From Sipunculus nudus (Eukaryota > Annelida > Sipuncula > Golfingiida > Sipunculidae): a stretch of 64,000 nucleotides of DNA. A model generated the notes under the pieces. The model ran no database searches, was not told the DNA's origin, and worked only from the letters and a program-made list of their open reading frames with translations. Position 1 is the first letter of the stretch. Every line of letters begins with the position of its first letter. Shown here piece by piece: positions 1 through 64,000 of the stretch. A program made the translations under genes and the position numbers. Location: contig CM049309.1 of NCBI GenBank assembly GCA_026874595.1, forward strand, positions 837,576 to 901,575, read 5' to 3'.

Positions 1-193
1 GATATGGGTAACAGAGACCGTTTTTCTGGTTTCCAAGGAGATTTTTCATGGACCTCTCAGAATCCCAAGTTACAAGGTTCTAGGTCCAGCGGTTACGATT
101 TGTGCCTGGTTAACGGACGGACAGACGGACAGACGGACGACGGACAAAGAGTGATCGTTATAGCTCAGATGACTTTCAGTCAGCTGAGCTAAA
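1..193 (+). repeat. 3' end of hairpin-ended dispersed element (CTCAGCTGA family)
   Basis: Starts inside the module GATATGGGTAACAGAGACC, runs through GGACGGACAGACGG short repeats and ends in the hairpin at 162-190 (AGCTCAGATGACT / AGTCAGCTGAGCT) followed by AAAAA. The same 3' module recurs at 10.6-10.78, 12.6-12.84, 13.8-14.0 and 17.7-17.8 kb. The architecture (3' hairpin, short internal tandem tract, A-rich target) recalls non-autonomous Helitron/Helentron-type elements of bivalves; that class is an inference. Confidence 0.7.
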
Positions 194-610
194 AAACTGG
201 AATCCAAAAGCACATGGCAGCTCCAAGTGAGTCAGCAGCCGGGGACGTTGGGCGCCATTTATGTAGTGGTGTTCTTATTCCAACTGATAATGAACTCCAG
301 CATTGGTTTATTGATGTTTTATTCGCCCCGGCTTGAGAACCAACTGACTAACATGTCCACGAAATCTTGGGACATTAATACGCGCATGCGCACTATAGCT
401 ATAACAATAAACAAAAGAACATATAACATTTAAGCCGCTGTTAACCCTGCTCGACCAGTTTCGATGAATACAGTCCTACCACTACCCTGCCAGGAGATGT
501 CGCCATCAGCACAACACGAAATAATTTACCGGTTCACATGTTAATACTGCTAGAGTCACAAGATGTCGCTACAAATCATTACACCATAAACACAAAGGTG
601 GGGAACCGAT
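194..610. other. gene-free stretch with an NRF1-like palindrome
   Basis: No convincing ORF. It holds a perfect GCGCATGCGCA word at 382-392, which matches the NRF1/EWG binding consensus, in otherwise unremarkable sequence. Confidence 0.4.
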
Positions 611-611
611 C

Positions 612-830
612 CGGAATGGCGCAGTGGTTACAACAGGTGGTCTGTTATGTGAAACATAGGCAAACGCGTGTCTTCAAACCCGTGTGGTGTGAAATGTTTT
701 TTTTACAAACATGTAGTTTTAGCTCAAACATACATTTTTACACTTTTATAACGAACACAGCAATTTTACCGAACATTATAATTAAAAAAATATGTATAAT
801 TTTACATTTCACATATAATTTTCAAACATA
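612..830 (+). mobile_element. tRNA-derived SINE, diverged
   Basis: A perfect RNA polymerase III A-box (TGGCGCAGTGG, 617-627) is followed about 50 bases later by a B-box-like TTCAAACCC (about 673-681). This is the spacing of a tRNA-derived SINE head. The following AT-rich sequence shows no clear tail, so the 3' end is approximate. Confidence 0.5.
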
Positions 831-1214
831 GTTATAGACTGTTTATTTATACCAACCGTTAAGGCACAAATTATAACCAATGTGAAATATAGTCAAATTA
901 TTTTTTTGTATTGTGTTCTTTTAGTAAATGATGTTTTACTGCATGCATGATTACTATAGTTTACACCTTTTTATGTATAAATCAGATGAAAAAAAAAAAA
1001 TTACTCATAGTATTATTTTTCCAATATACATAAAGTTCTGAGGAAGCTGGTTATTTTGATACCCATTTTAACATACTTCTTCAGTATTTATTATTCAATT
1101 ATAATTAATTTTCTTAAAATCATAATGGAGCTGGGACTTAAAAGTTTCTGCAGCATTTGTGTTCCCTTGGAAAATGTCTAAGTCCTATCTTATAGAACAG
1201 TAAGCTCACAGTAA

Positions 1215-1535
1215 ATAAACTTATAACTGACATATAACTGACATATAACTGACATATACAGAACTCCTTCACGTTCACCACCCTTATATCTCCCATACAA
1301 GTCACATATAAATGAAATGTACAGAATGGCCTCATGTGCAACTCCCTTTATAAGTTATAACTGACATATAACAAACATATAACTCCCTTATAACTCACAT
1401 ATAACAATGCCTGACTAAACATATAGCTGCAATATACATATAACTCACATACATAGCATTTATATGGGAAATATATGTCCCTTATAAGGGACATATAAGG
1501 CCCTTATAAGGGACACATAAGGCACATATATGCGA
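1215..1535. repeat. short-unit repeat region (ACATATAACTG, then CTTATAAGGG)
   Basis: Tandem copies of ~12-bp ACATATAACTG at 1228-1260, then scattered ACATATAAC words, ending in overlapping palindromes of CCCTTATAAGGG type at 1485-1520. No coding content. Confidence 0.6.
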
Positions 1536-1799
1536 GTACTTTCCATTTTCGTAGGGGCGTGTAGCCCACGCTGCAGTAACCGCTATACTTAGCTATGATT
1601 GGCTGATAACAGCCAGCCATAAGAGATCATTTTTCTGATTGGCAGATGGGTAGCCATTTTTTATCTGAAATATTCCCAGAATTATCCTCAAGTAGATACG
1701 AATGGTGGCTAGCTTAGCGCCACCGTTTGTCACTGTAAAAGACTATTAGCTCATTTGCTGGTTTCCCAGGCCAGTTGCCTTAGCCTTACACATCGCACA

Positions 1800-2433
1800 C
1801 TCAGCCCTGTCGGCAGATACTACTTTAAAAGGGCAGCCTTTTACAGTTGGTGACCATCCATTAATACGCAGTTTCACTAAAGCGGTGTTTCAAACCAGGC
1901 CTAGTTTCCCTAAATACACTTCTTCATGGAATGTAAAAACACTTCTGGAATATCTGAAAAAGTTGTCTCCAGCAAATAAACTTTCCTTAAAGCAACTCAC
2001 TTTGAAATTAGTAACCTTGTGTTTATTAGTCACTGGTGCAAGATGTCAATCAATTCAGTTAATGGACACAACACACATGACCACAGGAAAATCTTCACAT
2101 AGATTTCACATAATGCAGCTGGTTAAACAGTCCAGACCTGGCCGGGCTCAGCCAGAGCTTGCGCTGCCAGCTTTCCCAGTGGACAGGAGACTCTGTGCTT
2201 TTACGTATATGAAGGAAAATTTGAGAAGGACCAGAGAAATCAGATTAGGTAGTAAATTGTTCATCAATTGGTGTAAACCTCATAAGGGTGTCACAAGTAG
2301 TAGCATTGCATGTTGGACTAAAAATGTCTTAGAAGCAGCTAGTATTGACAGTTCTGTTTTCACAGCGCACAGCACAAATGCACCTGCAACTAGTGCAGCT
2401 CACAAATTTAATTTTCCAATAAAGCAATTATAG
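1800..2433 (+). mobile_element. fossil fragment of a tyrosine-recombinase transposable element (DIRS/Ngaro- or Crypton-like)
   Basis: The translated region resembles the tyrosine recombinase of DIRS-type retrotransposons common in invertebrates: an N-terminal stretch with VGDHPLIRSFTKAVFQTRP, a core with LKLVTLCLLVTGARCQSIQL, and a C-terminal stretch with KPHKGVTSSSIACW and VFTAHST. No reverse transcriptase or RNase H part was seen nearby, so only the recombinase portion remains and the element is broken. The divergence suggests an old insertion. Crypton is the alternative family. Confidence 0.7.
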
Positions 2434-3520
2434 CTTTTCTTTTGGACTTCAGTTTTCTTTCTGGATTGTTACAAGAGCTTTACACTGGACTGTCATTTCT
2501 CGAGAGTATACATTTAAAGAACTTATCATTGTGACGGTGGTGGTATCCAGGTACTGTGCACATTGTTTATTTTACTGTTTAATTGTAACCCTAACCACTG
2601 ACTTCTTTGTTCATTCCCGGCGGCGGCCCCTAAACATTTCACACTGCCTAGTGTTACATAATCTGATTTTTTTATCTCCATTACAAAATTTGTGTTCATC
2701 ACAAATATGTGATCTGTTTATATTAGGTTCTGTAAAATGAATAAAGATGTGCTTTGCACAATAAGTCTGTCAGAAAAGTCAGAAACAAACATTGCTCATT
2801 CCCCCTGCATGAAGATAAGGGCATTTTCCACAGATAATGACACATGCTGGATATTATCATATTGACCCTCTGGCATTACTACCAGATTACTGGTGCCAGA
2901 GTTTCATGACATTTAAGTGTGAGGAACGCATTATAAGGCCTTATGAAGATGCAAATATTTTCTTCAGTCCTGGCAACGCTCCATGGCCACATAAACCAGA
3001 CCAATTGTTACATTTTTTGTGTACTTTCTAATAATACCAAACATGAATGAGAAAAATTCCATTTCAACCTAGCACATTGGTAAACCCCTTGGAGTGTTTT
3101 TTATCAATTTATAACCATATAAACACAAGCATGGCTCGCACAGGTTACAGGACGCAGGCAGCTTGCAGGCAATACAGGAAATGACCCGTGTCCATGGAGA
3201 CGGTGTTTCAGTTTGGGTTGTGAGCTCACATGTATACTATTGTGTAAATTCATTATTTAAGCATAATATTGAGATTATGGGCCACAATATGAATGCAACC
3301 CGATGCAAGACCACTGCGATACATTCCTAGATATAACTTGTATCACGACTCGAGTAGGCTTACCAGCCAAATTATCAGTTTGCCTACTTTGCCTACTGTG
3401 ACGGCTAGCCGGTTATTTACACACACAAGAACTGCACAGTGTTTCATAAGAGAAATAAAGATTGCTGCTAAAAATAAGAGTGAAGAAAGAGTAATTAGCT
3501 TCATTTTCAGTAAATCCTCA
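2434..3520. other. gene-free stretch with one unrecognised ORF
   Basis: AT-rich. An open frame at 2837-3031 (plus) gives a 64-residue peptide containing DYWCQSFMTFKCEERIIRPY and FFSPGNAPWPHKP. It looks protein-like in composition, but I do not recognise it and it has no visible partner. Nothing else was supported. Confidence 0.3.
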
Positions 3521-3526
3521 AAAAAA

Positions 3527-5037
3527 ACAAGAGACCCAGGGGTCTAATGTTCACTCTGTGAATTACTGTGCAATTTGGCAAGTGTTTAAAAAAAATGAAT
3601 GTGAAAATACCATTCATTCCTTTCAAAGTAGACATTGTCCTATTGCACAAGGTAGGTGGTGCCACCTATCTGGTTTATGAGAAAACTTTCCAAGATGACT
3701 GCACATACCAAATTTCAGACCAATACTCCTGAGATATGAGCAATTTTCACCCAAAGCAAATGTATGAATGGACACCACAGGAAAATTATTGCAGATGGCG
3801 CCACCAGTCTTGTTTACGAGATGGAGGTGATGAAGATCTATGGACATGCACAATTTCAACCCAATACACTGAACAAACACTAAGACGATCAGATGGCAAA
3901 TGCAAAGTTGGACACTCCGCAAGAAGTATTGTAGATTGCGCCACCTGTCTGGTTAACAAGAAAACTTTCCTAGATGGATACACATGACAAATTTCAGATC
4001 AATACGTTGAACCACTCCTGAGATTGAGGGTTGTTATATAAAAAAAATCCAGGTTTGTACTGCACAGAAAGGTTCTCCATCATTGTTACCTACAGCTACA
4101 TAGGTGAGGGAACAAGTATGCCAGGTTTTGGAAAGATCAGTCAAAGGGTCCTAGAGGAGACTCTGTTTTTGTGGATTATAACAAATAAATACTTATTGAC
4201 ATATTTTGGATAAAAGCAGAAAACACCATTACAGCCTGCTGAAAGTAGCTAAACAGGTGGCACCACCTGGAGGTCAAAATCATTAAGCAGTCACATGATC
4301 AATATTCCTGTGTAATTTGAAACTGATGGCTGCAGCAGTTCCTAAGATATTTGGTAACAGACAATACATCATGTACAGAAACACATCAACATCTGTAGAT
4401 ATGCCATCTTTAAAATCCCTTGACTGAATTTATACTCAAATTATTCCTCTTCCTCTTATTACTTTATGACTTATCTTGAAAGAAGTGGAAAGTAATATTT
4501 TGTCCCACAGAAAGTAGGTCAACATAGCTGGCGCCACCTGGAGGTCAAAATCATCTGGCAGTCACATGATCAATATTCCTGTGAAATATGAAACTGAAGG
4601 CTGCAACAGTTCCTAAGATATTTGGTTACAGACAATACATCATGTATACATAGAAACACATCTAGCTGTCATATTTTACGATCGACAGAATTTGAAGTTC
4701 CGTAGAGACGCCATCTTGAATATGACTTGACTGAATTTATACTCAAATTATTCCCCTTCCTCTAAGGAACTGTTGACGATGATATGAAGGCCAAAATATT
4801 AATACTTTATGACTTATCTTGAAAGAAGTTGAAAAATCCATTAATCCCGCAGAAAGTAGGTCAACATAGGTGGCGCCACCAAAAGCTTATTTTTGCATGT
4901 CCATCCCATGATCAGTAATTCTGCAAAGTTTCATGAAGGTAGCTGATGTGGCTTTTGAGATAATTGGTAACAGACAGTGGACGGTGGACAGTGGACGGCG
5001 GACGCTGCGCCATGGCATAAGTTCACAGAGTGAACTT
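3527..5037 (+). mobile_element. hairpin-ended dispersed element (GTTCAC family), apparently full length
   Basis: The 5' end is ACAAGAGACCCAGGGGTC (3527-3544) followed by GTTCACTCTGTGAA (3549-3562). The 3' end is the hairpin AAGTTCACAGAGTGAACTT (5019-5037), preceded by short GGACAGTGGACGG repeats and GCGCCATGGCATAAG. Inside are two ~281-bp units, each with a GGTGG(C/T)(G/A)CCACC-type word followed by GGAGGTCAAAATCAT (4269 and 4550). No coding sequence, so it is non-autonomous. The same 3' module occurs inverted at 29.35 and 30.24 kb. Confidence 0.7.
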
Positions 5038-5179
5038 AAAAGAGTGATTTGGCAGGCCTGGAGTAATAATAATCTAAAACATTGTTACACATTACAGGGA
5101 ATTTCTTGAGGTTCTATTTTGCCTTTGAGGCATTGGTCAGGTTTAAAGTCATGACCTTCTCTGAACTGGTGATCCTTAC

Positions 5180-5318
5180 CACATATTGCACATGTTCCTC
5201 AGATTCTTGCACGGACTTGGGGAGGTGCTGGGAACACACCGAGTTCCACTGGTTCTGTCTGTTCCTGGTTGCTTTGCAAGCCAGCATCTCAGTAACTGTC
5301 ATGTTGGCTGATGTTTGG
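5180..5318 (-). CDS. possible downstream exon or pseudogene remnant, unrecognised
   Basis: A minus-strand open segment with a GTAAGG donor (5174-5179) contains MTVTEMLACKATRNRQNQW and CSQHLPKSVQESEEHVQYV. One acceptor choice (before 5318) puts it in phase with the candidate exon at 6028-6184, but that acceptor has a poor pyrimidine tract. Past the donor the same frame continues to a stop at about 5115. An overlapping frame has a CAICGKDHQF stretch that looks finger-like. A decayed gene is as likely as a live one. Confidence 0.22.
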
Positions 5319-6027
5319 CTTTATGGCTCTCCAAGCAAGCTGTGTAGCGTTGTTGAATAACCGACTATTTAAATTTATCTTATCATAATAAACTTTAAAT
5401 TTTCTGTATACATGAAAATCTGAATGAAATATGAAAGGTTACATTTGAAGATAATTACAACATTAATTCAAAATTCCAGATCTATTTAAAACAAATATTA
5501 TATTTGTGCTGTATTAAAAAGTCCCCATTCAAAAAGATTTTACATCAGTTTGACCTATTATAATTATTAAAAACACTTGTTTATCCTCCAAAATGTGAAT
5601 TATCTTAAATCAAAACTTTTCCTGTTGAGGTTTTTATCACTTGAAACTTATCTTTAAATATAAACTTGCATTTGATGTTCCCAAATATAAAATCAGACCT
5701 CAAGATAAACATTTCTCTTGTTCCTGGCAATGCTTAAATTTATCCCTGGTGTTTTTATCAGTGTTTTTCATTCATCATATGCATATTAGAAATACCGGTA
5801 TTGGTGTATTTCATTTATTAAAGATTGAACCCTGCAAAATTTCCTTTGTAAGAAAGTTTCATATGAGCTATTTTACATTTTGTTTTTCTATTAATGTGAC
5901 AATATTTAAATATAAAATGAACGCATAACTCCTTTATCTTACCCTTATATCAATATATATATACTGGAATATTTAAGCATAATGCACTCTCATTGTCAGT
6001 TTTAAGCATTTTATTTTCAAATTTTAC

Positions 6028-6184
6028 CTGGGTATCTGTTTGCCCTGCTGGTAAGACAATGTGATGATACATATCCTGGTCCAACCTGCAGGAACTTTGT
6101 CTGTAGATGGCGCCAAGATACCGTCAACAGCATCTTCCTCCAGAGTAGACCAGCAACTGATCACGCCTGCCCCCTGGTGGCCAA
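6028..6184 (-). CDS. possible internal coding exon, unrecognised
   Basis: On the minus strand an acceptor GTGTTGCAG (6185-6193) and a donor GTAAAA (6022-6027) bracket 157 bases that stay open in one frame (phase 2 to phase 2). The peptide begins GHQGAGVISCWSTLEEDAVD and continues with PAGWTRICIITLSYQQGKQI. Composition and splice signals are exon-like, but I do not recognise the family. The CTCF-like word at 6167-6182 lies inside it, so it could instead be regulatory DNA with chance openness. Confidence 0.28.
6167..6182 (-). promoter_or_regulatory. CTCF-like motif
   Basis: The minus strand reads GGCCACCAGGGGGCAG, an excellent match to the core CTCF consensus CCACCAGGGGGC. CTCF is conserved in molluscs; occupancy is unknown. 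Confidence 0.35.
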
Positions 6185-6400
6185 CTGCAACACCTTTCAG
6201 TTATCATCTGGAACCTTTTATGAATTTCAAAGATATCATCAAGGAAGTATTCAAAAACATCTGCTGTTGTTTCAAACTTTTTTCTGAATCCTTAATGCTG
6301 ATACATGAAACTTTCTTATGATTATGTAGGATTAAATATAAGCTCTTGTAACCAAAACAGTACGTTATTCCCCTGTAGTTCATTTTGCTCTCTCTCTTTC

Positions 6401-6431
<31 letters not shown>
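6401..6431. repeat. (CA)n microsatellite
   Basis: About 15 CA dinucleotides preceded by a short CT-rich run. Confidence 0.95.
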
Positions 6432-6433
<2 letters not shown>

Positions 6434-6923
6434 ATTTGGTTCATACAGAAATACAGATACATGCAACAGCTGACAACCCTTACCAACATGTACACATAAG
6501 GATAAATATGTTAAAGACCTGATATAAACACCAACCTTTATGGATATACACAAAGAACTTTCATAACTCAAAATAAAAAGAGCACTGCAAACATGCATAA
6601 TACGCTCATTTTGGATCTGGTGACTTGTGACCTCATTAAATATGCATTGGTTTTTGTTTTTGAACATGTAATTCACGAGAGAAACTATTGGTAAATATGT
6701 ATGAGCTTCATGTAAATCCAAAGGATTTTTCTAAGTCACCAAGGTACCTCAAAAGTGCGGTGACCTCTGACCTCATTAAATATGCCTGAATTTTGATGAG
6801 AGTGTAAATCAGGTGAGATAGTCTTTTGGTTAATACTATAAATTCAGAAATTTTAGTAGGGATTTTATTTTTTGTGGTTTTCAAAGATCAAGGTTTCCAC
6901 AAATTCAAGATTCCAACGATAAA

Positions 6924-8026
6924 ACAAGGGACCCATGGGTCACATCGCTCAGCTGAATTTTGGAAAATATTAGTAACTGCAAAATATTTTTATTTCTTTT
7001 GGTTTTTCATGTATATTATCATTTGAAAAGCTACAAGGAAATGGCCCTGCAAAAACGAAACTGTAAATCACAGGATAATGGACAAGAGCTAAACCATTTA
7101 AGTGATGCACCAAGGGATACAAGTGACCCATGAGTCATGACGCTCAGCTGACTGACATGTTGATAATTAATGTCCTTGCACAGACAACCAATTAAAATAG
7201 GTGGCATCATTGTTCATGCATATTAGCTTAAGTACATCAAGACACATAAGCACAACAAATTTGATGACAATCCAACCAGCCTTTCATGAGGAATCTGGCA
7301 ATTTGTGTGTATTTTGCATTATTTCTGGGGTGCTCAAACATACCCCAAAACTCGTAGAATATAGGTCACTGTGACCCAATTTCATGTTTTGGAGAGAACT
7401 TCTGAGGAACTCTCAGGATGTCAAGTTAGAAGGTTCTGGGCCCCTTGGTTATGATTTATGCCCTACTTTAGTATCAAATTTTCAATTATTCTGGGGGTAC
7501 TTCTGAGCCCCATAGCTCGGACAATATGGGCGACAGAGACCTAATTTCAGATTTCCAAGGAGACTTTTCAACGGCCTCCCAGCATGTCATAAAGTAGATT
7601 CAAGGTCTAGTCGTTACGATTTGTGCCCTATTAATGACCGCATCTTTAAAGGTCACAAAATTAGATAAAACAAGGGACCCATGGGTCACGGCGCTCAGCT
7701 GTTATATATGATAAAAAATTTGATTCAGGAAAGAGACACATGCTTGTTTTGTGTGGTAATAAATATAAGCTTTATTATGAGTTGTCGGTGTTTAGCTTAT
7801 GTATGATTTTGATAGTATCTTTGGAGGCAGGGGAGAGGATTGATTTCATTTATTTCATTAACAAATGGAGTGCTATTGTCACACAGATTTTGACTTGGCC
7901 ATATATCTTACAAGCAGCACATATTATAAAAGAGTTTAACTATTTATTTAAATTTAATAACAAATATTGTGCAAATATAATTTTTATTAAAAAACAAGGG
8001 ACCCATGGGTCACGGCGCTCAGCTGA
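6924..8026 (+). mobile_element. cluster of 5' ends of the CTCAGCTGA dispersed family
   Basis: The 5' motif ACAAGGGACCCATGGGTC followed by GCTCAGCTG occurs at 6924, 7670 and 7994, with a degenerate copy at 7121. A further copy begins at 9585. All point the same way, and no 3' hairpin intervenes before 10.75 kb. The spaces hold internal modules of the family (for example 7.48-7.62 kb, with TGGGCGACAGAGACC). They look like nested or truncated insertions. Confidence 0.6.
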
Positions 8027-8504
8027 TCGTGATTGGACTATAAATGTTTCTCCACTGTGATACTATATCAAGTCGATAAAGCTTATGAATATAATGGACA
8101 TGTTGGGCTATTATAAAGGAATGTAATGTAATATGTGGGTAAATGATAAATGAAATTACCTGACTGGTTGATTAATAGAGTAAAATATAGTGGTTTATTT
8201 TTTATTTATTTAGGAGGGGTTGAAAAATGTGATATATTTGAGCAAATATGAATGCAATGACAGCAGTAATAAGCAGTAGTAGAATGATGATAAGGCTGTT
8301 TGTTGAAGGATGTAAAGTGTATGGTAGTCTGCAGGCTTTCAATTTGACAGATATGATGTTATGATTAACTATGCTGATGAAGTGATTTATGAATTTGTGA
8401 CTGTATGAAACAATATCTCTTTAGTCTTGACAAGGTACATTATTGTGATGCCCACTATGTCTACATATTACACAATATTGACATAATTTCTGGCATGTAC
8501 CAGG

Positions 8505-9260
8505 AAAAAATCAAGAAAGCTATCCAGGATGTATACGCATGCCGAATTACAGGTAATTTGGTCAAACCACTGCAGAGATATGAGTGATTTTAACCCAAGG
8601 CAGACAAACAGATGGACACTGTGAAAAAATGGGTGCAGGTGGGGCCACCATTTTTGTGTATGTTATAAAGCTATCCAAGGGCTACATTTGTGTAAAAAAT
8701 TTTCCTGATTGGTCAAATGGTTCCAAAGATATAAGCAATAATGTCTGCAGCGTGAACGTGAATGTAGGTGGCGCCACTTGTCATAAAATCAAGAAAGCTA
8801 TCCAGGATGTATACGCATGCCAAATTACAGGTAATTTGGTCAAACCACTGCAGAGATATGAGTGATTTTAACCCAAGGCAGACAAACAGATGGACACTGA
8901 GCAAAAATGGGTGCAGGTGGCCCCACCATTTTTGTGTATGTTATAAAGCTATCCAAGGGCTACATTTGTGTAAAAAAAATTACCGATTGGTTGAACGAGT
9001 CCGGAGATAGAAGCATGGATGTCTACAGCATGAATGTGAATGTAGGTGGCGCCACCTGTCATAAAATCAAGAAAGCTATGCGGGATGTATACGCATGCCG
9101 AATTTCAGGTAATTTGGTCAAACCACTGCAGAGATATGAGTGATTTTAACCTAAGGCAGACAAACAGATGGACGCTGTGCAAAAATGGGTGCAGATGGTG
9201 CCACCATTTTTGTGTATGTTATAAAGCTATCCAAGGGCTACATTTGAAGGTTCCAATTTT
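8505..9260 (+). repeat. 278-bp tandem repeat, ~2.7 copies
   Basis: The word TCAAGAAAGCTAT recurs at 8511, 8789 and 9067 (exactly 278 bp apart). Each unit includes ATGGGTGCAG(G/A)TGG and ends near GGTGGCGCCAC(C/T)TGTCATAAA. The units diverge by only a few percent. Short open frames here (for example 8584-8865) are shadows of the repeat. Confidence 0.9.
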
Positions 9261-9584
9261 ATATTTTTGCCAATATTTAAAAACATTTAACAGATTTTTT
9301 TATCTAATTTTTGTTATACAATTAAATTTTGAAGTTGTATTACTGAAAAAAAGTCCCTACCTTTAACACTTTTGGTCTTAAGTGACCAAATTTCTTTCCT
9401 GATTTTTTTACAAAGTCCATTATGTTTTGGCCCATAACTTTTTTAAATTAAATAATACTGACTTAATTTCTGACATGTACATAGGAACTATATAGAGGAA
9501 TATTTATGGTAAATATGAAGAAAACCAGATGAGTGGTTTTGATATTAGACAGTCCTGAAGTGTGAAAATAGATTTCTAATAAAA

Positions 9585-12500
9585 ACAAGTGACCCAGGGG
9601 TCATGATGCTCAGCTGACCAGGAAGACATTGACAAAAGTAATTTTATCATCTGAATGTCAAATTTGAATGAAATACTTTTTCCAAACTAGACCTTTTGTA
9701 CAAAATCATCCAATATTCATTGGGGTACTTGGGAGCTCTGTAGCATGAAGGATATGGGTAACAGACACCTATTTTCAAGGTTTACAAGATATGACTTTTC
9801 AGGGGTCTCCCAGCATGTCAAAAAATAAAATTCTAGGTCCAGTTATTATGATTTGTGCCCTGTTAACAAATCCAAATGTTTATTCTGGGGGGTATTTCAA
9901 AGCCGCATAGGATGAAGGATATGGGTAACAGAGATGTAATTTCAGGTGCACAAGGAGACTTTTCAGGGGCCTCCCAGCATATCAAGAAAGGAGATTCTAG
10001 GTCAAGTCATTATAATTTGTGCTCTGTTAACAGATGACCAAATCTTTATTCTGGGGAGTACTTCGGAGCCCCAGAGCATGAAGGATATGGGTAACAGGGA
10101 CCTTATTTCGGGATAACATGTAGACCTTTTATGGGCTTCCCTGGAGGTGAGGACAGAAGATTCTAGGTCCAGTCATTATGATTTGTGCCCTGTTAATATA
10201 TGACCAAATCTTGATTCTGGGGGGTACTTCAGGGCCCCATAGCTCACAGAATATGGGTAACAGGGACCTTATTTCGGGTTTCCATGTAGACCTTTTATGG
10301 GCTTCCCTGGAGGTGAGGACAGAAGATTCTAGGTCCAGTCATTATGATTTGTGCCCTGTTTACAGATGACCAAATGTTTAAAGATCACAAAAGTAGAGAA
10401 AAAAAATCGTAAAAAATAAAAAAAAATATAGGTGGCGCCACCAATCTCCAGAAATTGATGAAACACTCCATGATCAATATCCATGCTAAGAATCATGGTG
10501 ATTAATGCATAAGTTATTCAGATACTTGAGCTTTTGTATTAAATTTTGCATTATTCTGGGGGGTACTTCAGAACCCCATAGCTCAAAGAATATAGGTCAC
10601 AGTGACCTAATTTCAGGTTTACAAGGAGAATTTCCATAGTCCTCCCAGGATTTCAAGTAAGAAGATTCCCGGTCTAGCGGTTACGATTTGTGCCCTGTTA
10701 ACAGACAGACGCCTGGATGGCCGGACGGACGACGGACAAAAGGTGATCCCTACAGCTCAGATGACTTTCAGTCAGCTGAGCTAAAAATTGAAAAAATACA
10801 GGTGGCGCCACCAGAATGCAGAAACTGATGAAACATTTCATGATCAATATCCATGCAAAGAATCATGGTGATCAATATAATAATTGTTCAGATACTTGAG
10901 CTTTTGTATCAAATTTTCCATTATTCTGGGGGGTTCTTCGGAGCCCCATAGCTCAGAGGTTATGGGTAACAGAGACCTAATTTCAAGTTTTTAAGGAAAC
11001 TTTTCATGGGCCTCTCAGGATGTCAAGAGAGAAGATTCTAGGTCCAGTTGTTACAATTTGTGCCATGTTAACAGATGACCGCATCTTATGAGGTCTCAAA
11101 AATAGAGAAAAAAATTCGTAAAAATAAAAAAAATACAGGTGGCGCCACCATACTGCAGAAACTGATGACACATTCCATGATCAATATCCATGCAAAGAAT
11201 CATGGTGATCACTGCAATAATTGTTTAGATACTTGAGGTTTTGTATCAAATTGTCCATTATTCTGAGGGATACTTCAGATGACTTACAGTCAGCTGAGCT
11301 AAAAACACTAAATGGTCAATATCCATGCAAAGAATCATGATGATCTCCGTATTAGTTGTTCAGATACTTCAGCTTTTGTATCAAATTGTCCATTATTCTG
11401 AGGGATACTTCAGAGTCCTATAGCTTGAAGGATATGGGTAACAGAGACCTAATTTCAAGTTTCCACAGGCACTCTTCATGGGCCTCCTTGCATGACAAGA
11501 ATGAAGTTTCTAGGTCCAGTTGTTGCAATTTGTACCCTCTTGATAGATAACATAGGTGGCTCCACCAGTCTGCAGGAACTGATGGAACATCTCATAATCA
11601 ATATGTTTGCCAAAAATCATGACCATCAGTGATGTAGTTATTGAGATATTGAAATTTTTGTGTGAAATTTTTGACTACTCTGGGGGGGTACTTTGGGGCC
11701 CCATTGCTCGAAGGATATGGGTAACAGAGACCTAATTTCTGGTTTCCATGGAGACTTTTCATAGGTCTTCTAGTGTGTTGAGAATGAAGATTCTAGGTCC
11801 AGTCGTTACTATTTGTGCCATGCTTACAGATGACAGCATCCTTAAAGGTCTCAAAAATAGAGGAAAAAATCGTAAAAAATCAAACAATACAGGTGGCGCC
11901 ACAAGTCTGCAGGAACTGATGGAACATTTCATAATCAATAGCTTCATAGCTTGAAGAATATGGGTAACAGAGACATAATTTCTGGTTTCCATGGAGACTT
12001 TTCATAGGTCTCTCAGTGTGTTAAGAATGAAGATTCTAGGTCCAGTCTTTATGATTTGTGCCTTGTGAACAGATGTTTACATTTTGAAAGGTCTCAAAAA
12101 TAGAGAAAAAAATTCGTAAAAAATTGAACGATACAAGTGGCGCCACCAGTCTGCAGGAAGTGATGGAACATCTCATGATCAATATATATGACAAAAATCA
12201 TGACCATCAGTCAAGTATTTAATGAGTTATTGAAGTTTTTGTTTGAAATTTTTTACTTTTCTGGGGGTAGTTTGGGGCCCCATAGCTGGAAGGATATGGG
12301 TAACAGAGACCTAATTTCTGGTTTCCATGGAGACTTTTCATAGGTCTCTCAGTGTGTCGAGAATGAAGATTCTAAGTCCAGTCATTACGATTTGTGCCTT
12401 GTTAACAGATGTTCACATTTTTAAAGGTCTCAAAAATAGAGAAAAAAATTCGTAAAAAATCGAAAAATACAGGTGGCGCCACCAGTCTTCAGTAAAACTG

Positions 12501-12750
12501 ATGGAACCTCTCATAATCAATATGTATGCCAGAAATCATGACCATCAGTCAAGTTGTTAATGAGATATTGAAGTTTTTGTATGAAATTTTGGACTTTTCT
12601 GGGGGGTACTTTGGGGCCCCATAGCTCGAAGATATGGGTAACAGAGACCTAATTTCTGGTTTCCAAGGAGATTTTTCATGGACCTCCCAGGATGTCAAGT
12701 AAGAAGATTCCAGTTCTAGCGGTTACCATTTGTGCCTGGTTAAAGGACAG

Positions 12751-12785
<35 letters not shown>

Positions 12786-14002
12786 GACGACGGACAAAGA
12801 GTGATCGCTATAGCTCAGATGACTTTCAGTCAGCTGAGCTAAAAATGAGGTTTATCCTTAATATCTCGAATGAACCAAGTCCTATTGACCATATTTTCGG
12901 CATGGTAGGAGATTTTTGGGACATCTAACTGTATGGCAAACTTCAGATCCGTAGGTCCAATGGTGTTGAAACGTGCCAGTCTTACAGACAGACATCTGGT
13001 CAAACGGACGGACAGACAGACGACGGACAATTGACCACGAGTATAACTCAGATGACTTATAGTCAGCCGAGCCGAAAAATTGTGAAAAATAAAAAAAATA
13101 CAGGTGGCGCCACCAGTCTGCAGAAACTGATGAAACACTCAATGATCAATATCCATGCAAATAATCATAGTTATCAATGCATTAGTTGTTCAGATACTTG
13201 AGCTTTTGTATCAAATTTTCCAATATTCTGGAGTGGGGATGGGGGGTGGTACTTTGAAGCCCCATAGCTCACAGGTTTTGGGTAACAGAGACCTAATTCC
13301 AGTTTTCCAAGGAGACTTTTCATGGGTCTCCCTGCATGTCGAGACAGATCATTCAGTCACTAATTTAGATTTATGCCCTATTAACAGATGAAGGCATCTT
13401 TTAAGGTCTCAAAAATAGAGGAAAAAATTGTTAAAAAAATTGAAAAAAAAATACAGGTGGCACTGCAAGTCTGCAGAAACGTATGAAACACTCCATGGTC
13501 ATATTCATTAAAAGAATCATGGTGATAAAAGCATAACTTGTTCAGATACTTGAGCTTTTGTATCAAATTTTCCATTATTCTGGGGGGTACTTTGAAACCC
13601 CATAGCTCACAGGTTTTGGACAACAGAGACCTTATTTTAGGTTTCCAAGGAGACTTTTTCTAGGCCTCCTTGCATGTCAAGAAAGAAGATTCTAGGTCCA
13701 GTCTTTACGATTTTTGCCCTGTTAACAGATGAATGCATCTTTAAAGGTCTAAAAAATAGAGAAAAAAGCTTAAAAATTGAAAAAATACAGGTGGCACCAC
13801 CAGTAACGAATATGGGTAACAGAGACATAATTCCAGGTTTCCAAGGAGATTTTCATGGACCTCTCTGGATATCATGTTAGAAGATTCCTGGTCCAACGGT
13901 TACGTTTTGTGCCCTGTTAACGGACGGACAGACACAGACAGACAGACGGATGACGGACAAAGAGTGATTGCTATACCTCAGATGACTTTCAGTCAGCTGA
14001 GC
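9585..14002 (+). mobile_element. composite array of CTCAGCTGA-family modules
   Basis: Opens with ACAAGTGACCCAGGGGTC (9585-9602) and GCTCAGCTGA, and closes with the family hairpin at 13976-14002. In between are about ten degenerate ~300-400-bp units, each running GGTGGCGCCACC, CTGCAGAAACTGATG, TGATCAATATCCATGC, CATTATTCTGGGGGGTACTT, ATATGGGTAACAGAGACC and CTAGGTCCAGT. Internal 3' hairpins sit at 10754-10782, about 11276-11300, 12812-12840 and 13045-13073, so several insertions or tandem unit gains are merged. No coding capacity. Confidence 0.75.
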
Positions 14003-15240
14003 AAACAATTTATCAGATTTTGATCTAGTTTTTGGTATACAATTAAATTTTGATTAACTAAAGTTGTATTGCTGAAAATAAGGCCCTAGGTTTTTGTCTT
14101 AAGTGACCAAATATCTTCCCTGATTTTTTTACAGAGTCCATTATGTTTTGGCCCGTAACTTTTTTAAATTATATAATACAGACTTAATTTCTGGCATGTA
14201 CATATGAACTATATAGAGGAATTATGGTAAATATGAAGAAGACCAGATGAGTGATTTTGATATTAGGCAGTCCTGAAGTATGAAAATAGACCTGTAATAG
14301 AAACACAGCTGTATTTATTTTTTCTAAATATATATATTTAAATTTGCAAAATAATAAATATCTGAAAATTACACTTGATTCAGGATTGGAAAAGTTGAAT
14401 ACATTGGATCAGGAAACAGCAATCGGTTAAAGTGGCAATGATCAGGGTATTAAACAGCACAAAAACAAGTAAAAGAATAACAGGTGGCGCCACAAGTTTC
14501 TGGTACATGACAATACTAGCCAAGATCTTCGGTCAAGTTAATTTTTGGACCAACTCATGCATCCCTTATTGAGATATAAATGATTTTGTGTTATTTTTCA
14601 ATATATGGCAATATTCAAGGTCAAGGCCACTCTCATAGGAAAGGTCTGACCCCAAATTAAATAAACATCATCCCATAACCCATATCTAGATATATATGAG
14701 TAATATAAAAGAAATCTGTCCATTAGTTTTTGACTGATAATGCTCACAGTACTGTCAAGTGGCAATTTTTGGGGTATTAAAAGGCACAAAAACAAGTAAA
14801 GAATAAAAAGTGGCGCCACCAGTTTCTGGAACATGACAACCCTATCCATGAACTTCAATCAACTAGATCTATACATATACCAAGTTTGGTAAAGATCCTT
14901 GAAATATTTTTTGAGTTATCGCGCTCACAAGATTTATATGCTTGGGCGGCTGGACAGGTATGAAAACATAGTATCCCCCCCGACTTTGTCTGGGGATACA
15001 ATATTAGGTGGCACCACCAGTTTCTGGAACTGTTTCATTCTACTGAGCCAATAAAAAAATAACAATATTTGCATTTATTCCTTTTTTTCATTACATAATT
15101 TTTATCCAGGTTTATGAATGTTACTATGAATTTACAGTATAACATACATGTGATTGTGAATATTTCAGTTGATTCACATTTCTAAATTGCATCAACATTT
15201 ATAGCTAATGTATCTAGTTTATAGTACCTGTCAACAGAAT
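14003..15240. repeat. further dispersed-element modules
   Basis: 14.03-14.30 kb repeats the module seen at 9.36-9.58 kb (AAGTGACCAAAT, TTATGTTTTGGCCC, GATATTAG(A/G)CAGTCCTGAAG). GGTGGCGCCAC-type words at about 14485, 14811 and 15006 introduce related ~300-bp units containing CAAAAACAAGTAAA. No gene seen. Confidence 0.6.
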
Positions 15241-15267
15241 GGGATGGAGGGAGGAAGGGAGGCAATA

Positions 15268-15420
15268 AGGGTGAGAGAGAGAGAGAGAAAGAGAGAGATG
15301 GAGAGAGGAAGAGAAAAAGCAGAGCAGAGAGGGAGAGAGAGAGAGAGAGAGAGAGAAAGGGAGAGCTGGACAGCCAGAGAGAGAGAGAGAGGGAAAGAGA
15401 GAGAGAAAGAGAGGCTCTCT
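15268..15420. repeat. (GA)n-rich microsatellite
   Basis: Interrupted GAGA/GGGAGA tract. The serine/leucine- and glutamate/arginine-rich open frames on both strands are artefacts of this repeat. Confidence 0.95.
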
Positions 15421-15522
15421 GGAAATTACTGCCTGACCCAGACACTCACAGTGGCAGTAGGTCAGACCTGAAGGTGTTATGTAACTGCCCAGTACACTGC
15501 ATTTATACTGACCTATTGTAAA

Positions 15523-16355
15523 CAATGAAGACTTGGTACTTGGAAACTTGAATAAAATCTACAGTTTTTGATCAATTAGTTTCAAATTTCAGATTTTAAC
15601 AGATGAAATGCTAATGTGTACATGCTGTGAAAATTAAATCTACAGCACTAACAGGAAAAATTTAAATATTTTTATTTTTTAAATGGTATCAGGAAAAAAG
15701 AAAAGTTTTCTAAACTATGAAACTAATACATGTGTTAAAATTAATCCAAGGATCAAAACACCCAATATATTATACCAGGAGCAAACTGGAGTTGAGAATG
15801 TTTAATTTTATGAACTGAAATAAAGGATCAGCAATATAAATTTTGATTATTTAGCCAGTATCATGTAACAACTGATACAACCATGAGTTATAAGTCAAAC
15901 AAATTAAAATCTTTAATGAGCACTCTGATGAACATCCACACTTTCATAGCAATACATCACTTTGTGGACACAATTAAATGTGCACTTTAATCATTGTAAC
16001 CCTGGTGGTACAATACAAAATCTAAAATGTAACATAGCAAAAAATAAAATAAAATACAGAAAATTATAACATTCATCTAGTTTATACACCAGCTGGTGGG
16101 TGGGAGTGCAGGGCAGAGGGGAAGCCTGCTAGTAGTGGCCAAGCTAAGCCAAAGCAAGCTGCATGGGGTGGGTTACATAATGCAAGTGAAGACTATTACT
16201 AGGTGGGCCAGATGTAAACAAGACTTGACATGGTGTATGAAAACTTGAATAAAAGCTACTCTTTTCAAACAATTCCTTTGAAATTTCAGATTTTAAAAGA
16301 TAAAATCCTTATGTATATATGCTGTGAAAATTAAATCAACAGTGCTTACAGGGAA
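15523..16355 (+). repeat. pair of diverged direct repeats (~135 bp) with unique spacer
   Basis: 15523-15660 and 16213-16355 share GAAACTTGAATAAAA, AAATTTCAGATTTTAA and ATGCTGTGAAAATTAAATC. The ~550-bp spacer shows nothing recognisable. Confidence 0.65.
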
Positions 16356-16379
16356 AAAACGTGCCATTGCCAAAGTTGG

Positions 16380-16948
16380 ACAAAATTTAAGGTACTGATT
16401 TTTTATTTATGCTAATAACCTGAAAAATTTGCAAAATTCAGATCTAATTTTGGGTAAACAATTGAATCTTGATTAAATAAAGTTGTATTCCTGAAAAAAA
16501 AGGCTCCAGCTTCAGCAATTCTCATGTTAAGTGAGCAAATATATTTCCTGATTTTTAAGAAACTGCATTATATTTGGGCCCATAACTTCAAAATAATACC
16601 AAATACTAACCTAATTTTTAGGTATGTGCATAGAAAATTTATGGAAAAATATGAATACTAAATATGATCAAAAACAGATCAGTGGTTTTGATATTAGGCA
16701 GCTTTGAAGTGTAACAACTGCTCTTTTATAGAAAACGGAGGTTTTTCCTTAATATCTCGAAGGAACGAAGTCCTAATGACCCAATTTTGGGTATGGTAGG
16801 AGATTTTGGGGACATCTATTGGTATGCAGAATTTTGGATTCGTAGGTCCAACAGTTTTAAAATGTGCCCTGTTAACGGACGGCCGGCCGGACGAACGATG
16901 GACAAAGGACCATGACTATAGCTCAGATGACTTATAGTCAGCTGAGCT
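16380..16948 (+). mobile_element. CTCAGCTGA-family copy, 3' half
   Basis: Contains the TTATATTTGGGCCC module, then TATCTCGAAGGAACGAAGTCC, then GGACGGCCGGCCGGACG, and ends at the hairpin 16920-16948. The same 3' half appears at 12842-13073 and inverted at 25928-26330. Confidence 0.7.
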
Positions 16949-17114
16949 AAAAATGGAAAACATTACCTCAAGTCTAAAAATAATCACTTAACATGCCAAC
17001 ATGTTGGAAAAAGGCTGAGGTAGCACCATTATAGGTTAGAATGGAAGACACTTTAAAAGATCAACATGCGACACAAACTTACAGGAATCTGGTAGGACTA
17101 CAGGTTAATAAGTG

Positions 17115-17461
17115 CTTTTTATAAATATATACTTTTGTTTAATTGGTGATTTGTATGAATGTGTACAATTGGTTAACTGGTGTTTTGTATGAAATTGTAC
17201 AATTTGTGATGTGAATGAATGTGTAATAATATTGATTATTTGTGATTTGTATAATTGTGTACTATTGGTTGCTTGGTGCTTTGTATGAAAGTGCAACGTT
17301 GGTTAATTGGTGCTTTGTATGAATGTGCAGTATTGGTGCTTTGTATGAATGTGTACTATTGGTTAATTGGGGCTTTGTATGAATGTGTACTATTGGTTAA
17401 TTGGGGCTTTGTATGAAAGTGCAACGTTGGTTAATTGTTGCTTTGTTAGAATGTGTACTAT
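17115..17461. repeat. ~34-bp tandem repeat, ~10 copies
   Basis: The unit contains GGTTAATTGGTGCTTTGTAT and GAATGTGTACTATT, with substitutions and partial units. Copies are most alike at the right end (17.28-17.46 kb). A stray unit and a half lie at 19211-19270. Confidence 0.85.
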
Positions 17462-19210
17462 TGAATATTCTAGGTCCAGTCATTATGATTTGTGCTCTTT
17501 TTACAGATGACAGCAGCTTTTAAGGTCTCAAAATTAGAGGAAAAATCATAAAAAGTCGAAAAAATACAGGTGGCGCCACCAGTCTGCAGAAACTGACGAA
17601 ACACTCCATGATCAATATCCATGCAAAGAATCATGGTGATCAATGCATTACTTGTTCAGATACTCGAGCTTTTGTATCAAATTTTCCTTTATTTTTGGGG
17701 ATGTCAATATAGAAGATTCCACTTCCAGGTCCAGCGGTTACGATTTGTGCCTGGTTAACGGACGGACGGATGACGGACAAAGGATGATCGCTAAAGCTGA
17801 GATGACTTACACCAACATGAGCACCTTATGACATTATACAGGGCCTGGGAAATACGTTCCTCTAAAATCTAACCGAGTCGCCACCTAGTGAAGCGGCAGG
17901 CAACTACTTTTCTACGTTCTAATTTGAAAACAAATAAATAAAGCTATCGCCTCAGGAAAAGTATCACGTCCGACATTTCCACGCATATGTGACTGTTAAA
18001 CATGTTTAATGGTGGCAGGAATAGGCATTTTACCTAAAAAATTAAACGTAAAACGTGGACGTATTTACTCACCTGCTCACCGAGGCAGGTGCCTAATAGA
18101 AGTTAAGTTCGAAATGAACAATTGAACATAGCACTACTACTTGTCACTACCTTGTAGGAACTTTCCTCCTGCGAGAGAAGTAGGTCCAAATCCAAAGCAA
18201 ATGCAGTTGTCATATACGATCTATGATCTCGTAAAACACTCTGTATATCATACGAACGTTTTAATTCTCGCGTTTCACTGATGTTAAATTTGTTTAGAAT
18301 TATACGCTCAGAACTGATTAGTTGATCTAAATGCCAGCGTATTAATATATTTAACCCCAGCTGTTTGACAGGAAATTGGCGGGCGCGTCAAAATACTCCG
18401 CTTCACTTGAGTTTACGTCCGCTAACACAACATAGGGCCGTGTTGAATAGGCCCAACCGCATGCATATAAGGTGTATCGTATATTATATTTAATGTAAAG
18501 TAATATAAACAGGTTAAGGTTATTAAAGAAGAATTGTTCAGGACCTGACAATACCTTAGTAATCCATTCAGGTTTCCCTTGAAGTTGACAAGAAAAGAGT
18601 TCCTATTTTTTTTTTTCGATTATTCCGCCATTGTACATTACAGTAAAACCTCCGCACCTGGTTGTATTTCGGTCATCTCCCTTCATAATAGCTTCTTAAA
18701 TCGGGAATGTCACTTTTGCAATATAACCGTACGCAATCACCTTACGTGAAGGTTTAGCGGGAACAGTCACTGCAAAGGAATTGTCAGATTCATATTTTCA
18801 ATGTTATCTTGTCATTCATATTACAGGCGTGGATCGAGGGGGGGGGGGGCTGCTCTCAACAAACGACATTTTTTAGACAAATCCCATGCATGACAGGGGG
18901 TTTGGTGGGTCTAGACCCTTCCCTGCTCTCAACCAACGACCTTTTTATTTAGAAATTTTTTATGCATGACGCCCGTTGACCCCTCCCTGTAAAAAATCCT
19001 TGATGCGTGCCTGCATTATTGTCAAATTTAATATTGGGCAGGTCCTATATTGTTACTGGTCTCTTAAGAGACCAGCTCATTCCATACAACTGTGCAGTTC
19101 GCCACCGATTCTCTTTACATATTCAGGTCATTATAAATAACCTGTAAAACTCTGGCGTCGTTTTTCATCCGTTTTTGCGGACCCGAACCCAATTGGTCAG
19201 ACCTTGATCG
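17462..19210. other. insertion-like interval splitting the 34-bp array
   Basis: The left part (17462-17830) is a CTCAGCTGA-family 3' portion with GGTGGCGCCACC at 17569-17580 and a degraded hairpin. The middle (17.85-18.8 kb) is moderately GC-rich unique DNA with no supported gene. 18.82-19.02 kb carries a 13-G run and two diverged copies of a 'CTGCTCTCAACAAACGAC' segment typical of degraded dispersed repeats. Confidence 0.5.
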
Positions 19211-19270
19211 ACATGTACTATTGGTGCTTAAATTTGTATGAATGTGCACCCTTTGTTCATTGGTGCTTGA
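19211..19270. repeat. detached fragment of the 34-bp array
   Basis: TGTACTATTGGTGCTT followed by TTTGTATGAATGTGCA and TTCATTGGTGCTTG matches the array at 17.1-17.46 kb. Confidence 0.7.
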
Positions 19271-19369
19271 TTTCCTGATGTTCAAATGTACTGTTTCGTT
19301 GGTTCAGCTTGCTAGCCGACCCACTCCTCAGGTACAAACTGAAATGATAATGTGTGAATTTAGTCCCCC

Positions 19370-22300
19370 TGATAGCACGTATACGAGGGGCCCACGTGGG
19401 TATATATGGGCTTCACATGGGCAGACATGGGCACGGGCGGACACAGGTAGTGGCCACATGGGGCCCATGAGGGCATTGTCCAGATTGTCCTACATTGTTC
19501 CACATGTGGGTCCATGGCGGGTCCCATGTGGCATGTTCGTATTTGTAACATAAAATAAAAAACAAAGATATATTATTAAATCTTTGAGATGTAATTAATT
19601 AACTGCGAAATTGTTCTACGTGACGTATTTTCATGTTTTTGTCTATTTAAACTCATCACAAGATTTACTTCTGAACTGAGATTAGGTCGTGGGAGCCACG
19701 TGGTTAAGTCACAAGGGTCCTGCCAGGCTAGCCCATGTAATACCAGTATAAACATCACGTTTCTGGAAAATAACCATACAATGTCTATTTACCCAGCCAA
19801 AATATCCTGTAGTTTACTATTTACATGTAAAGTAACCTATAGGGGTTTATATAAAAATATAGGAAACTAATTAGTAGTATTTGGGGCATTATAGTCAATT
19901 TTCAATGCCTCTAGGAAAATCACAGCTAGAAATAGGACCCCATAGTAAAATATGGGAAACTAAGGTAACATGATGAATATTATGGTCAATTTTCAATACC
20001 TATAGAAAAATCGTAATTAAATGTAGGAGTCTGTAGTCACAAAAAGGAAAGTTTAGTAATGTGGAGTATTTTTTGTCAATTTTCAAAGCATATATTAGTT
20101 TGTAGTTTCCTTTAATATCATTTTATGTAACATAATTTAGAATATTACTAGAAAATAATCAGATAAATAATTTTTTGTTATAAAATATCAATAAAATAAT
20201 TTATTTCCAATTCATATTATTGAATATGGGCGGACACTGGTAGTGCCCACATGGGGCCATGAGGGCATTGTCCAGATTGTCCTGCATTGTTCCACATGTG
20301 GGTCCCATGCGGCATGTTCGCATTTGTTGCAAAAAAATATAAAACGATATATTATTAATTTTTTTGAGAAGTAATCAATTAACTGCGAAATTGTTCTCCG
20401 TGACGTATTTTCAAGTTTTTGTCTATTTAAACTCATCATAAGATTTACTTCTGAACTGAAATTAGGTCGAAGGAGCCAAGTGGGTTAAGTCACAAAGGTC
20501 CCGCCAGGCTAGCCCATGAAATACAAGTATAAACATCACTTTTCTGGATAATAACCATATCAAATCCGTATTTACCCAGCCAAAATTTCCTTTAGTTTAC
20601 TGTTTACATGTATAGTAACCTACAGGGGTTATATAAAAATATAAGAAGCTAATTAGTAATATTTGGAAATCACACCTAGCAATAGAACCCCATAGTAACA
20701 TACAGGAAACTATGGTAACATGATGAGTATTATAGTCAATTTTCAATATCTATAGAAAAATCTTAATTAACTGCAGGAGTCTGTAGTCACATAAAAAGAA
20801 ACTTTTGTCACTTGAAGTATTTATTGTCAATTTTCAAAGCATATATCAGTTTGTAGTTTCCATTAATATCATTTCATATAACATAATTTAGAAAATTATT
20901 AGATAATAATCAGATAAGTAATTTTTTTGTTATAAAATATTAATAAATAATTCATTTCTAATTCATATTATTGAATATGGGCGGACACAGGTAGTGCCCA
21001 CATGGGGCCCATGAGGGCATTTTCAAGATTGCACTGCATTATTTCACATGTGGGCCCATGGCGGGTCCCATGTGGCATGTTCGTATTTGTTACAAAAAAA
21101 ATAAAAACAATGATATATTATTAAATCTTTGAGAAGTAATTAATTAACTGCGAAATTGTTCTACGTGACGTATTTTCATGTTATTTTGTCTATTTAAACT
21201 CATCACGAGATTTACTTCTGAACTGAGATTAGATTCAAAAGGGTCCCGCCAGGCTAGCCTATGTAATACCAGTATAAACATCACTATTCTGGATAATAAC
21301 CATATCAAATCCGTATTTACCCAGCCAAAAGTTCCCATATTTTACTATTTACATGTATAGTAACATACAGGGGTAACATTAAAATATAGGAAACTAATTA
21401 GTAATATTTGGGGTATTATAGTCAATTTTCAATGCCTCTAGGAAAATCACACCGAGCAGTAGGCCTCCATAGTAACATATAGGAAACTATGGTAACATGA
21501 TGAATATTATAGTCAATTTCCGATACCTATAGAAAAATCTTAATTTACTGCAGGAGTCTGTAGTCACATAAATGAAAACTTTAGTAACGTGAAGTATATT
21601 TTGTCAATTTTCAAAGCATATATTAGTTTGTAGTTTCCATTAATATTACTATTATTTTATCAAACATAATTAAGAATATTAATAAAAAATCAGAACAATA
21701 TATTTCGTTATAAAATATTAATATTAATATTAATTATTATTTATTTCTTATTCATATTATTGAATCAGGGCGGACACAGGTATTGCCCACATGGGGCCCA
21801 TGAGGGCATTGTCCAGATTGTCCTGCATTGTTCCACATGTGGGCCCATGGCGGGTCCCATGTGGCATTTTCGTATTTGTTACAAAAAATAAAAAACAATG
21901 ATATATTATTAAATCTTTGAGATGTAATTAATTAACTGCTAAATTGTTCCACGTGACGTATTTTCATGTTTTTGTCTATTTGAACTCATCACATGATTTA
22001 CTTCTCAACTGAGATTAGGTTGAGGGAGCCATGTGGGTTAAGTCACAAGGGTCCCGCCAGGCTAGCCCAAGTAATACCAGAATAAACATCACGTTTCTGG
22101 ATAATAACCATATAAAGTCTGTATTTACCCAGCCAAAATATCCTATAGTTTACTATTTACATGTATAGTTACCTATAGGGGTTATATTAAAATACAGGAA
22201 ACTAATTAGTATTATGTGGGGGTATTATAGTCAATTATCAATGCCTCTAGGAAAATCACACCTAGCAATAGGACCCCGCATAGTTACATACAGGAAACTA

Positions 22301-23700
22301 TGTTAACATGATGAGTATTATAGTCAATTTTCAATACCTATAGAAAAATCTTAATTAACTGCAGGAGTCTGTAGTCACATAAAAGGAAACTTTTGTCACG
22401 TGAAGTTTTTATTGTCAATTTTCAAAGCATATATTAGTTTGTAGTTTCCATTTATATCATTTTATATAACATTATTTAGAATATTATTAGAAAATAATCA
22501 GATAAGTAATTTTTTGTTATAAAATATTAATAAAATAATTTATTTCTAATTCATATTATTGAATATGGGCGGACACAGGTAGTGCCCACATGGGGCCAAT
22601 GAGGGCATTGTCCAGATTGCACTGCATTGTTCCAGATGTGGGCCCATGGCGGGTCCCATGTGGCATGTTCGTATTTGTTACAAAAAAATTATAAAAACAA
22701 TGATATATTATTAAATCTTTGAGAAGTAATTAATTAACTGCGAAATTGTTCTACGTGACGTATGTTCATGTTTTTTTATCTATTTAAACTCATCACAAGA
22801 TTTACTTCTCAACCTAGATTAGGTCGAGGGAGCCACGCGGGCTAATTCACAAGGGTCCCTCCAGGCTAGCCTATGTAATACCAGTATAAACATCACTTTT
22901 CTGGATAATAAACATATAAAGTCTGTATTTACCCAGCCAAAATATCCTATAGTTTACTATTTACATGTATAGTAACCTATAGGGGTTACAGAAAAATATA
23001 GGAAACGAAGAAGTAATATTTGGGGTATTATAGTCAATTTTCAATGCCTCCATGAAAATCACAGCTTGGAATAGGACCCCATAGTAACATATAGGAAATT
23101 AGGGTAACATGATGAATATTATAGTCAATTTTCCATACCTAAGGAAAATTCTTAATTAACTGCAGGAGTCTATAGTCGCATATAAGAAACTTAAGTAACG
23201 TGGAGTATTTTTGTCAATTTCAAAGCATATATTAGTTTGTAGTTTCCTTTAATATCATTTTATGTAAGCATAAAGTAAAGCTATAGTTTATATTAAAATA
23301 ACTATCATTAATATAACATAATATAGAACAGTACTAGTGCATGTAGGTAGTGCCCACATGGGGCCCATGAGGACATTGTCCAGTTTGTCCTGCATTGTTC
23401 CCCATGTGGGCCCATGGCGGGCCCCACGTGGCATGTTCGTTTGGTTACATAAAATAAACAACAATGATATATTATTAAATCTTTGAAAAGTAATTATAAA
23501 ACTGCGAAATTGTTCTACGTGACGTATTTTCATGTATTTGTCTATTTAAACACATCGCGGGATTTACTTCTGAAATAAGATTAGGTCGAGGGAGAAAGGT
23601 GGGTTAAGTCACAAGGGTCCCTCCAGGATTGTCGATGTAATACCCATATAAACATCACGTTTCTGGATAATAACCATATAAAGTCCGTATTATATACATC
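19370..23700 (+). repeat. ~790-bp tandem repeat, six copies
   Basis: The anchor GTGCCCACATGGGGCC recurs at 19450, 20243, 20994, 21783, 22582 and 23350 (spacings 793, 751, 789, 799, 768). Each unit has a ~130-bp GC-rich head (CATGGGGCCCATGAGGGC, CCATGGCGGGTCCCATGTGG), then a long AT-rich body with ACTGCGAAATTGTTCTACG and ACTTCTGAACTGAGATTAG. The body includes three ~70-bp sub-repeats built on TAGGAAACT...GTCAATTTTCAA. The first and last units are incomplete. Short open frames in it are not genes. Confidence 0.92.
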
Positions 23701-24111
23701 TATAGTAACCTATATATTGCAATAAGAGGCATAATGATAGTTATAATGAAAATAATATATTCATAGTATTAAAAAATATCATATTAATGATAAATTATCA
23801 GATAAATAAATATTATAAAATATTAATAAAATAATTTAATTTTTAGCTTATTTATATTTTTATTTCAAATGAATCTTATATTTATTTAACTTAATTAGAA
23901 CAACTTTAATTGGATATCAGGTTTTAATATATCTCATATTTTCAGGAAACCCTTAACTAATCTTCAAAATGTCAGATTTATATCTTGACCGTTTGTTTAT
24001 ACTGTGCAATTTCAAGCAATTTTAACTGATGAATATAACGTGCACACAGTCTGACGGCATATTTGCTTACAACGAAAGAACTATTTCGTGTAGCGTAATC
24101 CGCGGTCTCTT

Positions 24112-24186
24112 TGACGTCACGCTGCGTGTGGGCCCGCGTAGTGATAAGAAGGAGTGCACTATAGTCATGTCGTCTGCTGGGCGGGA
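24112..24186 (+). promoter_or_regulatory. candidate promoter (CRE and GC box)
   Basis: A perfect cAMP-response element TGACGTCA (24112-24119) and a GC box GGGCGGG (24179-24185) lie in a short CpG-rich island (24.05-24.45 kb), upstream of a possible first exon. Seen motifs; promoter activity is inferred. Confidence 0.4.
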
Positions 24187-24413
24187 CTGTCAGGCGGGGA
24201 TATTTCGGCATGTGGAACACTAAGTTTCGTTAAGAAGTTCATAATTTTATAGTTTCTACGTTCTATACACTTCATTTTCACAGAGGATACAATATTACTG
24301 GAGTACGCTTTTTCTACAGTGTTTGATAAACGGTTAAGCGCAGCGAGTTGCGGAATTGTCGTCAGCCAAAATGGCTATGTCAAGGTCTCAAGGACGCTGG
24401 CTTGTATTCCGGG

Positions 24414-24465
24414 ATGTTCGGTGTCCGAAGTCGGAGGGCCTGCAAGACGCAAATAAATTGCTATG
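24414..24465 (+). CDS. possible first coding exon of a small two-exon gene
   Basis: An ATG at 24414 opens 17 codons (MFGVRSRRACKTQINCY) and reaches a consensus donor G|GTGAGC (GT at 24466). It follows the CRE/GC-box island. Joined to 25249-25370 in phase it gives a 57-residue basic, tryptophan-containing peptide that I do not recognise. The start context is weak, and a non-coding RNA from the same promoter is equally possible. Confidence 0.28.
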
Positions 24466-25248
24466 GTGAGCCATGGATTACTGACAAACTATGCCATATG
24501 ACCATGAATAATCACGTCATGCTCTTTAAATGAATCAATAATGTTACATTTTCACACGGTTTATCTATTACGTAGTGTTAGTGTTATTGTTAAAGATTGT
24601 CATGTTAATTTTAAAATTTAATATTTTTTTATACAAATAACAATGTCACTGTAACTGTAAGTATATAGAAGTATATGTAAATACTTTTTTTTGCAGATGT
24701 ACATATAGGCTGTCATGTTGCCTTTTTTACTCTATATATCATGCCTTATCATGTATTATTTACACATTTTTTAAGGTTATTACCTATATTGGGCTGGTTA
24801 TTATTCAGAATTTGTAACATCATGACCATATTTTAAAAAAAATTATCCATTAGGGTTTCAGTTCCTTTTCTTTTTTTACCTACAGTAATAGGAAGTTTCA
24901 TATTAAGTTCCCTATAATAAAAAAAATCAATATGCTAATTAAATTATGTTATATTATTAATATATTTTGAAAATAGTTTGGTTTAGAGCAGTTCATGCAG
25001 ATAATTCTAGTAAATCTGACACCTGATATCATGTGTCTTTGTATAGTATGCATGCTATGGTTTGTGGTTTTTTTTAGATCCACAGACAACAGGGAAAATT
25101 TAGTCCACATCGTTTAATAGTATTAAAATGGATTTTTTTTTATGAATAATATTCAAAGTTGATAATATTTTTTTTTAATGTTAGTTTTTTTAAGTTCCTA
25201 TTGTAAGTTAAGTATTTAAAAATATTAAAACAAAGTTTTCTGCTTTAG

Positions 25249-25370
25249 ATATATGGGAAAACCCACATGAAAAAAAACCCTGGAGAGAACTCAACCCAAC
25301 TTCCTATTCAAGCCCATACATATTGTCATTTTGGAGAACACTGCAGGGAATGTCCAGGCAAGCAAAATAA
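25249..25370 (+). CDS. possible second coding exon of the small gene
   Basis: A good acceptor (TTTTCTGCTTTAG, ending 25248) is followed in phase by 39 codons containing IWENPHEKKPWREL and YILSFWRTLQGMSRQAK, then TAA at 25368. Further downstream, two open stretches in different frames (about 25509-25617 and 25618-25728, the second with KVKVEPKLMNGEFLVKRKK) look like decayed coding sequence. A poly(A) signal follows at 25840. The whole could be a processed or broken gene. Confidence 0.27.
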
Positions 25371-25839
25371 CAATGGATCTGGATCCTATGTTCTGAACAA
25401 TTGATGAGTTCAATATAAAATTTACTCCATTAATGCACTCATTATATGTATTCAAAGGATAGTAGCACAAGTTGGAATAGGTGAAAGTCACACCAGGAAC
25501 TCAGATTTTACAGACATTTATTTCGAATCTTTTTATGGAAGATTTATTGATACCAGGAATTATTCTATCTTTCAAGAATCCCTTTTTTGCGAAAGAAGGA
25601 TTATTTATGTGCTGTTAATTTTAAAAAGGTCAAAGTGGAGCCTAAATTGATGAATGGTGAATTTCTTGTTAAAAGAAAAAAACAATTTTCAGATGGGATG
25701 TGGCACATATATAAAGGACCATAGAAAAGCGTAGAATAATCCCTTGGTAGATATAGTACTTTCAAGTTTCAGATGTATATTATCCATGTTATTTTGTAAT
25801 TCTAAATAATGTTTGTAATTAACATTCTGGTGAACCACC

Positions 25840-25845
25840 AATAAA
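25840..25845 (+). terminator. candidate poly(A) signal
   Basis: AATAAA in CCACCAATAAAGTATG, placed where the small 24.4-25.4 kb transcript would end. Confidence 0.35.
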
Positions 25846-25927
25846 GTATGAAGTCCTTAATATTATGTTCAGAGTGATTTATTTGCTTTGAAAATTTCCC
25901 ATTCAGTCTAGGGATAATTATATGTTG

Positions 25928-26335
25928 AGCTCAGCTGACTTAAAGTCATCTGAGCTATAGCCATGTCCATTGTCCGTCGTCCGGGCGTCCGTCCGTTAGT
26001 AGGGTATTTTTTGTAACCGTTGGACATATGAATCCGAAATGCAGCATATGGTAAGATGTCCTCCCAAAAAAAAACCTACCATACCGAAAATTGCGTCGCT
26101 CAACTTCGTTCCTTTTAAATATTTAGGTAAAAATTAAATTTTCCATTTAAAGCCAGTTCTTAACTTTCAAGATCATCAAAACTTCTGATCTGATATTGAT
26201 CATATTTGATATAAATATTTCTCTATATATTTGCCATGTACATACCAGAAATTAGTCAGTATTGTGTAATTTCTTGAAGTTGTGAGCCCTTTCTTAATTA
26301 TAAGGCCTTACATATTTAATAAAAAGTATCTCTAA
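25928..26335 (-). mobile_element. CTCAGCTGA-family copy, 3' half, inverted
   Basis: The hairpin at 25928-25956, then CCGTCCGTC repeats, then sequence complementary to the 16.4-16.95 kb copy (for example the complement of ATCTCGAAGGAACGAAG). No 5' end was found. Confidence 0.7.
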
Positions 26336-27300
26336 CAAAGAAATGGACAGTGATGGGAAGAAGAAGGGAAAAAAATTAAAAAAAATAAATATAATTCAAA
26401 CATTAAAGATATGAAAACCGCCATTTTTCCATATAAATTTTGCAAATGATGACATGAATAGATAGGAACTATATGTTCCCTTTTACAATGAGTAGTGCAA
26501 ATAAAGTATTCTCAGTATCTACAGGATATCCTCATTATTTTCTTGATGGGCCAGTGAAAAACTTTTAAAAAATCAAGATTTTTTTTTTTAAACTTTTATC
26601 AATTTAAACATTTTTGTAAAACTAATCAGTCCATTAAAACATTTTTGTAAAACCAATCAATCTATTTTTCGTACTTAAACTACTTGAAAGTTTATAATAA
26701 CCGGTATAGGACACTTGTTGCAAATTAAACTATTAAGTTTAGTATGTTATATGGTCGGTGGCAATAAAAAGCTAACAACAAGTAAAGGAAAGTTCAGGCA
26801 AATAAAAATAGCCATGTAATATACAATTCGAATTACAAACGCACATGTTAGCAATATCAGGGTTCATCAGAGCCACCCAGTCAGAAATCTAGAAAAATAA
26901 GCAAACAGTCTTTTTCTTTAAAATATCACTTAAAACATCTTTAAGATAGGATCTATCTGTTGTCAATCATCAAAAAAAACCCTCAGAAACACATTTAAAA
27001 AAACACAAAATGTAAAATATGGTGAAACTATACCAGTCGGGAATTTAATCATATATATCAAATTAATTAAAAGTTTAACCCTTAGAAATATAAACAAATG
27101 CAAGGAAAAATAACAAACTAATATAAACAAATATATCAAACGTAGATATATAATGATGAACATCATTTTAGAATTTTTTTTTTTGCATCAAACGATTCGG
27201 TGCCCTTAGAATAGCGGTATAACGTGGCATTGGCCATAAATAACACAGGTGCCTATCGCAATTTTTAGCATTTTCATTGTGTGTATATTTTATTAAAGAG
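26336..27300. other. gene-free AT-rich stretch
   Basis: Homopolymer-rich DNA with one short direct repeat (CATTTTTGTAAAAC at about 26608 and 26638). No supported gene. Confidence 0.5.
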
Positions 27301-27339
27301 TTTATTTGCATAAGACGACCTACCGGGCTTCCATGCGAT

Positions 27340-27740
27340 TAGCTGCGATCGCCCAGCAGCCCTAGAAAGAGAGCCAATCAGAGATTCATAGTACACTACG
27401 CGCATGCGAGTGTAGTTTCATTCATGTGGTTTCATAACGGGAAATAGTCCGTGCATGTGCAACAATTCCAGTGCTCACAAATGCGATGCTGCAAGCGATC
27501 AAATATCCAAATTAGCTTATTTCATTCTGAATTTTCAAAATCAAAACCTCATAGTCACATGTTCGCAGCCATTTTAACAGAGAGATTTAAATCTAGGTCG
27601 GCTTTTTCCGCCTTCGGCCTTAGGATTGCCTGCAGAGGATTTATCCACGCGATGTCAAGAATGTCGCTATAGTCCGTGACCCTCCGTGGAGGTTTATTCC
27701 GAAACTGATCTCGGCAGGACCATATAAAAGCCGGACATTT
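27340..27740. promoter_or_regulatory. CpG-rich candidate promoter region
   Basis: Contains a CCAAT box (AGCCAATCA, 27372-27380), an NRF1-like GCGCATGCG (27400-27408), several further CpGs, and a TATAAAAG at about 27724. A minus-strand open frame at 27641-27904 (with FENIQNNISEVCNILHEV) lies over its right edge; I do not recognise it and could not join it to other exons. Confidence 0.3.
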
Positions 27741-27959
27741 TCGGACACCTCGTGGAGAATATTACAAACCTCGCTGATATTATTTTGAATATTTTCAAAA
27801 GTAAGCGGTCCATCATTACAAGTAGAATAACTGGCTATTATCAAAAAATTTAATTTGCATAATACGTAATAAATATGGGGGGGGAGCTGCGTTAAAATAT
27901 ACACGATCGGAAATAGCCCTATACCTCCCGTGCTCTAGATCGGACACTGTTTTGTACGC

Positions 27960-29090
27960 CAATCCAGAAGCAAACCGCGCTCAATCAAGCTTAACTAACA
28001 TGATCGTTCCAACTTGGTTAACGTTGTTCTGCCACGCAGCCGTACGAAGGGTTTGCAAGAAAGACTTAAGTGTGTAATGGCAAAATTAAGCTAGTTATTG
28101 AAATATTTTTAGAGGCTCTTATTGTATCAATTGCATTGTCATGCAGCCCACTTTGGTCACTGGAGGGCATTCAATGCATCTCTCTCTGCTTACCTGATTC
28201 GTAATGGGTCACTTGGGACATCCCCTGCTGTAACAAGTGTACATTAATTTTCATATCACCCCCCCCCCCTCCGGCACCAAATGTAATGTGAAACCTATCG
28301 TTTGAATTCTTCCTTAATTGACACAGAAATTACATTGAAATGTAAAGCTCACTTGGTTTTCTGGACATAATGAAATACTCTAAATAAATTAATTCCCTTT
28401 TCAATAATTTTGACAAATTAAAATAAAATTAACCCAACCTGACACGTAATATGATAATATATGAGCCAAATTATGGATTAATGAAGGTGCAATTTAAAAT
28501 TGTAAATTCTGAATCAAGTTAAATTTTCAGATATTTATTGTTTTGCAAATTTATAAAATATATATATTATTAGTGGTAAAAAAATAATACATGTGAATGT
28601 ATAATGTGTTGTTTTTGGACAAAATTTGGGATAAATGAAGATGCTATTAAGAATTGTAAATCAACTTATATATTCAGATATATATATATATATGATATAT
28701 TGCAAATGTATAATATTTATAAACTTGAAAAAAAGATTGATGTGATGAAAAGAATGAGGATCTTATGCAAATATTTTTTCATTATTTTCCTGCCTAAACA
28801 TAAGATAAAATAAAGTGATTGGCTTTGTTTTTCCAACTGTCTGTCTTTTTTAAATTTGTTACAATTATGAATAAACATTTCCTCCCGTAAGTACTGTTGC
28901 CTGTTGCCCTTCCTCTTGCCATTGAGCACCTGCACCTGTGGACTGGCCCATTAGTTTAATAGCAAATATATAAGGATTTATTAAATGAGAAAAAAAATCA
29001 GTGTAATAAAAAAATGATATAATTGAAACATATTATGTTCTTGTCTCAGCAGTATGTGACATAAAGGGACCAGTGCCATCTGTCCATCTT
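27960..29090. other. gene-free AT-rich stretch
   Basis: Low-complexity AT-rich DNA with a C-run at 28260 and a short (TA)n at 28.68 kb. No supported gene. Confidence 0.5.
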
Positions 29091-29134
29091 CTTTGTTTAA
29101 TCAACTCTTTTCCTATAAGCATTGTTTAATAACC

Positions 29135-29208
29135 CCCCCCCCCTCTCTCTCTCTCTTTCTCTCTCTCTGTCCCTCTCTTTCTCTCTCTCTCTCTCCTCCT
29201 CCCTCTAT
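29135..29208. repeat. (CT)n microsatellite
   Basis: C-run followed by CTCTCT-rich sequence with interruptions. Confidence 0.9.
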
Positions 29209-29349
29209 CCAAACTTATCTTAAGCACATAATTTTTTTTCATGATTGCATTATTAACGATAAGAGGCCAAAATATTAATGTTTTACACAGTGAGTACAAT
29301 ATACATGTATACTTATCAGATTTTTATTTGAAAATAAAATTTTCAATTT

Positions 29350-30450
29350 TTAGCCAACCTGCGAGCTTATGTGATGATGCGCCGTCGTGCGTAAGTGCGT
29401 CTTGTCTCGTGCGTCGTCTGTACGTTAACCATAGCTATCTCAAAAAATGGCAGGAGCTAGCATCATTTTTTTTTCAAATAATCAGTCACCTGAAAAACTC
29501 TATCGGATTTTGTTTAATTTTTTTTCTAACTGTATTTTCTTAGATTTATAGGGAAAACGCTAAAAAAGATTTAAAAATCTTCTTCTCCGAAACTGTCCAA
29601 GCAAATTGTCCAATATTTAATAGAAATTATCCCTGGAACAATCTCTCTCAAGTTTGTTCGAATGGTTCCAGTTCGGAGATTTTTGGCCGAGTTACAGGAG
29701 GTTAAACTTAGTCATTTGTCCAAAAACGCACACTAAAATGAAAATGATCTCAGTAACTTCTGGAGCTAGCATCACCAAATTTTATGCCAATGTTTTATCA
29801 CATGTCATATCTTAAATTGAGGTATTGGTGGCTCCACTAACATTGACCTTTTTTACAAGCAAAAATGTAATTTTAGACTCTTCTAGCCTATACAGTTTAT
29901 GATGAAACTGTTTAGCTGATTGGTTTAAACTTTACAAGAATTATTCAATGGTAGGTTTCTGTCAGTTTTATAAGAATAGATTGGGTAAATGAAGCTTTTG
30001 CCAGTGTAGCCAATTGGAAAAGGCTTTCAGTGTTTGAAAACAGATTTGACATGCCAAGTTTCAACATGCCAAGTCAGGAGGTCACTCAGTTCAACCAGGT
30101 TAGGTCCAGACATCACCATCTACACCTCTAGACACATCGTCTAGACGTCAAGACACATCGTCTAGACGCAGAATGCCCAGATTAGAACTAGTGGAACTAT
30201 ATCTTTCAACTCTTTGAAAAAAAACTTGGTTTGCATTTTATAGCAAATCTGTGAGCTTATGCGATGGTGTGCCGTCGTCCGTCGTGCGTCATAGCTATCT
30301 CAAATAGGGCAGGAGCTAGCATCACCATTTTTTTTTTTTTTTTTGCAAAAAAATTAGTCATCTAAAAAATTCTATCGGGATTTGCTTATTTCTTGGCTAA
30401 ACATTTAAAAATGTTCTTTTCCGAAACCATGCTGCCAAATTGCGCGTTCA
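29350..30450 (-). mobile_element. two inverted copies of GTTCAC-family dispersed element modules
   Basis: 29352-29600 and 30240-30430 both start near GAGCTTATG(T/C)GATG(A/G)TG(C/T)GCCGTCGT, continue through CATAGCTATCTCAAA and GGCAGGAGCTAGCATCA, and match the complement of the 3' end of the 3527-5037 element. The interval between them (29.6-30.2 kb) carries related A/T-rich sequence and a short ACATCGTCTAGACG duplication near 30.13-30.17 kb. Confidence 0.6.
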
Positions 30451-30958
30451 TCCGTCCGAATAATCATCCCTGGCAAAAAAAAAGGAAAAGAAAACAAATC
30501 CGAAATTTCCTGACTGATACATCCTAGTTTTATAATGTCTTAGGCCGAAAAATGCAGGTCTGAAACGTCCATTTTGCTGAAATCATAATGACGAAGGTAG
30601 ATATGCAGGACATAAGAGGAACAATATTAAATTTAAAAAGTAAACCTCCATTCATACTCCCAAAACTTTGTACAGGTTCGCATTAGGCCTGTATGCCTTG
30701 TTTTAAGAGCATTTTATTGCAGCTAATAAATAAAATGTGTATCACATTATTCCTTGTTTTATAAGTGACAGGTTCCATGATTATGCACATATCACTGTCA
30801 CATAGCTGAAGTAAGGATACTTCTAGAATTATTTGATCATGAGAGACACCTCCACCTTTGATATAGTCCATAAAAGTACACATTATTAGTATGACAAATA
30901 TATAGTTAATATGTAATTATCACCAGTGAGCAGGGCTATTTCCTCTGAGCTTTTCAAA

Positions 30959-30989
<31 letters not shown>
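30959..30989. repeat. (TG)n(TA)n microsatellite
   Basis: TGTGTGTG followed by TATATA. Confidence 0.9.
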
Positions 30990-30999
30990 GTTGTAGGAA

Positions 31000-31402
31000 A
31001 TGGTTTTAAAATCATAATCGATGAATAAAAAATAAAAACGGCTGATGATCGATAATTTAATCGATTATTTTATGTACTTTCTATATTACCGTTTAAATTT
31101 CTGTATACTAGTACCATAAATATTGACCCTAGTAAATAGTCTGACTTGTACATCACTATTCATAATGAAACAATCCATTCACCCGTAGCCAAGTCGAACT
31201 TGCCGACGGACGATTGTTGGCTGCCGCAAGGTTCTGTTGTGATGCTGTTCGCTATACATTGTTATTTTGTGTTCGCATATCTCTGACAGGATTCTTTGCA
31301 TATGCATGCATAATCATATTACCCGATTATGCAAAATGCAATCGATTAATTAATTTTGGAAAAAAAGACCAGTCATCAATCGATTAATCGGAACACCACT
31401 GT
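31000..31402 (-). mobile_element. hAT-like MITE, ATCGAT-rich
   Basis: On the minus strand it begins CAGTGGTGTTCCGATTAATC and ends near AATCGATTATGATTTTAAAA, with several ATCGAT words. Internally it shares TTGCATTTTGCATAATCG and ATCCTGTCAGAGATAT with a second copy at 61889-62308 on the opposite strand. The CAGTGGTGT end suggests hAT; there is no transposase, so it is non-autonomous. Confidence 0.55.
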
Positions 31403-31409
31403 ATTACAC

Positions 31410-31690
31410 AGTGAAAACAGAAAAGTGGTAAAACGGTAAGCGTTCCCTGCTGGCACCTGGTGACCCGGGTTCAATCCCGAGTGGCTATGAGAGCGAGTTG
31501 TAGTGGCCTGTCCAGTTCCCCCTGTTTCCTCCCCCTTAACAGATTACCGCACGCCACCATCCTTGCCATGGAGAATGCCTTGTGTTAGTTTTTGTGACCA
31601 GTTGTACCATTCATGTAAGATAAAGTGGCAAGTTTGTACATATTATTCTGGAACGAATAAATCATGCTCATGCTTTCAAGAACAAAGAAA
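31410..31690 (+). mobile_element. tRNA-derived SINE
   Basis: Perfect pol III A-box (TGGTAAAACGG, 31426-31436) and B-box (GGTTCAATCCC, 31468-31478), then a ~200-bp body with AGTTTGTACATATTATTCTG and GAACGAATAAA. It is not a functional tRNA, since no acceptor stem was found. It abuts the MITE on its left. Confidence 0.65.
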
Positions 31691-31804
31691 AATTGTCCAA
31701 AACACATATTGTATTATCTAGGGCTGGTAAAAATTCACTTATATATGATTTTTAAAAAATCAATTTAAATAATCCTGTATTGATTTAATCCAACTTTATT
31801 TATA

Positions 31805-32768
31805 TCAACTCCGTTTGCATGCAGTGATAAACACTCCAAGGACCCTTGTGTCTGCTCCTGTTTAGCCCATTGGTAGCAATTCTTGGGCCCGATATACAGA
31901 CCCCGCCTGTTACCCTCCATGGGCCCACATGTGTACACATGTTAGCCCAACGTCCTAGCCAACATTGGACCCGGGAGCAAAAAGTCACGGGTGCCCACGG
32001 GGTTAGCCCATATGGGGCCCATGGACATGTACCACAAGGGTCCCTTGTTTGCATGTAGTGACAAACCATCCAAGGACCCATGTGTTTTCCCCTGTTTAGC
32101 CCATTGGTAGCCATTCGTGGGCCCCAGATACAGACCCCGCCTGGTACCCTCCATGGGCCCACATGTGTACCCATGTTGGCCCCACGTCCTAGCCAACATT
32201 GGACCCGGGAGCAAAAAGTCACGGGTGCCCACGGGGTTAGCCCATATGGGGCCCATTGACATGTACCACAAGGGTCCCTTGTTTGCATGTAGTGACAAAC
32301 CCTCCAAGGACCCATGTGTCTGCCCCTGTTTAGCCCATTGATAGCCATTCGTGGGCCCCATATACAGACCCCGCCTGGTACCCTCCATGGGCCCACATGT
32401 ATACCCATGTTGGCCCCACGTCCTAGCCAACATTGGACCCGGGAGCAAAAAGTCACGGGTGCCCACGGGGTAAGCCAATATGGGGCCCATGGACATGTAC
32501 CTCAAGGGTCCCTTGTTTGCATGTAGTGACAAACCCTCCAAGGACCCTTGTGTCTGCCTCTGTTTAGCCCATTGGTAGCCATTCGTGGGCCCCATATACA
32601 GGCCCCACCTGGTACCCTCCATGGGCCCACATGTATACCCATGTTGGCCCCACGTCCTAGCCAACATTGGACCCGGGAGCAAAAAGTCACGGGCGCCCAC
32701 TGGGTTAGCCCATATGGGACCCATGGGTTTGTACATAATGGTCCCACATGGGTCCCTTGTTTGCATGC
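31805..32768 (-). repeat. 234-bp tandem repeat, four copies
   Basis: TTTGCATG(C/T)AGTGA recurs at about 31812, 32047, 32281 and 32515. Units are GC-rich and highly similar, with CCTCCATGGGCCCACATGT, CATTGGACCCGGGAGCAAAA and CACAAGGGTCCC. Because 234 is 78 codons, frames stay open on both strands (up to 274 residues), but none has a gene-like context. Confidence 0.92.
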
Positions 32769-32829
32769 TATCTGGGCCGTTTAAATTAGCTGAATCAAGC
32801 TTGGGTTATTGGGTTCGTTAAGGTTCAGG

Positions 32830-33800
32830 TGGCTATTGTGTTTATTTGATGGGGATTTGTAGGATTACTTTAGATTACACAGCAGGTGCTTGGCCCTGTG
32901 TTTACATGTGGAGGTCAGTTCGCTTCTATCATTTAATGTGCTCTGTTCCGGTTTGCATATATGATGAAATATTTCTCCGTGTTACATAAATTACATTTCT
33001 TTGTAGTGGTTGAATATGACTTGCGTTTCGCGAGTATTTTCCAACTGATGGCATAGGCCCTATGGTGTTTTTCCGTCTTTCAGGGTCCATACACACTGGC
33101 TTAACGTGGTGCTGTTTCTGTACATTTCGTTTTCAAAGCTGCTATATAATACTTGTAAAAGGAATTCACTCCGCCTTTGTCCTCAATTTTCTCTGAAACC
33201 GCGTTGCGTATGACACTGTGTCATACTTTTTCTAAAGGTTAACTATTTATTGTTCCCGCAGTGACATGGTCGATATATGAGAATAAATAATTCTTAATGT
33301 AAACATCCTTTTGAATGATTTTTGCATATTTTCCACCTGAGTGAAAAGTCTTTTTCAGGCCCCTCATATGATGCTTTATCAAGATATATATAATAATATG
33401 ATAATAAAGTATTTTAATGCAATTTTAGACCTATGGCCGTGAATATTTCAGCCTTTTCTAAAAGCATAGGAAAGGCTGCTTACAGCAGATTTCCGAGTTT
33501 GATTGATGACAAGGTGATTTATTATTTCAGTCCTTAAAATCTAGTTTAGGTTTTTTTGTTTTCTAGATTAAAATCTACATTTAATCACTTCTGTTGGTTA
33601 TTCACATAAAGGGCCATAATATCTTGACAGAAATAATGGCTTTTCTCACTGGTAGCAGCACTTAATCTTGGATTGTCTGAAGTGGTATTTATCCATTAAT
33701 AGCAACACATGATGCCCTTCTCGGATTGGTTAATAACCTAAAAATATAAATAATAACGTTTAAATAAACTGAAGCCAATGAACTGTTTCATATGAAAAAA
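32830..33800. other. gene-free stretch
   Basis: No repeat family or exon recognised. Confidence 0.4.
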
Positions 33801-33802
33801 AC

Positions 33803-34719
33803 AATAAACTTCATCATATGAAAAAATATCAACGCAACCGTAAAAAAAATAAGACAATATCAATTACTATGCACCCTTGAAATTATTTATCTCAAAATAA
33901 AAACAAATCTAGCGAGACTAACATCATATGGTATTCCCCAGGGATTCCCTCACTCATGGAATGGCTGCATACCATGCAAGCATTTAGCTGCTGTACGTTG
34001 GCAGCCTTCCCAGTCCTTTCAGAAGATAGGGACGTATTCACGCCCAGAGGTCTGAAATCGCATCAGAATACTTTATGATAATATTATATATCTTGACAAA
34101 TCACATATTCTATAATGTACATTGCGTTTATGGTTTGGACAAAAGTGCCAGCCACAAGAGCTTCAAATATGCAATAAAATACTTGCAGCCTAGAAGTCCC
34201 TTAATATATATACATTTCACTCTTTGAATCTGACTACATTATCAAATGCTTCCTCTGATCTATTGACAATACAGGTGTGGGAAGCTTGGAAGTGGCAAGC
34301 AGGGGTTGGTTGCCACATTCCCATCCCCTAAATAAGGCTAAAATGTATTTTACTTTTATAATGTAAATAATTATAAATACATCAGGCAAAAAAAATTATG
34401 GTTCTCAGGCACCGCCCGCATCAATAAACTTCATCATATGAAAAAATATCAACGCAACCGTAAAAAATAAGACAATTTCAATTACTATGCACCCTTAAAA
34501 TTATTTATCTCAAAATAAAAATAAATCTAGCGAGACTAACATCATATGGTATTCCCCAGGGATTCCCTCACTCATGGAATGGCTGCATACCAAGCATTTA
34601 GCTGCTGTACGTTGGCAGCCTTCCCAATCCTTTCAGAAAATAGGGACGTATTCACGCCCAGAGGTCTAAAATCGCATCAGAATACTTTATGATAATATTA
34701 TATATCTTGACAAATCATA
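33803..34719 (+). repeat. recent direct duplication of a ~300-bp segment
   Basis: 33803-34107 and 34422-34719 are nearly identical (AATAAACTTCATCATATG, CTAGCGAGACTAACATCATA, GGTATTCCCCAGGGATTCCC, GCTGCTGTACGTTGGCAGCC). The start points are about 620 bp apart. The ~315-bp spacer is unique. Confidence 0.9.
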
Positions 34720-36067
34720 TATAATGTTTATAGGGATTAAAGTAGGGAACTGCAGCATTTGATACATAATAGGAGACTAGATGAGGTCTCCGGCATTCAT
34801 TGCACACCACCGTGCTGGGCTCACTGGATGTAAAAAACATAATGTTTGTAATAATGTTGAAATAGTAAACTCTTTAATGGTTTTAGTTATTCCGTCGATG
34901 AGTCCTTATCCTTAAGAGACAGGATCAGTCAATAATCTCCAGTTCTAAATAATACAGGAATAATCATTAGGGAGCAACTGATTAGTTACTTACATTTCAC
35001 CTTTTATCAAACCTTGGTCTAAATGTTAGCAGCCCAAGCTATGGTTTTATAAATAGTCGTATTTGAAAGTTGAATTATCTTTATTAATATTTACTTTTAT
35101 TGGTCATTGTACATATATACTGATTCAAGAACAAAGTCTCTTTTGCAAACGTTGCATAATTCAATAAAAAAAATTTGAAGCACTTTTCATGCAGCACATT
35201 TAAATACACTATAGTATATATATTCAGGCGTCTAAAGTAAATATTAATTGTATCATTAAAAGGTCCTTTGAAGATAGTTTCTTCCTTGTCAAGTATTTTC
35301 CATTGTACTGGGCTTTAGTAACGTACACTATACTAGTAACGTTCTCATATTTACACTTACCGATTCGAAAGTATAATTTGAAAATATGTTGAAACAATTG
35401 TGATAATTTGGGTATTGCAAAATCGTTGTTATATACTCCAGTTCAGTATTAGCCCGCCCGCTGGCCTACTAATATGGAAGTCACGAATGCGCAAAACCAA
35501 ACATCATGTTAAGTAATAAGATGATGATGAAGACCAGAGAGATTCAGACTAATCGTCACCTGCTATGACAAAAGTTACAGTTTCCACAGTAACCTGTCCA
35601 CCTGTCCAAAATACCCCGCATCTTATTTTAAACGGATTAGGTAAAACTAGGTCAAAACTGATTATATGTGGTTGAAATAGGTCTTTTTTTTATCAGCATG
35701 TACAACTTTTACGGAAAAATTTGAAAGTATGAGCGACCATTTTAAGTTAAAACGACAACATAATAAAAATTAGATTCATATTGGACTTGACATTTTTATT
35801 TCCTAAGATTGTGTTTCAATCAATTGTTTGTTTTTTCTCAATTGTTATTAACCCTAGGTATCCCAGCTTTAGACATGCTGTCACTAGAACCTTCTCTTTT
35901 CTATTTATACAAAGTAAATATTTTATTAAAGTATTCTCCAGCAAATCCACCGATAAACACAAGAAAACTGTCTACATTAAAAAATACCTCGCAGCCCATT
36001 TTAATTCATTAAGGTAACATTAGACCCAATCAGTGATAATATACATTATAAATAGGTCCAGTATATG

Positions 36068-36124
<57 letters not shown>

Positions 36125-37930
36125 TATCAGCATGTCATATTTCACGGTAAAAGCTGAAAGTTTGAGCGAACATTTAAATGTTAAATAGGAAATAAAAATC
36201 GAGATTTGTTTATTGGAACGGACATTTAAATTTTCCAGAAATGTGTTTTAAATTATATATATACATGGTTGTTAAGACCTCTCCAGAAATATCTTCATTA
36301 AATAAATTGTTTGATTAGAAGCCAAGATATTTATATTTTAGTTACCCTTTTCCCTTTATCATTTTCCTGCTCGAACGGTCAAGCGGCGGCTGCAAAACGA
36401 TCATTACCTCAAAACTGATACCACAATTTGACAGCACTACCCTCCTTATAGTGCTGTGGAGGTATCAAGCTACCACAATATCAAGTCAGACCTTGACTCT
36501 GTGGTGAGTTGAATGATTTCGTTTATTTGAGCCCATACAGGTATTAGTTTCCCCGACTACTGTATAGTCGCTTTGGAGAAGACGTGTCTTTATCATTTTC
36601 GAGCATTTTCTTGTGCCTTGTTGGAAATTGATAAGTAACTGAATGCATAATTTGCCAACCACTTTCTGAGTGGTGGAGTTCGAGACGAGTTTCAATGTAA
36701 GTTAACCCTCTTATTACAAAATGAGAATGTAAGCAGAAAATGTTAGATGGTGTAACACAAAGCATGAGTGCAAGGCTCCAAATAAATCCGTTGAAATCGG
36801 AAATCATTAATATTTTAAGACCCCAAACTTTGCAAGGATCCTAATCACACCTCTGCTTTGTACATGCACGTAAATAGGAAATGTTTGTCTATCACAGAAC
36901 ACCCTTATAGAACAAAGCCCTAATACAAATAAAAGGCAATCGCCCTCGATCGGGACAAAGAAACTATTCTTTTTCACAATAGCCTGTATAGAAATCTCTG
37001 AATTAAAAATATAAAATAGTGATCCACAATCACTCTTAAATCACCCAGTACATTATAATTTGATGGAAAGGTCCTTTGATGTGATCCTAGCAATCTCCAA
37101 AATTTCATTGAAATATGTTTAGAACTTTTTCCATGACGATGCAAACAGACAAGCCGACCAAGTAACAAACGATCGATTCCTGAGGTGGCATAAAAAGAAT
37201 TTATATCGTAGCTTGTAAGTCCACCAACAGAAGGGGCAAGCTGGTTACTGATACATCAGCGTGGGTACGTGTACATATACTCAGTTTATTCTCTGGCTTA
37301 TTTCAACATGTTTTAAGTACTTTGCTGACAAGCACTTGACAAAGGATATTCTCCAGGTTTGCGACATTACTGGTATCAATGGAAACCATTGCAAACCCCG
37401 GGGTAGGATATCGATAATTTTAACGGTGTTTCTTGCTTGAATTCCTATCCTCATAAGATATGCCGTCATCCGCTCAAAACTCCTTGAAATAACGTTCACG
37501 TTGTTAAAGATACATAATCCTCTACAAATATTATGTGTATAAATTTAACACTTTATGTTCATTTTTGCTGAATTATAAACTTTCTCAAGAAACCACTACG
37601 ACACGCAGACCTAGTATTTCCAATTCACCTGTTATACATGTTCTTATGGATCTCTGTATTTATAAACAATGTATACATGTGTTTGTTTACCAAAACAAGA
37701 CCATGAAAAGAGGTTTATCCTTGAGCATGCGCGATAACTCCCAGACAAGGAGAAAAAATGAAAAAAAAGAAACACAGAGGAAACACTGATTTCAATCTTG
37801 GATATATTTTGATTTGTGAAGTTGCGCTGTGAGACCACCAGCTGGAATGCCAGCTGTTTATGTTTATCGCCAACGATCTAGTAACCAAACAATTTTATAA
37901 CTAACTAGAATACGGGTAGTCGACAAGCGA
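34720..37930. other. gene-free stretch with (TA)n tract
   Basis: AT-rich. It includes a (TA)n microsatellite at 36072-36122, flanked by partly similar sequences with a 'TCAGCATGT(A/C)' and 'GAAAGT(A/T)TGAGCGA' pair at about 35.69 and 36.13 kb (a diverged duplication). Minus-strand open frames at 36.5-37.5 kb are not recognised. Confidence 0.45.
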
Positions 37931-37934
37931 CTAC

Positions 37935-39045
37935 GCGTATCCGCCAAAATCAGAGTGAAACGGGTGAAGTGAGGCATGGATTGAGTGGCAAGGGGAAATA
38001 GAGTGAGGTGTGTTGCTTATAAGAGCCTGGATGTCTGCCTTTTGTGGGTTGCTCCAGAAATCGTGTTCGCATTCACTTATTCGCCCCATATTCCTATTCA
38101 TCAATACAAAAGTGACTGTGTACATTTTTATATTCCTGATCACGTTCCTTGACCCGAGCCATGTGCCGCACCACACCAAAATCTAATCGATTCTAGAATT
38201 GCCCTGACAAACCTATGAGATTCCGTTCAAGTTGGCGTGGGTTATGTTGTGAACAATTTACACACACACACATACAAACACATGCACGGAATGAAAGCGT
38301 ACCCGCATGGCGGAGGCAATAAACACAGGTTGCGCCACCAGTCTTGTTCAGCTGAAGAAACTACCATTAGCAATATACATATATACATAACAATACCTGA
38401 AAACACAGCTGAGTAACTTACACGATTATTGTTATTTGCAAGCCTCAATCATAAAATTAAAATTCCATTAAAATGTAGAAAAAAACCCAGAGGGGCGCCT
38501 CTATTCACCTATCAAATAAAGCAAGCACATACATGCTAATAATGAAACTACCAGCGCAATATATGTGAGATTCAATTGTGCACACGTGGTACAATGAAGG
38601 TTTTGTATTCGCGATTACCTCTTGCGAACCCTCGCGAACAAAAAAAAAACAAAAAAAAACAAGTTTGCAAGCATAATTGATTACAAGCAGCAGTATTTAT
38701 TGACTAGAAATCTGCATTCTAAGGAATGTAAGCCTCCGCCATTTTGGGGGTTCGCATTCACTTCCTCGACCCTTATTCCCAGGTTCATACGTGCTGTAAC
38801 GTGCATAAAATTGACTGTGCATATGTGAATCTTCCATGATGACGTTTATGATCCCGGGGCATATTCTGTATTTACTCCAAAATCTAATCCAATCTTTGTT
38901 TGCCTCTCCTAGAAATGCCCTGAAAATTTCATGAGATTCCGTTCATGATTGCGTGAGTTATGTTTGAACAAACACACACACACACACACACAAACGAACG
39001 AGGATGAACGCATAGCCTCCTGGCGGAGGTAATAAATAAAAACAA
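37935..39045 (+). mobile_element. two copies of a CCTCCGCC-ended MITE-like element
   Basis: Copy 1 is about 37940-38330 and copy 2 about 38730-39030. They share TTCGCATTCACTT, CCAAAATCTAATC, GCCCTGA, ATGAGATTCCGTTCA and a CACACA run, and end in GGCGGAGG. Copy 2 begins CCTCCGCC, giving short inverted ends. More CCTCCGCC words lie at 39067 and 40155. A GGTTGCGCCACCAG word next to copy 1 suggests adjoining dispersed-element sequence. Confidence 0.6.
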
Positions 39046-40185
39046 GACGTTGTTGAAGACATCAAACCTCCGCCAGCAGTCACATAATGTTGTAATGGGT
39101 CAACAACCCTATCCCAGGCCACCTCCAGAATAAAGCGCCATGTAATAAATATCGACAGACTTTATTAATGAAATGAAATGTCATAATGGGAGAGTAGCCA
39201 TTAAACAAACATATGGTGAATAAGATTTCCTCATAAATTTCGTTGATTGTTCCTTAGTTGTTTTCCTAAATCCCCATATAATTTCAACATATTTTGTTTA
39301 TTACTTTTTTACGTAAATCAGACAGACAAACCGACAGTAAAATATTATATCTGGCAATTGTATGACAGACATTCGCCGTAGCGCGCTCACTGTGGGTCTG
39401 TTAGTATATGCATGACACTCTCTTCGGCCATATATCACATTTCGCCTCTTCAGGCTTATCATATCGTGATGACGATGAAGTATCGACACAAGTTCCACTA
39501 ATACCTGTCCTTACCTGCGTGTTTAACCTGTCTACAGTCGACATCCCGCTCACGGTAAAGGAGGGCTAATTACCTCTTAGATTCTTTCCTCTTACTCTCA
39601 GCAGACACTGTTGAAGGCACAAGGGGGTCCAGAGGTCCAGACCCCGCCACCTATTTTCAGCCGCCGCACCCTTTTTTTGACCAATTATCTACGACCTGGA
39701 CCCCCTCCCTTTAATGAACCTTAAGAATTATTTTAGGTCGTGTCATTAGTACCTGGGTTGGACCCCTCCTTTCCGAAATCCTGGAATCACCCCATTTACA
39801 GTCTAGAACAATAATGTCAGTCTATTGACAGGGATAAACACAATACGAATAATCTACTTTTCCTTATCGCAGACATCATATGGGATTTGGGCAATATTTA
39901 ACCTCTGAACATTGTAAGGCTTAACTATTAATATTTATCATTTACTTTTCCTTTCCTTTAACATGTTACATAAACTATATTATGTTCATGTATGGACACT
40001 CTATGCCACCTTTGGTCAGTGTATCACCAGAAAAGACAAATCTATTAGTCTTTGAATAATTATTTTATTACATGAATGCGATTAATATACACATATGACA
40101 AGGAACTATAATGCATAATGCATTTTGTTATATTATGAATTCCAGCAATCATACCTCCGCCGGAAACCTAATCACTTTTTTTATG
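39046..40185. other. gene-free stretch left of the large satellite
   Basis: Contains a degraded repeat at 39.62-39.79 kb rich in GACCCC and GGGGTCC words. No supported gene. Confidence 0.4.
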
Positions 40186-43100
40186 CTTTACATGGCGGCA
40201 CGGTTTATCAACGAGGTCCACCTTCCTATGATCTACACGGCGGCACGGTTCAACAACGAGGGTCACTTTCCTATGCTCTACATGGCGAAACGGTTTATAT
40301 ACGAGGTTCACTTTCCTATCCTCTACACGGCGGCACGGTTCATATACGAGGTCCACTTTCCTATCCTCTACATGGCAGCATGGTTTATATACGAGGTTCA
40401 CTTTCCTATGCTCTACACGGCGGCACGGTTCATATACGAAGTTCACTTTCCTATGCTCTTCATGGCGGCACGGTATATTTACGAGGTTCACTTTAATATG
40501 CTCTATACACGGCGGCACGGTTCAACAACGAGGTTCACTTTCCTATGCTCTACATGGCGACACGGTTTATATACGAGGTTCACTTTCCTATCCTCTTCAC
40601 GGCGACACGGTTCAACAACGAGGTTCACTTTCCTATGCTCTAAACGGCGGCATGGTTCATATACGAGGTTCACTTTCCCATGCTTACATGGCGGCACGGT
40701 TCAACAACGAGGTTCACTTTCCTATGCTCTACACGGCGGCACGGTTCAACAACGAGGTTCACTCTCCTATCCTCTACACGGCGGCACGGTTCATATACGA
40801 GGTTCACTTTCCTATGCTCTACACGGCGGCACGGTTCATATACGAGGTTCACTTTCCTATGCTCAACACGGCGGCACGGTTCATATACGAGGTTCACTTT
40901 CCTATGCTCTACACGGCGGCACGGTTCATATACGAGGTTCACTTTCCTATGCTCTACACGGCGGCACGGTTCATATACGAGGTTCACTTTCCTATGCTCT
41001 ACACGGCGGCACGGTTCATATACGAGGTTCACTTTCCTATGTTCTACACGGCGGCACGGTTCATATACGAGGTTCACTTTCCTATGCTCTACCCGGCGGC
41101 ACGGTTCATATACGAAGTTCACTTTCCTATGCTCTACACGGCGGCACGGTTCATATACGAGGTTCACTTTCCTATGCTCTACACGGCGGCACGGTTCATA
41201 TACGAGGTTCACTTTCCTATGCTCTACACGGCGGCACGGTTCATATACGAGGTTCACTTTCCTATCCTCTACACGGCGGCACGGTTCAACAACGAGGTTC
41301 ACTTTCCTATGCTCTTCACGGCGGCACTGTTCATATACGAAGTTCACTTTCCTATGCTCTACACGGCGGCACTGTTCATATACGAAGTTCACTTTCCTAT
41401 GCTCTACACGGCGGCACGGTTCATATACGAGGTTCACTTTCCTATGCTCTACACGGCGGCACGGTTCATATACGAGGTTCACTTTCCCATGCTCTACACG
41501 GCGGCACGGTTCATATACGAGGTTCACTTTCCTATGCTCTACACGGCGGCACGGTTCAACAACGAGGTTCACTCTCCTATCCTCTACACGGCGGCACGGT
41601 TCATATACGAGGTTCACTTTCCTATGCTCTACACGGCGGCACGGTTCATATACGAGGTTCACTTTCCTATGCTCAACACGGCGGCACGGTTCATATACGA
41701 GGTTCACTTTCCTATGCTCTACACGGCGGCACGGTTCATATACGAGGTTCACTTTCCTATGCTCTACACGGCGGCACGGTTCATATACGAGGTTCACTTT
41801 CCTATGCTCTACACGGCGGCACGGTTCATATACGAGGTTCACTTTCCTATGCTCTACACGGCGGCACGGTTCATTTACGAGGTTCACTTTCCTATGCTCT
41901 ACACGGCGGCACGGTTCATATACGAGGTTCACTTTCCTATGCTCTACACGGCGGCACGGTTCATATACGAGGTTCACTTTCCTATGCTCTACACGGCGGC
42001 ACGGTTCATATACGAGGTTCACTTTCCTATGCTCTACACGGCGGCACGGTTCATATACGAGGTACACTTTCCTATCCTCTACACGGCGGCACGGTTCAAC
42101 AACGAGGTTCACTTTCCTATGCTCTTCACGGCGGCACTGTTCATATACGAAGTTCACTTTCCTATGCTCTACACGGCGGCACTGTTCATATACGAAGTTC
42201 ACTTTCCTATGCTCTACACGGCGGCACGGTTCATATACGAGGTTCACTTTCCTATGCTCTACACGGCGGCACGGTTCATATACGAGGTTCACTTTCCTAT
42301 GCTCTACACGGCGGCACGGTTCATATACGAGGTTCACTTTCCTATGCTCTACACGGCGGCACGGTTCATATACGAGGTTCACTTTCCTATGCTCTACACG
42401 GCGGCACGGTTCATATACGAGGTTCACTTTCCTATGCTCTACACGGCGGCACGGTTCATATACGAAGTTCACTTTCCTATGCTCTACACGGCGGCACGGT
42501 TCATATACGAAGTTCACTTTCCTATGCTCTACACGGCGGCACGGTTCATATACGAGGTTCACTTTCCTATGCTCTACACGGCGGCACGGTTCATATACGA
42601 GGTTCACTTTCCTATGCTCTACACGGCGGCACGGTTCATATACGAGGTTCACTTTCCTATGCTCTACACGGCGGCACGGTTCATATACGAAGTTCATTTT
42701 CCTATCCTCTACACGGCGGCACGGTTCAACAACGAGGTTCACTTTCCTATGCTCTTCACGGCGGCACTGTTCATATACGAAGTTCACTTTCCTATGCTCT
42801 ACACGGCGGCACGGTTCATATACGAGGTTCACTTTCCTATGCTCTACACGGCGGCACGGTTCATATACGAGGTTCACTTTCCTATGCTCTACACGGCGGC
42901 ACGGTTCATATACGAGGTTCACTTTCCTATGCTCTACACGGCGGCACGGTTCAAATACGAGGTTCACTTTCCTATGCTCTACACGGCGGCACGGTTCATA
43001 TACGAGGTTCACTTTCCTATGCTCTTCACGGCGGCACGGTTCATATACGAGGTTCACTTTCCTATGCTCTACACGGCGGCACGGTTCATATACGAGGTTC

Positions 43101-46100
43101 ACTATCCTATGCTCTACACGGCGGCACGGTTCATATACGAGGTTCACTTTCCTATGCTCTACACGGCGGCACGGTTCAACAACGAGGTTCACTTTCCTAT
43201 GCTCTACACGGCGGCACGGTTCATATACGAGGTTCACTTTCCTATGCTCTACACGGCGGCACGGTTCATATACGAGGTTCACTTTCCTATGCTCTACACG
43301 GCGGCACGGTTCATATACGAAGTTCACTTTCCTATCCTCTACACGGCGGCACGGTTCATATACGAGGTTCACTTTCCTATGCTCTACACGGCGGCACGGT
43401 TCATATACGAGGTTCACTTTCCTATGCTCTACACGGCGGCACGGTTCATATACGAGGTTCACTTTCCTATGCTCTACATGGCGGCACGGTTCATATACGA
43501 GGTTCACTTTCCTATGCTCTACACGGCGGCACGGTTCATATACGAAGTTCACTTTCCTATGCTCTACACGGCGGCACGGTTCATATACGAGGTTCACTTT
43601 CCTATGCTCTACACAGCGGCACGGTTCATATACGAAGTTCACTTTCCTATGCTCTACATGGCGGCACGGTTCATATACGAGGTTCACTTTCCTATGCTTT
43701 ACACGGCGGCACGGTTCATATACGAGGTTCACTTTCCTATGCTCTACACGGCGGCACGGTTCATATCCGAGGTTCACTTTCCTATGCTCTACACGGCGGC
43801 ACGGTTCATATACGAGGTTCACTTTCCTATGCTCTACATGGCGGCACGGTTCATATACGAGGTTCACTTTCCTATGCTCTACACGGCGGCACGGTTCAAC
43901 AACGAGGTTCACTCTCCTATCCTCTACACGGCGGCACGGTTCATATACGAGGTTCACTTTCCTATGCTCTACACGGCGGCACGGTTCATATACGAGGTTC
44001 ACTTTCCTATGCTCAACACGGCGGCACGGTTCATATACGAGGTTCACTTTCCTATGCTCTACACGGCGGCACGGTTCATATACGAGGTTCACTTTCCTAT
44101 GCTCTACACGGCGGCACGGTTCATATACGAGGTTCACTTTCCTATGCTCTACACGGCGGCACGGTTCATATACGAGGTTCACTTTCCTATGTTCTACACG
44201 GCGGCACGGTTCATATACGAGGTTCACTTTCCTATGCTCTACCCGGCGGCACGGTTCATATACGAAGTTCACTTTCCTATGCTCTACACGGCGGCACGGT
44301 TCATATACGAGGTTCACTTTCCTATGCTCTACACGGCGGCACGGTTCATATACGAGGTTCACTTTCCTATGCTCTACACGGCGGCACGGTTCATATACGA
44401 GGTTCACTTTCCTATCCTCTACACGGCGGCACGGTTCAACAACGAGGTTCACTTTCCTATGCTCTTCACGGCGGCACTGTTCATATACGAAGTTCACTTT
44501 CCTATGCTCTACACGGCGGCACTGTTCATATACGAAGTTCACTTTCCTATGCTCTACACGGCGGCACGGTTCATATACGAGGTTCACTTTCCTATGCTCT
44601 ACACGGCGGCACGGTTCATATACGAGGTTCACTTTCCCATGCTCTACACGGCGGCACGGTTCATATACGAGGTTCACTTTCCTATGCTCTACACGGCGGC
44701 ACGGTTCAACAACGAGGTTCACTCTCCTATCCTCTACACGGCGGCACGGTTCATATACGAGGTTCACTTTCCTATGCTCTACACGGCGGCACGGTTCATA
44801 TACGAGGTTCACTTTCCTATGCTCAACACGGCGGCACGGTTCATATACGAGGTTCACTTTCCTATGCTCTACACGGCGGCACGGTTCATATACGAGGTTC
44901 ACTTTCCTATGCTCTACACGGCGGCACGGTTCATATACGAGGTTCACTTTCCTATGCTCTACACGGCGGCACGGTTCATATACGAGGTTCACTTTCCTAT
45001 GCTCTACACGGCGGCACGGTTCATTTACGAGGTTCACTTTCCTATGCTCTACACGGCGGCACGGTTCATATACGAGGTTCACTTTCCTATGCTCTACACG
45101 GCGGCACGGTTCATATACGAGGTTCACTTTCCTATGCTCTACACGGCGGCACGGTTCATATACGAGGTTCACTTTCCTATGCTCTACACGGCGGCACGGT
45201 TCATATACGAGGTACACTTTCCTATCCTCTACACGGCGGCACGGTTCAACAACGAGGTTCACTTTCCTATGCTCTTCACGGCGGCACTGTTCATATACGA
45301 AGTTCACTTTCCTATGCTCTACACGGCGGCACTGTTCATATACGAAGTTCACTTTCCTATGCTCTACACGGCGGCACGGTTCATATACGAGGTTCACTTT
45401 CCTATGCTCTACACGGCGGCACGGTTCATATACGAGGTTCACTTTCCTATGCTCTACACGGCGGCACGGTTCATATACGAGGTTCACTTTCCTATGCTCT
45501 ACACGGCGGCACGGTTCATATACGAGGTTCACTTTCCTATGCTCTACACGGCGGCACGGTTCATATACGAGGTTCACTTTCCTATGCTCTACACGGCGGC
45601 ACGGTTCATATACGAAGTTCACTTTCCTATGCTCTACACGGCGGCACGGTTCATATACGAAGTTCACTTTCCTATGCTCTACACGGCGGCACGGTTCATA
45701 TACGAGGTTCACTTTCCTATGCTCTACACGGCGGCACGGTTCATATACGAGGTTCACTTTCCTATGCTCTACACGGCGGCACGGTTCATATACGAGGTTC
45801 ACTTTCCTATGCTCTACACGGCGGCACGGTTCATATACGAAGTTCATTTTCCTATCCTCTACACGGCGGCACGGTTCAACAACGAGGTTCACTTTCCTAT
45901 GCTCTTCACGGCGGCACTGTTCATATACGAAGTTCACTTTCCTATGCTCTACACGGCGGCACGGTTCATATACGAGGTTCACTTTCCTATGCTCTACACG
46001 GCGGCACGGTTCATATACGAGGTTCACTTTCCTATGCTCTACACGGCGGCACGGTTCATATACGAGGTTCACTTTCCTATGCTCTACACGGCGGCACGGT

Positions 46101-49100
46101 TCAACAACGAGGTTCACTTTCCTATGCTCTACACGGCGGCACGGTTCATATACGAGGTTCACTTTCCTATGCTCTTCACGGCGGCACGGTTCATATACGA
46201 GGTTCACTTTCCTATGCTGTACACGGCGGCACGGTTCATATACGAGGTTCACTATCCTATGCTCTACACGGCGGCACGGTTCATATACGAGGTTCACTTT
46301 CCTATGCTCTACACGGCGGCACGGTTCAACAACGAGGTTCACTTTCCTATGCTCTACACGGCGGCACGGTTCATATACGAGGTTCACTTTCCTATGCTCT
46401 ACACGGCGGCACGGTTCATATACGAGGTTCACTTTCCTATGCTCTACACGGCGGCACGGTTCATATACGAAGTTCACTTTCCTATCCTCTACACGGCGGC
46501 ACGGTTCATATACGAGGTTCACTTTCCTATGCTCTACACGGCGGCACGGTTCATATACGAGGTTCACTTTCCTATGCTCTACACGGCGGCACGGTTCATA
46601 TACGAGGTTCACTTTCCTATGCTCTACATGGCGGCACGGTTCATATACGAGGTTCACTTTCCTATGCTCTACACGGCGGCACGGTTCATATACGAAGTTC
46701 ACTTTCCTATGCTCTACACGGCGGCACGGTTCATATACGAGGTTCACTTTCCTATGCTCTACACAGCGGCACGGTTCATATACGAAGTTCACTTTCCTAT
46801 GCTCTACATGGCGGCACGGTTCATATACGAGGTTCACTTTCCTATGCTTTACACGGCGGCACGGTTCATATACGAGGTTCACTTTCCTATGCTCTACACG
46901 GCGGCACGGTTCATATCCGAGGTTCACTTTCCTATGCTCTACACGGCGGCACGGTTCATATACGAGGTTCACTTTCCTATGCTCTACATGGCGGCACGGT
47001 TCATATACGAGGTTCACTTTCCTATGCTCTACACGGCGGCACGGTTCATATACGAAGTTCACTTTCCTATACTCTACACGGCGGCACGGTTCATATACGA
47101 AGTTCACTTTCCTATGCTCTACATGGCGGCACGGTTCATATACGAGGTTCACTTTCCTATGCTCTACACACGGCGGCACGGTTCATATACGAGGTTCACT
47201 TTCCTATGCTCTACACGGCGGCACGGTTCATATTCGAGGTTCACTTTCCTATGCTCTACATGGCGGCACGGTTCATATACGAGGTTCACTTTCCTATGCT
47301 CTACACGGCGGCACTGTTCATATACGAGGTTCACTTTCCTATGCTCTACACGGCGGCACGGTTCATATACGAGGTTCACTATCCTATGCTCTACACGGCG
47401 GCACGGTTCATATACGAGGTTCACTTTCCTATGCTCTACACGGCGGCACGGTTCATATACGAGGTTCACTTTCCTATGCTCTACACGGCGGCACGGTTCA
47501 TATACGAGATTCACTATCCTATGCTCTACACGGCGGCACGGTTCATATACGAGGTTCACTTTCCTATGCTCCACACGGCGGCACGGTTCATATACGAGGT
47601 TCACTATCCTATGCTCTACACGGCGGCAATGTTCATATACGAGGTTCACTTTCCTATGCTCTACACGGCGGCACGGTTCATATACGAGGTTCACTTTCCT
47701 ATGCTCTACACGGCGGCACGGTTCATATACGAAATTCACTTTCCTATGCTCTACATGGCGGCACGGTTCATATAGGAGGTTCACTTTCCTATGCTCTACA
47801 CGGCGGCACGGTTCATATACGAGGTTCACTTTCCTATGCTCTACACGGCGGCACGGTTCATATACGAGGTTCACTTTCCTATGCTCTACACGGCGGCACG
47901 GTTCATATACGAGGTTCACTTTCCTATGCTCTACAGGGCGGCACGGTTCATATACGAGGTTCACTATCCTATGCTCTACACGGCGGCACGGTTCATATAC
48001 GAGGTTCACTCTCCTATCCTCTACACGGCGGCACGGTTCATATACGAGGTTCACTTTCCTATGCTCTACACAGCGGCACGGTTCATATACGAGGTTCACT
48101 TTCCTATGCTCTACACACGGCGGCACGGTTCATAAACGAGGTTCACTTTCCTATGCTCTACACGGCGGCACGGTTCATATACGAGGTTCACTTTCCTATG
48201 CTCTACATGGCGGCACGGTTCATATACGAAGTTCACTTTCCTATGCTCTACACGGCGGCACGGTTCATATACGAGGTTCACTTTCCTATGCTCTACACGG
48301 TGGCACGGTTCATATACGAGGTTCACTTTCCTGTGCTCTACACGGCGGCACGGTTCATATACGAGGTTCACTTTCCTATGCTCCACACGGCGGCACGGTT
48401 CATATACGAGGTTCACTATCCTATGCTCTACACGGCGGCAATGTTCATATACGAGGTTCACTTTCCTATGCTCTACACGGCGGCACGGTTCATATACGAG
48501 GTTCACTTTCCTATGCTCTACACGGCGGCACGGTTCATATACGAGGTTCACTATCCTATGCTCTACACGGCGGCACGGTTCATATACGAGGTTCACTCTC
48601 CTATCCTCTACACGGCGGCACGGTTCATATACGAGGTTCACTTTCCTATGCTCTACACAGCGGCACGGTTCATATACGAGGTTCACTTTCCTCTGCTCTA
48701 CACGGCCGCAGGGTTCATATATGAGGTTCACTTTCCTATGCTCTACACGGCGGCACGGTTCATATACGAGGTTCACGTCCCTATGCTCTACACGGCGGCA
48801 CGGTTCATATACGAGGTTCACTTTCCTATGCTCTACACGGTGGCACGGTTCATATACGAGGTTCACTTTCCTATGCTCTACACGGCGGCACGGTTCATAT
48901 ACGAGGTTCACTTTCCTATGCTCTACACGGCGGCAATGTTCATATACGAGGTTCACTTTCCTATGCTCTACACGGCGGCAATGTTCATATACGAGGTTCA
49001 CTTTCCTATGCTCTACACGGCGGCACGGTTCAACAACGAGGTTCACTTTCCTATCCTCTTCACGGCGGCACGGTTCAACAACGAGGTTCACTTTCCTATG

Positions 49101-49557
49101 CTCTACACGGCGGCACGGTTCATATACGAGGTTCACTTTCCTATGCTCTACACGGCGGCACGGTTCATATACGAGGTTCACTTTCCTATGCTCGGCACGG
49201 TTCATATACGAGGTTCACTTTCCTATGCTCTACACAGCGGCACGGTTCATATACGAGGTTCACTTTCCAATGCTCTACACGGCGGCACGGTTCATATACG
49301 AAGTTCACTTTCCTATGCTCTACATGGCGGCACGGTTCAACAACGAGGTTCACTTTCCTATCCTCTTCACGGCGGCACGGTTCAACAACGAGGTTCACTT
49401 TCCTATGCTCTACACGGCGGCACGGTTCATATACGAGGTTCACTTTCCTATGCTCTACACAGCGGCACGGTTCATATACGAAGTTCACTTTCCTATTCAT
49501 ATACGAGGTTCACTTTCCTATGCTCTACACAGCGGCACGGTTCATATACGAGGTTCT
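40186..49557. repeat. 9.4-kb satellite of 45-bp monomers (~208 copies) with nested higher-order repeats
   Basis: The monomer has parts CTACACGGCGGCACGG, TTCATATACGAGGTT and CACTTTCCTATG. Edge monomers (40.19-40.70 and 49.19-49.56 kb) are the most diverged and irregular. The core is homogenised: an 810-bp (18-mer) period, a 630-bp (14-mer) spacing, and two almost identical 3150-bp (70-mer) blocks. The consensus has no stop in all three plus frames and one minus frame, giving open frames of up to 2982 codons (15-residue unit LYTAARFIYEVHFPM and its frame-shifted versions). Two-base insertions at about 40505, 47165 and 48114 move the array between frames, so no frame is conserved. I treat it as non-coding satellite. 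Confidence 0.97.
40710..47040. repeat. 3150-bp higher-order repeat, two tandem copies
   Basis: Rare variant monomers recur exactly 3150 bp apart: CCCGGCGGC at 41092/44242, CTCAACACG at 40862/44012 and 41672/44822, CATATCCGA at 43762/46912, ACAGCGGC at 43613/46763, TTCCCAT at 41484/44634. I noticed only two differing monomers by eye (about 42950 vs 46100, and 43068 vs 46218). This marks a very recent duplication of a 70-monomer block. Confidence 0.93.
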
Positions 49558-49559
49558 TA

Positions 49560-52400
49560 TTGACCGACAGAGCAAGGAAACAGCAATACTGGCGAATTTC
49601 CTTAGCCCTCGGCATGAATAAAAAATGAAAATCCATTGAAGGATATATCGTATTGATTCAGATTTTCTCCACATTTTAAGGATTCTTCCTTGGGGTTAAA
49701 TTAACACGGCACATAATTTCATCAAAACCCTTTAATTTTCTTTGAATAAAGTTGCATTATAAAAATAAACTTTTTTTGCGACTTCCAGATGAGACAAGAA
49801 TGAAAAGTTTATTTAATATAAGGACAAAGTATGATCTGAATAATATTTGCAGGTTTTAAACATTATTCTGTAAATATAAGTTGACATAGGGGTTGTAGGC
49901 CGGTTTGAAAATGTGTAGCCTTTTTTCACGATTAACAAATGCTGTCATATGATCATCTCTTGCACCTAGCTGTTACAACGGTTTGAGAATAAACTTTATC
50001 TGTGTCTGTCTCTGTGTTAAAATAGCATTAAGGTTGAAATGCTATTGTAAGCGCATTTTTATTTGATAGTTTTAGCATATCTGCATTTGCTTTTGATTCA
50101 TTTAAAATATTTTCATTTGCATTTAAATGAGCCAAGATTCTCCAATGCATTTGATCCCAGCCCTGCAGGTGACTAAAACAGGCACACTAAGGGGCGTACT
50201 CGTGACCAGGTCAGCGTAATTATCTGTATAATTGGCAATTAATTCCATATTAAAGTAATTAAAGTGAACTAATAGCCACAGACGTATGATGTATCCGTTA
50301 AATAAAATTGTAAAAGTTATGCCTTTTATGATTTTATTTAAATTTAGTAAAAGTGCCAGTGGTTATTGTAATTGTTGAAGCAAAAGTTTAAGTAACAGTA
50401 CTATTAATAATAAAAGATTTTTTAGTGCTAAGAGTAAAAATAGTGACTGTAAGTGGAGGAAACATTAGTTCATGTAGTATTAGAGGTATAACAGTTTCAC
50501 TATAGTATGTAGCAATAGTTGTACAGAAGTAGTGGTTGTAATAATAGACACAGGAGCAGTAACACAGACAGCACAGCATGGTGCTAATTATCAAGACAGA
50601 AATGAACAGTTCAGCTAGAATTACGAGAGGAGTACAGAACTAGGTGTGTAGCTGTGACCTTTATTTGTATGTGTAATCTACAATACAATCTGTTCATCCC
50701 CTTCAGAGCATGCTATTTTCATCTTGTGCATACTTTATATCAACACCAATATCGGCCCTGACACTTAAACCCAAGTAATTACAGCCTGGGGTTAGGATAT
50801 TTTCTTGTACTTCAAAAGTAGGCGTCTCGGCGGTTGCAGTGATATAGTACGGTTATTATCATCTCCAAGCCCGAGACAGAAGCCGACTACATAAGAAGCT
50901 GTCGTAAGATATACAACTGGTGATAATTAGCTTCTAATATTCCGGTTCAAGGGTTTGGTAATCTTATGAACTGCACATGATACTTATAATATATCAGACT
51001 TGACCTTCGGTCAAAATATATTTACATTGGTATCTATATGTAAAGAATGTCGAAGCGCTAATCGGTTGGGCACTATATGCATGTTATATATGTATAGTAC
51101 CAATTTCATCATTCCAAATTTTACTACCTTGACTGATTTTTACATGGAATATAATACCTGAGATATATATTAATAGTGAAATGGAAGATATATACCGGTA
51201 ATTTTCCTGTGTACTTGAGCGGTTGAGCGGATAGATATCTGTATCAATGTATTAATAAATAAGTGATCCATTTAAGTCAAGTGAATTGTATTTTAAAACA
51301 AATATAGACTTCGTTATAAATTTATTAAAAAAAATAAAAAAAATATGTTACAGCTTCATCATAATATTATCTTCCGAAACCCTTTATAAAGTTATACCGA
51401 AGCTCAGATAAAAAGGACTTCAAAGAGATTTAATGACCAATGAACTTCCAGAATACTGATCAAAGTCTTAATATTCTAGATGGAATAAATAGGTTTACAA
51501 CTTATTTTTCTTCTTTAAACTACGTTCAATGTAAAATATTTTTTTTCTATTAATATGGTAACCTATAGTCAATCAACATTAAAAAAACAGACTTGATACA
51601 TGGTGCAGAAGCAAAGGTAGGGATTGTGGGAACACCTGTGTTGGCATGGTAACACAGAAGATAAAGCAAAACCTTTTGTGTACAGTTACGTTGAGTAAGA
51701 TTGATATTATCTTATCTATTTTAGTGAATCTAAAAAATTTCGAATATTATAATAATATCTGAATATTTTCAATGTAACCTTTGGTGGTTGTTTCATGTAA
51801 CATAGCGGGTCTGGCAGTGATGTAGCATGCACTCGCGTCCGAACTCGAGTACACTTTTTCAGGGACTCACCGGGACGGATGTAGGCTCATGAGGCCCCTG
51901 GCTGCACTTAAAGTAGGGACCTTTTCATCAAATTGATAACGTGTACAATTTAACAAGAAAATCTGTTAAACGGAATTATAATTTTTGGACTATCGTTAAC
52001 ATTATGTAATACTTTGTATGCGGATTATGATTTTGACATACTTAATATTAAAGAATTAAGTAGCATGTTCACATCACAGAAATTTAGTGAAGTTACGAAT
52101 TCATTAAAAATAGCGTATCATAATGTCAATTAAGACGTCGAGACTAGGGGACTATAATAAGGAGTAGGGCCAACGTAGGAAAATAATATACTATCGCTGA
52201 ATTCCTTGGACGTTCATAAACTTTTTTTTTTATTTTTAACAGCACTAATGGATTTAATGAATTCGTTGATTCAGAACTGTTCTTGTATTTCGCCATCAAT
52301 GGAGAAATCCAGTGTTTGGTCTCAAGAGCGATTTTCTCTAGCAGTCGTTTTGTCTTCTTTATTTATATCCCTTCTTCTGGGCATTTATACCTTCATTCAC
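49560..52400. other. gene-free AT-rich stretch
   Basis: Unique AT-rich DNA between the two satellites. An open frame at 52206-52454 (plus) follows a strong pyrimidine tract and CAG (about 52242) and contains a hydrophobic helix (FSLAVVLSSLFISLLLGIY), but it overlaps the minus-strand exon candidate and has no partner exon. Nothing else was supported. Confidence 0.4.
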
Positions 52401-52403
52401 TTA

Positions 52404-52589
52404 AATAACAATTTTATAATAAATAGAGACAATTGGATCACCCTTGTTAGATAACAGAAAGTAATCCCACTCGTTGACCAGCATTATCCGGCAGTGTGTA
52501 ATGCACGAACTCCAGTGATCTGGATCCTTAAAAACAATTTCCATTTTTCCCATTATTTTTGTTGAAACGGAATTATCTAAAGGAATTTT
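52404..52589 (-). CDS. possible terminal coding exon, unrecognised
   Basis: On the minus strand an acceptor with pyrimidine tract (TGTCACTGCATTAG) precedes about 60 open codons containing IPLDNSVSTKIMGKMEIVF, DPDHWSSCITHCRIMLVNEW and FLLSNKGDPIVSIYYK, then TAA. An AATAAA on the same strand lies about 40 bases further on (near 52.36 kb), as expected of a last exon. Residue composition is protein-like. The family is not recognised and no upstream exon was found; it could be a pseudogene tail. Confidence 0.32.
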
Positions 52590-52599
52590 TAATGACTTG

Positions 52600-53192
52600 C
52601 TAATGCAGTGACACCAAGTAAAAGAATATAACAATATGTTTTATAAATACAATTTATATAAACATTACGGAAAGTTTGGATATAATATAAAAGTGAAATA
52701 CAAAGAAGGACATGGATGTAAAATACGTTTATATATTATAACCTTATCATATAGATGAGCTGACTAAGAGTTATACCAGGTATTAGAGATAAAGTGAAAC
52801 ACCGATCGAATGAAAAGGTCAACCTCGAGGTAGTTTGAGATTCTCTCCTGCTATATAATGCATCATACATCAGAATTAATTATTTTCAAATAATATCGTG
52901 TGCAGGTTATTTTTGAAAGGTTTGTGCCCGACCGGACAGTTTAAGAAATTGGGAGCCCCCTAAAAAGATTTATAGGGCACGCCCCTGTATGTCTCCTTGG
53001 CAAACGCTCCTACTTTTTTTATTTCAAGTTTTTCATTTGACACGTTAGTCGCTTTCACACAATCATGTACATCTTGGTTCAGTTTTGACACTAGATTTCC
53101 ACATTTTGTCAATATCTAAGTTACAGTGAGCATGAAGCAAAAATGATCACTTTGTTTAGCCGTTCACTGCATCTCTGAAATGTAACCACCTC
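52600..53192. other. gene-free stretch left of the 14-bp satellite
   Basis: AT-rich unique DNA. It includes the flank segment TGTACATCTTGGTTCAGTTT (53066-53085) that reappears inside the satellite. Confidence 0.6.
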
Positions 53193-55938
53193 CTGATCAG
53201 GGTCTGTCATACAGGGTCTGTCATATATTGTATGTCATACAGGGTCTGTCAAACAGGGCATGTCTTACAGGGTCTATCATACAGGGTCGGTCATACAGGG
53301 TCTGTCATACAGGGTCGGTCATACAGGGTCTCTCATACAGGGTCTGTTATACAGGGTCTCTCATACAGGGTCGGTCATACAGGGTCGGTCATAGGGGGCC
53401 CGTAATACAGGGTCCGTAATACAGGGTCTGTCATATATTGTATGTCATACAGGGTCTGTCAAACAGGGCATGTCTTACAGGGTCTATCATACAGGGTCGG
53501 TCATACAGGGTCTGTCATACAGGGTCGGTCATACAGGGTCTCTCATACAGGGTCTGTTATACAGGGTCTCTCATACAGGGTCGGTCATACAGGGTCGGTC
53601 ATAGGGGGCCCGTAATACAGGGTCCGTAATACAGGGTCTGTCATATATTGTATGTCATACAGGGTCTGTCAAACAGGGCATGTCTTACAGGGTCTATCAT
53701 ACAGGGTCGGTCATACAGGGTCTGTCATACAGGGTCGGTCATACAGGGTCTCTCATACAGGGTCTGTTATACAGGGTCTCTCATACAGGGTCGGTCATAC
53801 AGGGTCGGTCATAGGGGGCCCGTAATACAGGGTCCGTAATACAGGGTCTGTCATATATTGTATGTCATACAGGGTCTGTCAAACAGGGCATGTCTTACAG
53901 GGTCTATCATACAGGGTCGGTCATACAGGGTCTGTCATACAGGGTCGGTCATACAGGGTCTGTCATACAGGGTCCGTAATACAGGGTCTCTCATACAGGG
54001 TATGTCAAACAGGGTATGTCTTACAGGGTCTGTCATACAGGGTCTGTCATACAGGGTACGTCATGCAGGGTCCGTAATACAGGGTCTGTCATATAGGGTA
54101 TGTCATACAGGGTATGTCATAGAGGGTCTGTCATAAAGGGTCTGTCATACAGGGTCCGTAATACAGGGTCTGTCATACAGGGTCCGTAATACAGGGTCTC
54201 TCATACAGGGTCTGTCAAACAGGGTATGTCTTACAGGGTCTGTCATACAGGGTACGTCATACAGGGTCTGTCATACAGGGTCCGTAATACAGGGTCTGTC
54301 ATATAGGGTATGTCACACAGGGTATGTCATATAAGGTCTGTCATGCAGGGTCCGTAATACAGGGTATGTCATATAGGGTATGTCATACAGGGTATGTCAT
54401 AGAGGGTCTGTCATAAAGGGTCTGTCATACAGGTTCTGTCATACAGGGTCCGTAATACAGGGTCTGTCAAACAGGATATGTCTTACAGGGTCTGTTATAC
54501 AGGGTACGTCATATTGGGGGGGTCATACAGGGTCCGTAATACAGGGTCTCTCATACAGGGTACGTCAAACAGGGTATGTCCTACAGGATCTGTCTACAGG
54601 GTCCGTAATACAGGATCTGTCATACAGGGTCTGTCAAACAGGGTATGCCTTACAAGGTCTGTCATACAGGGTCTGTCATACAGGTTCTGTCATACAGGGT
54701 CCGTAATACAGGGTCTCTCATACAGGGTCCGTCAAACAGGGTATGTCTTACAGGGTCTGTCATACAGGGTACGTCATACAGGGACTGTCATACAGGGTCC
54801 GTAATACAGGATCTCTCATACAGGGTCTGTCAAACAGGGTATGTCTTACAGGGTCTGTCATACAGGGTCGGTAATACAGGATCTGTCATACAAGGTCTGT
54901 CAAACAGGGTATGCCTTACAAGGTCTGTCATACAGTGTCGGTCATACAGGGTCTGTCATACAAGGTCGGTCATACAGGGTCTCTCATACAGGGTCTGTCA
55001 AACAGGGTATGTCTTACAGGGTCTGTCAGACAGGGTCTGTCATACAGGGTACGTCATGCATGGTCCGTAATACAGGGTCTGTCATACAGGGTCGGTCATA
55101 CAGGGTACGTAATACAGGGTCCGTAGTACAGGGTCTGTCATACAGGGTCGGTCATACAGGGTACGTCATACAGGGTCCGTAATACAGGGTCTGTCAAACA
55201 GGGTATGCCTTACAAGGTCTGTCATACAGGGTCGGTCATACAGGGTCGGTCATACAGGGTCGGTCATACAGGGTACGTTATACAGGGTCCGTAATACAGG
55301 GTCTGTCATATAGGGCTGTCAAACAGGATATGTCTTACAGGGTCTGTCATACAGGGTATGTCAAACAGGGTATGCCTTACAAGGTCTGTCATACAGGGTC
55401 GGTCATACAGGGTACGTTATACAGGGTCCGTAGTACAGGGTCTGTCATACAGGGTCGGTCATACAGGGTACGTCATACAGGGTCCGTAATACAGGGTCTG
55501 TCATATAGGGTCTGTCAAACAGGATATGTCTTACACGGTCCGTAATACAATATTGTACATCTTGGTTCAGTTTGAACACTAGATTCTCATTAGGGTATGT
55601 CAAACAGGGTATGTCATACAGGGTATGTCATATAGGGTCTGTCATACAGGGTCCGTAATACAGGGTCTGTCATACAGGGTCCGTAATACAGGGTCTGTCA
55701 AAAGGGTCTGTCAAACAGGGTCCGTAATACAGGGTCTGTCATTCAGGGTCTGTCAAACAGGATATGTCCTCCAGGGTTTGTCATACAGGGTCTCTCATAC
55801 AGGATCTGTCATACAGGGTATGTCATACAGGGTTCGTCTTACAGGATCTGTCATACAGGGTATGTCATACAGGGTTCGTCTTACAGGATCTGTCATACAG
55901 GGTCTGTCATACAAGGTCTGTCATACAGGGTCTGTCAG
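53193..55938 (+). repeat. 2.75-kb satellite of 14-bp monomers (~195 copies)
   Basis: The monomer is GGTCTGTCATACAG with recurring variants (GGTCCGTAATACAG, GGTATGTCATACAG, GGTCGGTCATACAG, GGTCTGTCAAACAG). 53211-53840 holds three identical 210-bp (15-mer) blocks plus a partial fourth. The rest is a looser mixture. A ~45-bp island of left-flank DNA interrupts the array at about 55550-55595. Open frames of up to 148 codons follow from the 42-bp (3 x 14) frame cycle and are not genes. Confidence 0.96.
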
Positions 55939-55939
55939 G

Positions 55940-56380
55940 AAAACTCTACCAATATTTAAGTTGCAGAGCAGGACAAGGTTATGGACCAATCTTTTGAAAT
56001 TAAAAGTGAAAAGTATTTCAATAAAAACACACGTTGAAATGCCAACACTGAAGGTGAACGCCTATTTATAAATCACTGTCATCATCGAAGACATGTTCCT
56101 AAGACAAAAGGCCATCAAAAGAGCCAATGCCAGTGGCGTCAATACAGGGGGAGGGGTATATACACCCCCACCCCCTTCTTTTTAGCAAAGGGGGGGGGGG
56201 CAATGTTATCATCCCCCTGATATACCTGTCTGTCATACCCCAACCCTTGCCAGTCATCTCCCCACCCTGCGGGTAATTCCTCCAATCTTGAAGATAAATA
56301 GGCCAATAGAAACTACAAAACTTTCATTACGAAAACCTTTTTCATGCAGAAAGTAGAACAAGAACTATATAATCCTATCT
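55940..56380. other. gene-free stretch with a MITE-like end
   Basis: Contains CAGTGGCGTCAATACAGGGG (56130-56149) followed by C- and G-runs, resembling the end of a degraded DNA-transposon remnant. No gene. Confidence 0.35.
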
Positions 56381-56389
56381 TTTAGACAA

Positions 56390-56800
56390 GGTATAATTAG
56401 TATGCGTACATATTATGTTACGTCACAGGGTAAGATTTAGTGGTTAATCGTGAGCCGCGGCGACTAGTAGCGGGTCATCTCTTGTTGATTTACGCCTCGG
56501 GACCTCTTGGGTTAATTAGGTTTCTGTAAGCTGCGGGCTGAGCACTCCAGTCAGGTGACATGGACTGGTGCTCTCACAATAATCTCTACGATCCCCGGCA
56601 AACATACTACTACAGGTTGATTAACTGCTGCCTTTGTTCCTAAGAATCAGATTTAGTCTTCCAGAAGCACCCCCTGAGTTATAACTACCTGCTATATTTA
56701 CTGATCGATCTCAAATGGCAGACTCCAGCATACACGGTCACGTGTCTCCGGAATGACGCTGAGGGGCTTTTGATATATTAACTCTTACAAGAGCGTACTT
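56390..56800. promoter_or_regulatory. motif-dense block, candidate enhancer
   Basis: GC-richer, high-complexity DNA in an AT-rich setting, with TTACGTCA, GGTTAATTAGG, CAGGTGACATG, GATCGATC and TCACGTG words. There is no ORF. It lies about 2 kb beyond the odd-skipped stop codon. The enhancer call is inference from complexity, motif density and position. Confidence 0.3.
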
Positions 56801-57035
56801 GTGGTTAACCCTTGACTAGGTTTCTCAATGGAACAGTCAAATTTCTATTCGCTTTAATTTTCATCACATAAATATGAATATATTCGTTTGAAACAACGAT
56901 GCCATTCGAAACAATCACTTGCAAACTTTGGCGGAGCACTACTTCCGAGAAACAGCTCTGTTTACAGTTTAACATGGAAGAAAATTAGATTTTTTTTTCA
57001 CTAGAAAATGTATTATATGTATAATGATCGTCTGT

Positions 57036-57096
57036 ATTGATCTGGTCATGTGATCATGTGATCTGGTCATGTGAGCTGGCCTTGTGACGTGGAATC
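57036..57096. repeat. short imperfect tandem (GATCTGGTCATGT)
   Basis: Four degenerate copies of a 13-14-bp unit between the two motif-dense blocks. Confidence 0.6.
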
Positions 57097-57649
57097 AGAC
57101 ATAAGCCTGGGCTCCGGTAGGAGGTTCGGCTTTTACTATGAATTTCCACATTTATAATTCAAGAATTTATTTTTTTCGATTTACAGAACACAAATACTCA
57201 GTACCAACTGTCGCCGGCAAATGACTATACTTTGGTGGCCATGTTCTAGAGGACCATAACACGTATATAAATATAATCAAAAGTAGCAGGAAAGAAACCC
57301 CGAAATTTCTAGACTGAGTTAGAGTAACTTGAAACTAATACAGGCGAAACCACAAATTAATGAATCGGAGTTTTGACTGTTATACTTGCAAGCTACGGTT
57401 CTTTTGTGTCATTAGATTTTTCGTCAGATTACTGACGTACTTTAAATGAAAAGAAGTAAAGTATTCCAAAGTTTGTTAATGTTATCTTTGTCGAGCATTT
57501 TTATTTGTGTTTTACTTAATCTCTATTTGGCATCTTTATTGCTGGACAAAGTGTGTTGATCTATATTGGTTAAAGTGGACATTTCCTTTAAGTAAAAATG
57601 CTGGAAGCCAACAGAGAAATCGTGTTTGTGGCATAAAGATTTTCGTATT

Positions 57650-57960
57650 CTGAAAAAAAGCTTAATATTTTAATTTACAAATTTCCGGCAATAAAAGACG
57701 TGACATCGGTCAGGCCAGAGAGTCCGGAAGTCTGTAAATTAAACAATGATATCTTGCTTCCATATTTACTGCCCAGCGTCCAGCCTATTGAATATGACTA
57801 ATAAATTAAGTCCCCCCTACAGCTTTATAACCCACTATTGTTTACATGGAGTGCCTTGCTGTCAGGGTCTGGGGATCAATACTTTTCCAGACCTCATCCA
57901 AGTGGTCTTCGTTTGGCCGGCTCGGCTGGACACCCAGTAAATCTCATTAATTCATAAACT
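57650..57960. promoter_or_regulatory. motif-dense block, candidate enhancer
   Basis: High-complexity block with CCGGAAGT (ETS-type), AAATTAAACAATG and TCATTAATTCATAA (homeodomain-type) words, about 0.9 kb beyond the odd-skipped stop. The open frame at 57746-57940 shows no splice or family support. Confidence 0.28.
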
Positions 57961-58529
57961 GCTGATTTGTATGTGGACCTTTCTGTAGTAATCCGGGGGC
58001 AAACACCTGTATATATCAAGCTACCGGTAGAAATAGATGGTTAATGTTGTTACAGAGGTATTCAGCGTATTTGCTCCTATTTTCACTCTGATGTCAGTTC
58101 ACACTCTTTTAGAATGTAATTTTACTTGTGCGCTCAATAATTATGCAGATATACCATGTTTACATGCCTTCATTTCTTTACAGCCAAAAACAAAAAAAAA
58201 TGATGCAATCATCCTGCAGTCTATTTTAGTTTATTTATATACATGACAAGTGTATATATGATAATTTGTACAACACAATCTTTATTTAATGCCATTAATG
58301 TATATATCTGATTCCTCGGGAAAGGGTGGAAATGAAAATGAACACGTTTAATTGTATGAATATATATAAAAAAACCGAACTGAGAAAAGACGAAGTCCAT
58401 TAAACATAAGCCACTAACTTGGATATTTATCAGATATACGGAGGTTTATATGCAAATGCCATTCATAACGTCAGTAAATTACAATGAAATAAATAAAGCA
58501 GTCATATGAATATACGAGTATATGAATAC

Positions 58530-58535
58530 TTTATT
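58530..58535 (-). terminator. candidate poly(A) signal of the odd-skipped gene
   Basis: AATAAA on the minus strand, about 310 bases beyond the TGA stop. It implies a short AT-rich 3' UTR. A second AATAAA lies near 58.28 kb. The signal is seen in sequence; its use is inferred. Confidence 0.4.
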
Positions 58536-58847
58536 GTGAAAATATACAAAATTTAATATATTATCAAAATAGCTTTCAATGAATTGCGTTATATTGTTCT
58601 CATTCTATAATGAATAACAAACAGTTCATATATAAGACGTCAGACATTTTTTTAAATAGATAGCTCTAATATTAGTTTAAAGTTGTTACTCGGAAGTATG
58701 TCGGCATTAAACGCCAAAATGTAGGAGGGCATACACATACAGAAACGTCAGTCTCATGTTCTTTGTCAGTTCGCAAAAAAAACTATTGTAATGATATAAT
58801 AAGGTCTTGCTGGAAGTCACGTGATCTCCGAAGAAGCCAATGATCTC

Positions 58848-58982
58848 TCAGGAAGCCCTCGGTACTTCCGGTCTGTCCTTGTGTACCAATAAGGAGTTCA
58901 TATCGTGTGTTTTCAGATGGGCTTTCAGACTACATTTCTGGCTAAACTTCTTTCCGCAATGGGAACACTCATGTTCCGGACC
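58848..58982 (-). CDS. osr: odd-skipped family zinc-finger factor, terminal exon with finger 4 and stop
   Basis: Terminal exon, entered in phase 0 after the acceptor ATAATTTCAG (58983-58992). It encodes 44 residues and a TGA stop. Finger 4 runs CSHCGKKFSQKCSLKAHLKTH (C-x2-C-x12-H-x3-H), matching the position of the fourth Odd finger. An 18-residue tail with no recognisable domain follows. No fifth finger is present, so the protein has the four-finger layout of Drosophila Odd and not the five-finger layout of Bowl or long OSR2. Together the three exons give 131 C-terminal residues plus a split 5' codon. A later alternative exon downstream cannot be excluded. Confidence 0.9.
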   Translation of the reverse strand, partial: GPEHECSHCGKKFSQKCSLKAHLKTHDMNSLLVHKDRPEVPRAS

Positions 58983-59327
58983 CTGAAATTATAAAAATAT
59001 CAAGCAACATTTATAATATATATATATCAATGCAATATTTATCGTCTATCAGCTGATCCCCACTTTTGCATTTTATATGGAAACTGTTGAAGTTCTAATT
59101 TTTCTAAAATGTTTTACCCATCACAGACTGAAAAAAACAACACTTTAATACTCATGAATACCAATCCAAGTATTGAATTTCATTAAATTTTATATTATTT
59201 GCTCTGGTAATTTCATTAAATTTTATATTATTTGCTCTGGTATAAGTTTGCAAACCATATTTATATCTGTGATATTTATTATCTTTTACATAATTTTATT
59301 CAAAATCCTTTTCATAATTATTCAAAT

Positions 59328-59392
<65 letters not shown>

Positions 59393-60425
59393 CAGCAATA
59401 TAACACGGATCAAATGCATGGTACGGATTCAACCGTGACACCAAAATGCTTCTGTCTTTCATGTACCTGGTCTTTTGGTTTTTAACCGCTTCATACGTGG
59501 TCCATTTATATCTGTGAAGACTTTATGTTATGCAGACGAGTAACGCTGGGTAACAAATTTGTGCAGTTTTAAAAGTTCTTTAAAATATACCATGGATCAA
59601 TGGAAACGTATAATGTATACATAAACCTATATTGTAGGTATATGAGGAGTTTGGTGATCTTGGCCAGAAATAGGCCCTGCGAACCTTACCATACTTTTAA
59701 AATACACACTCAAACTTTGATCTGTTTAATTTGAAGGCTTGGTCATAGGCTTCAAAATATGTAGACTGGTCTTTTGCAGAAATGTACAGTCAAACTCTCT
59801 TTTTATTGGTGTCGGTTACATATAAAATGAATTTGAATTTAACGCTAAACACAGTCGCTTGAATCCTGAATTGTAATTGTAGGAGTAAATGGAAATAATA
59901 CAAACAGAGCAAAGAAAAAAAGGGTTTGGACACCTCTTTAGTAATACACGCTATACATAAGGCACGTCAATCGATAAAAACACAACCACAAATAGGGATT
60001 CAAGCGACTGTGACGCTAATTAAACAAATTGCTGGTGAAGACCTTTCTTAAATGAATATAACGTGGTCCACCCTAATTGGCAATTACATAGTTTATTCGC
60101 TCACTTTCATGGTTATCTGCAGAGTTGACTGTTCTAGAAGAGGCATTCCCACGGCAACTACTCAAGTATTGCAAAAGCGCCACCATGAACAGCGTGTATG
60201 AACTTTTGTGCGTGTGGGTGCATGTATGTGTGTGTGCCTTTTTTACGATGTCACATTTATTCCTGTTCTCAAGGACAGCGGCATTTAGGTGTGTGTATTT
60301 GTGTATGTTTGTGTATGTGTGTGTGCTTTTTTGGATGTCATATTCACACCTGTTCTCACGTACGGCTGCTGCTGAGTGTGTATGTGTGTGTGATGGTGTG
60401 TGTGTCTGAGTGTCAGCACACTCAC
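58983..60425 (-). other. odd-skipped last intron
   Basis: About 1.44-kb intron. It contains a long (TA)n tract at 59331-59392, a duplicated ~43-bp AT-rich segment at 59.18-59.26 kb (ATTTCATTAAATTTTATATT occurs twice), and TG-rich sequence at 60.2-60.42 kb. No coding signal was seen in it. Confidence 0.7.
59331..59392. repeat. (TA)n microsatellite
   Basis: About 30 TA dinucleotides in the last odd-skipped intron. Confidence 0.95.
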
Positions 60426-60525
60426 CTGCTCGTGGGTAGCCCTGTGTACTGTCAGTGTTCGTGATTGACAGAATCCCTTTCCACACACGTCACACGTAAA
60501 CGGCTTCTGCTCAGCGTGAATATAT
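60426..60525 (-). CDS. osr: odd-skipped family zinc-finger factor, exon with end of finger 2 and finger 3
   Basis: 100-bp internal exon. The acceptor is TTTTAG (60526-60531) and the donor is GTGAGT (60420-60425). The first base completes the arginine codon split from the upstream exon (AG|A), giving HRYIH at the end of finger 2, then linker AEQKPFT, then finger 3 containing [21 protein letters not shown] and [12 protein letters not shown] is diagnostic of odd-skipped proteins. The reading phase fits both neighbours exactly (1 + 33 codons), which supports real splicing. The downstream intron starts in CA-rich simple sequence on the minus strand, next to the donor. Confidence 0.92.
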
Positions 60526-60841
60526 CTAAAATATAAGTATTATAGTGTTATAGGTATACATGAATTAATTTATCTATAATGTATTCATTACACCGATGTA
60601 GGTAGGCATAACTTTATGTATCTCAATTGTAATCATTACATTAATATAGGTGGCAATGACTTAATGAATCTAAAAATCAAGCGAATTTGTATTTTTAATA
60701 TAAGCGGGCATGCCTATATACCACGTGTGGTATGCATGCACCATGAGAGTAATTGTTAACATAATTTTGTTGTATATTTCATCAGTAAAAATTTTCTTAT
60801 GCTTATATAAGATAAACAGATAAAAGATCTAAGGTTCACAA

Positions 60842-60945
60842 TTCCATTATCTATGTCAGAGACAGAGAGACAGACAGACAGACAGACAGACTGATAGACA
60901 GACAGGCAGGCAGGCAGAAAGACAGACAGATAGACATACAGATAC
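60842..60945. repeat. (GACA)n / (GGCA)n microsatellite
   Basis: Tetranucleotide tract in an odd-skipped intron. Confidence 0.95.
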
Positions 60946-61888
60946 GCTCTTTACACAGCGCTTTACCTATAAGGCTACTTCCTATATCGTAAGGCGCTGT
61001 TTGTTATGACCTCGTATCCTGCTTTGCAACACCAGAGGGGAGCACTGTATTTTTGTCCAATCAGATGAAACTGTGTGCTGGAAGACAAAGCCAAGCGAGG
61101 AATACACGGAGCCAATCATATTCATTTCTTTTTGTGTGACAGCTCATCCCCAGCGTAACCGTCTAAACAGGCCACAGGCTCAGAGAGAATGGCCCCTGAC
61201 GTGGTTTGCCTAGGGCCTTGGGCACATAGGATGCTCGGCCGGTGAGCTGTAATTCAAACGAAACGTAACAACAAAGGCTGCGTGCCCACCTCGCTGGCTG
61301 GTTTCAGTTCTGCAGACAACAGATCCATGGCTACGCTAACACAGTCATAATGTCATAATCGAATCGGTCGATGATGCGAGAATGCAGAGGGAGCAATTTA
61401 AATTCGACCGGAAACTCATCAAACGGCGCTTGAAGCGCGGCAATGGGCGGAGCCAGAATGCCTGTCGAGTGTTTGTTTATTGGCATCTGATTGGCTGCTT
61501 GTCGCATCAGGCTGCTTGTACGTACGTTTATTTCAGTGGACAACAAACCGCCATCTGGTGTCCAAATATATCATAAACGGTCAAAGCTGGCAGCGTGAAA
61601 ATCAGTTGCTTCTTTAGAAGCGCAAGATTTCCGCTGCCTCGGGAGCGTAACATACAGAATAAATTGATATTTCGTGTATGGTAACAAATATAACTGAATA
61701 GGTTTTATCATAGAAATATGTTAAATCAAATGAGGAACCATTTATACGATATATGTCAAAATGTTGGAAAAAACGAAGACGGATAAAATAGAAAATAAGG
61801 CAGTTAAAGGGTGGCGGTCACAGAAAATCACCTCCTAAGAGAAACCTGAATTAAATCCAACAAAATATTAGGAAAAAGGGAGGCAACT

Positions 61889-62308
61889 AGTGGTGTGCCA
61901 ATGTATTGTTCGATTACATCAATGATTGGTCGTTTTCTTTCATACTCGATTAGATCAATTGCATTTTGCATAATCGATTACAATCGATTATGTATGCAGA
62001 CCGGAAGAAGTCATATCATCCCGATAAAATATTCTGATCCTGTCAGAGATATATAACAACCACAGGGCAAAAACAGCGAGTAACATTAATACTTAACCTT
62101 GTGCATTGAATAAGTGTCAACAAACTGGTCATTACCATGACTATCTAGCGTGATGTACTACTGACTGAATTAACTCGGTCAATATTTTAGATCTAATTCT
62201 ATACAGCAGATTTCACGGTTATATGGGTGGTACATAAAATTCCCAATTAATAATCGATCATCGCTCTTTTTTTTATCTTTCAGTCATCGAATATGATTTT
62301 ACAACCAA
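61889..62308 (+). mobile_element. hAT-like MITE, second copy, in odd-skipped intron
   Basis: Starts near CTAGTGGTGTGCCAATGT, carries TTGCATTTTGCATAATCG and ATCCTGTCAGAGATAT, and ends near CGAATATGATTTTACAACC. It is the inverted, more diverged relative of the element at 31000-31402. Confidence 0.5.
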
Positions 62309-62365
62309 TTCCTGCCACTAGAGGCGGTATTTGGGTGAATGCATGACGTCACATCCGGTGATTAC

Positions 62366-62527
62366 CTGTGATCTCGGAGATGATCTCGTCGTCGGAAGGC
62401 TTTACCACATATGTCGCACGAGAACGGGCGCTCGTCAGTGTGGGTCCTCTCGTGTATTAACAGGTTGTAAGATTTACTGAAGTCTCGCTGGCAGTGTCGA
62501 CAGGTGTAACGCCGCTTCAATTTAGAT
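62366..62527 (-). CDS. osr: odd-skipped family zinc-finger factor, exon with fingers 1-2 (5' part of gene outside window)
   Basis: Sequence-specific DNA-binding nuclear transcription factor of the odd-skipped (odd/bowl/sob, OSR1/OSR2) family. Read on the minus strand, the exon follows an acceptor ending TTTTAAG at 62528-62530 and ends at a GTAATC donor (62360-62365). It encodes 53 codons plus split codons. Finger 1 is C-x2-C-x12-H-x3-H and carries the family hallmark [12 protein letters not shown]; the linker TDERPFS is also typical; finger 2 contains [17 protein letters not shown], with its last histidine on the next exon. These strings are near-identical to my memory of Drosophila Odd and vertebrate OSR proteins, so the family call is strong. 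Which paralogue (odd, bowl or sob type) cannot be told from this part. The N-terminal exon was not found in 62.5-64 kb. Family members act in segmentation, gut, leg-joint and kidney or limb development; the role in this animal is inference. Confidence 0.93.
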
Positions 62528-64000
62528 CTTAAAACGAAAATAAATACACCTTAATATATGTTCCTAATAAAACTTAAGTAATCTGCTGGCGTGGTACGGG
62601 CATTTTATTGTTAAATATTTGAACTTATTACGTGACGCCAGAGTCTGTACTTGAACACAGATAAAGGATAAAATACCAAGTGACAGTTACTACATAAGAA
62701 ATGTAATATATCATTTTCTGCTATTGATTTGTTGGAAATATCAATCCTTAATGCATACACAATGTCACTATATCTTCAAACATATCCAGTTATATGTAGA
62801 TTAAGTGGTTAAAACCTGAATAATAAATCACTTGTATTCAACATTCCTCCCGTCCTGTTTTTCTTGTTATATTGATGATTATGTAAATAAGGAACAAAAA
62901 ATACGACACTACATGGTTGCATCACCGTCTACCTCGCTTGTGTGAATATAACTCCATACAATTCAATGAATACGTTGATTCTTTCTTGCGATATTCTAAT
63001 AAAGACTGTAGCAGCCCATATTGATTGGATAATTCCATATTCAGAAATGGTCTTACTTGAGGATGGTTTTGATGGTATTCGTCTCGTGTGGTTGATGCTC
63101 CAAGCCACTTGGTCGGATATTTTTCTTACTGCACAGATAAAAATAATAGCACTCATTATAGCAGGCTATAAGAATGGACTCCTCTGTTGCTTTTTTAGTG
63201 CCTGGCGCAATGTGGAGTCTATAAACTGCACCTGCAGTTCCCTATGATTATATCACTCCCTTAACAGCTGTGCGATTTAACATATTTACATTGATTAATG
63301 GTCAGTACATGTATGTGTACTGGATATTTGACCATTGAAAAACATTACAGTCCAATTCGCAGCACTATTTTGCAGCAAGGAAGTTAAAATATGTACTTAA
63401 TGTACACAGACCTGATCCATTATACAGCTTCGCTGTCAAATATAAGATGGCTACCGGGCTGTATATGCTTCATTCCTCTCTGGACAAATAAATCAGTTAT
63501 TGATGCTCTACAGGTGCTTTATGCTGTAGCCAGGAAGAAATCATATAATTAATATACCATTATAAATTTTACAGCTTACTCGAATTTCTTCCATGTGCGC
63601 TAATACACGTATTCCCGTACATGGTCAGATATATACGCATACGCATTAACTGGCAGAAGTATGCAGTGTTAAAGTGTATTAGGCAGATCTTCCAAAAATA
63701 AATGCTGGCATGACGTCATTTTACCGGGATAACTTGAGTAATGCAGACCCAATGCGTGAAAATCGTTCCTGCGGCGATTTTCTCGAGTATAAGGACATAC
63801 GCATATACGCTGACGGACACATAGATACATTATATATGTAGTAAGATGTGAAATTCTTTCACGCATATACACTCACATATAGAAACAAAGCTTTAAACAA
63901 ATATCCTAAATAAGAAAAACCCTTAATGTGTGTGAAGGTGGAGACTTTGCTTCTCACCTCTCTGTTTCTTTATATCCTAACCCCTTAGAGTGTGTGAAGG
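62528..64000. other. stretch upstream of the first visible odd-skipped exon
   Basis: AT-rich. No exon matching the conserved odd-skipped N-terminus was recognised. Overlapping open frames on both strands at 62929-63247 are unrecognised. It is presumably an intron of the odd-skipped gene. Confidence 0.45.

Follow-up and report, generated by a model that had tools for sequence, protein, structure and literature searches.

The 45-bp tandem array described here lies in a 64,000-nucleotide stretch of Sipunculus nudus DNA, all of which was analysed (the window), and is probably a non-coding minisatellite which arose in a fast burst and was afterwards modified by mutation, a few exchanges and two nested in-register duplications. 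Tandem Repeats Finder and monomer decomposition placed the array at positions 40182-49556, close to the limits of the initial annotation (40186-49557); Tandem Repeats Finder reported a 45-bp row at 40182-49496 and two overlapping rows reaching 49556. By wrap-around alignment the array consists of 209 monomers of 45 bp over a length of about 9.4 kb, with the consensus monomer TATGCTCTACACGGCGGCACGGTTCATATACGAGGTTCACTTTCC. The monomers fell into 59 distinct types, 32 of which occurred once, and 85 of the 209 (0.41) were identical to the consensus. All the positions quoted in the initial annotation were confirmed by reading the sequence. The array and its parts, with monomers numbered from 0 and without assignment to a strand, are as follows.

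40182-49556: whole 45-bp tandem array, 209 monomers (Tandem Repeats Finder, monomer decomposition, composition)
40182-40722: diverged left edge, monomers 0-11, rich in CAACAA (decomposition, composition, Fisher test)
40723-43872: 70-monomer (3150-bp) block, copy one, monomers 12-81 (lag-3150 comparison)
43873-47022: 3150-bp block, copy two, monomers 82-151 (3 differences from copy one; score reached in 0 of 400 shuffles)
40707-41487: older 18-monomer (810-bp) duplication, copy one, undoubted matching part (5 mismatches to the positions 810 bp further on)
41517-42297: 810-bp duplication, copy two (lag-810 comparison)
42073-42162: two-monomer cassette, monomers 42-43, present again at 42703-42792; the entire "630-bp level" (decomposition, shuffles)
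47023-49006: right arm with small echoes, monomers 164-166/182-184 and 173-175/186-188 (decomposition, shuffles, gapped alignment)
49007-49556: right edge, truncated monomers and a short duplication, monomers 196-197/203-204, 7 apart (decomposition, shuffles)

The larger duplication was evident when the array was compared with itself at a lag of 3150 bp. There were 3 mismatches in 3150 bp, at 42955, 42956 and 43069 against the positions 3150 bp further on, and when extended from the edges of the block the exact match reached 40707 and 43898. The matched stretch at this lag was 3192 bp, exceeding the lag by 42 bp, and a breakpoint ambiguity of this size, about one monomer, is what a single in-register tandem duplication or exchange predicts. 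The score at lag 70 was 73.1, whereas across 400 shuffles of the monomer order (performed on monomers 0-204, that is, 205 of the 209) no lag scored above 11.7. A stricter score based on exact monomers gave 55.8 at lag 70 and 6.0 at lag 18, with a maximum of 5.2 in 500 shuffles. The 70-monomer repeat claimed in the initial annotation is real as one tandem duplication with 3 differences. The two adjacent differences at 42955-42956 mark the change between CAAATA and CAACAA; as the latter variant is frequent in other parts of the array, a short conversion tract is possible at this site.

The 18-monomer repeat proposed earlier was also found, with CTCAACACG present at both 40862 and 41672. At lag 810 we counted 5 mismatches (41042, 41065, 41093, 41116 and 41254) over 781 bp (40707-41487), monomers 12-28 being matched to monomers 30-46. 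The score at lag 18 was 13.2 against a maximum of 11.7 in 400 shuffles of monomers 0-204, and it was above all 400 shuffles also within monomers 0-81 and within 12-81 alone. Three of the five differences (C5T, A11C and G34A) lie on one side and two (A28T and T37A) on the other; they are located in monomers 19, 20, 37 and 41 and are repeated in monomers 89, 90, 107 and 111. As all five are present in both 3150-bp copies, the 810-bp duplication is older than the 3150-bp one. Given the assembly, an 18-monomer segment was thus duplicated in register, its copies diverged at five sites, and a 70-monomer segment holding both was then duplicated. Per lineage, 0.84 events per 45 bp correspond to a divergence of about 1.9% since the burst; halving the 5 differences in 781 bp and the 3 in 3150 bp gives about 0.32% since the 810-bp duplication and about 0.05% since the 3150-bp one. 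These figures come from small counts and are to be read as relative ages.

We propose the following course of events. A single 45-bp monomer type would have been amplified fast, in a burst, to about 100 copies. The burst would have taken place within a pre-existing, more varied array, of which the two edges would be the remains. After the burst, the copies would have gathered point mutations and undergone a limited number of exchanges. Two of these exchanges would have been large, giving the 18-monomer and then the 70-monomer duplication, presumably by unequal exchange or by a comparable repair of breaks inside the array.

For the analysis of the edges and the centre, the array was collapsed, i.e. 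the second copies of both duplications were removed by hand. Monomers 205-208 were dropped, CAACAA and C20A/G21T were each scored as a single event, and 95 monomers were left in the collapsed centre. The contrast of diverged edges and a homogeneous centre noted in the initial annotation was clear in the whole array: the mean number of departures from the consensus was 4.5 in monomers 0-9 and 5.6 in the last nine monomers, truncated units counted, versus 0.7-1.5 across the ten-monomer bins between the edges. In the collapsed array, with 13 monomers per end taken as edge and monomers 205-208 left out, the CAACAA type accounted for 10 of the 26 edge monomers and for 3 of the 91 others (Fisher p 1.1e-5). 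Substitutions became fewer towards the middle of the array (rho -0.33 with distance to the nearest edge, p 2e-4), but this correlation was gone when the first 13 and last 9 monomers were removed (rho -0.04, p 0.67), which indicates that the edges are older and mixed and that the centre is flat, with no gradient.

The collapsed centre itself was roughly star-like. It carried 0.84 events per monomer with a variance of 0.72, and the counts of events per monomer (38, 38, 16, 2 and 1) were near the Poisson expectation (40.9, 34.5, 14.5, 4.1 and 0.9). Singletons made up 19 of the 33 variants. Neighbouring monomers shared no more than chance: at lag 1 there were 5 shared variants versus 3.7 by shuffling, and 591 of 2000 shuffles reached 5.

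How much exchange is compatible with such a centre was examined in simulations, which started from identical copies and in which mutations were drawn at the observed variant frequencies; recurrent variants thus behave like mutational hot spots, and this tilts the outcome towards the star-like reading. With small exchanges at 0, 0.02, 0.05, 0.1, 0.2, 0.5 and 1 per mutation, neighbour sharing (measured here over lags 1-3) was no higher than observed in 67, 67, 58, 37, 19, 1 and 0 of 100 runs, respectively. When exchanges of 1-25 monomers were allowed, the same measure gave 28-67 of 100 runs and did not discriminate. In these runs singletons were as frequent as observed in 2 of 100 at 0.5 exchanges per mutation and in 1 of 100 at 1, and distinct types were as many as observed in 25 and 3 of 100, so that under the large-exchange model frequent exchange is excluded only by singletons together with distinct types and not by neighbour sharing. 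The observed fraction of distinct types was 0.38, and a fraction of at least 0.38 was seen in 98 of 100 runs without exchange (median 0.44); medians of 0.38 and 0.39 were obtained at about 0.5 small and at 0.2 large exchanges per mutation. Since distinct types are low compared with the no-exchange runs, some exchange seems to have occurred, and the limit that can be set on it is loose. A pure star without exchange is disfavoured under these models, and a rate of roughly 0.1-0.2 exchanges per mutation would fit all three measures.

Some traces of smaller exchanges may be seen in the array. The 630-bp level described in the initial annotation is present in the sense that GGTTCAACAACG occurs at 41283, 42093 and 42723, but it amounts to the two-monomer cassette and nothing larger. 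The match at lag 14 comprises two monomers (42-43 with 56-57) and was reached by 55 of 400 shuffles of the whole array, by 9 of 400 within monomers 0-81 and by 15 of 400 within monomers 12-81. In the collapsed centre, where 24 lags were tested, lag 14 gave 11 shared variants versus 3.2 (0 of 2000 shuffles) and lag 13 gave 9 versus 3.2 (9 of 2000 shuffles); 5 of the 11 at lag 14 came from the cassette (24-25 with 56-57 in the collapsed order) and the other 6 from variants common across the array.

Similarly, the 812-bp echo could be read in the sequence, with CCACACGG at 47571 and 48383, but it failed the ungapped test, in which 389 of 400 shuffles reached it. Its spacing is 812 because monomer 176 holds a 2-bp insertion, as found by monomer decomposition. 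In the right arm, lag 18 (164-166 with 182-184) and lag 13 were each reached by 389 of 400 right-arm shuffles, and lag 7 (196-197 with 203-204) was reached by 0 of 400 right-arm shuffles and by 44 of 400 on the whole array. By the exact-monomer score, lag 13 (173-175 with 186-188) gave 5.3 versus a maximum of 5.2 in 500 shuffles. Gapped self-alignment of the 117 collapsed monomers gave best scores of 11.6 (ends 197/204), 9.0 (183/194) and 8.7 (175/188), with a maximum of 7.95 in 40 shuffles. A few short echoes besides the two large duplications therefore look real.

These echoes would also suit another explanation, that the array is kept homogeneous by continual unequal exchange in small steps or by slippage, and that the large duplications are simply the largest recent events of this process. 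We consider this rather unlikely. It agrees with the diverged edges, with the right-arm echoes at lag 7, at lag 13 and in the gapped alignment (11.6, 9.0 and 8.7), and with the number of distinct types, which suits moderate exchange better than none; a neutral model moreover yields near-identical blocks of at least 20 monomers in 8-17 of 30 runs per setting. Blocks of at least 60 monomers appeared in 0-1 of 30 runs per setting of an earlier exchange simulation, so a duplication of the 70-monomer size is not routine in that model. What speaks against steady exchange is the collapsed centre, with its lack of excess neighbour sharing, near-Poisson counts and many singletons, and also the equilibrium model, in which the median number of distinct types was 20 at a consensus fraction of 0.24 and 11 at 0.49, versus the 59 observed at 0.41. 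In the equilibrium simulation only 15-20 of 30 runs per setting ended with edges that exceeded the centre in divergence, because edges receive no special treatment in this model; the outcome bears neither way on the argument from the edges. Of the reading given in the initial annotation, the in-register duplications of 70 and 18 monomers are supported; steady, frequent exchange as the homogenising force is doubtful (1 of 100 runs at 0.5 small exchanges per mutation).

It is unlikely, too, that the 3150-bp duplication is an artefact of the assembly, made of two haplotype versions or a mis-joined repeat path. The small number of differences, 3 in 3150 bp with two of them adjacent, would be in line with such an origin, and arrays of this length, about 9.4 kb, are difficult for short reads. 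Nothing in the sequence points to an artefact or away from one, and a second array in the window has an exact multi-monomer block of its own, so this behaviour is seen at more than one place, although the same artefact could affect both arrays.

53198-55937, no strand: second tandem array, 14-bp unit CAGGGTCTGTCATA, 210-bp block (lag-210 comparison)

The left part of the second array is made of about 3.6 tandem copies of a 210-bp (15-monomer) block and matches itself without a mismatch for 543 bp at lag 210. The second array resembles the 45-bp array in being tandem, in having a multi-monomer block and in its exactness on a large scale; it differs in that its block is repeated about 3.6 times in tandem, and it is nearer to a higher-order repeat than the 45-bp array.

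That a Helitron or another mobile element carried the 45-bp array appears very unlikely. A report on molluscs assigns some satellite repeats and their flanks to Helitrons (PMC5139131). Against carriage of this kind, the 2-kb flanks of the array had in common only short stretches of weak similarity, the best of them 33 bp at 85% (E 0.002), and no second copy of the 500-bp flanks turned up in the window outside 40100-49600. A two-monomer query likewise found no match in the window outside 40100-49600. A 33-base piece of the monomer had 0 exact matches in the viral and prokaryote collections, a result which is uninformative about animals, and four short pieces of the monomer were not found as printed letters in the literature searched.

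The initial annotation had compared the array with centromeric alpha satellite and described a three-level higher-order structure. This description did not hold for the array as assembled, in which the block is present twice and the 810-bp level is one older duplication inside it. We regard it as highly improbable that the array is a true higher-order satellite, with a multi-monomer unit of amplification and a function in chromosome segregation, even if the exact monomer multiples, the uniform centre and the diverged edges are common to both. In an alpha-satellite higher-order repeat the monomers within a unit are clearly diverged and the units are near-identical, and a CENP-B box is expected in some of the monomers. 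The monomers of the 45-bp array are, in contrast, nearly identical inside the block, with 0-4 changes from a single consensus across monomers 12-151; the 70-monomer block exists in two copies with a single older 18-monomer duplication, and the 9.4-kb array lies beside a gene. No CENP-B-like box was found in the array with the core pattern that we took for this box, allowing at most one mismatch; the whole window had one match (679-693, outside the array) versus 5.9 expected. Two copies of the block also contrast with the hundreds to thousands that PMC9859433 gives for alpha-satellite higher-order blocks. The "higher-order" look is the record of two nested duplications with no repeating higher-order unit, and nested duplications of this type should not be termed higher-order structure. 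The array is an ordinary non-coding repeat and is not centromere-like.

The closest class is that of the minisatellites. Human hypervariable minisatellites with interspersed variant repeats have been mapped by MVR-PCR, and the 45-bp array shares with them a short unit, a kilobase-scale array, interspersed variant monomers, in-register segment duplications and the lack of a coding signal. It differs from them in its length, about 9.4 kb being long for the class, and in the little sign of small-step turnover in its centre. The 45-bp unit, in 209 copies, is within the range of about 10-100 bp that PMC5615363 gives for minisatellites.

A coding repeat under selection, with a 15-residue unit, is practically out of the question: the array is open in three forward frames (stop-to-stop lengths of 2558, 2830 and 2994 codons) and one reverse frame, but long open frames follow automatically from a unit length divisible by 3 and a consensus free of stops in the frames concerned. 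Per forward frame, stops among the distinct variants numbered 1, 2 and 2 (expected 1.9, 1.5 and 1.8) and synonymous changes 14, 15 and 11 (expected 15.6, 12.0 and 14.4), and there are frame-shifting indels inside the array. Pfam was run on one slice of 240-300 aa per open frame in four frames; DUF1622 and rpo132 were above the cut-off in one frame, but their scores were built up from numerous small pieces, none of which passed by itself, and other matches were below the cut-off. Coding function was rejected on the basis of the stop, synonymous-change and frame-shift tests together with Pfam on the four slices.

A ribozyme or structured RNA was also rejected. Rfam gave 0 matches in the window at the gathering score, hammerhead and other ribozyme families included, and a two-monomer RNA folded no better than shuffles (z 1.43 and 0.00 for the two strands); a tRNA search of the sequence found none. 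The motif GGTTCA, which resembles nuclear-receptor half-sites, occurs twice per consensus monomer and 359 times in the array. As 4 of the 12 half-site positions were among the 10 invariant positions of 45, there was no clear extra conservation and the idea was dropped.

The array has a GC content of 0.50 and is dense in CpG, with 83.7 per kb versus 20.1 per kb in the window outside the two arrays and a CpG observed/expected ratio of 1.35 versus 0.61. The high density is due to the four CpGs of the monomer. Among 121 kept monomers, C>T or G>A changes at CpG numbered 26 events at 8 sites, and those at other C/G positions 32 events at 15 sites. We also noticed that a single CpG of the monomer's four accounts for 20 of the 26 CpG-type changes. 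The CpG density of the array may or may not be of consequence.

The initial annotation had placed the array near a developmental gene. In a gene search that was not exhaustive we found a gene of this type on the minus strand, with the second array situated between it and the 45-bp array.

60288-62550, minus strand: odd-skipped-related-like C2H2 zinc-finger gene, fingers 1-2 at 62365-62550 and finger 3 at 60288-60539 (Pfam zf-C2H2, PDB 2ee8)

The C2H2 fingers encoded by its two exons suggest an animal genome. The 45-bp array is about 10.7 kb from the last finger exon, on the 3' side of the gene. Each exon matched PDB 2ee8 (odd-skipped-related 2) in a single stretch, and the two places in the chain adjoin: residues 7-62 of the first exon fell on 10-65 of the chain, and residues 4-41 of the second on 64-101. 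By total score 2ee8 ranked eighth for the first exon (among the best 60 of 157 matches) and fourth for the second (of 56 matches), being outranked by multi-finger proteins because many fingers sum; for the second exon, a stretch passed alone in just 2 of the 56 matches, 2ee8 included. These stretch matches, together with features that we take to be typical of the family, suggest that the gene is odd-skipped-related-like. Ten further open frames had no Pfam match at E 0.01, and most of the 205 listed open frames were inspected by eye alone. In the literature searched there was no paper combining "odd-skipped related" with "minisatellite".

Arrays of this broad type are well known from animal genomes, so the array alone alters little. 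We are doubtful that it can be taken as a dated record of saltatory amplification, with a near-star burst, little small-step turnover and two rare large in-register duplications; were this to hold generally, rare jumps, and not steady unequal exchange, would be the way in which large tandem arrays expand in genomes of this kind. The interest of the array is that the order and relative timing of the amplification and of the 810-bp and 3150-bp duplications can be read from a single locus, which also allows a loose bound on small-step exchange. The same doubtful reading extends to its CpG density, by which the array could provide an unmethylated platform on the downstream side of the odd-skipped-related-like gene.

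Other features were seen elsewhere in the window. At 1750-2430 there is a plus-strand open frame of 227 codons without a Pfam match at E 0.01; on visual inspection it resembles the C-terminus of a tyrosine recombinase. At 31813-32726 a 234-bp unit is repeated in 3.9 copies with a 94% match and contains two overlapping open minus-strand frames of 233 and 287 codons, the 233-codon frame having no Pfam match at E 0.1. Finally, a cluster of tandem repeats with long units of 278, 166, 336 and 338 bp was found at 8507-13804, in which segments seem, by eye, to be related across several kilobases.
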